Source: Capillidium heterosporum (Eukaryota; Entomophthoromycota; Entomophthoromycetes; Entomophthorales; Capillidiaceae). From it: a stretch of DNA of 64,000 nt. Shown piece by piece: positions 1-64,000 of the stretch. The notes under the pieces are model-generated. The model did no database searches. It saw only the letters and a program-made list of their open reading frames with translations, and was not told the origin of the DNA. The position numbers were made by a program, and so were the translations under genes. Numbering within the stretch: position 1 is the stretch's first letter; every line of letters begins with the position of its first letter. The stretch lies in the NCBI GenBank assembly GCA_016630905.1, contig WBMQ01000010.1, positions 1,302,001-1,366,000 on the forward strand, in the 5' to 3' direction.

Positions 1-113
1 TGCTTACGTAGTTCATCTTGGAGTTCAAATATTTCGTAATCAACCTTCTCGTAACTATAGGCGAAGAGGGCTAACAAGGTTATCCACACGAACGCCAACT
101 TGATTAACTGCAT
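1..113 (-). CDS. ERJ5: ERJ5-like ER DnaJ-family protein, N-terminus only
   Basis: Partial gene running off the left edge; 37 codons are visible from the ATG at 113. They begin MQLIKLAFVWITLLALFAYS, a good signal peptide or signal anchor, followed by YEKVDYEIFELQDELRK. The 'YEIFxLQxELR' stretch just after the signal sequence resembles the start of the Erj5 family (type I ER membrane J-proteins), where it precedes the J domain. The J domain itself would lie outside the window, so the assignment rests on a short match. Another small secreted or ER protein cannot be excluded. Confidence 0.5.
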   Translation of the reverse strand, partial: MQLIKLAFVWITLLALFAYSYEKVDYEIFELQDELRK

Positions 114-1145
114 ACTTATTGACTCTTGAAAAAGATACAGCTCCTCCTTTGAATGAAGTCTGTTTTGTAAGATCAGACTAATTTAGTTTGGCAATCCAAT
201 CATCTCGTGTAAGGTCATCAATGCAATAAATTTGTGGAGTTGGTATATTGGGCAAATTATGATCTGGACGGTAACTGATTTGCTAAAGATAAATTGCTTT
301 TATTAGCTAAATATGTATGTCATATATCGATGTACTGTTATTATTCGCTGCAAAGCTGAATATACAAATTAAATGCTTCATCGTATTAAATCGTTTAATA
401 GATTAGCTTGCTAACAGATTGTACTATACCTCCGATTCTGCTGGCTGGGACTGTATATTCTAATAAGAAACTGGACTGACTTTTAAATATATAACCAGCC
501 AGTCGAGCTATATCGGCTTTAGACTATTTTTCGATATGTACTCTGATTATTACAATGATATAATTTTGATTCCTTTGAATGCAATTATAGTGAATTGGAT
601 TCAAATCGTCAAAGTTCATTCTATTTGGTTGATCTAAACTGATGGTTAACTTAACAGCTACCAATGTAGTCAAAGCACTAGATGATAAGAGTATTGAAAA
701 CTACCCCTCCATAAGTTTTAATATAGATATGTATAATCAGATAAAGTACCAACTTTACTATTCTTTGAAGTTAAATTTTAAGTAGCACTGCTAAAACCTA
801 TGGAATCTTTATTAGAAAAAACACCTTTATCTGAGCCGAAGAATATCGTGAGATAATAGTCAAAGTAAAATTTATAGCCGAATATAATATACAATCTATA
901 TTTGGTAACCTTTCAATTTGATCCAAATCATTTCGATCCACTCATATACGAACATATGGCCGTAGAAACAAGAACAATTTATCAGTAAATCAAAAGAAAA
1001 GCTGCAATCACATGTACTTTCTAAAGAAATCTTACTAATCAGGTCCCCGCATACATTTAACAAAGCTATATATACTTTGCTTTCTAGTTTAGACAACACC
1101 AACAACCAACCTTTCTTTACTTCGTACCCAACTTTCAATCAACTA
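114..1145. other. Intergenic, divergent upstream regions
   Basis: About 1 kb of AT-rich DNA between the ERJ5-like gene (leftward) and the Zn2Cys6 gene (rightward). It should carry both promoters. I see no RNA gene or convincing exon. Confidence 0.5.
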
Positions 1146-2918
1146 ATGCCCGAACGAGAATTCGAGACATCCCATGGCAACACTTTACTCTACCGCTGCG
1201 ACCAATGTACGCACCTTCGACTAAAGTGCGATAAAGCCATCCCAAGCTGTAGTAACTGCAGTTATAGAGGAACTAAATGCACTTTGAAGCGAACATTAAA
1301 GTACAAAAAGAAAGTCGTACCTGGTTTAACAGTAATGCAGTCAACTTTTGATAGTACCCACACCAAGTTGGAGTTCGTGAACCAGGAGCATTACGTCCAA
1401 AATATCAAGGAGATAAACTTTACAAAGAGTCGCAAGGTTAAAGATCAACTCAACATCAAGTTCTTTGATTATGGCACCTACATTCGAACTTCGTACAGCT
1501 CCAAAGATATATTTCAAGATCTACTTAACAAGAGTAAGCGGAAGTCTATATTTTACAGCGTCTACAACCTACTTGGGCATCCTGATAGGACCCACATGTG
1601 CCCGAAAGGACTAACGTTCATAGGCATTGTCAAAGGTTTAGCACCACTCGTATCCAACAGCGACCCACTCCCAGTCTTCAACATAAAATCCAAAGTCCCA
1701 ACTACTACCTACATATCAGTACTCAACCAGTGTTTCGACCAGTACTTTGAAATTCACAATCCCTTCTTCTATCTCTTCGATAAAGAAAAGTTTTTCAGTA
1801 GGCCTAGGTCTCGATTTTTAATGTATGCCATCGCCTTAACTGGTATTCGATACCTCGATAAAACTGAATTTACAAGCCAGTTAGCCTCGATGTTTGATTA
1901 CTGCTTCTACCAAAGTTTTATTGGAGCCTATATGAACCCTAGTTTGGACACGTTACAAGCGTTGTTGGTTGCTATAAATTGTAATAAGGAAGTGGGCTGG
2001 TTCACGCCGTACAACCACCTACTCGTCGGGTACATAAACAACATTGCAACATTGTTGGGATTACACATCTTTCAAATGGAAACTCCGAAAGCCTCCTGGT
2101 CCAGCATTAAATTTGAGAGATGGTTAGCCTACAGTGCTATAGTCCAAATTAACTCGCTTATAGGGTGGACATTTATGGTCACCACTTACACTATAGACGA
2201 CGATTTCCTGTGCCAGAGTGACTTTGGTCTAAGTGCACACTCAGTACAAGTCAGCTTTCTTAAGCACTCCCCCTCTTTCCTGTTCGGTTTGTTCTTTATA
2301 TACACTGGACCTCAATTTAAGACTATATCTATGGCTCGCCAAAAGGTTATGGAGAAGTCGTTAACTGAAGGGCAACTCATCCCCATCATTGAGAAAGTAA
2401 CGACGGAAATTAGTACTATAAGCTTGAGAATTGTCGACGCTTTGAACGAAACTAAGAAATATGTGTTGCTAGGATATTCACCCCAAAAGGTAGATGGATT
2501 TATTAATCTCGTCCAAATCTTTACCAGTGGCGCCTTATGTCGCGCTTACTCTCTGGTTACTTACCTCAACATCTCACGAGACCCTAAGAAGCTATCGCAG
2601 CAGTTACGCCAACTGCTCAAGAGATCTCTAACTGCTGGTCAAAGTACTTTCCACTATAGTATGAAACTGCCACTTAATATTTACCACCACGATCGCGCAT
2701 CTATTATCAGTCAGACTTTGGTCTACTTACACCTGCAGGAGAACTATTCAGAAGATCGCGCTATGCTGCATAAGAACCTGGCCATCTACTTAAAGCATAT
2801 TATTGACTTGACAAATGGTACTATCTACCCTATATTAGCTAGGATGAACTTGGGATTGCTGATGAAGATCGCCGAGAGTTATAAGATGAATAGTCTGAAA
2901 TATGCACAAAAATCTTGA
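1146..2918 (+). CDS. Zn2Cys6 fungal transcription factor
   Basis: Single-exon gene of 590 aa. Residues about 18-43 form a binuclear zinc cluster of pattern C-X2-C-X6-C-X6-C-X2-C-X6-C (CDQC, CDKAIPSC, SNC, KC), with a basic run KRTLKYKKK behind it. The middle region contains HNPFFYLFDKEKFF, like the conserved 'HP.fP.ld...F' opening of the fungal-specific transcription factor domain. The likely role is nuclear DNA binding at CGG-type sites; the target pathway is not visible. The reading frame is open further upstream to 1077, but the first ATG is at 1146 and places the zinc cluster near the N-terminus as usual. Confidence 0.85.
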   Translation: MPEREFETSHGNTLLYRCDQCTHLRLKCDKAIPSCSNCSYRGTKCTLKRTLKYKKKVVPGLTVMQSTFDSTHTKLEFVNQEHYVQNIKEINFTKSRKVKDQLNIKFFDYGTYIRTSYSSKDIFQDLLNKSKRKSIFYSVYNLLGHPDRTHMCPKGLTFIGIVKGLAPLVSNSDPLPVFNIKSKVPTTTYISVLNQCFDQYFEIHNPFFYLFDKEKFFSRPRSRFLMYAIALTGIRYLDKTEFTSQLASMFDYCFYQSFIGAYMNPSLDTLQALLVAINCNKEVGWFTPYNHLLVGYINNIATLLGLHIFQMETPKASWSSIKFERWLAYSAIVQINSLIGWTFMVTTYTIDDDFLCQSDFGLSAHSVQVSFLKHSPSFLFGLFFIYTGPQFKTISMARQKVMEKSLTEGQLIPIIEKVTTEISTISLRIVDALNETKKYVLLGYSPQKVDGFINLVQIFTSGALCRAYSLVTYLNISRDPKKLSQQLRQLLKRSLTAGQSTFHYSMKLPLNIYHHDRASIISQTLVYLHLQENYSEDRAMLHKNLAIYLKHIIDLTNGTIYPILARMNLGLLMKIAESYKMNSLKYAQKS

Positions 2919-3214
2919 AGATGGAAGAAGCAGTACGTATGTATAGCGGATGACTTTGGGATACTAATTAATAGACTGCAGTTATAAACATTAGTCCTAT
3001 CGTTATAGCCTAAATCTAAATAAATAGAGCTTAAAACTTGGTGTTGGATTACTTTTGTATATATGTTTGGCAACATAAAACCTATCATTTTATTATCTAC
3101 ATAAAAACCAACAGTAGCAAAGCTAAAATGTATAAGGAGTGAATAGATATATATTCACGTGTAATTACCAACAAAAAGCTCACCTCAATCAACCATTTTG
3201 ATCCCAACCCATAG

Positions 3215-4728
3215 TTAGAAATCCTGGTTCTTACAAGCCTCCAAAACGACGTTGCAGTAGGTCTTCAGCCTTTTGAGTTCGATTTGGAACTTGTCATCGA
3301 GCACCTTCTCCTCATTTTGAAGTGCATTGACTTCCACTTCAATGTCTTCCTCCTTACTTTGAACTTTACCTTTCAGCTCGGTGATGACCATATCGTCCTT
3401 CTTCCTCTCATTCTTTAAAGTTTCCAATTCGGTACGGGCGACTGTTAGCTTGTCAAAGTAGATTTTTCGCTTACGTTGCTTCTGTTGGTCAAATTTGGCT
3501 AACTTTTGTTGTTGGAGGTCTACCTTACGTGCTAGTTCCTAAAATGAGTGAGCGAATGATTGAAAAGTTGATGTACCTCGTTGCTGGCAAGATGCTTTTG
3601 GGCGTTGTTTTCGAGTCCAGCCAACAGATCCAAGCTTTTGGGTAGCATGTCCTTAAAACTTTCAATATTCTTCAACGTGGTTAGTAGAGCCTTCGTCGAG
3701 GTTAGTGTTGAGGTGAGGCTGCGCAATGCCAGATTTCGCGTTTGAATTTTGACTTTAAGCTCGTGGTCTTCCAGCTCGGTCTCCTTCAACTGCTTAGCCA
3801 GTTCTGAATTGCGAACTTTCAACCTATCTAGATCTCTCAGTAGGATTTTAGGGTCTTCAACCACTTTGGACTGCAAGTTTTTGTGTTCATTTTGGGCTTC
3901 CTGCAGCTCGACTTGTATAGCTTCGATTTGCTCTTTAAGTAGCTTATGCTGCTTACGAATCTCCTCCGATTCCATCTTTTTAGCCTCTTTAGAGGCGTTT
4001 ACTTCGATTAACTTCTCCTTTAAATCGGCAACCGATTGTGTTAATCGATCTACCTCAGGTTGCTCCTGCTGTCGCTGATACCTATATATGTTTAAATAAA
4101 TATATTGATTTAAAAAAGTTACTCTAAGTTTTCATATTTCTCTCTAATTTCATCTTCTTGATGCCTAACTTTATTTAGTTCATCTTCCAAATTTTCCTAT
4201 ATGAACGAGTAAAAAAATTGCTATAAAACTAAATGCTTACTATTTGCTTCATAGGTGCTTCAATATCCGGCAACGAATCATCTCTAAACAACAAAAAGTT
4301 TATAATAGCAGAAGCATGATGTCGAAACCGTGTTGGCTCTGGCTTTAACAGGTCACGGAGCGTCAAGTCAGGTATACCAATCTTTTTAAATATAGTAGAT
4401 CTAAAGAACAAATGCATGTAAATAAAAGGTTAAAAAAGAAAATATTGACTTACATATGCATACAGAAACTCAAAAGTCCAACGGCACTAGTATATAGTTC
4501 GGGATATTCAATAGTTTGAATAGTTTCCAGGTCATTTAGCTGCAAATTTTCGACTTGGGCTCTATTGTACCCGGTAAAGATAACAGAACAAATTTCGTAA
4601 AAGTATTGAACATATTGGCTAGTAGGTTCAGTTATATCTTTGTTTTTGGTTTGAATGTCGTAGGTGTTTAAGGTTTTCACTATCTCATTTACGGGTAACA
4701 ATGGGGGTTCGAGTTCTTTGTCGGCCAT
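3215..4728 (-). CDS. NUF2: Kinetochore protein Nuf2
   Basis: About 445 aa in five exons with introns of roughly 38-53 nt. The N-terminus from MADKELEPPLLPVNEIV, then TYDIQTKNKDI and a segment around YVQYFYEICSVIFTG, matches the Nuf2 calponin-homology domain ('fPiL...eIv..L......ee.l..Pt...V...ye...'). The second exon (DLTLRDLLKPEPTRFRHHAS) matches the conserved 'l...DL.kPe..R.r..lSa.iNF..F' segment. The rest is long heptad-rich coiled coil, as expected for the arm pairing with Ndc80. Nuf2 is part of the NDC80 complex that binds microtubules. The start at 4728 was chosen because it puts the LPV motif near the N-terminus; an in-frame ATG at 4791 is possible. Confidence 0.88.
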
Positions 4729-5590
4729 ATCTTTTGATATTAAAATGGTTTTTCCAAAGTGCTTTGGAATTTGTCTGCATTTTCTTATCAATATTGAGTT
4801 TAGGAAAATAGAAAATCAACCAATTAAGCCAAATGATATTTAGGAAAGATAGGCTCCTGTAATAATCCTTGACTTTGTGAGTACATCACAATACTTTTAA
4901 TAATATAAACTAAAGAATGCCAATAAATGGCAGCTGTATTTCTACAAAACTGAAGATAGTTGCTTAATATATAGGTAAGGATTTCGAAAACATACTTGCT
5001 CTTAAATCTCAGCAGTAGTAGATATAGATATGTACTTTAGTAAAAACTTTAATTATTATATCCAGGTAGAATAATAATAAGAATCAATAAAAAGCTTTGG
5101 ACAGTCCAAAGACACTATTTACAAAAAACTATGCCTTGAATAAATCTATATATATTGAGTTTTTGTATTATATGTCCAATTGAAGCTGAAATATTGAAGA
5201 GTCTACATAAGCCAACATGACATCTGACAAAAGAATTTACTCACCGATCCCACTAATTTCCTCCTAGCTTGAGTGAGAGATTTTATTTTGGGGTATCGAG
5301 GCCAGAAGGTCCCATCGTAGCTCTAAGAAAAGAGCATTGTTCTTTGTAGATTCCTTCAACTTAATCAATTTTTTGATCCTATCTTTCTACAGAAAATTTT
5401 TGGAAGATATACAAGCAATTTGATGATAATAATAAAGAATTATGAACATACACTTATAGGTCAGTTGTCTAAGTTAGCCAATTCAAATATTTATTAATAT
5501 CCATATATTGAATTTTGTGTTGACTGCCAGTAAATACAAATAGAGCGATAAGTATATATAATAGACTTATTTGTTACTTTAAACCAAAAT
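4729..5590. other. Intergenic up to inverted-repeat junction
   Basis: AT-rich spacer between NUF2 and the abrupt left edge of the inverted repeat at 5591. No exon or RNA gene recognised. Confidence 0.5.
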
Positions 5591-6497
5591 CTTGGCCAGT
5601 TCGACCGTAAAGGTAGCAGCCCGCGACGTCATCTCCAGCTGGAAACTCCTCATCGCCTTGGGGCTGGTTCCCACCCTCTACCTCTTCTACACCTTTGTCA
5701 CCTACGTCATCTGCACTTACTACCTGTCCATGTCCTGGTCGGCTGGGCTATGGACCTCCATCCTAGTTCTAATTGCTTTGCCAACCGTTTCCATGATCAG
5801 CCTGGTGTTTGGTGAACGTGGGCTGGACATCTTCAGGTAATATTTCATTTCCTCCAACATGCTAAGCCGCAATAGATCCTTGAGACCGCTGTTCTTGAAC
5901 ATGTGTGGCCACTCCGATGTCAAGGACTTGCAGGCCAAGCGCGAGCACCTGCGCCTCGAAATCACCTCCCTAGTCAACGACTTTGGTCCCCAGCTGTTCC
6001 CTGATCTAGACAGACTGAGGCTAGTCGACAACGAGCTGGAGCCTCCTATGACTTCGGGTATCTTGACTCCAACCACCATGTCCAACCTGAACTGGTTCCT
6101 ATCTCCCTTTGAGGCAGTCGGCGAACGCCTATTCAGCGACTCCGAAGATAACAACGAGACTTCTGGCACCGATACCCCCAACCCTCAGCACGAAGAGTTC
6201 TCTAGCGAGCGCATCACCCTGCTTGGCAAGAACCATATGCCCCGCGTCCATTCCCCACTCGTACCAAGAGGTGATACCTTTGAAAGCAGGAGCTCGGCTG
6301 CCATCAGTAGGAACCGTCCCCAGCCCATCAACTTGAATAAGGCTGGGAAGGAGGAGAACGCTGGCATGACCGAGAGTAAGATTGTGGAGAAGGAGCTGTT
6401 GGAGGCTATCAACACCGAGATCCAAGTTAGTGAGTTGGTCGGTGAGATTGGAGTTAAGGGCGAGAAAGTTGACGAGGAGGATAAGAAGCTGAAGTAG
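5591..6497 (+). pseudogene. 5'-truncated copy of SCT1/GPT2
   Basis: Carries only the C-terminal part of the glycerol-phosphate acyltransferase found complete at 18110-20530. The copy starts abruptly at codon ALASSTV with unrelated DNA upstream. It lacks exons 1-5, including the HANQFLD and FPEGG catalytic motifs, so it cannot be an active acyltransferase. The remaining frame is intact: a membrane segment, the 39-nt intron at about 5837-5875 (GTAATA...CAATAG) and the tail ending in EEDKKLK. The first in-frame ATG is at 5730. I found no base differing from the intact gene, which points to recent duplication. Confidence 0.9.
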
Positions 6498-6616
6498 CTC
6501 GATTTGAAGATGAGTTAAAGGAGCGTGGGTGTCTTTTTATTTGAAGTTTAATTAAATTTGGTTTATTTTATCGATGCTTTTGTACATATATACAAGGCTA
6601 ATTTTTAGTGTCCATT

Positions 6617-7104
6617 TCAGCCTAGTTTATTTAGGAAGGCTATCGCTTCTACGTACAGCTGCTGGCTGCAGCCTTGGACCCAGAACAAAACTCGGGCATC
6701 CAAACTGAAGTCCAGTGTCCTTTTTTCGTCTTGTCCTCCATTTCTTTCCCCATCGTCATCCTAACAATCCTATTAATACTTTAGAATGGAAATTCACAAA
6801 TACGTTCGGCAGAACAATGCTTGCCAAAACCAAGTACAAGTTGCCGGCTTTGATATCGACCATGTTGACCAGATTGTTCAAATAAACCTGTACTCTGTAG
6901 CCATCTACTTCGAATATCCCTGTCAACCTACCGCCTTTGTCATTAAGCTCCACCAACCTAAATTTATAGTCTAGGTAAGCATCTAACGATATGGAAAATA
7001 GCTTACTTCATAAGTATACGGATGTTGGCTGAGTTGGTTTTTAGTTCTATCTCGTTGATAAGTCTGTCTATCAATGTATACTTGTAAGGTGAGCTCGTAT
7101 ACAT
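6617..7104 (-). CDS. TEN1: TEN1-like CST telomere-complex subunit, copy A
   Basis: Small gene of about 131 aa in three exons (introns of 49 and 43 nt) running from ATG at 7104 to TGA at 6617. The predicted protein is one OB-fold-like domain: MYTSSPYKYTLIDRLIN, then ANIRILMKLVELND, GRLTGIFEVDGYRVQVYL, AGNLYLVLAS, an acidic loop, DARVLFWVQG and YVEAIAFL. The stretch 'AGNLYLVLAS...DARVLFWVQG...YVEAI' lines up closely with 'VGSLYIVLGE...KARVLTCVEG...LEQAI' of animal TEN1 as I recall it. Ten1 partners Stn1 in capping telomeric DNA. Copy A differs from copy B by one silent change and one Glu-to-Gly change in the acidic loop. It converges with the truncated SCT1 copy (120 bp between stops) and diverges from the F-box gene. 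Confidence 0.6.
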
Positions 7105-7388
7105 CTTTGAAGCTGGGGTGGCAGGCTATTTCGCTGACTCTTGAGGTAACGAGTTCACTTTCAACTTTTCAGATTTGTTAGATTCCTTGATGACTTACGT
7201 CATTGGCTTTGTAAAACTGGTGGGTAGAGTAAATCTAAATAGTTTGCACTTTAACAATATACGTTGGAGTAGGCATAGTAGCAACTGATTATAAACCAGT
7301 TTCCTTGTATACAGCTTTTGGTCAATTCAACTCAAAGCCACAAATTTTTCCAGCTTCTTTGAACTTATTCAAATAAACGAGCTCCAAG
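7105..7388. promoter_or_regulatory. Divergent promoter of TEN1-A and F-box gene A
   Basis: 284 bp between the two start codons must drive both genes. The same segment, with two base changes, is at 17219-17502 in the right arm. No specific operator was identified. Confidence 0.55.
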
Positions 7389-8672
7389 ATGAGCATCAAT
7401 TTCAACGAGCTCCCTGATCTATTAGCTGAGGAGATCATCAGCTATCTCGACAAAAAAGATTGGTCCAGGTTGCGACGCTGCAACAAATACATCAACGGTA
7501 TCCTGTTGCCTAAGATTTATGAAAAGGTAAATGTCTACGAGCTGAAGAATGAAAGCTGGCAACAGTTTGAATTGCTAGTTTCCAAGTACGGTAAATGCAT
7601 CAAAGATATCCAATGGTGTCATCACCCAAAGCTATTCGATATAATGGATTCTTTACCCAGCTTGATATGTCTAAGTATCCACCAAAGGCAGATTACTCGG
7701 ATGCTCAACCTTCTACATACGTTTCCAGTAAAGTTGAAGGCTCTTAGCTTGACATTCCCTTCATCATGCTTAACCGAACCAAACTTCCACCACGTTATCG
7801 AAGACCTTGTACATCTTAATTTAACGCTACATGGCAGTATAGTAGAAAATTTGCGGTCCTTACAGCTATTCAGTAATGCTCGGCTTCGATCCTTAAAGTT
7901 AGCTTTGCGATATAGCGATCCTCAACTTTTAGTTAGTATCAACATCAATTTTCCCAATTTGCGAATACTCGATCTAAGTCTAGCCAACTACCAATCGGAT
8001 CTAAATATCGTTGCAACTACCTTTAGGAAATTGAGGAAGCTGTGCTTGAACTTCTACTTGATTAATTGCTTGGATCGAATCCTTATGAGTTGCTTCCCGG
8101 AGCTTCAAATTTTACACTATGGGCACTTTTTTAGAAGCAGCTGTAAAGGGTATGGCCACTTCGTCGCAAATACCTTTGACAAGCTGGTTGGTTTAGATTT
8201 CAATGTAAAGTCGATTGCTTTTGAAGACCTGCCCAAATTTCAAAATTTAAAGTACGTTAGCCTCACTTTAGACGATTCCTTCAACAACCGATCCATGAAG
8301 AACTTGCTTTCTCTATCCAAGCTGATACACCTGTGTCTTCGTGGTGATATCAACGATGGCCTATTTAAAGAAGTGTCGTGTATCAGCCCAATTACTCATT
8401 TAACCCTACTGCCCGAAGTTAGATTAGGTAGTAATTTTATCCAGCTTTTACGATTTCAACTATCTTCTCTCGTCAATTTGGCCATCGTCCCTATCAAAGA
8501 TACCCCTGTTTGTGAAGTAGTCACCAGTAAGATCAACAGCGAAAGTACCTTGAACTTGAACTTCCTTACCATCCCCAAATCCGAAATCAAATTTGCTGAA
8601 TGGATTATCAAAATATCTCCCAATGTTTCCATAAACCACGTTTTGAGATCCTCAGCTTATTGCAGAGCTTGA
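7389..8672 (+). CDS. F-box / leucine-rich-repeat-like protein A
   Basis: Intronless gene of 427 aa. Residues about 3-45 form an F-box (FNELPDLLAEEIISYLDKKD, then WSRLRRCNKYINGILLPKIYEKV), the Skp1-binding module of SCF ubiquitin ligases. The remainder has irregular leucine-rich stretches (LRSLKLAL, FPNLRILDLSL, LRKLCLNF, FQNLKYVSLTL) suggesting an LRR substrate-binding part. Its first 358 bp are almost identical to the broken inverted copy at 16861-17218, while the rest is clearly diverged from the paralogues. That indicates this gene is itself a recombination chimera. Likely role: substrate adaptor for ubiquitination; target unknown. Confidence 0.8.
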   Translation: MSINFNELPDLLAEEIISYLDKKDWSRLRRCNKYINGILLPKIYEKVNVYELKNESWQQFELLVSKYGKCIKDIQWCHHPKLFDIMDSLPSLICLSIHQRQITRMLNLLHTFPVKLKALSLTFPSSCLTEPNFHHVIEDLVHLNLTLHGSIVENLRSLQLFSNARLRSLKLALRYSDPQLLVSININFPNLRILDLSLANYQSDLNIVATTFRKLRKLCLNFYLINCLDRILMSCFPELQILHYGHFFRSSCKGYGHFVANTFDKLVGLDFNVKSIAFEDLPKFQNLKYVSLTLDDSFNNRSMKNLLSLSKLIHLCLRGDINDGLFKEVSCISPITHLTLLPEVRLGSNFIQLLRFQLSSLVNLAIVPIKDTPVCEVVTSKINSESTLNLNFLTIPKSEIKFAEWIIKISPNVSINHVLRSSAYCRA

Positions 8673-9308
8673 AGATATCTTAAACCGGTAAATAGTGCAG
8701 ATGGAAACCCCTTTGAATCACCTTGTATATCTATTCGATAACACCTATATATTCTAAACTTATAATATACCTAATTCTTTATAAATAAAATTATTTCTTT
8801 GCTATATTTTAATTATATATTGCTTTTTTGATAACGATACTAAAGTTTTAAGCCAATTGTAGGAGCTTTTGCTGTACTTTTAAGCATGTATTTAATCGCC
8901 ATAAAGCTACCAGCTACTTATATGTGCGTGAATGAAAACCTTATACTTGACTATTCGTAGGTTTACTTTTATATGTAGATATGATAAATATTACTGGAAT
9001 AAGGTATATTGGATGGAAGATATGGGATTACCTATTTATATAGCAAAAAATCGGAATCGATCCAAAGTTTTTGAACTTAAATATAGTCTTGGGACTGCAG
9101 TTATTTGAAGAGTAAATTTTTATAGAAGGTAACTATACATTTCTGAGGTATAATCTACAAATTCGATTTTTACAAAAGATAGATTGCCATTTGTAGGATA
9201 GATTACAATAGGCATTATACTATAGATGGCAACTCAAACCAAAAGTTGAGAAAGCTAGAAAGCTAAACTTTCGCTACCTTTAATCCTTTCAAGTAAATGA
9301 ATTTTGAG
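8673..9308. other. Spacer between tandem F-box copies
   Basis: AT-rich. The first 100 bp resemble the sequence downstream of the F-box pseudogene (GATATCTTA...CAGATGGAAACC against GGTATCTTA...CAGATGGAAGCC), so the tandem duplication included 3' flank. Confidence 0.5.
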
Positions 9309-10560
9309 ATGAGCATCAATTTCAGCAATCTACCTGATTTGTTGTGGGGATTACAGGCTATTTAGATACATTCTATTGCTTCAACCTACGGTACTATAAC
9401 AAAAGGCTTAGCACCATACTGTTAACTTAATTTCATGAAAAGATATTCCCTAACGGTCTAGCTGATGAAGATGGCAAGAATTTGAATCTTTAGTTATGAA
9501 ATGTGGCAAGCATATTAAGGAAATTGAGTAATGTAATCATCTGGAGCTTTATAAAATAAAGAATTATCTTACCAACCTGAAATGCCTACAGCTAGTTCAT
9601 CATGCTAATACATGTATGTTCGACCATCTATATACACTGCAAGTAAAGTTAAGAGCTCTTTGTTTAAAGACATATGTGCAGTTTCAAGTTGAAGTGAGCT
9701 TCAACCACGCTATTGAAGATTTGACCCACCTTAATTTGACGTTAAACGATAGCCTGACGGAAAATATGAAAACATTTCAGCTGTTTAGCATTGCTCAGTT
9801 TCGATACTTAAAGTTAATTTTGCTTAAGAACGATCATCAGCTACTAGCTCATATTAACACCAACTTTTCCAGCTTGAAGATGTTTGATCTAAGCTTGATA
9901 AGCTACCAATCCAATTTTAATATAGCTCCATATATTTTTCGAAGTCTGAAGAGGCTGACATTATCTTTTAACTTTACAGGTAACTTGAAAAAAGTTTCCA
10001 TGAGCTGCTTCCCAGATCTTAAGATCTTAAGCAGCTATATAATTGGAAATGCAGTAGAATGCTACGATCACTTTGTTGCCAATATCTTTGACAGGTTGAT
10101 TAATTTAAGTTTAGCGATACTACCAATATCCGCCCAAGTTCCCCACAAGCTCCAAGGTTTAAAATAAATCGACTTGTCCTTATTCGATAACTTTGACAGT
10201 CGATCGATAAAGTACTTGCTTTCCCTGCTCAAGCTGGTTTGCTTGTACCTTCAAAGTAGCCTTATAGATGGTTATTTCAAGTATGCATGATGTACCAGCT
10301 CGGTTACTCGGCTAGAATTTTTAGGCCATGTTGATTTAAGTGTTAATTTATCAAGGTTCTTTATCTTTAACTGCCTTGCCTCGCCAACCTAATTTTCGAA
10401 TCTTCGCTGCAGCAAACTTTGATGAAGTTGGTTACAAAGATAGCTTGAGCTTCCTTACGATTCCTTGTTTCTAAGAAGAGGTTATAAGGTGGGTCAAGGT
10501 TCTATCTCCGAAAACCCTTATTTAAGTAAACTATGTAATTTATTGAAAAGCTTAAAGGTA
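9309..10560 (+). pseudogene. Decayed tandem F-box gene copy
   Basis: Begins ATGAGCATCAATTTCAG, as in the intact gene (MSINFSNLPDLL), but the frame is soon lost and stop codons follow. An open piece at 9616-10167 reads SFNHAIEDLTHLNLTLNDSL, INTNFSSLKMFDLSL and LKRLTLSFNFTG, matching the middle of F-box gene A. The end carries SLSFLTIP-like remnants and a homologous 3' flank. Several frameshifts and in-frame stops rule out a full-length product. Confidence 0.85.
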
Positions 10561-11179
10561 TCTTAGCCTTCAATGGGTAATACAGATGGAAGCCTCTTTA
10601 AACCACTTCTTAAATATAATATGTCTTATATATTTGTTGATAAAGTTATTATTTATATATATATATCATTTTGTAATAAGTGTTAAAAAACTCATTTTTG
10701 GAAACATTACTACCACCTTTTAAACTAATTATTTTACCGAATGTTCAATCGTTTATATACATGATGGTAAACGGTCTACAGATAGAGTACAATTCATACA
10801 TGTGTTTTTAAGAATAGCTTTAGGCAATATTAGCCAAATACGACATGCCTTTCAAAAGATAATACACTGTTAATTTATATAGTAAAAAATGATAGCTGAT
10901 TTGAGAATCTGCGTGTCATTTCTATTTATAGAGTTCAAATGTGCTTATAAGAATACAGTTGTTTGAAGGGAGTATACATCTATATGAAAACTCCTTAAAT
11001 TATTAGCCAATATAGCCAGCATACTTTTCCAGTTGCAAATAATTTAATCAAAATCTATGCGACAAATTGTGCTGGATCTCTTACAATCCCCATAACAGTC
11101 TGAAGCTTTCGTCAAAACTAAGTTCTTTGTAAAAGCAAGCCAACGTCAACCTTATTCTCCAACTATTGCAGAAAAAATA
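10561..11179. other. Intergenic, upstream of RAV2
   Basis: Contains a short TA-rich run near 10650. No exon or RNA gene recognised apart from the expected RAV2 promoter. Confidence 0.45.
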
Positions 11180-12132
11180 ATGACACAAGTAAACCAACTT
11201 TTCCAAAGGAAATAGGAAGCTAATCTTATCAACTGTATTAGAATTTAGAACTACTACAGTTCCAAACCCAATTTCTCCCCGACTTATTTCACCAACTTGG
11301 ACAACATTTAACTTCAATAGTAGAATCGAATAAAACTCCCACCCCACAAGTTCTTAGGCTATCCTCATCAAGGTAATGTATTTTATTGCTACTATTTCTT
11401 TTTCCATTTTTCTCATGTCTTTATTTAAATAGTAACAAGAACATCACCGGAAGTTTAACTTTAGTAAAGGATACGATAGTTTCCATGGTAACTTTATTTT
11501 TTCGTATTTACTTTGAAGAGCACTAAATTTGTATACTTTTAATTGGATAGGATCTGGTAGGTCAGATGGACAAGTTCAACTTCAAGCAGCTGTTTCAAAT
11601 CCAGTTAAATCCAAATTTAAAACAGCAGCTATCCCAGGTATCGTTGGTTTTTACCGAGTTGAATGGGCTGGTGGAACTGCTGGATAGTTACCAGTACTTC
11701 TGCTTGGACGATACCATCCAAGTAAACCCTTTATTTTATATAGAGTATTAATGGCTTTCCTTCAGTTTATAAAAACTTTGGAAACCAAGATGGAAAACTT
11801 GTCCAAACTGCTGAAATATCCCAACCAATATTTATTGTTTCCCCATCAGCTGTTGGATCGACAGGTATCTGCATTTATATCATTATGTGTTGACTTTTTA
11901 TTAAATAATACTGTAGGTTATAATGCCAACCTTACCCAACGACTTTACCATCCAGTACTATATCCAGAACTTCAAGTTGATGGTGCACCTACTCCACTTC
12001 AAAGAAACACAAATAATTGACAATTTGATTCTAGCTGTGGACGTCGAAAATCTAACAGCTTTAGCAACCACATTCAAACTGTGCATTGAAAAACTAAAAC
12101 ATAGTCTATTGCAGCTCGATACTTTGAAATAA
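11180..12132 (+). CDS. RAV2: RAVE complex subunit Rav2 / Rogdi homologue
   Basis: About 225 aa in six exons joined by introns of roughly 44-63 nt. The predicted order is MTQ / NLELLQFQTQFLPDLFHQL...PQVLRLSSS / NKNITGSLTLVKDTIVSM / DLVGQMDKFNFKQLF...DDTIQ / FIKTLETKMENL...LLDRQ / VIMPTLPNDFTIQYYIQNF to the end. The segment 'FPHQLLDRQVIMPTLPNDFTIQYYIQNFKL' (split across two exons) corresponds to the conserved 'F.P.LPsdl.vnvyI...kL' region of Rogdi/Rav2, and 'NITGSLTL' to the 'vkG.ltl' strand. The family helps assemble V-ATPase (RAVE). It is tail-to-tail with RTP1, with 19 bp between stop codons. Confidence 0.7.
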
Positions 12133-12151
12133 AGAAAACTATATATTTTTA

Positions 12152-15100
12152 TTACATCTTGAAATTCTTTGGCACGTCCTTGATGATGTCGATTTTAAAC
12201 TTGTTGACCCAATCCAAATTCTTGCTATTTTCGGTCAAGTTCTTCAACTCCAGTTGGATTTTGGAATCGATCTTGGCGATACACCCATACACCAATTCCT
12301 TCAACAACACATCGTTCTCAGTCCCGTAGATAGAATCCAATAGACCTAGCAGTTTCTCAAATAAGTATAGCTTGAGGTCATTGTCAAGTTTATCAAAATG
12401 CTGTTCGATAATTTGGTTGAGCAACTTTAAACTTAGAATCTTGACCTCAAAGTAGACGGTCGGTAACTTTAACAAGTTTAAGACTAGATCAACGATAAAT
12501 TGAAGTTTTGGGATAACAAAGTAAGGGGTGGTGTTGAACAGAGTGATGATTAGACTTAGGGTAGAGGTCTGGACCAGCTGTCTGGGATCTAAAGGTTGAA
12601 CTGGTGTAGCGGGATCGGGTAGTAGGTAATCGTCGGTCAACTCCAAACTTTCCAACTTGTCGGTCAATACCTCTCCATTGCCTTTACCTTCGTCGACCTT
12701 CAGTAAATCGCTATCGCTCACATTTAAATTGAGTAGAATAGACTCCCAGACTTTATTGAGAAGTTCTAAATTGAGATTCAGTTGGTAAAAGTTTAGGCAG
12801 CAGTGTAGAATCTCAGCACAATGTAACCGAATCGCAAAACTGCTGCTTCGGAAAGTATCCAAAACCTTTTGAAAGATTTTCCAGCCGAACTTGGGATTAA
12901 CTAAGGTGGTTATAGCATTGACCAACTTGCCGATAAAATAACTGTCCTCATAGTCCAACCAGTCCATTAAGTAGTCGAAGGTATCCTCCAGCTCAAGTGA
13001 CTTTTCGGCAGTCCATTCAATTCCATCATAATGGAGCTTGATCTGGTCCAAACCAAAAGCTTTGACTGAAACCAACTCGTCGTTCAAGCTTAACTTGGCT
13101 AGTTCTAGTCGGTCATGCTCAGCTTTATTTCTACTTTGAGCCTTATTCTTGTCGAGCTCCTTATCTTCGGTTGGGCTGTCCAGAGTGTTGAGACCAATGG
13201 TGGCTTTCAATAACAAAGAAACCGACTGGGCTTCCCTACGGATGGAGATGTCCAGTTTAGGTTCCTTGTTCAGGTGATTTAGGATGGGTAGTAAATTGTT
13301 TAGTTGATCTACTAGCTTCCCAGTCACCGACTCTAGCTTGCGGTTCAAACTTATACTCAACAATTGGAGAGCTAAACTCAACCCTTCAAAGTTTGGATCT
13401 TCGTTCCCATCTTCGCTATCATTGTTGCTATTGTTGATATTGAAGTTGGAGAGATAGTCGTTGTAGAATCCTAGAATCAGCTTGGAGGTTAACTTTACTA
13501 TAACATCCAGTTTATCGCTGAGTTTCGGGGATACCTTAGGTAACAGCAGGGCTAACAGTTGCGCAAGTATCAACTTTTGCATATCAGCGTCGCTTTGAGG
13601 GGCGGTGGCTAGATAAATATTGGTGTCAAAGTACAGCTCCAAAAGTTTTAGAAATATTGTCAGGTCGAAATCCTTGTCGTATTTGACTACTAAACTTAAA
13701 ATATGTTGGAACTGTTCGATCACCTGGCTAGACTCTAAAACTTCTTTATCGAACATCAAGCTGTCTAGATTTCTAGTACTAGGCTGTCGAAATTTAAGGT
13801 CGACACTCCCATCCAAATTGCGATGAAGGCTTAACTTAATCTGATCAGTACTTCTACTATCGGACTCAACTGTAACCAGAGATAGTATCAACTCCACCCG
13901 AAAGTTGGTATCTAGACAGCCCAAATAGCTACTAATGATCGCTTCTACTATCTTGAACTTGCTATCGACGCCATTTTCCAAGCTTAGCTCCAGCAATTTG
14001 ACCAAAGGCAGAAAGTAAGGCTGGATCAAAAAGTTCAAACGGTCTTGGTCGGGATCCGACTCTACCACCAGGTTGAAGAGCTGGTGCAAATGTTTCAGTA
14101 AAGTGTTTGAATCCATCTCCATGTTTTTAGATCCCTTCGAAGCCAGTAGGTGACGAAAAGGTAGCATGACGGCATCCACTATTGTACTCTTGGCAAATTT
14201 ATCGTAACGTACTAATAATTGATTTAAGGTGAAAATTGCCATCCTACATGTAGGATTGTTGTCATTGGTATCCTTCTTAACATCGACCTTACTTATGACT
14301 GATAGCAGTTGGCTGACAATCAAATTTAAGTGTTCATTTTGTGGAAGGCCCAAATTGATATCTTTTGGTGCAGTTAATAGCAACTTTGATACGGTTAGAA
14401 GCCTTGGTGTATCTAAAACTTTATCTAAAATTTGTCAATAAACCAGTATTTTAAAAAAATAGTTACCATCGTACAACTGGTCGGCAAAGTAGGTTAGGAA
14501 GATCAGCACTCCATCTTTGTTGATCAAAATGTCATTTAGTATCTCGTTCAGAGGCCTCTTAAATTTTACTATCAAGCTGGGGTCGGTGCTGAAACCACTT
14601 AAAGTCTTATGGATGGTAAATATACTTTCGATAAGTTGGAATACGTCTATTCTAATATATATATAAATATATCCATTCCATTTTATGTGAATTATTTACC
14701 TTAGCTGCAGCTTTTTCAACAGACTTTGAAATTTATTCCTATCCACTTCGTTTAATCCATACTTGTATTTGACATTTCCATAGTCGAAATTGGAGCTGAT
14801 ATCTCCTAAAGCTAACTGTAGGGTAGCAGTAAAGATAAATGTAAAGTAACTAGACTGTAAGTTTGACTTCAACCAACTGAAGCTGCAGCTCTGCTTCGAA
14901 TTCAAAAGTCCCGTCAAGTTTATTAGGTGGTAGGTGAGGTAGTTGAGTTTAGCTGCGTCATATTCCTTCCTATTCAACAAACCGCTGTCCAAATCTTTGG
15001 TGTCAATATCTTGTTGGAAGCCGTCATTATCATCCTCCAATTTTTTATATATGAGTGGTACTACTAAGTGAGGTTGGATGCCGAAACTGAAGATGAGTTC

Positions 15101-15439
15101 CAAGTTCCGTTGAAAGATTCGTTTCTCTTGAACTGTTAAATCGGGATCGATACCTCTATCTCTACAACCTATAATAAACCAATATAGCAACACATCAGTT
15201 ATCAAAGGTTTAAAATAAAACTTTACTTCTAGAATAGTCAGTAAATATATTTGTGGCTTCCACCGCTTTCTTAAATCTATAGTTGAATATCTCATGCTTC
15301 TTTACTTTTTATCATTTAACATGTTGAAAATTAAGCAGAACAAGTTACTTGGTTTATTGGTGAGTATCGTATCTAAACCTTCCAAGGTAAACAGCTTGAC
15401 TATCTTGTCGAGGGTTTCGGTCTTAAAGTCTTCCGTCAT
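12152..15439 (-). CDS. RTP1: Rtp1 / TANGO6-type HEAT-repeat protein (RNA polymerase II nuclear import)
   Basis: About 1,030 aa in five exons (introns of 42-58 nt), starting MTEDFKTETLDKIVKLF at 15439. The whole protein is a helical, HEAT/ARM-like solenoid. Near the middle, KRPLNEILNDILINKDGVLIF resembles the first conserved Rtp1/TANGO6 block. Towards the C-terminus 'LSLNDELVSVKAFGLDQIKL' followed by LMDWLDYEDSYFIGKLVNAI resembles the 'l.D..vpvrahGL..L......L..LkDeDSyVyL.aI' block. Yeast Rtp1 helps import RNA polymerase II subunits. The match is by motif arrangement, so a different HEAT-repeat family remains possible. Confidence 0.65.
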
Positions 15440-16007
15440 TTCTTTCTATCTCTTATAAAGCGATGGCCTGGTATAGAAAGGTGAAAAAGCTGGGCGTTTC
15501 GATATTTGAATAGAAAGATTTATATGATTGGGTTAAAAATTGAGACTGAGCTTTAAATAATAGTAAATGGAAATGTGATTGAAAAACTATCATATATCCC
15601 AATTTTATCCCGCCATATTTGGCTTATTAGATGCTAGTAGTTAAACATCAGTTGATTAATAGTCTACATGGCTTCTAAAATATTCAAAAGGAAATAGACA
15701 TAGGATATAAGGTTTGCAAAAAGCATAGCTACTATCGTAAACTTTGCAGAGATATCAAATTGTTAGCAACTGACAAACCACCTAGTAGATATATCGCAGC
15801 TATTTTCATGTATTTATTGCCACTACTTTAAATTAAATATACAGCCATAAAAGACTAATATTGGCGCATTATAGTAAATACAAAGAAAACTTGTAACCAA
15901 CTACAATAATTGAGCTTTATTTAGATGACTTAAAAGAGCATGGGATGGGATTTTGTATTTATTGTAATGGTAAAGTTCAATATACTTCTGATTACTCTAA
16001 TTAACAA
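15440..16007. other. Intergenic, upstream of RTP1
   Basis: AT-rich DNA between RTP1 and the 3' end of the inverted F-box pseudogene. No gene recognised. Confidence 0.5.
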
Positions 16008-17218
16008 AGATACTTGAAGTGAAGTTTATAAAGACATCTGGAGACAGAACCTTCACCCATTTAATAAACTCAATTTTAGTTTTGGGAATGGTGAGGAAGT
16101 CAAGTTCAAGCTGCCTTGATAGCCGACTTTATCAAAGACTGTTTCATCGATTTTGATATGCCTACCCAGTAGTTCAACAGTTAAATTGACAAGAGAAGGT
16201 AGCTGATATTAAAGAATATTGGTAGAATTGTAACTTAAACTAATATTGTAAAATAGCTTTAGCCAGAAAATCGGACTCATGCACGAAACACCTTCGAATA
16301 GATTTTCTTTAATGTCACCTTGAAGGTACAGGCAAGGAAAGTAAATGTTTCATATATTTGTTCTCAAAGGAATATTCTAGATCCAAGCTGGTGTACTTTA
16401 GATAGTAGAGCTTTTGTAAATCTGACACAAAGCGATCTTACAGTTGTAGCTAGGCGCACTAGATTATCGAACAGGTTTACAACAAAGCTTCTATAGCATT
16501 CCGCCTCGTCTTCGAACATGTCGCTGTAGATCAAAGCTCGGAGTTCTGGGAAGCAAGTCATGGGGATCTTGTCTAAGTAATTTAACAGGCGAAATTGCAG
16601 CTATATCTGAATTCGAAAAATGGTAGAGGTTTAGCTCAAGCACTTTTAAGCTGGGAAAGTTGATGTTACTATTAGCTAGGAGTTGGTGGCTGCTATGATA
16701 AAGAAGTGGCCTTAAGGATCCAAGCTGGAGGACATGGAACAACTGCAATATCCTCGAAATTTTCAATTCGTCACCTTTCAGCGTTAGGTTGAGATAAACC
16801 AGATCCTCAATAACATGATTGAAGCTTACAACAGTTCAAAAACTCGCATGTGTGTCAGCTTAAGAGCCTTCAACTTTACTGGAAACGTATGTAGAAGGTT
16901 GAGCATTCGAGTAATCTGCCTTTGGTGGATACTTAGACATATCAAGCTGGGTAAAGAATCCATTATATCGAATAGCTTTGGGTGATGACACCATTGGATA
17001 TCTTTGATGCATTTACCGTACTTGGAAACTAGCAATTCAAACTGTTGCCAGCTTTCATTCTTCAGCTCGTAGACATTTACCTTTTCATAAATCTTAGGCA
17101 ACAGGATACCGTTGATGTATTTGTTGCAGCGTCGCAACCTGGACCAATCTTTTTTGTCGAGATAGCTGATGATCTCCTCAGCTAATAGATCAGGGAGCTC
17201 GTTGAAATTGATGCTCAT
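16008..17218 (-). pseudogene. Chimeric F-box pseudogene C
   Basis: The first 358 bp (17218 down to 16861) equal F-box gene A except for one silent base. At 16860 identity stops abruptly and the sequence becomes a distant paralogue: VIEDLVYLNLTLKGD, NSNINFPSLKVLELNLYH, and near the end LTIPKTKIEFIKWVKVLSPDV, each matching the corresponding part of gene A at low identity. Right after the junction the frame meets TAA (HMRVFELL-stop), and more frameshifts follow. A truncated 130-aa F-box-only peptide could still be made. Confidence 0.85.
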
Positions 17219-17502
17219 CTTGGAGCTCGTTTATTTGAATAAGTTCAAAGAAGCTGGAAAAATTTGTGGCTTTGAGTTGAATTGACCAAAAGCTGTATAT
17301 AAGGAAACTGGTTTATAATCAGTCGCTACTATGCCTACTCCAACGTATATTGTTAAAGTGCAAACTATTTAGATTTACTCTACCCACCAGTTTTACAAAG
17401 CCAATGACGTAAGTCATCAAGGAATCTAACAAATCTGAAAAGTTGAAAGTGAACTCGTTACCTCAAGAGTCAGCGAAATAGCCTGCCACCCCAGCTTCAA
17501 AG
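17219..17502. promoter_or_regulatory. Divergent promoter of TEN1-B and F-box pseudogene C
   Basis: Right-arm counterpart of 7105-7388 with two substitutions. If the promoter is bidirectional it still drives TEN1-B and transcription into a broken F-box frame. Confidence 0.5.
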
Positions 17503-17990
17503 ATGTATACGAGCTCACCTTACAAGTATACATTGATAGACAGACTTATCAACGAGATAGAACTAAAAACCAACTCAGCCAACATCCGTATACTTATGAA
17601 GTAAGCTATTTTCCATATCGTTAGATGCTTACCTAGACTATAAATTTAGGTTGGTGGAGCTTAATGACAAAGGCGGTAGGCTGACAGGGATATTCGAAGT
17701 AGATGGCTACAGAGTACAGGTTTATTTGAACAATCTGGTCAACATGGTCGATATCAAAGCCGGCAACTTGTACTTGGTTTTGGCAAGCATTGTTCTGCCG
17801 AACGTATTTGTGAATTTCCATTCTAAAGTATTAATAGGATTGTTAGGATGACGATGGTGAAAGAAATGGAGAACAAGACGAAAAAAGGACACTGGACTTC
17901 AGTTTGGATGCCCGAGTTTTGTTCTGGGTCCAAGGCTGCAGCCAGCAGCTGTACGTAGAAGCGATAGCCTTCCTAAATAAACTAGGCTGA
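17503..17990 (+). CDS. TEN1: TEN1-like CST telomere-complex subunit, copy B
   Basis: Same three-exon structure as copy A, with introns at 17601-17649 (GTAAGC...TTTAG, 49 nt) and 17804-17846 (GTATTT...TTAG, 43 nt). Splicing these two introns joins three reading frames into one protein ending AIAFLNKLG. Strand order and motifs fit the single OB fold of Ten1. This copy sits beside the intact SCT1 gene (119 bp between convergent stops) and is probably the ancestral locus. Its acidic loop reads DDDGERNGEQDE, against GERNGGQDE in copy A. Confidence 0.6.
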
Positions 17991-18109
17991 AATGGACACT
18001 AAAAATTAGCCTTGTATATATGTACAAAAGCATCGATAAAATAAACCAAATTTAATTAAACTTCAAATAAAAAGACACCCACGCTCCTTTAACTCATCTT
18101 CAAATCGAG

Positions 18110-20530
18110 CTACTTCAGCTTCTTATCCTCCTCGTCAACTTTCTCGCCCTTAACTCCAATCTCACCGACCAACTCACTAACTTGGATCTCGGTGTTGATA
18201 GCCTCCAACAGCTCCTTCTCCACAATCTTACTCTCGGTCATGCCAGCGTTCTCCTCCTTCCCAGCCTTATTCAAGTTGATGGGCTGGGGACGGTTCCTAC
18301 TGATGGCAGCCGAGCTCCTGCTTTCAAAGGTATCACCTCTTGGTACGAGTGGGGAATGGACGCGGGGCATATGGTTCTTGCCAAGCAGGGTGATGCGCTC
18401 GCTAGAGAACTCTTCGTGCTGAGGGTTGGGGGTATCGGTGCCAGAAGTCTCGTTGTTATCTTCGGAGTCGCTGAATAGGCGTTCGCCGACTGCCTCAAAG
18501 GGAGATAGGAACCAGTTCAGGTTGGACATGGTGGTTGGAGTCAAGATACCCGAAGTCATAGGAGGCTCCAGCTCGTTGTCGACTAGCCTCAGTCTGTCTA
18601 GATCAGGGAACAGCTGGGGACCAAAGTCGTTGACTAGGGAGGTGATTTCGAGGCGCAGGTGCTCGCGCTTGGCCTGCAAGTCCTTGACATCGGAGTGGCC
18701 ACACATGTTCAAGAACAGCGGTCTCAAGGATCTATTGCGGCTTAGCATGTTGGAGGAAATGAAATATTACCTGAAGATGTCCAGCCCACGTTCACCAAAC
18801 ACCAGGCTGATCATGGAAACGGTTGGCAAAGCAATTAGAACTAGGATGGAGGTCCATAGCCCAGCCGACCAGGACATGGACAGGTAGTAAGTGCAGATGA
18901 CGTAGGTGACAAAGGTGTAGAAGAGGTAGAGGGTGGGAACCAGCCCCAAGGCGATGAGGAGTTTCCAGCTGGAGATGACGTCGCGGGCTGCTACCTTTAC
19001 GGTCGAACTGGCCAAGGCCTCTGTTCAAATTAAATTAACATCCAAAATTTGAATAAATCAACTTACCCTTCTGCTTACGCTTACTGACAGTCGAAGCCAA
19101 ATAGAATACAGGGGCGTTGAGTATAATTCTACATCACAGTGTAAGTAAATTGGATTACAAAATAAGGCTTACCCAGGCAGAGTGATGATCGAGAAGATAA
19201 GGACGGTGATCAACCTTCGGAAGAATCGCACGGTAGCTCGAGCCCTATTGATAGTAGTACTCTTCACTTGATGGTCCCTAAGCCCGTAGGTTTCCAAATC
19301 AGCGTTGTAATCCAAGATCTGCTTTTTGAGCTCAATAACCCTAGGTTCATCCTTGAAGTGCATGTACCCTTCAACGAGACGACGATTCAACTCGACGACT
19401 TGGGAGATTTTAAGTTTGTGATTGGGGTTACGGTACAACCTACGGCCCGCCTGCACAATCTTCAAAGTCTCATAGTCGGGAGTGTTGATGGTGACGTCTT
19501 TCAAAGCGGCTAGGATAGTAGCTAAAAGCTGGGAGCAGGCAGCACGTTTCTCTAGACCCCCTTTCTTGAACTTGGCAACGAGATCAGCTGGGACCGTGAT
19601 GGGGTGCCCGTAGTCGACGACAGCACGGGATCTAAACTTGTCGGGGTGGAAGTAGTTTAATCCTGAAATAAAGTTAGTTTTGGTTTTTGTGAAAAATTAC
19701 CGCAGGGGATGATCTTAAGGTCCAAGTCGGGGTTACTGGCCATGGCACCTAAAGCCATAATGGCAATCCCAGCTAAAAATTAAAACCCATTTAGCTTATA
19801 TGATAGATACTAAAATAAATACCTTTGAGAGGAAGTAATTCGGTACGGTCGTGAGAACCTCCTTCTGGGAAGATACCTACACACTCGCCGGCATCCAAAG
19901 TTTCGTGGACCGACTTGTACATAATTGACTGGTCGATGTGGGGCACGAACTTGAACCCGACGCCGGCTTGCAAAGCTTCTAAAGCGTCGGGGTCGGTGAT
20001 CTCCTTTTTAATTAGAAGTTCAGTGTCGTTGACTATCTCTACAACTTCGACACTAACTTTACTAGCATGCTCCAACGTCAACACGCATTGAACTTCCAAC
20101 TCCTTGATAAATTTGGTGTCGATACCGCTAAGTAAAAGGGGGTTGTTGTACTTTGTCACCAACTTCAACTTACCACTACCTTTCTTGGAGTAATCCTGGG
20201 GTCTAGCTACTGGAACTATATATAAAGGAATGAATAAAATGAAGCTTTTAGAAAATTACTTGAACCGACTAACTTGGATAAATGACCTATCATCGGACGG
20301 TCGTAGGATTTCTTTGCAATTAGGTAGCTTATACGTCTGCCGGTATGTCGCTGTAGAACGATGGGATCCAAAAACTGATTGGCATGGGGAGCACCTACGA
20401 AGAACAACGCGCCATCTTTGGGGATACGGTGAGAGCCTCTAGCTTCGATATCCCTGAAGAAGATTTCTATTACTTGGGTTAGGAAGAAGTTGGTGAGGTC
20501 GGTAGGTAGATGTTGCCAGTCGAACGCCAT
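18110..20530 (-). CDS. SCT1: Glycerol-3-phosphate / DHAP acyltransferase (Sct1/Gpt2)
   Basis: About 720 aa in seven exons (introns 38-50 nt, for example 20216-20259). It starts MAFDWQHLPTDL at 20530. The acyltransferase core is clear: GAPHANQFLDP (the Gpt2-type HX5D block), then IPVARPQD, GIFPEGGSHDRTELLPLK (FPEGG block) and IIPCGLNYF. A C-terminal part with membrane helices (ITVLIFSIITLP, ISSWKLLIALGLVPTLYLF) and a charged, Ser-rich tail follows. The enzyme makes lysophosphatidic acid or acyl-DHAP at the ER, the first step of glycerolipid synthesis. The last two exons are duplicated in the left repeat arm. SCT1 and GPT2 paralogues cannot be separated from sequence alone. Confidence 0.93.
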
Positions 20531-21493
20531 ATTGAGCTTTGGATTTTTCTTTCAATGTCAGCTGAGAGTTGTCGTCCAAAGTAGGGCTTAAATAGGTTTT
20601 CCAAACTTTATCTTTGGTAGGTGAAATGTGGACTTTACCTTGACCGAAATTCCTAATTGATCCCAAACTTATTTATAGACTTTAATTGGATTCTTACATC
20701 CAATAGATATTTTGGATACTTTAAATTCGAACCTTTATATTGGCTTATTTGGAGATATAAGCTATTCGATATGATGCAACTTGAATTTGTAAAGTTTACT
20801 GCAACGTTTGAATGCATCAGGTCTTTACCTCCATACCTTCGCATTTACTGCATCGGGACATTATCAACTTGACCTTTTATAGAAAAATTACTAGGGTAAA
20901 CTACCAGTCTATCTATCGTACCAATATAGTAGAACAAACAGGTTTTCGAATGGCGGACTAAAGATAATGCTGCTACTTGTTGAAGTTGCTTTATTACAGC
21001 AAATTTGAAATCGATGGAAAGTAATCTATATCTTTAGTTTTCTTAGATACATTCCTCAATGAATGAAAATGTGTTTGTTTTATCATAATGCTTTGTAGCA
21101 CCTTAAATCAACTAAATTGATAAAGGCTATAAAATATACCAATGTGAGTACATATACACGCTATATTTTTTGTAAAGGGTAATAAGCATCATTTATATAA
21201 AAGCCACATTGCTGTAAATAAGCAATAAGCCAGCTTTATGAGTTATTTAGATTATAAATTTATCAACCAAAAACCCAATAAAAACTAAACAAACTGTAAC
21301 TACTAGCTACCAATCTCTATATGATTTTTATACAACCCTTGAGGCCATTTTGAAGTTTAATTAATAAAAGTACTCAGTCTAATATCGAAATACGAGAAAT
21401 TTAAACCAAAGTTTATAAATATCAAAGCATATGGTAGTCAAAGCATATGGTAGTCAAAGAATATTCCTATACTTTCAAGTTTTGTTGTCTATA
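20531..21493. other. Intergenic between SCT1 and PPIL2
   Basis: Contains a direct repeat of a 16-bp unit (GCATATGGTAGTCAAA twice, about 21426-21457). Otherwise AT-rich with no recognised gene. Confidence 0.5.
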
Positions 21494-23479
21494 TCACCAT
21501 CCGTCGAAGTTCCCGTACTTTGTTTTAGGTAATGGAGCCTTCTTACTCTTATCGTTATCCAAGCTGGGCACATCTTCATCGACATTGTTTTCAGAAGCAG
21601 AAAGATGGGATTGAAGGTACTTTCCAACTTTGGGTTTCTTGGTTAGATTGCCTGACACCAGTTTTTTCCCAAAGTAAGTGGTAACATCCTATTGAGAATA
21701 TTAATTACATAGATTTGTTAAACTATATACTTCTTCTCTTACAACACCGTTTACTCTATCGGCTTCCTCCTGTTCCTTGTAGGCCTTCTTACGCTGCATC
21801 CTCTCTTGGTACTCCTGGTAGGGATCCGTAAAGACGTGAGCCTTAAGTATCTTGATGGACTTCAAAGGTTTGTCGGATTCCTCATCTGTTGGAGTAATTT
21901 CCATCTTATCTAGAGTAGGTATGCCACCAACAACCTTGCCAAAGATCGTATGTTTGCTGTCAAGGTGTTTACAAGGCCTATACGTAATATAGCTAAAATA
22001 ATTAGATAGAATACGGAATATAGAATTACAATTGTGAACTGTTTGTATTCTTGCCACGGTTGGCCATAGCTAAAATCCCTCTAGAATCGTGCGATAGATT
22101 CGTTTTAATTTCGTCCTTAAAATCCTTTTTCCAGTAGGACTCACCACCTTTACCTGTGCCAGTAGGGTCGCCACCTTGAATCTAAATAGGAGTTAGCAAA
22201 TCGTAAGGTGATAGTGTACCATAAAGTGCTTGATGGAGCGGTGGAACTCAACGCCATTATAATAACCCGATTTAGCTAGCATAATAAAATTGTAGCAGGT
22301 TCGTGGAGTCTATAATTTTAGTTCATTGTTAATGAATAATAGTACTTGATCGCAATGCAGTTCGAAATTAATGTCGCCATAGTTGGTGGTAAGTTGGATA
22401 TAACCTTTAGTCTTGATGTGCTTAAACATAATGTCCTCATCAGAGATAATAGACGTTTCATTCATGGTGACCGGTGTCATAGATGTCGATGTTAAAGATG
22501 CTGCAGCTCTCCCAGTTGAAAACGAAGCAGAGTTATAGGCTTTGTTGTTTGCAATTGGGACATCTTTCCCGACTGGCTTCAATGTAGTTGTCTTTGAAAA
22601 TCAGGTTATTTCGAGATGTTACAATAAAAGTACCTCAAAGACGGGCTCTGCTTTTTTAGCTGCTTCTGCTAATATTCTCTTGGCCGATGATGTGAGCTTT
22701 ATATCTGAACTTTTATCTTTGGCAGCCATTGCTAAACCCATCCTATTAATATGCGTCAAAACTATCAAATTTACCCTTTAAATTGTTTTTAAGATGATGG
22801 AAAGTCTCGAGATTCTGCTTCTCCAAATTATGTGGATCTTGTATAGTAATGATATCAGCCTTTGTAAACTCCTGGTCGGTAACCAAGTCTCTCCAAATAT
22901 TTGCTTTGATGTTGAGTCGCTCTATAGTTTCATACGAAAATACGTTTCCTGAGGTCTTTATGGCGACGATGTGGGTATGATCGGTGAACACTTTGAAAGT
23001 TACTGGGCAACAGTATTTGCCTGTTCTCATCAATCAATAAAAAGTTGTGAAATATATATACCTTCGGTATTCTTATGAAAATGTAATTTGAACAGATTTT
23101 TGGCCTCCAATTTCTCGCCGGTTACTGGGTTGGCACCATACTTCTTCATATATGGAACTATGTTTCTTCAAATGTTAAAAAACGTTGTAATGTGAAAGCT
23201 ACTCTAAATCGAATACAATTCCTTTGTCGGTACAGTAAGGGAGCTCAACCGGTTGTAAAGATAGGGCGCAACAATAGAAGGGTAGACGTCTAAAGATTTC
23301 TTTGCCAGCTCGAGCTTTTACGCCTCCGAACGACATACCTCCAAAGTCATTGCTCCATTCGCTATGTGTAATATACAATTTATCTATAACAATAGCAATA
23401 ATAAATAACTACATTAGAATTTATTTAATTTCGAATCTAAAATAATTCAAAACAATATGGTACCTGTGCCTTTTCCCAT
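21494..23479 (-). CDS. PPIL2: U-box cyclophilin PPIL2 / Cyp8 (peptidyl-prolyl isomerase, E3 ligase)
   Basis: About 525 aa in about ten exons. The N-terminus [16 protein letters not shown], then [19 protein letters not shown], is the family signature. A U-box follows ([51 protein letters not shown]). The C-terminal cyclophilin domain has [39 protein letters not shown] and [12 protein letters not shown], then [19 protein letters not shown]. The protein associates with the spliceosome in animals and fission yeast. In the domain middle I read NTNSSQFYITYRP, where cyclophilins usually have SQFFIT. Divergent from SmB with a 494-bp shared upstream region. Confidence 0.92.
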
Positions 23480-23973
23480 TTCTAGCTATTTGTTTGAGTA
23501 TAAGAGTTGAAGCTTAGCTGAGAGAGCTTAGGTTTTATAAACTTGGAACCGACTCAGAGCCAACAAAGAACTGTATATTTAATGATTATATCCTCAATAT
23601 GAGTATAACTGCACTATATATACAATAATATACCATAAAGGACCATATCTTAGATATATATATCTCTTGCAAGTGATAGATATGTAATACTTTACATATC
23701 TACGGCAGTCAATAAGGTGCTATAAAAGCAGCCTTCTTTGTTGAAATGATTAGCTGTGCCACTTGGCAAAACCAAATTTTTTGAAAATTGTCGACTATTA
23801 GAAAAAGTTCCAAAGCTCATTCTTTGATCTCTAGACATATTTGTTAGGTAAGAGCTATATTTCAATAGATAAAATTTACTGTATTTCTATTAACAACTTT
23901 ATATCCCAATAAACTTTGCAACCGCACTATACTAACTTAATATTTTTAGCTTCAAGTAGAGTTTAGTTTCAAA
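23480..23973. promoter_or_regulatory. Shared upstream region of PPIL2 and SmB
   Basis: 494 bp between divergent start codons of two splicing-linked genes. AT-rich, with TATATA runs near 23650. No specific site identified. Confidence 0.4.
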
Positions 23974-24934
23974 ATGGTAGCAATCTTTTATTAGCATCAG
24001 TATTAATTTAAAAATTTAGTCGTTGTCGAAGAGTAACAAGATGATAAATTTACTCAACTACCGGTTGAGAATAACTTTGGTCGACAAGCGTATTCTGACT
24101 GGTAGCATGCTGGCCTTCGACAAATTTATGAACTTGGTTATGGGGGATTGTGAGGAGTTCCGTAAAGTCAAACCGAAAGAGGGCAAGAAGGAAGGCATCG
24201 AACTGAAGCGAACTTTAGGTTTGGTGATACTGAGGGGTGAGCATATCGTTTCTATAAGTGTCGATGGTCCTCCACCTCAATCGGCAGAAGCCCAGAAGGC
24301 TCAGCTAGCTCAGGTACGTCCATTTTGCTACTTGGCTAATTATACCAATTTAGTTGACAGGTGGTACTGGCATCGGTAAGCCAGCTGGCCGCGGTTTACC
24401 TATTGCACCTCATGTTGGCGCCCCTCCTGCTGGTAATCTATTTTTTCAAATTAGTGCTAAGTATTTTAGGCCTAACTGCACCAGTACGTGGTATGGGTGG
24501 TCCAGCACCTGGCATGATGATGCCTAGAGGGACTGGCTCGGCCCCTGTTCCAGCCGGTGCTCCGGGACCTTACAGTCGCCCTCCTATGCCTGGAGGCGGC
24601 ATGCTGCCTCCTAGACCTGGAATGATGCCACCACCGATGGGCTTCCACCCCGGCATGCCCATGCCCCCTGGTTTCCGTCCCGGCATGCCTATGCCTCCTG
24701 GTATGCGCCCACCCCCTGGATCGATGGTATTGTATTGCATATATTCTTTTCTAATTGTATTGTACTTAGCCCCCACCTCCGTTCCCTGGTGCCCCAATGG
24801 GTCGAGGCCCCCCTCCTCCTGGGTAAATATAATTTTTTGAGTACGTTACTAACTGCAGTAGGTACAACGGACCTCCCCAAGGCTTCCGTCCCCCTCCAGG
24901 TCCTCCATCCCAGCAAGGTCCACCTCGCGGTTAA
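23974..24934 (+). CDS. SMB1: Small nuclear ribonucleoprotein SmB
   Basis: About 250 aa, six exons. The first exon is only ATG, followed by a 43-nt intron. The Sm fold is clear: NKMINLLNYRLRITLVDKR, LTGSMLAFDKFMNLVMGDCEE and GLVILRGEHIVSISVDGPPP. The C-terminal tail is Pro/Gly/Met-rich with repeats such as PPGMRPPPG and GMPMPPGFRPG, as in SmB/B'. SmB is one of the seven Sm proteins on U1, U2, U4 and U5 snRNAs. The last intron ends CAGTAG, so two in-frame acceptors are possible and differ by one arginine. Stop TAA at 24932-24934. Confidence 0.94.
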
Positions 24935-25538
24935 AGGTAAAAGTTGGTCCTACTTATCCTACGAAGGCTCTTGGCTATTTCAATTCGACCTACTTCATCA
25001 ATAGTTCCTAAAGGTACGTGTAATTGAATAGCCTACCTTATTCACAATAGTAAAACTCTCTACGATCGATCTTTATTAAGCTTCATCTATCTTTAGCTTG
25101 AGTAAACGACTGCTTCACTATTTCTCCTATAGGCTCCAACTTTTTGCTAGGGTTGCATTCCTTGCCAGATTCAATAAGTTTTTAAGTTTGTTGTTTTTAA
25201 ATGTAAGTATTTGTAGTTTATTAAAAGTAAGATTATATGCTAGATTTCTATACTTGACTACTAGTTTGTTTTTCAAAATAGTACATATGCTTATATAAGA
25301 ACCAATAGCCTCAAATATAAAATAGTAGATTTTATTTGATACTTTAAATAAGATCTATAACAAAGAAGATTGCCGTATAGCAATAATGAAATGTTTGGAA
25401 ATTAAATAAAAATAGATGTAGTAGGAACACAGAAGTATGTATAATTCATTTCAAACTGTTGCTACTATTCTAACAGTAATATGTATTCAACTAAATCAAA
25501 CTGACAACGAAGAATAGCTGATCAGCTTCTCTTCCAGA
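24935..25538. other. Intergenic, SmB 3' region to tRNA-Asn
   Basis: A GTAAAA directly after the SmB stop could be the start of a 3'-UTR intron, but this is weak. No other feature seen. Confidence 0.35.
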
Positions 25539-25612
25539 GCTTGTGTGGCGCAATTGGTTAGCGCGTGAGACTGTTAATCTCGAGGTTGCTGGTTCGAGTC
25601 CAGCCATAAGCG
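25539..25612 (+). tRNA. tRNA-Asn(GTT)
   Basis: 74 nt without intron. Acceptor GCTTGTG pairs with CATAAGC. The D arm is GCGCAATTGGTTAGCGC, the anticodon loop CTGTTAA gives GTT, and the T arm is GCTGGTTCGAGTCCAGC. A T-rich terminator follows (GTTTCTTTTT). Confidence 0.95.
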
Positions 25613-26508
25613 TTTCTTTTTCATCCGGTGATATCCATCACTTTGTCCTTTTTGCTGTTTGTGTTGTTTTTTGTTGATCACTTGATTTTTTTATTTGGAA
25701 GTTATATCTATATCCAAAAACATACGTAGTTTTTCGGGTGAGTCAAGTTTATACAAGATGGCTGTACTTGATTGACCTACACCCCCTTTTCTGTTAGTAC
25801 TAACCTTTTGAATTTTGGGCGGAAGGTTAGTTTCATTTCCGACTTTTAGTAATGTTAGTTGAGGGGTTTATGATCCAACCGAAATCATTTCAGAGATTTG
25901 TATGTTCATCATTAACAGAGGCTAATTTGTAATCCTTTATAAATATCCTATATAGTACTTTGGTAGAACTACTCTACTAATTGTAACTAGTATTGTACTC
26001 ATCTTGACTATCAATATACATTCTATTTATAAATGGGGTTGAATTCCATTAGATTAGGGGCAACAGGATATCAAAAGTCGGACTAATTTTAATAAACTTT
26101 GCAGTTCCATTTCTCTCACATTTCTAACAAATAGCATGTTCGTATATGGCTAGAAAGAAACTATTATTTGGTAGTGCTTCTGAAATGCTTTGATTAAGAT
26201 CGGATTTATACTCGAAATACAGTCCCCAAGAGGCTTAAGTTAGTCGCATTATCTTTGCTCAATATTCAGGAAAGGGTCAAGCAATAGCCAATAATAGAAA
26301 TCTTTCAATCTACTTTGCATTTGATTTTTAATACAGCTTGATATAAAGATGATCGAAACTTTCCACCTCCTGTCAAATTCAACTTCTTGCTTCTCACCAA
26401 CAGTTCTTCCAATCTATTGTGCTATATATAGTTAAACACCACTTAGCTTTGCTTCAACTACTAGATTAGACCTATATATTCTATCCTTAGCCTTATTTTC
26501 AAACGATA
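25613..26508. other. Intergenic, upstream of MFS gene
   Basis: Nearly 900 bp, AT-rich, no exon or RNA gene recognised. CTATATATAGTT near 26424 is a plausible TATA element for the transporter. Confidence 0.4.
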
Positions 26509-28246
26509 ATGGGTACAAGTGCACCTCATAACGAACCTGCAAAACACAATGCATCTTATACTAGCTTACAAAGTGCAACAGAAACCAGCCCCAACGATAT
26601 AAACGACGTTAATAGAGTTGATGCAGCTACTCCGCTACCATGGAAACAGATTATAATTATCTTAGGAGTGCGAATCTCTGAACCTATCTCATTTACCATT
26701 CTGTTCCCTTTCATCGTCAAAGTAAATTTTACATTATAATTTTTCTAATTAAACTAGATGGTACGTGATTTTAACGTAGCTAAAGATCAGTCTGAGATCG
26801 GGTACTATGTTGGTCTAATCGCCTCCTCATTTGCATTTGCACAATTCTTTTGTGGTACTGAATAATTTACATCCTATACTAACTTGGAATTTAGGAATCC
26901 CTTGGGGAATGCTATCAGATAGAATCGGTAGACGACCAGTGATGATAATGGGCCTTTTGGGAAGTGCCCTAAGCCTGTCTTTATTTGGCCTTAGTAAGTC
27001 TTTGCCTTGGGCCTTAGTTACGAGAACAATGTGCGGCTTGTTAAATGGAAACGTTGGGGTCGTTAAATCGATGATGGCTGAACTGACCGATCCTACGAAT
27101 AGAGGTATTTAGTTTACTATCAACTGTTGCTAATCTATAACAGCTGCAGGATTTTCCCTCCTTCCTATGTGCTTTGGCCTTGGATCTATTATCGGACCGC
27201 TGCTTGGTGGATTCTTGTCCAATCCCGTTTACTACTACCCTTGGCTATTCGCTGAAGGCCCCATCAAAGAGTTCTTCGTATATTACCCTTACTTTTTGCC
27301 ATGCTTTGTAAGTGCGTCGTTTTGCTTTGCAGATGCAATTTTTGGCTACTTCTATTTGGAGGAGACGCTGGGTGGCAAGTCGCTTTTCAGGTCGAATAGC
27401 CAAGCAACTATAGTCGCTACCGAATCCGAGCCCATCATTACAAGTAAAAGCTCCGAAGAGACGTTACGCAACTACAATACTATTACCCAAAGCCCAAACA
27501 TCGCACCCAGCACTTCAACTGTTAAACCACAATTCGCCATTTCCGATTCAAACCTTGAGTCCCAAGTGAAGCAACCCGATGATAGTATACCTTCGGCTTC
27601 TTGGATTACTATATTGGGGTATTCGATACTGTCTTTGCAGACCGTTATGCAGGATGAACTATTTCCATTGTGGGCGAATACTGATCTCGACAAAGGTGGA
27701 CTAGAGTTTGATACACCGGACATTGGCATCTATATGGCATTTTCTGGTTTTGCTTTGATCGTAATTCAGCTTTCCTCCTACGCACCCATCCAGCGTAGAT
27801 TTGGTACCCTTGCTGTCTACCAAAAGATATACATGTTCTACACTCCAGCGATTTTGCTATTCACCCTGACTGGCTTTGTTTCTGCCCTTAACTCAAAACC
27901 TCTGCTGTGGGGGTACCTACTATTCGTCAATACAATCCGAACCGGCTGCGGTGTGTTCGCCTTTACATCCGTCAACATCTTGGTAATTATATATATATTA
28001 CATATACTAATTTCCCAACAGCTCGCTGAAACTTGCCCCAACCAAAAGATACTTGGCAAAGTCAACGGTATTGCCCAATGCTTAGGCTCCTTGAGCCGTG
28101 GCTTTGGACCAACAATGTGCGGTCTGATCTTTGGTTGGTCCGTTGCTAATACCGATGTAATCCCCTTTGTCAGCTCCGTCTTTACTTGGGTGGTGATAGC
28201 TTTCATCAGTCTGATCAACCACTATATCGCTAATTTGATTGTTTAA
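26509..28246 (+). CDS. MFS transporter, ZIF1/YCR023C-like
   Basis: About 528 aa in five exons (introns 36-40 nt). A hydrophilic N-terminus is followed by PLPWKQIIIILGVRISEPIS and IPWGMLSDRIGRRPVMIMGL, which is the G-x-x-x-D-R-x-G-R-R loop between helices 2 and 3 of MFS. Then come TRTMCGLLNGNVGVVKSMM, ELTDPTNRG and GLGSIIGPLLGGFLSNP. A central Ser/Thr-rich loop precedes helices 7-12. The 'GNVGV.K....E.tD..NR..' pattern is typical of the ZIF1/MFSD-type fungal subfamily close to yeast YCR023C. The substrate cannot be read from sequence. Confidence 0.85.
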
Positions 28247-28746
28247 TCGAGTATAATTAATAGCATCCATAACCTACATCCTTTGTGAACTTGAATTTTA
28301 TTAAACTATATATCCTATCAAACTTCTGAATAGTATTACATTTATATTTAGGAACTTACGATTAGGAGAAACTAACTTGGGTATTATAGGCGACTATTGA
28401 CAGTGTATAAATTGGAGTTGTATATATATGTAATCATAGAAATCTATCAACATTATAATAACATGGCTAATCAATAGCTTACCTAGATTTGCTTAGCTGA
28501 AAATTTTGCATTATATAAGGATTTTCATCATACAATAAACCATTACAGTTATATAATATACAATACATTAAAATTAAACTATATGTATGGTAAAAGTTAC
28601 AAGTAAGGACATATCAAGCTTTCCTTATAAAGAAAACTAAATAGCTTAGAGTTAAGTCTAAATAAAATACAAAAAGTGAGTTTCAAACAGAAATATACCA
28701 ACTCTCATTAAGACTCAACAATTCAAAACGATAAAAAGCAAAAAGA
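28247..28746. other. Intergenic, MFS to tRNA-Val
   Basis: AT-rich. Holds the Pol III terminator of the leftward tRNA-Val (T-run on the minus strand). Nothing else seen. Confidence 0.4.
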
Positions 28747-28820
28747 TGTTTCCATCCAGATTCGAACTGGAGACCGTCTGTGTGTTAGACAGACGTGATA
28801 ACCAACTACACCATGGAAAC
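28747..28820 (-). tRNA. tRNA-Val(AAC), copy 1
   Basis: 74 nt without intron. Acceptor GTTTCCA pairs with TGGAAAC; D arm GTGTAGTTGGTTATCAC; anticodon loop CTAACAC gives AAC; T arm CTCCAGTTCGAATCTGGAT. Identical to the copies at 29492 and 41346, and in opposite orientation to the next one. Confidence 0.95.
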
Positions 28821-29491
28821 GATCAAGAGTACAGTAGTACTTGATATTTTGGTTTCTATAATGCATAGATAATCGTAGTGGATTCTTAACATCAACCATC
28901 AAAGCTTCTTATTGATTTAACCAGCCTATACTATTGTTTATATAGTGAATATATTGAAATTGATATATAATTAAATGATTTACATATATAAGTACAATGC
29001 TATATTGTGGTTCAATGCATTTAGCTTGGACTGGTAGTATAAATACTTGAAAGCCTATATTCCTATCCTTAAATGGACTGAAATTTAATTTAACCTTGGT
29101 GTTTGCTTTTAAAAGGTAGAGTTGGTATAAGTTGGTTCACCGTTTGCTAATTAGGTGTAATTAGATATACCCTGGTTAAAGAATGTCGATTCTAATTGTG
29201 AATAATTTTATATTTGACTAAGTGTACAATTTTAGCAGGTATATAGGAAATCCAACTATATCATCTTTAGCTACAAGTACAAAAGTTAATCTATATTATA
29301 AATATAAAAACAAGTTTCTAATAGAAAATTGTAACAAGCTGTTACTTTTACTGTCTTTAGATAGTACATATAGTTATAAAGAAATAGCTTCACTATTATA
29401 TAGTAACTCAATATTCGACATTGGTGGGATTATTAATAATATATAGCTATATTAATTGGGGTCGTATAAGAGTATTGTAGTACTCTTGATC
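28821..29491. other. Spacer between inverted tRNA-Val genes
   Basis: 671 bp separating the 5' ends of two identical tRNA-Val genes. A short sequence beside each 5' end (TACTCTTGATC) is shared, so the duplication carried a little flank. The open frame at 29222-29446 is AT-rich and not convincing. Confidence 0.5.
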
Positions 29492-29565
29492 GTTTCCATG
29501 GTGTAGTTGGTTATCACGTCTGTCTAACACACAGACGGTCTCCAGTTCGAATCTGGATGGAAACA
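29492..29565 (+). tRNA. tRNA-Val(AAC), copy 2
   Basis: Identical in sequence to copy 1 in opposite orientation; same anticodon AAC. Followed by ATCTTTTTAT as terminator. Confidence 0.95.
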
Positions 29566-30075
29566 TCTTTTTATATTTTGAGTCTTTATCGTTTGGACTC
29601 GTTGGATCTAATTGTAATACTTTTGACCATTATTGTATTTAATTTTTAAAACTGCCATTTCATTGAAGTAAAGAATAACTTTGGATGGATTTGTGGTTTT
29701 TTGATATACTGTATGTAATAGCTTATTGTACTGTTGAATCGTAGATCCTAGATCTTCATCTCAAGAGATATGATGTTTTCGTTATATATTTACTTTACTA
29801 TGGTAGGATGGAGTTTTGATCTACCCGACCATAGAGATTTTATTTCAGAAAGAGAATTTAAATAGCAAACATAGAATTTTTATAAGCTAAGCTTTCCATC
29901 TACAACAGAGATTCCTTTGGCCTACAGCCTAGGCTTTATGGACAAATAACTCATTATCTCAGCTTTTTTAGTCCAGCATCAAATTCTCCAACTTTGACTT
30001 ATCAACTTTTGATTCAGCTGACAGCACTCCAAAAGCAAAAGTTCAATTCCAAAGGACCAAACTTTTTCTACAACG
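29566..30075. other. Intergenic, upstream of RRP46
   Basis: AT-rich; no gene recognised. Confidence 0.45.
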
Positions 30076-30923
30076 ATGAAAAATTCAGCTATCACACGAC
30101 AGGACTCTCGAAATTTAGACGAAGTACGTGAGTTGGAAGTCCAGCTAGGTCTTTTGAACGACAGTGATGGTAGCTGCCAGCTGAAGTTTGCCAACAACCA
30201 ACTTTTAGTTGGGGTTTTTGGGCCCGTCGAAGTGCAAGTCAAGGATGAAGTTCTGGGCCAAGCTTATTTACAGATTAACTTTAAACATGCTTCAACTATA
30301 CCAGGTACATATTTAGTATTAGCTGTGCTAGTTTATTAATCTTCATTTTGGTTTTTATAGGACCCGATACCAAATTTATCGAAAACCAACTCTTTCAAAT
30401 TTTTAGTGATACTATATTGCTGAGTTACCAACCTAGATCGATGGTACAAGTCAACATAAACTCTATTAACGTGGATGGAGATGTAACTTCAATTATGATA
30501 ACCATATTAATTTTTGTTTTTAAATATTAGCTATTATCGAGCTGTATCACTGCAACCAGTTTAGCTATAATGGATACAAACCTACCGGCTACCAAACTAG
30601 TTTTAGCTTTGAGCTGTGCTATCGTCGAAGATAGCTTTATTTTGGATCCCACTTTGGAAGAGATAAAGGTAATTATATACTTTAGTAGTAATTTTGTTGA
30701 TATTTTGGTAGGATGCAAGTTCTATGCATGTATTGGCATTTAGCAATTTGAACTTGGAACCCAAGTTGGAGTACCAGCTTTCAACTGGCACATATAAATT
30801 TGAACAGGTAGCCTAAAATAACATTATTTTTACTAATATACCTATAAATAGTTTGAATCAGCCTATACATTGATACTGGAAGGATGCCAGAGGCTATATA
30901 AGAATCTATCGAATGTCTTTTAA
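30076..30923 (+). CDS. RRP46: Exosome RNase PH-like subunit Rrp46
   Basis: About 217 aa in five exons (introns 44-56 nt). The N-terminus ITRQDSRNLDEVRELEVQLG, then LLNDSDGSCQLKFANNQLLV and GVFGPVEVQVKDE, matches the RNase PH fold of Rrp46/EXOSC5 ('lG.l..aDGSa.....g.T.vlaaVyGP.evk'). The middle carries LLSYQPRSMVQVNIN and the C-terminal part ATSLAIMDTNLP and VEDSFILDPTLEEI. It is one of six structural ring subunits of the RNA exosome (3'-5' RNA processing), expected to be catalytically inactive. Confidence 0.88.
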
Positions 30924-31068
30924 ATGTATAGAAATAAAGTCATCCAAATTATCAATAGAATATATTTTAGATTGCAACTTATTTAATAGAAATATGTACT
31001 AAAATTTATATTGGGTTAAAGGTAAGTATAGTATAGTAGGGGTTGGGAGTAAGTTCAAATGTAAACTT

Positions 31069-33116
31069 TTAAGCCCAAGGATCGAGTTGGTGCTTGGGTA
31101 AATCTTGGTCGATATGTTCGGCCCGATTCATGAGCCGGAGTTGCTCCTGACGCCAATCGTAACTTCCAACTGTCGATGTCCAAGGACTACCGTCACTGGG
31201 TAGTTCGAACCCATTTCTTTTGGGGGTTCCAACCTCAAGCACAATTTCTGATTCAACTTTACTGATGGTTTCGACGCTGACCGATTTGGGTCGGGGTGGT
31301 TGGACCTGTCGGGTAGAATGCTTGGGGCTAGGGTTGTAGGAGGGCGGTTCGGTGACGGCATTTCGGCCTAGTTTTTTGCGGTAGTCGGCAGCAGTGGGTG
31401 GTTGGAAGGGAGATAAGACGTCGGGTGGGGGTTTCCTAAAGAGGGGTTGCAAAGTCTCTATCGTAGGTATATTATAGTCGCCATATTTAAAGTTACGCGA
31501 CGCCAAGTACAGGTGTTCGACAGCTTTGTCGTGGATGACGTCGTCAAAAGATAGTTCCTCTTGAGAGCCGTCGTAGTGGACGTCCCCCTCCTCGTGGCCT
31601 AGCAGCCGTGAAGAGGCTAAATCATTGCTGTTATTGTTGTATTCAGCTAGCCAGTACTTGTGCTGCCCTCCACTGCTGTAACGTAGCCCTGCTTTAATAC
31701 GATTCCGACGACCTAGTTCGGTGACTTGGGTAGTGTCAGCCGGTTCGAAAGTGCGGTAGGTAAACTGGGTCCCGCTATAGGTATCCACTGTGTCGACTAG
31801 CAGGTCTTTGAGCCCAGTAGCGTCCCGTAACGCGTAGTATAGCTTCAGTCGTACTTCGACTCGTGCCGTCTGATAGTCATGGTAGGTGAAGGCGTACCAG
31901 TGGGCTATTGCACCAACCAGCAGCTCAAGACAGATCAAAGAATCCTGTAGTGCTATTGCCGTATGCTCTTCAGAAAATTTCTCTCCTATTTGAAATTAGT
32001 AATAAATTCAATATATAGAAAGATAATACCTAATCGAACTAGACCCGACGATACCAAGGCGGATATTACAAGTCCCTGCCAGAATGAGAAAAAGACTATG
32101 GCTTTCACACACAAGAATTTGGCTAAAGGTCTAAAGTATATCATAAATTAAGAGTTGGTTTGCAATTTACTTACCTATAGCTTGCAATATCGTGCTTGAT
32201 GGTCTGGAACAGGAACACCAAGCAGTACAGGCTGACACAAACCGATATGTTGTATATGAAAGTTATGTAGGAGTACCCCGACGACAGAGACCAGTTCCCC
32301 TCCTGGTACAGATCGTAGTACTTAAGTAACATGGTAGCTATAGCAATCACCGGCTTCACATAGACATACTGTAAAATACCTCGCTATATAAAACACTACA
32401 TTTAGTCATCAATTCTACAAAAGTTCAAGTTACTTTTAGGAAAAGGAAAGAGTATGGATCACCCACCTAATTTTTGTTAAGTATTTGCTGTGGAAAGGAC
32501 AAATTTTACCTCCATCTCCTTAGAAAAGTAATAAGCTGGCCACATGTGTTGGGTAGGTTCTCGTCCATAGAGTCGGGTTAACAAACTACGCTCCCCGCCC
32601 ATGTAGTTCACCATCAGGTTGAAGAAACAGTAGATTACAAAGGCCTATATACATATAAGCTTTAAAATAGTAAAAGGTTGGATTTACCTCATATATATCC
32701 CTAATTGCATCAGAATAAAACGCTGTATTCAAAGACACCAGACTTATCCAGGAAGATACCGCATACACTGGAATCCTATTTTACACTACCTCTTTAGTAT
32801 ATAAACTTGAACAATTATTCCTTACATCCACTTTATCCTAATTACAAACCTCTGCAGATGCTAAATAACATTGGAAAAATAAACTCAATAAACGTATTGT
32901 ATAAAAGTATATTACCGGTTTCGTATAATGCTTTAGGTGGGTAAACATAGCTAGTAGCGAGATTATGGAAGCCGTCAACGCGAAAATCCCACATAAATTG
33001 ACTATGAAAGGTCCAAGTTCGGCCCCTGAACCTCCACAACCTAAACCTTCTTTACAATCAGGATCGCTTATCACTTCGAATAGCTTTATAGGTCCGATGG
33101 GCTTTGAATAATGCAT
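31069..33116 (-). CDS. TMEM184 / DUF300 (Ost-alpha-like) membrane protein
   Basis: About 570 aa in about eight exons. Predicted seven-helix region: LAMFTHLKHYTKP, HLQRFVIRIKWM, IPVYAVSSWISLVSLN, YEAFVIYCFFNLMVNYMGGE, FLKRGILQYVYVKPVIAIAT, YSYITFIYNISVCVSLYCLV, and PLAKFLCVKAIVFFSFWQG. These follow the signature order of the family ('HL.hYtkP.lQr.iiRil.mvP.Ya..Sw', 'YEafvIY.F', 'Q.v..kp', 'fl.iK..vF..FWQ'). A long polar, Pro-rich tail (about 250 aa) follows the last helix. Function in fungi is poorly known; related proteins act in organic solute transport or at the vacuole. Confidence 0.85.
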
Positions 33117-33158
33117 GTGCAGTTATAGTAAAACTAGGTGAAATTTCTCTTTAATAAT

Positions 33159-33296
33159 ATGGCTCGTTTATTGGAATGGCTAAGGCCTATTGTTATATAT
33201 TTCGATGCTACTATATCGATATGGTGGACGCTATTTTGCTTATCGCTTCTTTCTGCTTATTCAATTACAAAAGATAAAGTGAATGTTATGTTCTAA
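33159..33296 (+). CDS. Possible 45-aa single-helix membrane peptide
   Basis: ATG at 33159 opens MARLLEWLRPIVIYFDATIS, then IWWTLFCLSLLSAYSITKDK and a short tail. It is one hydrophobic helix with a basic N-terminal flank. The start codon is 42 bp from that of the divergent TMEM184 gene. No family recognised; it may be chance. Confidence 0.25.
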   Translation: MARLLEWLRPIVIYFDATISIWWTLFCLSLLSAYSITKDKVNVMF

Positions 33297-34970
33297 GCCA
33301 AACTTATAAAAGCAAAAGCTACTTCAATGCTTGATTTTTAACCGAAAAGTTGGAAGCTTTAGTAATTTTTGAGAATTAGACTTTGGGATTTAGGTTGCAA
33401 GTTGAGATATGGAGCTATTGAGCTTGTATACTAAATACTATAGAGAGGGATGATATCAGCAATATGAGAGGATATAGCAATTGTGATTTATAGTGATATG
33501 ATGCCTGCCACTAGTTCCCGATGCGGGTTTGTTATAGGGTTTGACAATATATAGTAGAAACTCAAAATGTGGTATTGTTTTGAAGGATATAGCTTCGAAG
33601 GGTTTTAATCAAATCGAGTATATGCTGCTGCCAGCGTGGCTAATGAACCCAAGACTTGGGTGTCGAGTGATAAGTTTATTGGAATTGATGTAAAGTTGTA
33701 ATGAGGCAAATAGGTTTAAATTGGAACAAAGTACTACTGTAAGCAGCAGCTATAAGCAGTAAAGCCTAATCAAGTAAATATTAAAGTAACCATAAAATGA
33801 AGACAACTAAATATTTGGATGTAGCAAAGGTGATAAGATGTAGTAAATATTATAGGAGCCACAATATACTATAAAACTAAGCTTAAATAGTTGATGATGT
33901 TTTAGATATTGAGCTATTAATTAGCTATACTTTTATAGAATAGTTTTAACTAGGCTAGCAAAAGCGAGATGTTTAAAAATAGAGTCAGTTAATTTTACTC
34001 TTAATTTTTTGTAATTGTAAAATTGCAGCTATTATAGGTATTAACCTTTATTGTAAGTATCATAGTAGTTATTGCATCTTAATCTAAAGTAGATTCTATT
34101 AATATTTTAATAAAATATATTTACAAAAATTAAGGAACACTATATACTAAAGCAGATATATTTTTCAAGTTGCATCTAGATTCTCTTAAGCTTTATACAC
34201 TTCTTATATTGGAAAGTATGTTTCGAAGCTATAGAAGTGTTGAGTAGTTGCAACATCTTATTGCTATTTGCAAAGTTACCTAGTAAGTGTTGGTAAAGAT
34301 CCTACCTTACTAAAAGATGCTCTTTTCCTATTGAAGAGACGACTTTATGTGCAATAAGCCAGCTTCTGAAAATTTGGAAATTGGTAGCGAACTGGAACTT
34401 GATAAGTTATATTGGACTACTAATTATTTAATCTAAATACAGTAGATGAAAGCTGTAAATTGTGCTATTGCTCTAGACAACGCATTCCATATAATAGAAG
34501 CTTTGGGCAATGTCCATGTATATGTCTATGGGCCTTAACAGCTTTTATCTAGATTTTGTAATTCCACCCTTAGACAATTATGTCTGAAATCGTCACCTTC
34601 TAAAACCTTCCACCCGCACATTGTCATTCCACCTGCAAAGCTCTATTAGGTCAGTATTGTAATTAGATCATAGTTTCAAGCGAAACTTCATTGGGCAACA
34701 ATGGAACGTTAGCCCTCTAAAAGTTTTTCCGTCCAATCGTTGAGCAAAACATCAAAGTTGAGAAAACTCAAATAGCCGCATGGCAATTTTACAACTTTAC
34801 CTTCTCAAATTGAATCAATGAAAGCTGCTAAATAGAGCAAATAGGCCTATCTGATTTAAGGACAAAGTAAAAGTTTGGATAACGCCGCAGCCATCCCAAC
34901 ACAATGAATCATAAAAGACGCCTATCACCAGTCTTTTTGACCAGTTTCTTTTAGCTAACAAATTACTACA
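33297..34970. other. Intergenic, 1.67 kb, upstream of calmodulin
   Basis: Long AT-rich stretch without recognised exons or RNA genes. The 3' end is the calmodulin promoter and 5' UTR, with CT- and CA-rich patches near 34560-34640. Confidence 0.45.
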
Positions 34971-35500
34971 ATGGTAACCTTGCCTAAACTATGTTTACTT
35001 ACCCCTTAATAGACCGACCAACTTACTGAAGAACAGGTAGCTGAGTTCAAGGAAGCCTTCAGCTTATTTGACAAGGATGGCGATGGTGCCATTACCCTTA
35101 AAGAACTCGGTACCGTCATGCGCTCCTTGGGTCAAAATCCAACCGAAGCTGAATTGCAAGGCCTCATTGATGAAATTGATGCCGATGGTAACAGTACCGT
35201 TGACTTTGCCGAATTTTTGACCCTTATGGCCCGTAACTTGAAGAGCAGTGACTCGGAGGAGGAGATTAAGGAGGCCTTTAAAGTCTTCGATAAGGACGGC
35301 AACGGTTTCATTTCAGCAGCTGAATTGCGCCATGTTATGACCAACCTTGGTGAGAAGTTGTCGGAGAAGGAGGCTGAAGAGATGATCCGTGAAGCTGATG
35401 TCGATGGCGATGGTCAAATTAACTACGAAGAGTTTGTGAAGATGCTGGTAACTTTTATTTATAGATTTTGTTTAATTGCTTTTTGTAGATGGCCAAATAA
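34971..35500 (+). CDS. CMD1: Calmodulin
   Basis: 149 aa. Exon 1 is only the ATG, followed by an intron at 34974-35012 (39 nt). The last codons MAK-stop lie in a separate exon after an intron at about 35450-35488. Four canonical EF-hands are present, all with Asp at position 1 and Glu at 12: [48 protein letters not shown]. Starts [20 protein letters not shown], close to calmodulins of filamentous ascomycetes rather than the diverged budding-yeast form. It is the main Ca2+ sensor of the cell. Confidence 0.98.
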
Positions 35501-36981
35501 ACTTGCCTTGCCTGTCTTGACGATGAACTTTAGGTGGACTTGAAATACTTTCTGCTTTGCGTTCCTATACAAATAAATACTAAACTCTTTAGCTCCGCTT
35601 TAAATTTCCGGCATGGTTACAAGGTATATTCACTTTTAATTTTGTAATTTTTATCAGTTTAGATGTACTAGTAGCTAGTATCTTTAATTTTTTTGCATTT
35701 TTCTTTTTTATAGTTGGTCAATATTACAAGAGCAAGCTAGCACATACCTTCCACTTCAGTTTGAGTAGTTTTATGTGCAGTATGATTAATCGATGTACTA
35801 TACTGTTTTTGAACTTTTAATTATACGTTTATACTCCATTATAGAATAGAGGACTCTCCTTTCAAATGTACTTTTATTCCCAACTGCATTTTAATAAATG
35901 TTCTATTAGTTGTATATTTGAGTTACTGCTTTTCAAATTATATTTTGTATTTACATTTCCAGACTATCTTTTATATAAAAATATTTGCATCTCCTTATTT
36001 ACTTTATTAAATCCCTATAATTTACCAAGCAATGTATTTAGGAGCGTATCTTTAGAGTATTTAATACTTTGCTCAATTGTATATCAAAAATAAACATATA
36101 AAGCAATATTTGGCATCATTTTTGTCTCCAGTTTGAGAATTCAGACTTTTAAAACCAATTTCAAATTGTAAATTCACTAGCTAGCATACTGGATATTTTC
36201 CATATTATAGTATAGTTAGCATACTAAAAAGGCAAAGTTGTGTTAATTTAGAGCTCTAAAAGTTGTACTTTATTTAACTACAGCGTATATTTCATTTTTT
36301 TACTACTGTTCAACAACATCATCGGAAAGCTGCTTTTATAAAACCAACTTTTTATGTTCCGATTTAGCGCGACATTTTCTCTTATTACAGATAAAAGAAA
36401 AGATATTCTAAACTGGAACAAAGAGGGAATAAGCTTGTGGCTTTATAGTTAGACTATCCGCCTATTATTTGTAGATATTTGAAAGCTATACTAGTTTTAA
36501 TCTACGTATTTAAGGAATAGGTATACATAAGCTAGCAACCTGCAATCTTGCTTTTGCACAACTGTAGAACAAAGCTACTATACATTTCCTTTGGTTCTGC
36601 ATCTGTCGAAATTTGCATCGAGGTTAAGTTAATACACTTGAATAAGTAATTGTCCGGTGCTAGGCCGCTAACCATTGGTTCAAATTCAATCAAAGACACT
36701 GCTGTAGTTTGAATTGAAATTGGACTTGTAAATTGAGTTGTTAATTTGCTACTAGGGAGAAAAAGACCACAACACCTTTTACCTTTAGATAAAAACTCTA
36801 TTTAGCAACCGGGTAGTTTGGGAACGTTAGCACCTATAGTTTGTTCAGGTAAGTAAACACACGACTATCCTTCAGTAGTAGCAAGCTTCTATCGCAACAG
36901 TTATCCGTTCAAAGTGAAGGCATCTCGACTTACTACTTCCAAGTTTACAAAGTCAACATTTAGCAACAAATTTAGTTTAAT
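35501..36981. other. Intergenic between calmodulin and SPG1
   Basis: AT-rich 1.5 kb. The open frame at 35866-36093 is Phe/Leu/Ile-rich from low-complexity DNA and is not convincing. A TTGG-TTCAAAT-TCAA stem near 36676 resembles a tRNA T arm but no cloverleaf fits. Confidence 0.4.
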
Positions 36982-37879
36982 ATGGCCAGTGGCGAGGATG
37001 GAAAAAACAGGTAAGTAGGAGTCCTGTCCAATTATTTGTTATGCAACATGTTTTAATCGATATTTTTAGTGTCGTTATTAAGGTTGGTATGGTAGGCGAC
37101 TCCCAAATTGGTAAAACTAGTTTAATGGTCAAGTACGTAGAAGGTTCCTTCGACGAAGACTACATCCAAACCTTAGGTACCTTTACAATACTAACTACAG
37201 CTTACCTTCAATAGGTGTAAATTTTATGGAAAAAACCATCTCTATCCGCAACACTGAAATAACCTTTTCCATATGGGATCTTGGAGGTAGTTGTTTTTTT
37301 GGATACTAACTAATAGTTTAGGTCAAAGAGAATTCGTAAATATGCTACCTCTAGTGTGCAACGACGCAGTAGCTATACTTTTCATGTTCGATTTATCAAG
37401 AAAAGCAACCTTAAATTCGATAAAAGAGTGGTACCGACAAGCAAGAGGGTTCAACAAAGTTTGTGCACTGTAATTTCTAATTTACTAATATGATGTATTT
37501 TTAGACTGCCATACCGTTCCTAGTAGGGACAAAATACGACCACTTTGCCAACTACAATAGAGAGGAACAGGAGGAAATAACGAAGCAGGTAACTATCTAT
37601 ATTCGTGACACAATACTTTTGATACACATACACTATGTTTCTGCTTATTACTTTGATTATTGTGCGTATCTACAGCCACTCTCTAACTACCTTAACTAGG
37701 CTCGTAAATTCGCCAAGGCCATGCGCGCTCCCCTAATATTCTGCTCCACATCCCACTCCATCAACGTCCAGAAGGTCTTCAAGGTGGTACTGTCCAAGGC
37801 CTTTGACCTCAAATGCACTATACCCGAGATAATTGACATCGGGGCCCCCATCCTCGAGTATGAAGTGGCTGCTGACTGA
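36982..37879 (+). CDS. SPG1: Septum-promoting Ras-like GTPase Spg1 / Tem1
   Basis: About 202 aa in six exons; most introns are 36-60 nt with TACTAAC-type branch sites, and the last is about 110 nt. Motifs: [20 protein letters not shown] (P-loop, GDSQIGKT), [14 protein letters not shown] (switch I), [12 protein letters not shown] (DxGG; Spg1 has LGGQ instead of TAGQ), GTKYDHF (in place of NKxD) and [13 protein letters not shown]. '[21 protein letters not shown]' style sequence is nearly diagnostic for Spg1/Tem1. It triggers septation/mitotic exit from the spindle pole body. Confidence 0.96.
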
Positions 37880-39240
37880 AGCTACAATCTAACCCCGTTT
37901 TGTTTGGTTTACATAATACAGAAGTTTAATTATTCTTTAACTGAACTCTAATTTTAAATAAAAATCGCTATGCTTTTTCATACTAGCTTCTAGATATAGG
38001 CTAGTTGCCTACTTAACATAGTCTTTCATACTACTTTGACTAATTTTTATAGGTGCTTGAGGGTTTAATTACCGTGTAGCGAGTTGCCGATAAAATCCAT
38101 CAGGATGCTACTTTAACACCTTGTGCTTACAAGGCTAAAGTATATAGAGATAGAATGTATAGCCGTATCAAGTATCCATCATCTAGGTGATTTTCTATAT
38201 ATTAAAAAGCTTAATCACTGCTAAATACTTATATAGCAGTCCACGTAGTTGAACTTTTACAACTACTTAAAGTATACAACTCTCCTACTGTTCTTCCAAG
38301 CATATCCATATTTGGTGGATTAGTTATAGTATAAGGACTATAAGTAGACCCAAAAATGATGGGAATAATCCCACATATTTTGAAACTATACAGAACTTTA
38401 ATAATAGAAAGGTATGACAAAAATGACATATTGTGTTTCACTACTAACTATATATCTAGGGTTTCTGGAATATTTATTGCCATCCAACTATTATAAATCG
38501 ATATCAAAAGAAAGTGGTGCAAAATTTTGATATAGTACCTTGGGATAGCCTTGTATATTAAAAGGTAAGTAAATAGAAGTAGAAGCTGTCGAATTGTAGT
38601 ACTATCGATAAGTCAAAGGTATAAACTAATGATGGTTTTGTAGATTCTAACAAATAGGGGGTGTAGTGCAGTGAGAAGTTGCTGCCAACGATAGCTTTAC
38701 CTTGTGAAAACATGGATTATGTTTGTAGGCTACCTATTTTGCAAAGCCTAGCTTTAGAATGATAAAGTACATGTGCTATATCTACAATGTATATCACTAT
38801 ATATTGATAGCTCTATATAAGAGTATCTTTTTATTGAATTCTAGCCGATACTTTAATGAGATATGTAGCATACACTATCAATATTTTAAACTAATGACCA
38901 ATACTTTGAGTTCCAGGTTTGGTAAAATGATATATCTACTTATCAATCAGCAAGTAGCCTATTTAAATACAAAAACCAAAGAGATATTGAAGATTCAACA
39001 AAGTTAAAGGCTGTAAAGCTTTAAGACTTTATTTAAGCTAATGCAATAAGACGACTAAATATAGATGTAGAGTTACCTCCAATGTAATTGATAAAAATGG
39101 TGCTTAATATCAATAAACGCCCACCAACTAGAGTCAAGAGCACAATTTTGCAAAACTTGGATTTCGATCCATGAATTTCTATCTAAAGAACCTTAGTTTA
39201 TTTAAAGAATTATGTTAGGCAAAGCAAAAGTTCCAAAGCT
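37880..39240. other. Intergenic between SPG1 and IDH1
   Basis: Convergent 3' ends of SPG1 and IDH1 with 1.36 kb between. The open frames at 38229-38441 and 38759-39007 have AT-driven composition and no recognisable domain. Confidence 0.4.
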
Positions 39241-40631
39241 TTAAAGATTGGCGATAACAGCCAAAGTAAAGTCGGTAGTCGAGCTGGAACCGCCCATGTC
39301 GGGGGTCTTGACGCGGCCCTCCTCGATGGTCTTGTGTACAGCCTTGAAGATGCGGGTGGCGTGCTCATCTAGGTTGAGGTGGCGCAACATGATCACCGAC
39401 GACAGAATCATGGCGGTGGGGTTGGCCGAGTTCATACCTTGGATGTCCTTGCCGACGTGACGGCATCCCTTTTTATACTATTAGTAGGGATTTTAAACAA
39501 TAAAGTTACGGGTTCGAAGATGGCAAACTCACGACCAAAGTTGGAACCGGGGACGATACCAGGACCACCAACTAAAGCGGCACCGATGTTACCCAAGATG
39601 TTACCGTACAAGTTAGGGGTGACGATAACGTCGAACTGCTGAGGCTTGGAGACCATCTGCATGGCGGCGTTGTCGACAATCATATCTTGGAATACAATTC
39701 CACTGGATTTGTACTCTTCGGCAACGGCCTTGCAGGTCTTCAAGAAGAGACCATCACCGAGCTTCCTGTTGAAGTTGGCAAGATATGGTCAAACTTTTAA
39801 ATTAAAAGTAGAATTTTACATGATGTTGGCCTTGTGGATACAGGTGACCTTCTTGCGGCCGTTACGGATGGCAAAGTCGAAGGCAAAGCGGGCGATACGC
39901 TCCGACTTTTCACGGGTGATGATCTTCAAGGATTCGACGACACCGGGGTAAGACTAAATGCATTGGTTAAGGTAGGACTATAAAATTGATTTTACCTGGT
40001 GCTCAAGACCGGAGTACTCACCTTCGGTGTTCTCACGGATGATGGCAAAGTCGATACCAGAGTGGCGGGTTGGGTACCCGGGGATGTTCTTGCAGATGGC
40101 TACTGAGGCGTAGATGTCGAGGTCCTTACGTAATGATACGTTGAATGAAGTAGGTTCCAAACGGGAGACGGGGGTGTATAAAATACCTGAAAAATTAGTT
40201 GAGGAATAAATCTTAAACTTACCCTTGAGACCGACCTTGTTGCGACGCAACGACTCCATAGACTGCTGGAAGGTGTTGTCACTGGTGTTGGAGAAACCAG
40301 AAACGTCAAACTGCTCCCAGTTGACAGGGACCTGGCAAGCTTTGAAGATGGTCTTTACCGAAGCGGCAGTTTCGTGACCGATACCATCACCAGGAATAAG
40401 GGTAACGGTGTACTTACCACCGGCCTTGGATCCAGCAAGTTCCTGAGCCAAAGTTTAATTTTTGGTTTATTAGTTAAAAGCTTACTCCAATTTCGGGGAT
40501 GGCCGATGAAGTTGAGACGGTACCCATGTTACGGGTCAAGATGGTCTACCCAAATATATTTAATTAATGTTTTTTGAATACATTACCTTGGTGGCGGGGG
40601 TGCGGATAGCTGCTTTAAGTACGTTGAACAT
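39241..40631 (-). CDS. IDH1: NAD-dependent isocitrate dehydrogenase subunit 1, mitochondrial
   Basis: About 377 aa in seven exons. The N-terminus [15 protein letters not shown] / [11 protein letters not shown] is Arg-rich and lacks acids, as in a mitochondrial presequence. Core motifs: [88 protein letters not shown] and [20 protein letters not shown], plus [17 protein letters not shown] at the end. It lacks the S-x-N-x-x-L-R catalytic serine of IDH2, having [13 protein letters not shown], and so fits the regulatory Idh1 subunit. Works in the TCA cycle as an Idh1/Idh2 oligomer. Confidence 0.93.
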
Positions 40632-41345
40632 GTTGTATCTAATAACTAAGTGTCGAGTTCTACCCAAATTTTGTTAAAGGTGTTTTAACTCGTACTTGAA
40701 AATTTTTAATTTGGGCTGTCTCAATTTGGGTAATCAGATAAGTCTGCCTCCAATCATTTCTATTGAGTGGATTTGTAAAATTTCGTAAACTTTTTATCTC
40801 GGAACCAGAGGTTGATAACTTTACAAGTTCCTTATCTAAATGCCATTTCTAACAGAGGATATACGTCCTAGGTAGAGTATTGAGGCGAAGTTATAGACAT
40901 ATAAAAGGAATGTCATAAGTGCACTATAGATGAATAGTAAGAGGTCAAGATGGGTAGTCTAAATGACTTTTAACAGAGTATGTGCTATATATCAAAATAA
41001 GGATAACTTTATAACATGGATCATTTTGCTATATATTTCAAATTTGCAAACAGCTAATAATTTTAGCATATATTTATCTTTAGGTTTACTTTCCATTTCT
41101 AGTAAACACTTATGTATATTGAATGGAATGAAAGTATTCATTCAATAAACAGCCAGAAGCATATATATTATCAAATACACACTTATAAACCCCGCATACA
41201 TTTGCTTTTCTATAGTATACAGGCTACTCATGTAAACTTTATATTAAGATGAATTGATAAGAATACTGATTCGACTAAATGGAAGTTTATTGATATAGAT
41301 AGGTATCCTGTGGAAGGAGATATCGAGTACAAGTGTACTACGACT
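40632..41345. other. Intergenic, IDH1 promoter region
   Basis: AT-rich spacer holding the IDH1 upstream region. No exon recognised. Confidence 0.4.
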
Positions 41346-41419
41346 GTTTCCATGGTGTAGTTGGTTATCACGTCTGTCTAACACACAGACGGTCTCCAGT
41401 TCGAATCTGGATGGAAACA
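41346..41419 (+). tRNA. tRNA-Val(AAC), copy 3
   Basis: Identical over all 74 nt to the copies at 28747 and 29492. It also shares the downstream ATCTTTTTGC of copy 1. Confidence 0.95.
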
Positions 41420-42313
41420 TCTTTTTGCTTCTCTTTATTGTCTGTCTTCAAACTGCTGAACTAATAGTTTATATTTCTTTGGATGTAGTATTATTTTCTC
41501 AAGAGTCAATCTGAAAAATGGTACTTTTAGATAGACAAACAATTTTTATAAATGTAAATTCCCTACTCATGGATGCTTGAGATAGTAATGTCTTCATTTC
41601 TGATAGTCCTTTGGCTTTTAAAAAACTATACTTGTATATAAACGCCTAAAGGTTGATACTATTAATCATCACATAGTTGAGAATCTATGATTGACCTTAA
41701 TTCAAAATGTAATTTTAAAGTGCAGATAAAAGAATATACTTGCAGCTTATTTGAATATAGATTGATGGATAGTAAATAGACGATATAGAATATACTTTTA
41801 CGGGATAGTAATCTTCAGCAAATTTGACATATTTATAGGTAGTGATCCTTCAACTATATTTGGTTATGAAATGGTTAGCAATCAAGTTGGCCTACCTCAG
41901 CTTTATTGAATCTAATATAGCTTGTAATTAACTAAAAAGAGTTTTATTCCAAAGTTCGAAGCTTTCAGCTTGCCATCTATATTCATACAGGTCATCATTT
42001 GCTGCAACCTATTCAATCCCAAATACTTGGAACTTTCAGTTTCAGTACATCGCTTCAAAACTGTATAACATTATCTAGTATCAACATAAATGGTGTTATC
42101 AAGTGCCTAAGTGTCCTTATAACAGACTATTCTGTATATATATAACAAAAGCTCATGTAAAATGTATATCTTTATTAAATAATGTTTATTTGATATTGAC
42201 CGTAAAGGTAAATATATATACATATACGTAACATGTATTCTAATCTAGGTGGTGGGTATTGGTATTAATTAAACAGTTCGAAGTTACAAGTTGTAGGTGC
42301 CAAACTTAAGGCC
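41420..42313. other. Intergenic
   Basis: AT-rich; no gene recognised. The right end is the 3' flank of the repeat-protein gene. Confidence 0.4.
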
Positions 42314-42836
42314 TTAGTAGTAGTTGGGCTTGTATGACTGATATCTAGGCTGGTAGTCCCTACGACTCAAGTAACGGCTGTACCCACCATCGTATTTGGG
42401 CTCATAACTTCTACGACTGTACTTTGAGTTGTAACCGTAACCGTAGCTGGGATTGTAGTCCCTGCGCTCGTATCTGTTGTACGAAGGCTTGTAATCAGCG
42501 TCGATCGTAGCGGTTGTAACTGTTATAGCTGGGTCGATAATCACGGCGGTCGTATCTGTTATAACGGTTGTAGCTGGGTCGATAGTCACGTCGATCATAG
42601 CGGTTGTAGCGGTTATAGTCGGGTCGGTAGTCTCTACGACTCAAGGGCTCTGGGCTAGCTTCCTGGCTTGGTTCCTGGCTGGGTTCTTGATTGGGGATGA
42701 TCTCCCTACGATCTAGGTGGTAACTCTGGCCGACTCGGCTGTCTTCATAACGGTTGTAGGTCTTCAGTGGCGCTGCCATGGATCCCGAAATTAAGGCTAA
42801 GGTTAGGAAGCTTAGGATTGATTTGAAGTGAACCAT
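42314..42836 (-). pseudogene. Secreted Tyr-rich repeat protein with dibasic (kexin-like) sites, frameshifted
   Basis: Starts MVHFKSILSFLTLALISGSM-AAPL, a good signal peptide. A Glu/Pro/Gln-rich spacer (EPSQEPSQEASPEP) follows, then seven tyrosine-rich units each preceded by Arg-Arg: DYRPDYNRYNRYD, DYRPSYNRYNRYD, DYRPSYNSYNRYD, DYKPSYNRYE, DYNPSYGYGYNSKYS, SYEPKYDGGYSRYLS, DYQPRYQSYKPNYY. RR is a kexin (Kex2) cleavage site, so the layout is that of a fungal precursor cut into several peptides. One extra base after the third unit (CGACGC-TGATTAC) makes TGA at 42495-42497 and moves units 4-7 to another frame. The product as written has three units. No tailoring oxidase or other RiPP enzyme was recognised nearby. 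A Kex2-independent wall protein is also possible. Confidence 0.65.
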
Positions 42837-43454
42837 TGTTGTAGATCTAGTAGGGTAAAAAAACTATCAAAGTGATTTCTTTGTAAAGTTGTTTGGATAG
42901 TGTATATTTGCTTTCCTTCGACGACTATTTATAGTGAAAATCACAGAATCTATTTAGTTTGATGGACGGCAACCGAAACTATACTTTTGTCCAAATCATT
43001 TCAAATAGTCTTCTGAAGAAAACTATCAAACTTGTTCAAATTTCAACGATCAATTTGTAAGGTAGTAAAGATTGAGATTCGAATATCTTACACTTTTAGT
43101 CTACCGATTTTAAATTTATTGACAGACAAACGATGGATACGCTTATTGGAATTTGATAGATATATCTACATCTAAGATATATGAGTTGTTGTGAACATTC
43201 AAAGATAACGGACAAAGTATACATATAAATGCCATCTGTCTCACTTGAGCAGATTAATATCTCTAAATAGAGATGAAAAGTCAGATTATAAGTGACAAAT
43301 GCTATATGTTCAGTATAATACACCATAGAAAAGCCCATCCTCATCTAATCGTACCATCAAACTTTAGGTAGCAGTATATACCGCAATCATAAACATATAG
43401 CCAAAGATTTGTGTTTGGTTGATATTTTATTTATATAAAAAATAGAGTTATACT
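42837..43454. other. Intergenic
   Basis: Promoter side of the repeat-protein gene and the region downstream of U2 snRNA. No exon recognised. Confidence 0.4.
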
Positions 43455-43641
43455 CGTGGACGTCACCTGCCGGTAAGTGCAATAGCAGGGACATCCATGA
43501 GATGGAGGTAGGCAAGCCAAGAGCTCCAACTCCAGTTCCAAAGATTGAGTTAATAACAAAGAGGCCGAAGCCTCGTTCCAGTTATTAAACTGAAAAGAAC
43601 AGATACTACACTTGATCTTAGCCAATAGGCTTGAGAGGATT
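43455..43641 (-). ncRNA. U2 snRNA: U2 spliceosomal snRNA
   Basis: The 5' part reads CTATTGGCTAAGATCAAG then TGTAGTATCTGTTCTTTTCA, the most conserved stretch of U2. It includes GUAGUA, which pairs with the intron branch site, and UUUCAGUUUAAUAACUG. Stem IIa is formed by GAGGCTTCGGCCTC, and an Sm-like site AATCTTTGGA follows. The 3' hairpin CCTGC-TATTGCACTTACC-GGCAGG matches stem-loop IV with the U2A'/U2B''-binding loop. Length about 187 nt, like fission yeast U2. The exact 3' end is an estimate. Confidence 0.95.
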
Positions 43642-44375
43642 GTAAAGTTCTACTGAGAAAGGGTGGGTAATTATTACAGAAGGAAGTTTATTTTCAAAGA
43701 TTGTGGGTTCAAAAGATGAATTAATATTTGTAAACCAATAGAAAATTGGGGTTGGTAGAGTTGAATAAATTTGCTTTTTGCAGGCTGATGGGAATTTACA
43801 AGTTTTGCAGCGAGTAAAAAAAGTAGATTCGAAGATAATAGATAGAGTTGGTAAAGTGCTTCAACTTTATGCTCTATAGGTTAAGATCCTGTATAGGCCA
43901 TCAGCAAGTCGAGAATTTCATTTACTAAAAGTATTTATAAAACACCTTTAGCTTCAAAGCTTTAGTATAAGCTTCGTATCGAAGCTTTCGTACATCGAAA
44001 GTTTCTATCCGAGAATTTTAGGCACATAGAAATTATACCAACCTTTGGGCATACTTTATAAAAAAAGCTTCTTATACATTTATTTCAAAGCTGCTAAGCT
44101 ATCTCTTGGAGTCTTTATACTAAAAGCTTTCAAGTTGCAAACTCAACAATCTTTGCCTGATCAACAACTCTTTTGGAAAAATGCTTGAGCCAAAAATAGC
44201 CAACTGAAATTTCGCCAAGAGGTTTGACTATTCATAGGTTTGAAAATTTGCAGGCGGGGAATTAGGATCTACAAACAGGTCAAAAGTTGTCATAGGTTAT
44301 GCAAGCTTGTTATAAAACTTACAATTCGAAGTTTCTTTCAACGTAGTTCAAATAATACACCTTGATAAAGTAAAG
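43642..44375. other. Intergenic between U2 snRNA and TVP18, with hairpins
   Basis: Upstream side of both genes. It holds two overlapping short hairpins at 43969-43987 (AAGCTTCG, loop TAT, CGAAGCTT) and 43985-44001 (CTTTCG, loop TACAT, CGAAAG). They share bases, so only one can form at a time. Confidence 0.5.
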
Positions 44376-45123
44376 ATGGTCGACTTAAGAAGTGAATTCG
44401 AATCGGGTCAGTTTTCTCTATACGGACAATGGTAACTTTATATAGCTTTGCTAGGTACTTACCTTCTTTTTGTAAATAGGCTCGGTCTCATTAGTTCCAT
44501 ATGTAACCATTTGTCCCTGCTTTATCAAGTTAAAATTCAAATTTAGGTTTGATTATTATTGGTATCGTCTCTTTTATAGTCAACCCGCTGTTTGTCATTA
44601 TTGGATTGTAAGTAATTGGTAGCAGCTTTTTTCTAATTTAATATAGTGTTATAGCCGGTATATTGATACTAATGGAAATCCCGTTGTTCATCAAGGTAAC
44701 TAAATCTAAAATTCTATTTGTTTATTTATTGATTCCAATAGGTTCTTCCAGGTGGTCCCCGGATGTACTTTGATTTTTGGTTTAATTTTTTAGTAATTCA
44801 ACTTTAGGCAACCCTTCATCGACTACTTTGAGAAGAACTACTTACGCGCCGTTTTATACGTCGGGTAAGTTTTATTGGTTATCAATTATTCATTTTGGAC
44901 AGATTTTCAGTAGTCATTTTCCTTTCCTGCCTGTTGGCTCCCTCCTCATTGATCCTGCCCGGAATCCTATTGTTTGGTTCCGCCGTCTGTTACGGTATTA
45001 TATATATTTTCTTATCACTAAGTTTTGTCAGGAATTGCTGGATACAAAGGCCAGGATCGTGTTACTAGTGCACTTACCGGCGGCACCGGACTTTTACAGG
45101 CTGGTACCCAATCTCTAGCCTAA
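44376..45123 (+). CDS. TVP18: Golgi membrane protein Tvp18
   Basis: About 150 aa in about eight very small exons. The predicted order is MVDLRSEFESGQFSLYGQ / WLGLISSI / IIIGIVSFIVNPLFVIIG / VIAGILILMEIPLFIK / VLPGGPR / MQPFIDYFEKNYLRAVLYVG / FSVVIFLSCLLAPSSLILPG to GSAVCY / GIAGYKGQDRVTSALTGGTG to the stop. 'F.iYGqWlG..s...c...Gi.n', 'E.P.f.k..P', 'F......ra..Y...' and the Gly/Thr tail match the Tvp18 family (four-helix, Flower-like). Several alternative splice sites exist; the chosen ones keep the family pattern in frame. Confidence 0.82.
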
Positions 45124-46620
45124 ATTTAGCTCAAGTAGCTTTTAATATTTTCAGAGTGCTTTGGGGGCTTCTATAATAAATAGATGTTTACCCTTGATCA
45201 GCTTAATTGATGCATTTAATTTATTTTTATCGACGTTAGTTCATCTACAATAAAGCAATCACATTATTCACCTACTTCAACTATCCAATATTGACTCCAA
45301 CCTCATCGTCAAACAGCCATACTATCCCCTACTACAAAATCATTCCAAGATGCTTTACCTTAAGCTCTCCAACTCGGCTCCCAACTTTTATCTGAAATGA
45401 TACGAGATTTAGTTTAGGTAAGGTGATGTATTGACCTGCCCCGTAGTTGACATATATACTGGTCTTTTAAACTTGTGAGTCTTCACTATGAAGTTTTGCT
45501 AATTTAAATGGTTTCCATCGTTGGTCTAGTTTTGGCCTTCATTGACATTATCCCTCCTAACGCTAAGGTAAATTAAGATAACAATCTATTCTACTGATAA
45601 AAGCGATATCAAGTTAAACTAATTCTTGGTTGAGGTTGTTGATTTTGAGAGTTTTATGCCATATCGTGGATTTGACTCAAGCATCTTTGTTATCATCCCT
45701 ACCCTAAAAATTTAAATAGCTTATTTACTTTTGTCAGAAGCCTTTTATCTTGAAGCTTTGGTAAAAATTTTACTCTACCAATATTGATATCTTTACAAAT
45801 TCAACAGATTTAACCAGAGTTTGCTTTTGCTTTGTATTCGATATATAAACTTCTACTGCATAGCTCTTGTTTTTACATTTTATATTTATAACTATGGAGG
45901 TTTTAAGAATTCGAGTATTGATTTGTCGGATACTATCAATTATATAGTACTTCATTATATCTCCATGTTATATAAACCCAAAGGATGTAGCGATTTCAAC
46001 GTATATAATGAAGGTTAAAAGTATACCCACTTTGTACCTAAATATATCATCTATTAAAGTATTGAAATAAATATCCGATAGGCTTATCAGTTCGCTTAGA
46101 TGGTATCCCAGGTAACTCAATAAAATTATAACTTCTATCACTAATTCTTATACATTTATTCAACTACCATTTTTACATTATATTTGTAAGTATGTAACAA
46201 ATGTCTTTATTGAACTTGGTAGGTTACAAACTATGCCTAACAAAATATATGGGAAGGAGTTTAGCTATCACTGTAGACCAAGAATATTCTACAAATATTG
46301 ATGGTATAAAAGTATTCTAGATGGCTGTTTCTTCATTTTCCCAATTTAGTTGTCTATCGCTAAATTTTTCCTTCAGCTATCCATCTTACATCAGGTAACT
46401 TGGTAGCTAGATAAACCTAAGCAGCTTTGGAAAATAAGTAAACTCACTTCTAAAGCTATTCTACTGTGATATATTAATAGTTTTGAGATGATCACCTATA
46501 TACTATAAAAATTGAAAATTTATAACTTGAAGATAAATATCTACATGTTGTTGGTATAAAACTTTAATAATTAAAACATAGGCCCACTTGAAAAGGGAAT
46601 ACAAACGTAAAAATGTAGAT
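45124..46620. other. Convergent intergenic region between TVP18 and its relative
   Basis: 1.5 kb between two convergent genes. Short open pieces (for example MLYLKLSNSAPNFYLK near 45351 and MVSIVGLVLAFIDIIPPNAK near 45510) with splice-like sites suggest either a tiny intron-rich gene or decay; I could not build a coherent protein. Confidence 0.35.
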
Positions 46621-47592
46621 TTAAGAAGGTAATCTTCTACGGTTCAAACCTTTACCACCTAACACGATAGAGTGTACACGCTCTTGTTTGAAGAGAGTTG
46701 CTCCGTCTAAAATAAAGGCAAATTAATGAATGTTAAAACATATATATTCATTACAGTAGAATATGGCCGAGAGAAGTAGAGTGGAAGCCGGTAGTAACAA
46801 GAAAGTTGGGCTATGAGATTCCACCAAGGATAGGAATAGAAAACTACTGACGCTAATATTTTTAAAATAGGATGTTAAAATATAAGGCTGCATTCAAAAA
46901 AACTACCATAAGCATACCGATCCTCGCACAGTACTACTTTCATTGAACTTGATGGTGGGAATCCTATTTTATACAAAGATTAGTGCTAAAAACTTGATGG
47001 AAAAAAGGTTACAAAGTCGGTAGGATGGGTAACAACTAAATTTGTAAAAAAAGAGGTCAGTTCAATTGTAAAAGTTCAAAAAGTTACGTCGTAGAAGGTT
47101 GGGATTTCGATGGATAGTATGAAGATGGCACTAACTCTATAGTAAAAGCTATTAGAAACTGGATAAGAAAGATATAAAGGTACACGGCAAAGGTCGATGA
47201 GATGGGGATTATAAATTCGGTAAGTAGAGCTAACATCAACATCACTACAAAATAAAATACCCTTGTTAAAAAGGTAAGCTATATAAACACGAATATTACT
47301 TATTGCACTGATAACCGAAAACCTACAAAATTCAAATTTAATAACTTTATATATAAATTGTATACCATTGAGCGTAGATAGTTAGTTTTGAACTTTCAAT
47401 CTCCAACTTTATGGCGTCCCAATTGACTTTACGTTTAAAGATGACTTCCTCACCTTCTACTTCTTCAGGTAAAGGAACCGAGTAACTAAAGTTTTCGCTG
47501 TCGGTTTGCTCCAAGTCGTTAGGCACTCTTTCTACTTTTGTTTTGTTGGTTTCCACTGATTTCACACCTTCTGATATTTGTTGGGTTGTCAT
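46621..47592 (-). CDS. Divergent Tvp18/Flower-like four-helix membrane protein
   Basis: About 210 aa in about eight exons. After a polar N-terminus (MTTQQISEGVKSVETNKTKV, VNWDAIKLEIESSKLTIYAQ) the pieces join as WFSVISAISNILMLMLALLT, FIIPISSTFAVVSAIFILSI, EIPTFYDLLPILPTLIP, VRGSVCLCVSSFLFLSLVES and LLPASTLLLSAIFYYGATLF, then KQERVHSIVLGGKGLNRR. 'IYAQWFSVISAISN', a mid-helix EIP followed by a loop, then 'vRg..y..ssf' mirror the Tvp18 order (YGQWLG, EIP, RA..Y). Only introns of about 44-54 nt give one open frame through all pieces. Similarity to TVP18 is structural more than residue-level, so the name is tentative. The frame continues upstream to 47694. Confidence 0.5.
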
Positions 47593-50500
47593 TTGAACTT
47601 GGTAAAAAGGTATTTTCTGTTGTTGGGATTTAAAAAGCTTGCTTTTGAATTTGAATGTCTTGTAATGTAATAAACCTCTGAAATGTAGGAACAATATGGA
47701 TCTGTTTTAAGAACACTCTGGTGATAGACAGCATTTGAAATGGTTGGCTAGTTTTGTAGCTAGGACCAATGGTTGGCAATTAAAGGATAGTTGAGTTGGA
47801 TATACACCAATTAAGGTGCCGTTATTAATTTTAATAAAGTTGTAAAGGAATGGGCACCTGACCTTATAGTCAAGTTTTGAAGGCTTGGCATTTGAAAACT
47901 ACAACTTTCTACTTGAAATGGAAATAAGGTTTGGCAATGTGCAAGTACTTTTCAGTTACTTAGATATAGATATAGACTAGTTTTAGTAGCTTTAGCCTGA
48001 AGTTGGTTAGGTGGGACTTGCCTCATTCCTTCTAATCCTTTACTCGATTCTAAGGCTTATACAAGTTTTCATCGCTACTACGATTAGTTAGGAAGCCCTC
48101 TTATTTTCGTATTGCTATAGAGGTACTGGAGTTAAGATACTTTTATAACATACGATCAACCTAAAATGCTTTGAGTAACTAGGCTTAATCTCGTATCTAC
48201 TTTCTAGATCTTTAACTACTACATCAAGAGTATTGATCAACATTATGTGATTCTTAGCATCAAAGTTACTTTCTAGTTGAACTCCATAGTCATATATAGG
48301 CTTTAGCAATGTCAATCAACTCCACAATGTCGACTTTTGAATCAAATTTGACTATTAATATCGCACGATACTGCTCTAGCTACAATATTCTACATGGTAT
48401 ATGATAGTATTTTTTATATAGTTGCCAAAGTGTCTTTAGAAATTTCAGTAATTTACAACATATGGATGGGATTTATAAAAATAAGAACATTCAAAGGATA
48501 TCCTTACAGTCAAATGTTAAAACAGTTCCTAAGTTCAAAGTGTTCCTGTTGTCCTTATCAGCATCAATAATGTGGATTGAGATGGCTGACTACTCATACC
48601 AATTTTAATATGTCTTGGGACTTGTTGAAATTCAAAAGGTTGACAAAAGCTGAGTTAACAAGTCAAGCTTTAGACGCCTCTAGAAATAACAGGAGCCGAA
48701 ACGATTAGAAGCTTTATCGAATAGATGAGATAAAGTCAAGGTGGATACGGCATGTTTCATGATGTTGGTGATGGTTTTTCCTCCATAGATCTCTATTTCA
48801 TAGACTATTTAATAAGTTGATGACTTACCTTGTCAATGTACTTTTATCTACTAATATAAAGTTCAGCTATTATTGAACCATCTTGATAACGTTATCGTTT
48901 CTATGCCTATATAAAAGAGCCTTCTCTTTGAATCTAAATAATCGCATTAAACTTTCGATACCACGTTCAAATTAATAGCTAACTAAAGGCTAAAGCCAAA
49001 TATACCTGTGCTTATATAGCAGGTAGTATTCAAATAGGAATTTGTAGGTATAGGAAAGCATATTTTTTAATATTCAGTATATACGGCTTTGTTGAAATAT
49101 TATAGGACTGCAGATATAGAAATTTTGATGCTAGATTACTTGTCTAGCTCTTCTAGGTATAAAAAGCATTATACCTAAAATCGACGCTAAATTGTATAAA
49201 CTAGTATTTATAAGCTTGCTTTATTGAAATGGAGTAGTTGTGTAGCATGACGATGCACCTACCATTTCTTTAGCAAAAGCCATTCGTTGACAGAGTATAT
49301 TGAAGTATAAAAGTAAATGACAATGGCAGTATCCTAACAGAGCAATTGTGTTTGGTACTATATGTTGGCATCTTAAAAGCTATTGCACCTTACTAGTCGC
49401 TTTAACCATCATTTTCCACACCAATCTGCAGCTCATTATATAACAGTAGTCTTACTGTCTATATAACTGAACACATGTCCTTTCAATGGGATCTAGACTA
49501 TAGGTTTAACCAATAGATACGTGCCAAATAGATTAAATATTTTGATATGGAATGAAAAGCTTTCAACCAAAGTAATTCTAGCACTATATTCAAAAGTAAA
49601 TGGGTAACTCATGTACAGATTCCAACAGATTGTCCTACACAGCTTTATCGAGCCAGCCCATCCAATTTCCAACAAATTGACACTAAAAACTATGGCCACG
49701 AATTCAACCTTTAGTCACCGATAGTACTAACCCAAACATCTATATTAAATCGCTGTCGCCATCTATCTAATGGTTGCAATAAAGTAAACCGTTAGCTAAT
49801 AAGTAAGGTTAATTCGATACCGTTACCCAATTAATAGGCTAAAACCGTAGCTGTAGGCGGCACTACCATAGTTGCTTATTACTTTGTCTAAAAATTTTGG
49901 ATAGGTTTATACAAATTAAGTAGGGGAAATTAATCCTGAATTTCGGAACGGATGCTTTATAGGACTTTATCAATTACCCCTCCTCCCAAACCAACATGTG
50001 AAAGTTTATCAGCCTGTAGAAATATAACCAATGAAAAGTGCCTAAATATTTTCAACAAACTTGGCATCATAGTTTGGAGAATATCGTCGCTTGAAGCTGC
50101 GAACATCTACATTCTTACACATGGTCGATTAGAAATCCTACTCGCCTTTTTGCATTTACAAAAGTCGGAGCAAAGGTTGTTGAAATCGAATAGTCCTTGG
50201 CCAATACTTTTTCATCGAGCCTACTTTAGAAAGTTTCTTTTACTTGGCGCCTAGGATCTAAAAATCCTTGAGACGCCCTATATAAGGAGCTTGGCTCCAC
50301 TAAATATATCGTACCATAACCCATTCAACTAGATATTCCCAAGAGATATATGTGATAAGTCATTGTATCTGATGAATAGTATTCAAAAATTAAATTTTAC
50401 GAAGCTACCAATAGGCTGTTGTTGAAGCCCACAGTAAAATCGAATGATTTTTCCAAACAGATTGGAAAGCTGCAACTTCGGGCCTAAAAATTTTGTCCAC

Positions 50501-50831
50501 AATAGAATCGAACCATGACCTCATACAATTAACTTTTAGCTACAATCACCTGAAAAGTAAAAAGGTAGAAGGCTAAAAGCATAAGTATAAAAGCCTACTT
50601 AAGTTGATGCGCTTTTAAACATTCTGGTTTTGAATTGAAGCTTCTATTATAAATAGCCAAGGAATAGACATATTTTACGTTTGTTACATTATAAACCATA
50701 TAAAAGTTCGACGTTGTCCTACCTTTTACAACTCCAAAAGTTTATCAAGTTATACATATACATTTACTTTCACCACTTTCAAAGTCTTCTCAATTCAACT
50801 TCGCCTCCAACTTTGATAAAATACAAAAGTT
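47593..50831. other. Gene-poor 3.2-kb region
   Basis: AT-rich, with short open frames only. Those at 48115-48315 (minus; VQLESNFDAKNHIMLINTLD) and 49952-50254 (plus; about 100 aa) have a coding-like amino-acid mix but no recognisable family and no clear splice partners. They may be gene relics. Confidence 0.4.
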
Positions 50832-51619
50832 ATGATGACCATCCAGCTCAACAGTACCCTCTTCCTGACCCAAGCCAAAACGAAGCCTTTCGTCTTAAGC
50901 GCCTTACTCCTCTTCAGCCTAGGGTTTCTATCTTCCATCCTGTTCCAAAGCTTACAGCTGCAGTACCAAAAGATAACCTACTCTTCTTTATCCCAGCCTA
51001 TACCCCTCAACATAAACTTACATTTGGAGTTTGGGTTACTAGCTTTAATTTGTGGTTTGTCTTACCCTGTCTTGGATACGTTGATGGAAGGTAAAAATAA
51101 GATTGTTAAGCATGATTGGCCTAGCGTTATGAGGTAAATTTAAAATGAGTTCCATCTTTTTACTGATATATTTGCAACTTTTAATAGATGTGCAGGTGGC
51201 TTGATAGGTGTCAACTACGCCGCTACCAAATTAACTATAACCAACCCTACCCAGGTATCGTTAGTTTTGGCGCTGATAGCATTAGGTTTGTGGGTTATGT
51301 TCGATTTTACGAAGCATGGGTTCCTGCTATCTTTGTCGTTGACTTTGATAGGTACGTTGTGCTTCTATTTGCAGGTTTATCTCGGTCAGTATAGGTAACC
51401 ATTCGACTTTTATTTATCTATCAATACTGACTCCTTAAATTGTAGCTTTGTCAAAGCCGACTTCTTTGGGGTAAAGTCCTACATTCCTGTAAGTTTTAAA
51501 TATGAAGTTTAGCTTGTACTGACTTTTTATGCTTCTAGTGCGTTATCTACGCCTCCTGTATCTGGTACGGTAGTGTAGGTCGACAGCTCTATACTTTGTA
51601 TAAGCCTAAGGAGGTATAA
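50832..51619 (+). CDS. INS1: INSIG family protein (Ins1-like)
   Basis: About 210 aa in four exons (introns 50-54 nt). Six hydrophobic helices: PFVLSALLLFSLGFLSSILF, HLEFGLLALICGLSYPVLDT, then CAGGLIGVNYAATKLTI, TQVSLVLALIALGLWVMFDF, FLLSLSLTLIGTLCFYLQVY and the end FFGVKSYIPCVIYASCIWYG / SVGRQL. 'GGLIGVNYAATKL', 'LALGLW..FD..k.Gf', 'Yip.v.f.....yG.iGRqL' are the INSIG signature. INSIG proteins sit in the ER, sense sterols and control HMG-CoA reductase (fission yeast Ins1) or SREBP-SCAP (animals). The start at 50832 gives MMTIQLN; a second ATG is directly adjacent. Confidence 0.88.
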
Positions 51620-53667
51620 GGACTTGATAGAGCTACAGCTGCTTTTAGTTTTAGCATATCGAAACGCTATCTTCTTCATTGCCAAGTTATTTCACGTTAT
51701 CCGATTCAAAAGTCAACTTCATCGCTCGAAATTCCAACCATTTCTAACTTAGAACTTTCCTTCTACTCTCTTACTCTTAGGAGTTATCAATGCATCTACT
51801 TTATCGCCAACTTTATCTATTGAATCAAGTAAGTTGGAGTTTGAGTGCACTATATCCGTAATTAATAAACCTATTTAAAGATTAAGTTTTGAATATATAT
51901 CTTTTGGGAATTTAGTTGGATGTTAGTTTATTGAATGTTTTATGAGTTGATGGTAGTTGTTTAAAACACTCGATCCAACAACTTTAAAATTTCCCTCTAT
52001 TGAATGTTAAGTTGGTCACCAATAATGCCTACTCAAACAAGGAAAAGCTATGATAATCTAAAAAGTAGTTTGCAATGAATCTTCGAAATTTCCAATTTGA
52101 AGCTCCACTTTTTGAACCTGCTGAACAAAGTTCAGGGATAATTTTGCAACGAAATATTTGGAAATGCAAGCTGGACAAATTTTTCGAGATGTGATTAAAA
52201 AGTTTATAAATGTAGTAGGTTGTATATGTACGATTTAAAATTAGAGAATGAGAATGGTAATATATCCGCCTATAGATGAGCATTTTAGTTCTTCTATCTG
52301 ATGTAACCTTGTCTTTGATTATGGTGAGTATAGGTTCTATGGAGAATCTAGTTTGAAAGTAGTTGAATAATTGGATGCTTTGTCCTGTAGGAGTTATTTG
52401 ATAAGACCAACTGTCACTTTAAAACCACCAGACGTTGTTCCCATTAGCTCAAGTTATCAGGTTTATAATGTCAATTATAGTAGAATAGATGGGAAAGTGG
52501 CTTCACCTTTAAAGTGGGAGCAACCATTTCCAACTGTCAAATGTTTCTTCCGCATTAGTTGGTAAAGAAAGGTACTAGGCACTTCAAAATAAAAGTATTA
52601 TATTACAGATGTAGGTTTATGAGGTTAGAATGGTACTTGTGAGTTCTGGTAGGCTAGCTTCTAAAAAATTACCATTAGTTTAAACTGTTTTGAACTTTGA
52701 AGATTTAGTTGAATATCTCTGGCTTATATTTGAAGGTATCCGTTAAACCAGCATTCATTGATTGTTAAAATTGGAAAGTAGTAAGCTAGCAGCCGTAAAC
52801 TACTTGGTGCCTACCTGAAACTAGCTTGCTGCTTACTTCTCAAGATGAAAAGTACTTTCCCATTTATATGTTTATACCACTAGGTTAGTAAAGGTTGCTC
52901 AAATAGAATGATGGGGTTAATGATTCTACCTGCAAGAAGTAAAGTGACGTCGGCAACTTTTAGAGAACTTATACAATCGTCACTATCGACGTTCTATTTC
53001 TATATGCCATTGTATAGCTAATATTATGTATAAGGTAAAAGTTTTTAAGGTACGTTAGAAGACGATGGTACACAATTGCAGCAATGTAGCCCTTACTCGA
53101 AGATTAAGTTACTTAGGCCTGTACCTATCATTTCCTTGATGAAATGATTAATCTAACTACTTCAGTTGAATTGATCACGCTGTAGCTCAAAGATATGTAA
53201 CTAAAATAAATAAAACAAAATAGGCTAGTTAAGAAGCATATTTGTGTTACTTGTCAGTTGCAGTATCTAATGTGATATAATTCTTTAAACTTGAAAAGAA
53301 CTGTACAGTATACATATAAAGTTTGGCCATTTATAACAGTAATAAAGGTATCGATATTGCTATCGTAAAAAAAATTAAATATAGGCATTCACAAAGTTCA
53401 AGAACTAAAAAGATCACTGCCTTGTACGGTTACAAATCCTAATAAATATAAAACATATACGAAAATGAAAGCATAGTAGTCGATATGACAGTAATCGAAT
53501 GCTAGGTATCGATCTTCAAGCGGCATTATTACAAATAGAGTATCAAATTAAAAAGTCTATGGGAACTTTTAAAAGCGCCACCTTAAAAAGTACAGTTGAA
53601 AATCGCATTTAAACTTAACAAATAAAAGGCAAGCATATACGTTGAAAACTGTTTACTTGCTTAACGC
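51620..53667. other. Gene-poor 2-kb region
   Basis: AT-rich; the open frames at 52029-52283 and 52371-52565 are not recognisable. An imperfect inverted repeat around 52770-52845 (GTAAGCTAGCAGC against GCTTGCTGCTTAC) could form a hairpin. Confidence 0.4.
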
Positions 53668-53977
53668 TTACTGCTTCTCTTCCTTGGTAGGGTCGATGAA
53701 CTGAGCGTCGGAAGCGGTGCCCTTTGCCCACTTGGCGATCTTAATACCTTGTTCATCGCGGATCTGGGCAGCAGCACGCTTTTCAACTTTGACGACTTGG
53801 CGTAGGGCTTGAGCGCAAACTTGAGAGTACTTGAGGTAGCTACAAATTTAAAAAAGGTTAGTAAAGTCAAATTATAAAATTTAAACAAATGTTGATGGGG
53901 AGATGGAAATTCGAAAAAGGTAAATGGTTGAAAAGTAGGTATTACGTGAAACCAGCGGATCTCCAGGAAAAGGCCAT
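53668..53977 (-). CDS. ATP15: Mitochondrial ATP synthase epsilon subunit
   Basis: 67 aa in two exons with an intron of about 110 nt after codon 10. MAFSWRSAGF / TYLKYSQVCAQALRQVVKVE matches the start of eukaryotic epsilon ('..WR.AGisY..Y...aA...R..LK.e'). The tail KIAKWAKGTASDAQFIDPTK is also typical. It is part of the central stalk of F1 in mitochondria. Length fits the family (about 50-70 aa). Confidence 0.92.
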
Positions 53978-56900
53978 CTTTTTTACTTGTATAGTTTAAA
54001 GGTTGGTAGGGCGTTTATAAGAAAACTGAATGAACAAAGCTTGACAAAATTTGCACTACAATCTGATTTCGGAATGGGCTTCCTTACAATGTATGATTGG
54101 TGGAATTTGAAAGATGGCTGGGAAATTTATCCGTATTGACGAATTAAAGTTTAGGTGAATGGATCATGATGGTTGCCAAATTTTGAAATTTAAGATGGGA
54201 AAGTTTAATAAAAAAATCCAACTTCATTTTGACAATAGATGGCGTCTGCATAGGCGACAAAGATCGAGACGCATTAGAAATGAGAGATATGTATTTGGGT
54301 ACAGTTTGAATTGGGAATAATAAGTAAGTTTATTTTGTTTACCTTGCTATCCTTCACTTTCCATCAAATTCATTAATCCATATGAATTTTCATGGTTGTT
54401 TCATTTTTAACCTCGTAGTACTAGTGTTATTTTTATAAAAAGACCAAGTTCAATTTTAAACTTAAATTATCAATTAAAAGCATATAGCTACAGACAACTA
54501 TTCTTCAAGGATCATTTACTTTGGTATAATTCTACTCTCGTCTAACTTGAGATTCTAGACAGTAGTAATAGCTTGTGGAAATCTAGTTGTCTTTCCTAGA
54601 ATGATACATTGATCGTTTCTTAGAAACAGCAGTTTTTAAATGAGCTTCTTGACATCACTTTAGAATTCTGTGCTGAAGCGGAAAGTAAAGTCAAGGATCA
54701 TTCTTTTTGCTATAAGATATTTCAGATTATATGTGATTTCGTATTTTTTAGTATTCGAATTGTAGATATTATAAAATAACAGATGGAGGCTTTATTAAAA
54801 GCTCATAAAACATTAGTCAACTGTTTTTTCATCTACAATATTCTATATATTTATGTAATAAACTGTAATATATTATCAGTTCTAGTTATAATCTAAATGA
54901 TGAGTATTTAAGTTTAAATGTCAAATTAAATATGGTGTACAATTTAAATGGTTACAAGTAGTTCCTTGGTATAGAGTGACCACTAAGTACTTATATCACC
55001 TAATCTCATAACTTTTAGCTGTTAAACTAGACACATACATTTTCTTTTTCAATTTGGACAAATGTATTTTGTATTTCTATGAAAATTGACTTGAATCTAA
55101 TGTGCTATAAACCGTACCCAATATTGAGTTTGGAATAAAACGCATACTTTTTAGCAACCCTATTCATCTGCTTGCACCCATAACTGGATTTAAGTGATTG
55201 CCAATCCACTATAAATACATTTTGTTGGATAATTTCTTCTAAATTTGTTGTTGTAGGGGCTATCGAGCTGGGACAATGTACCCATTTCAACTATATTTAT
55301 TTGAAACTACTGACATTACCAATATAAAAAGCCAAAGAAATTAACTGGAAATTGTTCATAAAAGTGTGAATTTTTCGCACCACATCGAGTTTCACTATAT
55401 TCTTGACATATTTACAACCAGCATCTTATCTAACCGTGCTAGTCATCAGCTCTATCCAAATCCTATCTAGAAATCTGTATGGAAGCTACAGGCAGCAGGA
55501 TATGATAATTAAAATCTTTGACTGGCTGCTGGCATTTTTGTAATATGTACAAGGGTTTCAAGGACAGAGTCGATCTCATTACAAATTTACAATTGCACCG
55601 AGGCAACACCTCCATCCATCAAGTAGTGCACATATGCCATAGTATCAAATGCAAACTCAAAGTATCTGGTACCGGCTCCAAATACGGTATCTCTCAAACT
55701 GAAATGATAAGACTATATAGTGTATTTTATATTAAATAGTATAGTATAGTTGGGATACTCAATCTATCGTCTTGGACTTCACAGTTCAAGTAGAATTGCT
55801 ACAGTGGATTGTGCTTTCGATGACAAAAGTAGCTTGGCTAAATTGGCTGAGTTTAGAGATAAAGGTAATAAAATGGTAGGAAGCTATAGCAGAGGGCTTG
55901 GTGCTAAATTATATGATAGGATTATGAACAGTGTCGAAATTGTAGTATAGGGCATCATTGTCCTGTTCAAAATCCAATAATGTTATCAAATAAAAGTTGT
56001 GTTGGAAATGATGTTCCTTTAAAGCTGTAAGGGTTTATTTACTATATTATGTAGTCAAATTTATAGTACTGCATATAGACTGCACATCCAGTAAAGTGAA
56101 GCATTGCTTCAGTTAGGTAACTATCCTAGACAAATTATAGCTTCAACTCTCCATGCAATTTATTGATACATCTGTGTGAAGTGGTTTATAAATGCCAAAA
56201 AATTCGAATATTACACAATACATCAAAGATCCAAGGTATTGGTTCATGAAGCTTTACATCTTGAACTCAACTTTTACTTGGTGTCAACGATTAAAGCTAA
56301 GAGATGTTCTCAAACGGCAGCCATATCCACTAACATCCACCTCCTTACAAGATAGAAAGCTGCTAACAGATTTAGAATCGATCCAAGTGGTTGGTTTAGT
56401 AAATATATATCTATACCTTAGGTATCTGAAGTGAACTTTATTCCAGTTAAAGTTAGAATACAGTAGCGAATCTTCAACTGTCCTATATTTAGTCGAACAC
56501 AAACAAAGTTAGCTAGTACAGGTAGTTTTGTCTTAAGGCGAGCACCAAGTATTTAGATTTAGTCCGATCTCAGATAGTTGACAGCTGTTGAATTAAACAA
56601 TATATTTTTGGTATGAGCAGATTAATTTTTGAGCCTATTATGAAAAGTTACTTGAATTCGATTTACAAGCTATACCTGACATCAAGTTTAGAATAGGAGC
56701 AAGACATTAAGAATTCTCATAAATAGTTTGATCCTAAAACGGCATATAAATAACTACAAACCCATTACCTATTGGATACTTCCGACACCTCCCCATAAAT
56801 ATCGTTGTTTAGCAGGTTATTAGGGGGCTTTCGAACTGGGGATTATACTATCCACAAACTAAAACTCTTAATCTAAGACATCTTGAGCACAAAGTGTCAA

Positions 56901-56983
56901 CAAAACAACGGTGAGGCTTTATAAAAAGTATAAATTGGTTGACGGCGTCAAGTCTCTACCATTTTAAAAGTATTTGTACAATC
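53978..56983. other. Gene-poor 3-kb region with possible relics
   Basis: AT-rich. Open pieces at 55518-55739 (HICHSIKCKLKVSGTGSKYG), 55750-55950 (DKSSLAKLAEFRDKGNKMVG) and 56192-56434 have a more coding-like composition than their surroundings, but no start, signal sequence or splice pattern links them. I read them as possible decayed genes, not as annotated CDS. Confidence 0.35.
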
Positions 56984-57589
56984 ATGAAGTCGCTTTTATT
57001 TTCCATTACTATCTTACAGCTGATTCCAAGTAAATATTTTCCCATTTCCAGGTTTATATAGTTGTATTTAGTTATCAGCTCTACAATCTTACCAGTGCCT
57101 GATAGTTCCACCAAAAAGTTGGTTGGGAATTACGAAGAGAAGTATACGGTACGATGCCTTTACTACTATAAAGCTAATCCTTGGTATGACTAGAATAATG
57201 ATATAAAGGAGGGAGTCAATTTCTTTATCGAAAATTTGGAGTTGCATGCTGATGCCACCTACTACCGTCAGAACAAGTTTATCTGTAAAGGTGAGATATG
57301 TAAGGTTATCAAGATTGCCAACCTTCCTGAGTCAGGGACCTATACGGTTACCAAATTGTAAGTTGAAAGTTTGGATTTTGAATATTTACTCTTCAATAGG
57401 AAATCCAACTACTTCAAGCTTAGATTTAAGAGTACTAGTAAAGTTACTATAATGGATTGGACTTTGAATGACTACAGTAAGTTGATTAAATCGGTCGAGT
57501 ACGAGGATGTTGATGGCAGCCAAAAGGTTGATAAGATCTTGATTCGTAAAAAGGTAAGCGGAAGGGTATATATAGGGATTTTATACTAA
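56984..57589 (+). CDS. Small secreted protein of unknown family
   Basis: Starts MKSLLFSITILQLIP with the helix continuing after the first intron as IISSTILPVP, a good signal peptide. Predicted exons then read DSSTKKLVGNYEEKYT / NNDIKEGVNFFIENLELHAD...KFICKGEICKVIKIANLPES...YTVTK / LKSNYFKLRFKSTSKVTIMD...LIRKK. Introns are 42-46 nt. The mature part (about 130 aa) is rich in Lys and beta-prone stretches with a C-x4-C pair (ICKGEIC). The last exon can read on to TAA at 57589, or an intron starting GTAAGC at its end would bring in TAG at once. No family recognised. Confidence 0.55.
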
Positions 57590-58380
57590 ATCTTGATAGT
57601 AGGGGATGAGTTATGGACAGGTTTCTAAGAAAGGCATACATGGATGAGGTTAAACTGTATATTAAATAAAGGATTTATTATAAAATGCTAAGATAGTATA
57701 GTTTATAGATTTGATTGATAGCTGATGTGAATTTAGCTATAGCACTAATATTTTATACATCCATTAGATTAGAAAACTTTGTTTTTATTTAGTAATAGAG
57801 CATATTGTTTTAAAACTTCAATCTTTAGCGTAGCTATCACTACACCTATATAAAATGATTTGAAGTAATTCAAATAGTTTTTCAATGTCTAACCGAAGTA
57901 TCAAAGGTCAGAGATTTTGAAAGGTGGATAACTCTTGGCACCTTGGGTTCAATTTTTGCTGGATGTCAATAATCCATAACTAGGGAAAGCTTTTGATTGC
58001 CAACCACCTCCTTATAAATTGGAAAGTTGCTTTATATGTTGAAAGGTATATTAAAGTTGTTGATTTTCGATTAACTTTACCCAATTATAACATAGACGGT
58101 GGTTTTGGGTTTAATAACTCTTTATTTGGGTTTTTTAGTATACACCAGCGCACTTATAAATTCTTCTGAAAGTATATAAATGTTTGTGTTGATCGTATAA
58201 ATGTCTCTCAAGTAAATGTTTTTTATATCAAACTAACATCACGATATATTAGCTGAAATGTCCCAACCATTCTTCCGACTAGTTTACATTAGTAGATTCA
58301 ACAAATGAAAATATCAATGTATAGAGTTAATAGATCAATGCCATTTACTAATTAAAGTGCTATTAATTGTGGTGACCAAT
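57590..58380. other. Intergenic
   Basis: AT-rich, between the small secreted protein and the secreted-protein relic. No gene recognised. Confidence 0.4.
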
Positions 58381-58996
58381 ACTAGTTACCAGTGTTACCA
58401 CAACTGAACAACTGGGTCGAGTACTCACCTTGACTACTGGCCCCATACTTGATAAAGGCAGGATTGATCATGTTGTCATGGTACTCGGGATTACTGATCC
58501 AAACTTTGTCAATCTCCTCTTCGTTCCCCTGAATAAAGATGATATTTCAATAATGTTTTGGATAGAATACCCTTGCTTCTCAACGTGCCTTCCAGTCTAG
58601 GTTATTGGAACTTAAATAGCCTACTTTTTTGGAGTGAAGTTGGAATTGCAACTGTTACTAACAGGCTACCATCAACTTCTAGTTGATACATAGAGGTTGG
58701 ACATGGAATTTGGCACGTTCATTGTTTATAAGCTTGAATATTTTGGTGATGGCATAACTGTATTCAGCTTTGGTAAAGCGTTTGGGGTAATCATCATCAT
58801 TGTAGTGGACATGTTTAAGAGGAAGTCTGATGATGAGCTTGGGGCCGTTGTCGATTGGGATTTGAAAGGACATGGTCATGGTGGCAGGAACTGGAATAAG
58901 CTTTACACTATCATAGTTTGGGGACAGCTACGATTCGGGGTATATTATCAAGCTGAGAACTAAAGCACCTAGAGAGGCTAAGGTGAAAGGCTTCAT
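58381..58996 (-). pseudogene. Relic of a small secreted protein gene
   Basis: ATG at 58996 opens MKPFTLASLGALVLSLIIYP, a signal-peptide-like start, then TAG at 58928-58930. Beyond it the same frame stays open: LIPVPATMTMSFQIPIDNGP, KLIIRLPLKHVHYNDDDYPK, SYAITKIFKLINNERAKFHV. Further on, coding-like sequence continues in another frame (MYQLEVDGSLLVTVAIPTSL), broken by TAA, then an intron-like GTATTC...TTCAG and a final exon-like piece NEEEIDKVWISNPEYHDNMI ending at about 58381. At least two stops and one frameshift show decay. Family unknown. Confidence 0.6.
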
Positions 58997-61212
58997 CACA
59001 GTAAGGATTAAATGAGATTATTAATAGGTTATTAAAGTAACTATTTTCATGATATATAAATTTGCAGATTATAAGCTATTTATACCTCTTCCACCCATTT
59101 CAAATTATTTTACATTCTCGTTTATGGATGTCAGGCGAATAGACTTTTAGATTTGAAGATGTAGGGCAAGTTATCAATCCTTGACATCTACTTGAACTTA
59201 GAACCTAGCTCCTATTGAATCGTTTTTCTAGTCGTGATAAACCTAGTCACTCTAATCCAGATACATCCCACATTTTTGGAAGCTATAGTGTTGTAAATAA
59301 AGAGGCTTTAGCTTTGTTTATATCAATACAAAGAGATTGATGGATAGTTTTCCGATAAAGGTCATGGTATACATTGGTTAGTTAATTTTTTTAAATTTAG
59401 CAATACCAATTGATAAATGTTTGTGCTTAGGTTCATTTAGAGCTTTATATATAGGATTTGAAATACAATTAGCTTTTAAATTTTATTATTATCGAGTGAA
59501 CTTATCGAAATTTATTTAAGTATATATACTAGCATAAATAGCAACACTTTATATGTTAATAAGTTGATAAAGTTGTTCGTCTCATCTATTCTAGCCATCT
59601 TAAAGTTTAAAGCACTGCAGAGCTAAAGATCTGCCAGCATTGAGGTCTCCTATCCCATCTTCATCGCCATAAAGCTTAATGACGATAGTAACTAGGTGCA
59701 GTAAGTTAAATATCTACCACTATTTAACCTTCTGAAGCACCTTGTCTTAGTCATTAATAGTAGCATTAATGATAAATTCAAATGTGATGGATTTCTTGTA
59801 AAGATAATCAATCAGCATCTTGGGGTTTTTGAAGGTAATCCCTGTGACTACATCTTTTCCTTTGACTGCCTTCTTTAAACTGGAGTTGAGAATTTCCTCA
59901 AAGTAATTGTATACACTCGTCAGAATAGCTATGTGGGTATTTATTACTGGTACAACATCTTAGTCGGACGTCATGTCACATACAATGTAGCTTTTAAAAT
60001 TGGTGAAGCGCTCAAATCAATAGTTTTTGATGATACCATCCTTTCGATCAAGATACGTAGACATTGGATCATATCATATGAGCTGATTTCTCTAATGCTT
60101 TCTATATTTATAGAGTTAGATTAAAATTACAAATAAATTACAGGTAAAGTTGATAAGCCTTTTGGTGATCAAGTCAGTGTCTGCCAAGTAGGTTGATATG
60201 TCTCCTACCTTGACTTGTCATAGTTTTAGTTGATGAATAATATGCATCGACTCTGCCTAATAAGAATACTACTAACGCTAGCTAAATGAATATGTATCAA
60301 AGTGATAGAGGTAATGTATCTCTCGGTATTCTTGTGTATTAAATAGATGAGTACGTTGGTATCGGCCTTAAACCATTTGAGCATTGAAGTCAGATCTTCC
60401 TGATATTCTGAATTTACTTTTTGATACTCTGAAGCTGATTCTTGATCCTCCAAAGTTAACTACTCCCAAAGCACTCTTATCCACTTTGGCTTGTGAATTC
60501 TTTGGATTCCCTTCAATTTACTAGTCTTCATGCTTAGAATGTTTTCAAGGTACAAGGCATCTACTTAGCTCTATTTTCTCCTACAGTTGTTTGAATCTTG
60601 ACTTGATTAGTCTATTGAGTATATTTTTGTATATATATAGCTTAATTAAACTTAAAGCTAATTATATGGGTTTTAGAATAAGGGATAATCTAGTATATAT
60701 TTGCGATGCCAAATTTTATAAAACTTGTGTCATGATAACCCTTATTTTATGTTATAGTATTGGATGATGGTAGGTCAGATACGAATGGCAGTTTTAGGGA
60801 AGAATGTCTGTTCGTTGTGATGAGATCCTCTGTCGGCCATTACATACTACATGATTGCTCTTTGTAGAACTGCTAACTAGTAATCGACAATCTAAAAATA
60901 GAATGGTGAAAATTCCAACTTATCATATGTCATTAACTGAGTTAGCCAGTTACCATGTCAACGCAAATGTATCCACTATAACCTATGCAAAGGTTTTGAC
61001 TGATGAGGAGGCTGGAAGCGAGGTGTCATCAACTAAAGTTTAGTGATGGAGTTCAATATGGATATACATTTATAATTTTGAATATATTTATTATAATTAC
61101 CTTCCTAGTGCAGATGAAAATGATGTTTCAAGATACTTGATACAAATATGCTAAAACAATACAGGTATATACAAGCACAACATTTAATTAAAACAACTGA
61201 ACATATAAAAAC
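58997..61212. other. Gene-poor 2.2-kb region with a probable decayed gene
   Basis: On the minus strand between about 60530 and 59650 scattered pieces look coding (SASEYQKVNSEYQEDLTSML, NVLIYLIHKNTERYITSITL, VVTGITFKNPKMLIDYLYKK) but are broken by stops and frame changes. A plus-strand frame at 60855-61043 (YHMSLTELASYHVNANVSTI) is similar in quality. No family recognised. Confidence 0.4.
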
Positions 61213-64000
61213 CTAACTATTGTTGGCAGCAAGTGGAGTAAATGACCTGATCGAATTATCCAATTCCCCATTGGAATCTTCGGCCAGCTGGGTATTACCT
61301 CCAGCTTCCGCTTCAGGGTTCAAATTTCTATCCCTCTGAACTCGATGGTCGAATCTAACTATTAAATTTTCGGAGTTGGTTCGAAGTGTCGTTGGAAAGC
61401 AGCAGAAACAGGTTCGATTCTTAGATAACTTTCTATACTGCTCCAAGCTGACTTTCTGAGGCATCCACAGGTGGGGTAAAGTCCCATGGATGGCTGGGTT
61501 GCCGTAGTGTGTGATCCCTGAGTCTAAGACACCGTAGTACTTGAACATAGGGGATTGGTCGTAGTTGGACCTTAGATCTGGTTCGGCAATAAACTGCTGT
61601 TGGTCCATTGACTCACTGAACGCCAAAGTGACTGGGTTAGCATCGTGCTCGTGTCCGTCCAAGGAGGTAGGTCCGAAGAAGTAGGAGCTACGGTGCTTAG
61701 GTGCAGCTGATGGCGTAGTTTCAGGTTCGTCAGTCAGTTCATCAGTCATAAAGTTATCTCGTTCACCGTCGATCCCATCATCGGCAATTAAAGGCTCGAG
61801 TATAGCGGCATCCCCCTGTAACAAAGTTGCCGGCAGATATTTGCAATCGTGAGGGTAGGCCCTTGAAGCGTAGAATACGAATACGGACGACAAAATAAGG
61901 AGTGGTACCATGGCAATCGTCAAGGGATACATGCTCTTTAAACTGAAGTAACCGGCCATAAGGACCTGTAGGATGAAGAGACCAACTATAATACGACGGA
62001 AGACCAAAGGCCAGTACAGACCTCCACTCTCATAGTTACGGAAGTAAACGTACAACAGGCAGTACTTGCTGACGTAATGGCCGGCTAAAAAGTACACGGC
62101 ACCAACCAGAAGAATTAAAGGGGAGACTACCGCGTAGGTAGTGCATATAACGAAGACGATCATAGGTTGACCGTACAACCAGCCATAGTCGGTAAAAACT
62201 GGTGCCAACAAGTCGGCAAAGTCCCTAGGAGTCCTACAGAAGATCCTACGGAACAAAAAGTAGAAGAGGGGGCCTAACTGTAAAAGTTGTAGCGGAAAGT
62301 AGCCGATTCCCAGGATCATGACGTAGTTAACAAAGAAAGGGGCAGCCGAAGGGAGAGCTTTGGCTAAAATAGTGGGGATTTCAGTCGGTTTCTCGATGAC
62401 GTTGTTGAGCAAGGTCTTCCAGACTGAAGTGGCAATCGTGAATACAAGCAGGATGTTGAACAGCAGGAAGAAGAAGTGCTTGGAGACGGCGTGCCGCTCG
62501 ATAGAGCTATGTGATTTGTTGCCCTCGATGATCGATAAGCCAGTAAATATGTATGGAGTCAGTGCAATGAAGGTGATGGTGGTGACGGTAGGTAAGAATC
62601 CCGACAGCAGACTCCACGCGTAGGGGGAGAGGTGCTCCAGGTTCTCGAGGAACTTGAATACCTTGACGAGCTCGTCCAAACTCAAAAGTGGGGAAATAAG
62701 GGAGAGGGGGATGGCCCAAAAGAAGACTACGAACAGCATGGCAAATTGGACTATTATGTCGCGGAGGAGTCTTTCCCTCGCGGTGACATTCAAGTTCATC
62801 CAATAGATATCACGCGGTTCTGGAGCCAATCGGGTCCGAAGTGCAAATGGAGTTTCGTTCTGGATGAGTTGGGCTGCCATATGAGCCGATCGAATCGAAC
62901 GGAAGGTGATGAATCCGGTGGTCGTGGTGTGATATTTTTTGTTCTTGGCGCGAAGGTGTTTAACTCCGATATCATAAGTCTTGAACAGATTGTAGTGGTG
63001 CCTTATGGCATCGACTTTGGATCCTATTAAGCCCCAGAATCCATCACGAGTAGCTGGTCGACGCTTGCCTTCGATTTCCAAAATAGTATCAGCCTGTAAT
63101 GTAGATTGCACTAGATCGGCGTCGTAGGTATCACTGAGACAAGGATTCCCTAACCATTTGACCAACCCATTCTCAACTTTTCTTAGGGCATTAGCTCTGG
63201 ACTGTATGAGGTGTGTCAACTTTCGCGTACTATGGCAAACTCTAGCCTCTTCCACTTCACCAAGATCCAATCCTTGGAAGTGCTCTTTCAAGCTAAAGTC
63301 GTTGCGGAATTTGGCAGGGATACCTTCAACCATTATAGATCTCGCTGTAAATGATTTGCGTGCTTTAAGTAGGAAACTCCATCTCAGTGAGGAGTACATC
63401 TGATACTCCCGGTTCAGAAAAAAGTACATCAGGAATGAAAAAAGGTAAACGCCTACACAGTTGGCTATTAGTCTTGGGGAACCAGCTTCTAAAGCTTGAA
63501 TAGACCACCTAAATTGATGTCGTAAGGTTTATCTTTGTCGTTATCACTATCGCTTGGGTTGGTTGCCGTTATTGGGATTAAAACTAAGCAGCCATAGATG
63601 GAACATATACCAAAGATTATCGCACTCATCTTAAAAAACCGTATAAACTACACTTGAAGTTAGATAAAGCTCATTTGTATAAAAGAGTTACCATCAAAGC
63701 ATCTAAGCCTACTAGTTCCAACAGTTTGGTTTCAGTTACATCGTGTAGAGGTTTGAACCACCCTAAAAAGCCTTTACCTAAAGGAGGTGGTGGATTTCTA
63801 TAGTGCACTATTAGCAACAAGCTTTTGAGATAAACTTTACTTGGTTAGCCTCAACTTAGGGCAGTAGAGGGCAGGCCACTGCAGCCGTGAAGTTGAAAAT
63901 ATCAAGATGGAGATTATCCCCAAGCACCAATGAGACTATAAGTTGGGTACCTGGCGTTGCTGTATTCCCAGCTTGATCAACTATGCCGCCGGTATTGTTG
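61213..64000 (-). CDS. CSC1: Calcium-permeable stress-gated channel, Csc1/TMEM63/OSCA family (5' incomplete)
   Basis: The main exon (to about 63515) encodes over 740 aa. It has ARSIMVEGIPAKFRNDFSLK in the cytosolic RNA-binding-like domain, TGFITFRSIRSAHMAAQLIQ, ALRTRLAPEPRDIYWMNLNV, then many helices including FAMLFVVFFWAIPLSLISPL, WSLLSGFLPTVTTITFIALT and FADLLAPVFTDYGWLYGQPM. These are DUF221/RSN1_7TM landmarks; the tail is cytosolic and Glu/Ser-rich. Upstream exons read NPPPPLGKGFLGWFKPLHDV and GLDALMFIRFFKMSAIIFGI. Further 5', QWPALYCPKLRLT follows a GGGG run where the frame of TPGTQLIVSLVLG needs one base fewer. Near 63512 the frame also needs a 20-nt removal. The gene may be real with odd splicing, or damaged. 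The start lies at or beyond the right edge. Confidence 0.85.

Follow-up and report, generated by a model that had tools for sequence, protein, structure and literature searches.

The locus analyzed here raises the question whether two nearly identical inverted arms result from a recent duplication or from the recent homogenisation of a much older one. The window, i.e. the whole stretch of DNA under study, comprises 64,000 nt of Capillidium heterosporum (GCA_016630905.1, WBMQ01000010.1, positions 1,302,001–1,366,000, forward strand), and all coordinates below refer to it. A previous reading based on the sequence only had proposed a recent copy from right to left, beginning in F-box homology and ending at a non-homologous join within the SCT1 gene.

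Structure and gene content of the inverted arms

The two arms are reverse complements of each other, aligned without gaps and were 99.72% identical (Table 1). Placement, reverse complementarity and equal length had been recognised correctly by the sequence-only reading, which reported five differences (about 99.8% identity) where we counted six. These are located at 6735/17872, 6749/17858, 6926/17681, 7283/17324, 7307/17300 and 7700/16907 (left/right). All of them are confined to 6735–7700, leaving 1144 bp toward SCT1 without a difference; this clustering was not significant in a largest-gap test (P 0.074). In total, four inverted pairs of at least 60 nt were detected in the 64 kb by the repeat finder. 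The arms were the longest by far, the remaining pairs measuring 109, 85 and 71 nt, respectively. With mismatches tolerated, the arms stretched to 5574–7754 and 16853–19033. A DNA search of the assembly (29.5 Mb, 44 contigs) with 5400–8800 returned two places, which are the two arms.

Each arm contains a TEN1-like gene that is complete and spliced, together with the 3' end of SCT1 and the initial 358 bp of an F-box gene; this gene content agrees with the sequence-only reading. The TEN1 and SCT1 introns, as spliced by hand, occur in both arms, and therefore DNA and not mRNA was copied. A retrocopy is ruled out, since neither arm has lost these introns.

The two TEN1-like copies differ at one amino acid (residue 93). 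The protein matched positions 25–108 of the 117 in the profile Ten1_2 (PF15490) with E 0.027 and 14.6 bits, which is below the cut-off of 27. The name TEN1 is thus a lead, backed by the length and the domain coverage of the predicted protein. A comparison with the PDB gave one match, to an adhesin (E 0.19), and in a protein database search with candidates selected by common short words none of 40 candidates reached E ≤ 1.

Table 1. Features of the inverted locus (window coordinates)
Feature	Position	Strand	Remark
Left-flank SCT1 5' end, decayed: exon 1, intron 1 and the beginning of exon 2	5209–5538	+	DNA and protein alignment
Remnant of late SCT1 exon and intron 5	5501–5582	+	aligned to 19113–19030; score 60, null 27.4 ± 4.5, max 39
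Left arm, putatively homogenised tract with the 3' end of SCT1, a TEN1-like gene and the 5' end of an F-box gene	5591–7746	+	2156 bp
TEN1-like gene, left copy, three exons, 131 aa	6617–7104	-	spliced by hand
Left F-box gene, intact ORF, 427 aa	7389–8672	+	first 358 bp common to right copy
Middle segment, 9114 bp	7747–16860		putatively inverted relative to flanks
Middle F-box pseudogene, tandem relative of left F-box gene	9309–10560	+	3' flanks alike
Other ORFs of the middle	12152–14242 and 14696–15295	-	ORF list
Right F-box pseudogene, first 119 codons intact (inside arm), 3' part diverged	15990–17218	-	tblastn pieces
Right arm, same tract inverted	16861–19016	-	2156 bp
TEN1-like gene, right copy	17503–17990	+	spliced by hand
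Complete SCT1-like glycerol-3-phosphate acyltransferase, 719 aa, six short introns removed	18110–20530	-	predicted by hand splicing

A decayed SCT1 copy adjoining the left arm

The 410-aa N-terminal part of the SCT1-like gene on the right matched PF01553 (E 2e-11). When the DNA of this gene was compared with the left flank, a score of 222.5 was obtained (shuffled null 56.6 ± 7.4, max 84.5), with 220 of 321 positions identical (68.5%). The other SCT1 gene in the assembly (C42), compared with the same flank, scored 92, the null maximum being 112.5. A protein search of the assembly placed SCT1 residues 6–90 at 5231–5485 (E 1.7e-4; by tblastn within 901 bp, E 5.9e-9). This stretch carries three stops, one TGA, one TAG and one TAA. 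The second remnant, belonging to a late exon and intron 5, ends at 5582, which pairs with 19030 and is 5 nt off the arm register. On this outer side of the arm the best offset was +7, with an identity of 0.415 compared to a mean of 0.258 (sd 0.031). Approximately 1.09 kb of SCT1 is missing on the left between both remnants. Since 5501–5538 is claimed by both alignments, the seam of the remnants is located there. On the strength of these alignments, the left flank from 5209 to 5582 is a decayed SCT1 copy, inverted like the arm.

This remnant is at odds with two claims of the sequence-only reading. The join at 5591 does not look non-homologous, since SCT1 continues to 5582 only about 5 nt off register, and the block is old, with only its 2156-bp core being recent. 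Furthermore, that reading had named an intact SCT1 gene to the left, in a related strain, as an observation that would speak against it; a decayed one is found there within this assembly. The direction of copying at the SCT1 end was upheld. The left 5' part carries the stops and lacks the 1.09 kb while the 3' exon is identical to that of the live gene, and for this reason the sequence comparison almost certainly identifies the right side as donor. The SCT1 3' fragment of the left arm is probably functionless.

F-box genes at the inner ends of the arms

The left F-box gene matched PF00646 with E 0.00026 and 21.2 bits (cut-off 20.5); in a protein database search none of 6287 candidates, selected by common short words, reached E ≤ 0.001. 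In the right copy, the reading frame changed five times from one tblastn piece of the 3' part to the next, with one or more in-frame stops, and four stops were summed over the rows that cover this stretch in the assembly-wide F-box listing. The right copy retains an open ORF of 130 aa. Beyond the arms, the 3' parts of both genes aligned with a score of 437 (null max 130.5) and 58.6% identity over 870 positions, and the best offset at the inner arm end was 1 nt from register. The inner tract end thus lies within F-box homology, as had been proposed, and both arm ends run on into diverged homologous sequence, a continuation that the sequence-only reading had missed.

The 3' flanks of the middle F-box pseudogene and the left F-box gene aligned with a score of 196 (null 116.3 ± 12.2, max 150). 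An F-box remnant was also sought in the left flank (4700–5600), where the matches did not exceed chance level (E 0.32 and 0.84). Past the block, similarity was not significant: the NUF2 side scored 186.5 against the sequence outside SCT1 (null max 221.5), and the regions downstream of the left and the right F-box scored 121.5 against each other (null max 145).

The donor at the F-box end was addressed with 27 F-box paralogs, two of which carry one stop and two of which lack part of the N-terminus. They were chosen as best matches to the left gene, which biases the left z upward; a lower cut was used in a run over six settings to allow for this. Similarity of the right 3' part to the paralogs was low (z -2.03; masked measure -1.79) and the shared 5' part was undamaged (z -0.01). 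For the middle pseudogene, both parts gave low values (z -2.04 and -2.69). If the undamaged 5' part had belonged to the dead gene, the simulated joint P would be 0.0037–0.0055, or 0.0038–0.046 over the six settings (0.022–0.046 with the lesion count unconditioned). Conserved columns numbered 66 of 90 in the right 3' part, 76 of 96 in the left 3' part and 73 to 89 of 94–96 in the paralogs, a count that splits the F-box genes less well than the z-scores. In distance profiles for the 5' part of the left gene, top place went to the right 3' part (correlation 0.21), with the left gene's own 3' part in 21st place out of 30 (-0.05). This test puts the true partner at the top for only 7 of 28 focal genes. 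GC and GC3 of the shared 5' part differed little from the 3' parts and were not used.

Because the right 3' part is dead and the shared 5' end undamaged, the intact left gene looks like the more likely donor at the F-box end, on statistical grounds rather than by proof. The single right-to-left copy proposed earlier hence agrees with the SCT1 end but fits the F-box end badly, where the 5' end of a dead gene would have to be free of damage.

Origin of the near-identical tract

The inverted block reaches from the 5' region of SCT1 as far as the 3' end of the F-box gene and occupies approximately 5.2–8.7 kb and 20.5–16.0 kb with ~58–68% DNA identity outside the core. Since the SCT1 remnant lies left of 5591 and F-box homology continues in register inside, the block was duplicated in ancient times, and its 2156-bp core was probably homogenised recently by ectopic recombination (gene conversion). 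In this scenario a break would have been repaired between the blocks by gene conversion, with both tract ends falling into homologous, nearly in-register sequence.

As to the details, the chances are roughly even that an intact SCT1-TEN1-F-box block served as donor for one with a dead SCT1 and a dead F-box gene, and that a crossover inverted the 9.1-kb middle. We infer this inversion because the donor directions are opposite at one end of the tract and the other, and conversion with a crossover would reconcile them. The crossover may have occurred in the repair itself or in a later exchange between the by then identical arms; inversion or gene conversion from arm to arm, already considered in the sequence-only reading, is possible. 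After such an inversion, the F-box 3' end found on the left would be the intact one, and that found on the right the dead one. The locus would be left, as a side effect, with two complete TEN1-like genes and one SCT1 3' fragment.

Two other histories retain the ancient block and conversion. In one, two opposite conversions took place without inversion, one from right to left (SCT1 3' end, TEN1) and one from left to right (F-box 5' end), and their overlap fell within or close to TEN1. Both ends are then accounted for without a crossover, and the 1144 bp free of differences on the SCT1 side look as if homogenised later, for which the largest-gap P is only 0.074; yet two separate events would have to meet without a visible seam, and we regard this as unlikely. 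Similarly improbable is a single right-to-left tract that turned the left F-box gene into a chimera, the right 5' end being spared by chance or as a useful 130-aa F-box-only product. It demands the fewest events and agrees with the SCT1 end, the 130-aa ORF is open, and a comparable short family member without stops exists at C32:2236911–2237315 (residues 1–134). The distance profiles lean toward it as well, in a test of low power (7 of 28). However, the low joint P values (0.0037–0.0055, or 0.0038–0.046 over six settings) count against it, as does the middle F-box pseudogene, which has decayed in both parts.

Had the sequence been duplicated recently into another location, with a non-homologous join at 5591, or had a staggered-break inversion of the Drosophila type (PMC3355041) taken place, the geometry of near-identical inverted arms around a segment would be the same. 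Diverged homologs follow at either end, nearly in register, so the DNA was not single-copy before and neither join looks non-homologous, which makes both events very improbable. An assembly artefact, with a repeated or folded read placed twice, is hardly credible: an assembler would not be expected to create six substitutions without indels, differing flanks and homology in or near register past both ends.

Comparison with known systems

Ectopic (interlocus) gene conversion leaves a sharply bounded, near-identical tract that is surrounded by diverged duplicates of greater age and whose ends are in register or close to it. The present locus resembles such conversion between inverted paralogs, with a sharp-edged 99.7% core in diverged homologs, older duplicates around it and edges off register by 1 nt (inner) and 7 nt (outer). 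Unlike a single conversion without crossover, its two ends seem to have opposite donors. The near-identical arms, and loop genes out of phase with the arm flanks, are also reminiscent of inversion by crossover between inverted repeats, the putative inversion being read from one orientation only. Taken together, the locus appears to be a clear example of a process already known, not of a new one.

The Drosophila mojavensis inversions 2h and 2q are described as staggered breaks with inverted duplicates of ~1–7 kb at both breakpoints, DNA that was single-copy beforehand and joins ascribed to non-homologous end joining (PMC3355041). Inverted duplicates flank a segment here as well, but both ends lie within older duplicates. 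Staggered-break inversion was rejected for this locus in view of the SCT1 remnant and the F-box homology beyond the arms. Among the titles listed by a literature search on F-box expansion and on the mechanism, none concerned this locus.

A near-identical inverted repeat can pass for a fresh duplication, and here an adjoining decayed gene remnant exposes an old, recently homogenised block. If the inversion is true, the split of intact and dead gene halves lets a past flip be read from one assembly. The locus also presents a natural duplication of a candidate telomere-capping gene (TEN1).

F-box family and surrounding ORFs

The F-box family had 101 matching places in the assembly, and a second, similar inverted F-box pair is present on another contig. 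The locus also hints at an involvement of this large family in rearrangement. It is quite doubtful that the family acts as dispersed inverted repeats which continually rearrange the chromosomes, inverted neighbours ~9 kb apart repeatedly converting each other, flipping the intervening DNA, redistributing gene halves, whether intact or dead, and duplicating passenger genes like TEN1.

Within the middle segment, the larger of the two other ORFs (12152–14242) showed a weak match to RTP1_C1 (PF10363, E 0.0029, 18.1 bits, cut-off 25.9). Elsewhere in the window, a channel-like ORF of 738 aa had its best named matches in Neoconidiobolus thromboides, Massospora cicadina and Entomophthora muscae (52%).

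Structure of the inverted block

The block of an SCT1-like gene, a TEN1-like gene and an F-box gene is present in two mutually inverted copies, a left and a right one. It is an old inverted duplication from SCT1 to the F-box gene, mostly diverged, with a recently homogenised core of 2156 bp inside, whereas the sequence-only reading had taken this core for a recent duplication. The placement of this core as two near-identical arms was borne out: they are reverse complements without indels. However, six substitutions and not five were counted between them. Homology beyond the block was not significant on either side. A homogenised core of this sort is ordinarily explained by ectopic gene conversion. 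A retrocopy was considered as well, and the kept introns speak against it.

Features of the block and related loci (window positions unless a contig or locus of the same assembly is named)
Feature	Position	Description
Left arm	5591-7746	
Right arm	16861-19016	
Middle	7747-16860	between the arms
SCT1-like acyltransferase gene	right side	complete; 719 aa once six short, manually assigned introns are removed
TEN1-like gene	one per arm	three exons, 131 aa
Left F-box gene	7389-8672	intact ORF, 427 aa
Middle F-box gene	9309-10560	pseudogene
Right F-box gene	15990-17218	pseudogene
Gene left of block	3532-4731 (-)	start presumably resembles kinetochore protein NUF2
Inverted F-box pair L035/L030/L031	C4:782243-783720 and 792265-793743	98.4 % over 1480 bp, ~8.5 kb apart
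Older inverted F-box pair L021/L022	C2: about 1069330-1070650 and 1077620-1078930	74 % over 1.3 kb, ~7 kb apart
Stretches beside F-box matches, contigs C4/C32	L007 2890-3725 and L019 1023-140 (also L032)	~0.9 kb common at 74 %
Second SCT1-like gene and another F-box copy	C42:1332209-1334391 and 1339191-1340255	~4.8 kb apart
tRNA-Val (AAC) genes	28733-28841, 29471-29579, 41346-41430	
U2 spliceosomal RNA gene	43451-43642 (-)	Rfam RF00004, 142.4 bits

None of the other three inverted pairs listed for the window comes near the arms in length, and a DNA search of the assembly (29.5 Mb, 44 contigs) matched the two arms alone. Five of their six differences are transitions. Three fall into the TEN1-like coding sequence, where one alters an amino acid, one is silent within the F-box gene, and those at 7283 and 7307 are upstream of the TEN1 start as used here. 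All six lie within the TEN1/F-box part, a clustering that was not significant (largest-gap test, P 0.074).

The N-terminal 410 aa of SCT1 matched PF01553 (E 2e-11). The match of the TEN1-like protein to Pfam Ten1_2 was weak and below the cut-off (E 0.027), and the name TEN1 is therefore a lead only. For the gene left of the block, a Pfam scan of a 147-aa ORF gave no NUF2 match. Judging by the named proteins that best matched a further ORF, the organism probably belongs to Entomophthoromycotina.

The SCT1 end

Searching the assembly at protein level with SCT1 as query recovered the live gene, the arm fragment, the second SCT1 gene on contig 42 and a remnant in the left flank (residues 6-90 at 5231-5485, E 1.7e-4, three stops). 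The simple non-homologous join proposed earlier for this end is thus not supported, since a decayed inverted SCT1 copy adjoins the left arm. Chance alignments in this AT-rich DNA already reach 0.62-0.66 identity, so that percent identity alone says little and the argument rests on scores against shuffles. DNA at 5209-5538 aligned with the exon 1 to exon 2 region of the right SCT1 (220/321 identical) at a score of 222.5 (shuffled maximum 84.5); with the contig-42 gene it scored 92, under the shuffled maximum of 112.5. Additionally, 5501-5582 paired with 19113-19030 beside the right arm (60, null maximum 39), departing by 5 nt from the register of the arms. As both alignments claim 5501-5538, the seam was placed there; about 1.09 kb of SCT1 is absent from the left side. 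The left side thus carried an SCT1 copy of its own, inverted and long dead.

The donor at this end was almost certainly the live right gene, because the left SCT1 is wrecked in its 5' part and yet agrees with the live gene throughout its 3' exon. The right-to-left copying proposed earlier therefore holds here.

The contig-42 SCT1-like gene showed 36-64 % over matching pieces. A TEN1 search of the assembly found no place on this contig.

The F-box end

Past 7746 and 16861 the F-box genes run on at both sides with 58.6 % identity over 870 aligned positions. Their 3' parts aligned at a score of 437 (null maximum 130.5), with the best offset one base away from register. In the right 3' part the tblastn pieces switch frame five times and contain one in-frame stop, and the family-search rows covering this stretch list four stops; it is a pseudogene.

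We compared the parts with 27 paralogs, the best family-search matches retrieved besides the window's own three (25 without stops, two with one; N-terminus partly absent in two). They were picked as best matches to the left F-box gene, which counts against the argument at this end. The shared 5' end has 119 codons without lesion and average paralog similarity (z -0.01). The right 3' part was second lowest of 28 (z -2.03; masked measure -1.79), and the middle pseudogene was low in both parts. Conserved columns kept (right 3' part 66/90, left 76/96, paralogs 73-89 of 94-96) agree in direction and separate genes less well.

Neutral decay was simulated from the paralogs, conditioned on a 3' part resembling the right F-box. 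The joint P of a 5' part as undamaged as observed was 0.0037-0.0055. A second run, all of it over a lower indel-rate range, gave 0.0038 for 3' parts carrying 6-12 lesions. Its values were 0.0085 and 0.0148 after the similarity cut was relaxed by 0.5 or 1 sd, and 0.022-0.046 once the conditioning on lesions was dropped. The implied neutral time of the right 3' part (~0.08 substitutions per site) far exceeds the arm divergence (6 in 2156), and the right F-box was therefore already dead before the event.

Reconciling both ends

The arms are a real recombination tract of a known kind, set within the old inverted block. The inversion we infer, because the donor directions at the two ends appear to differ, the intact left gene being the likelier donor at the F-box end; the argument rests on these directions. 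That SCT1 was lost on one side and the F-box on the other is no evidence of a flip by itself, since duplicates can be lost independently. We give about an even chance to an inversion of the middle, either by a conversion that was resolved as a crossover or by subsequent flipping between the newly formed arms. Two conversions in opposite directions would also reconcile the ends and appear rather unlikely. Equally improbable is one tract copied from right to left throughout, with an F-box end that had been spared from decay: it would leave an undamaged 5' part on a dead gene (simulated joint P 0.0037-0.046 overall), even though the distance profile of the shared 5' part ranked the right 3' part as its best partner and the left gene's own 21st of 30, in a test that picks out the correct partner for no more than 7 of 28 genes.

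Other inverted pairs

The F-box family gave at least 101 matching rows (rows, not genes; 98 of 229 candidates scored) on many contigs, many broken and often clustered. In the protein database, none of 6287 candidates matched the F-box protein at E 0.001. When 27 F-box loci were compared together with the window's first 24 kb, 85 % over 150 bp was reached by two pairs, the arms and the contig-4 pair. In the latter, an in-frame TAG interrupts one of the F-box copies. Homology runs on in register at its inner side (168.5, null maximum 128.5) and does not continue at its outer side (74.5, null mean 84.6). In both near-identical pairs the copies are inverted, with a spacing of about 9 kb; two cases make no rule. 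The stretches common to L007 and L019 adjoin F-box matches, outside the matched F-box parts.

Elsewhere in the window, the three tRNA-Val genes gave two pairings with 100 % identity, one over 81 nt and one over 85 nt; an inverted pair among them, 629 nt apart, shared 109 nt at 94 %.
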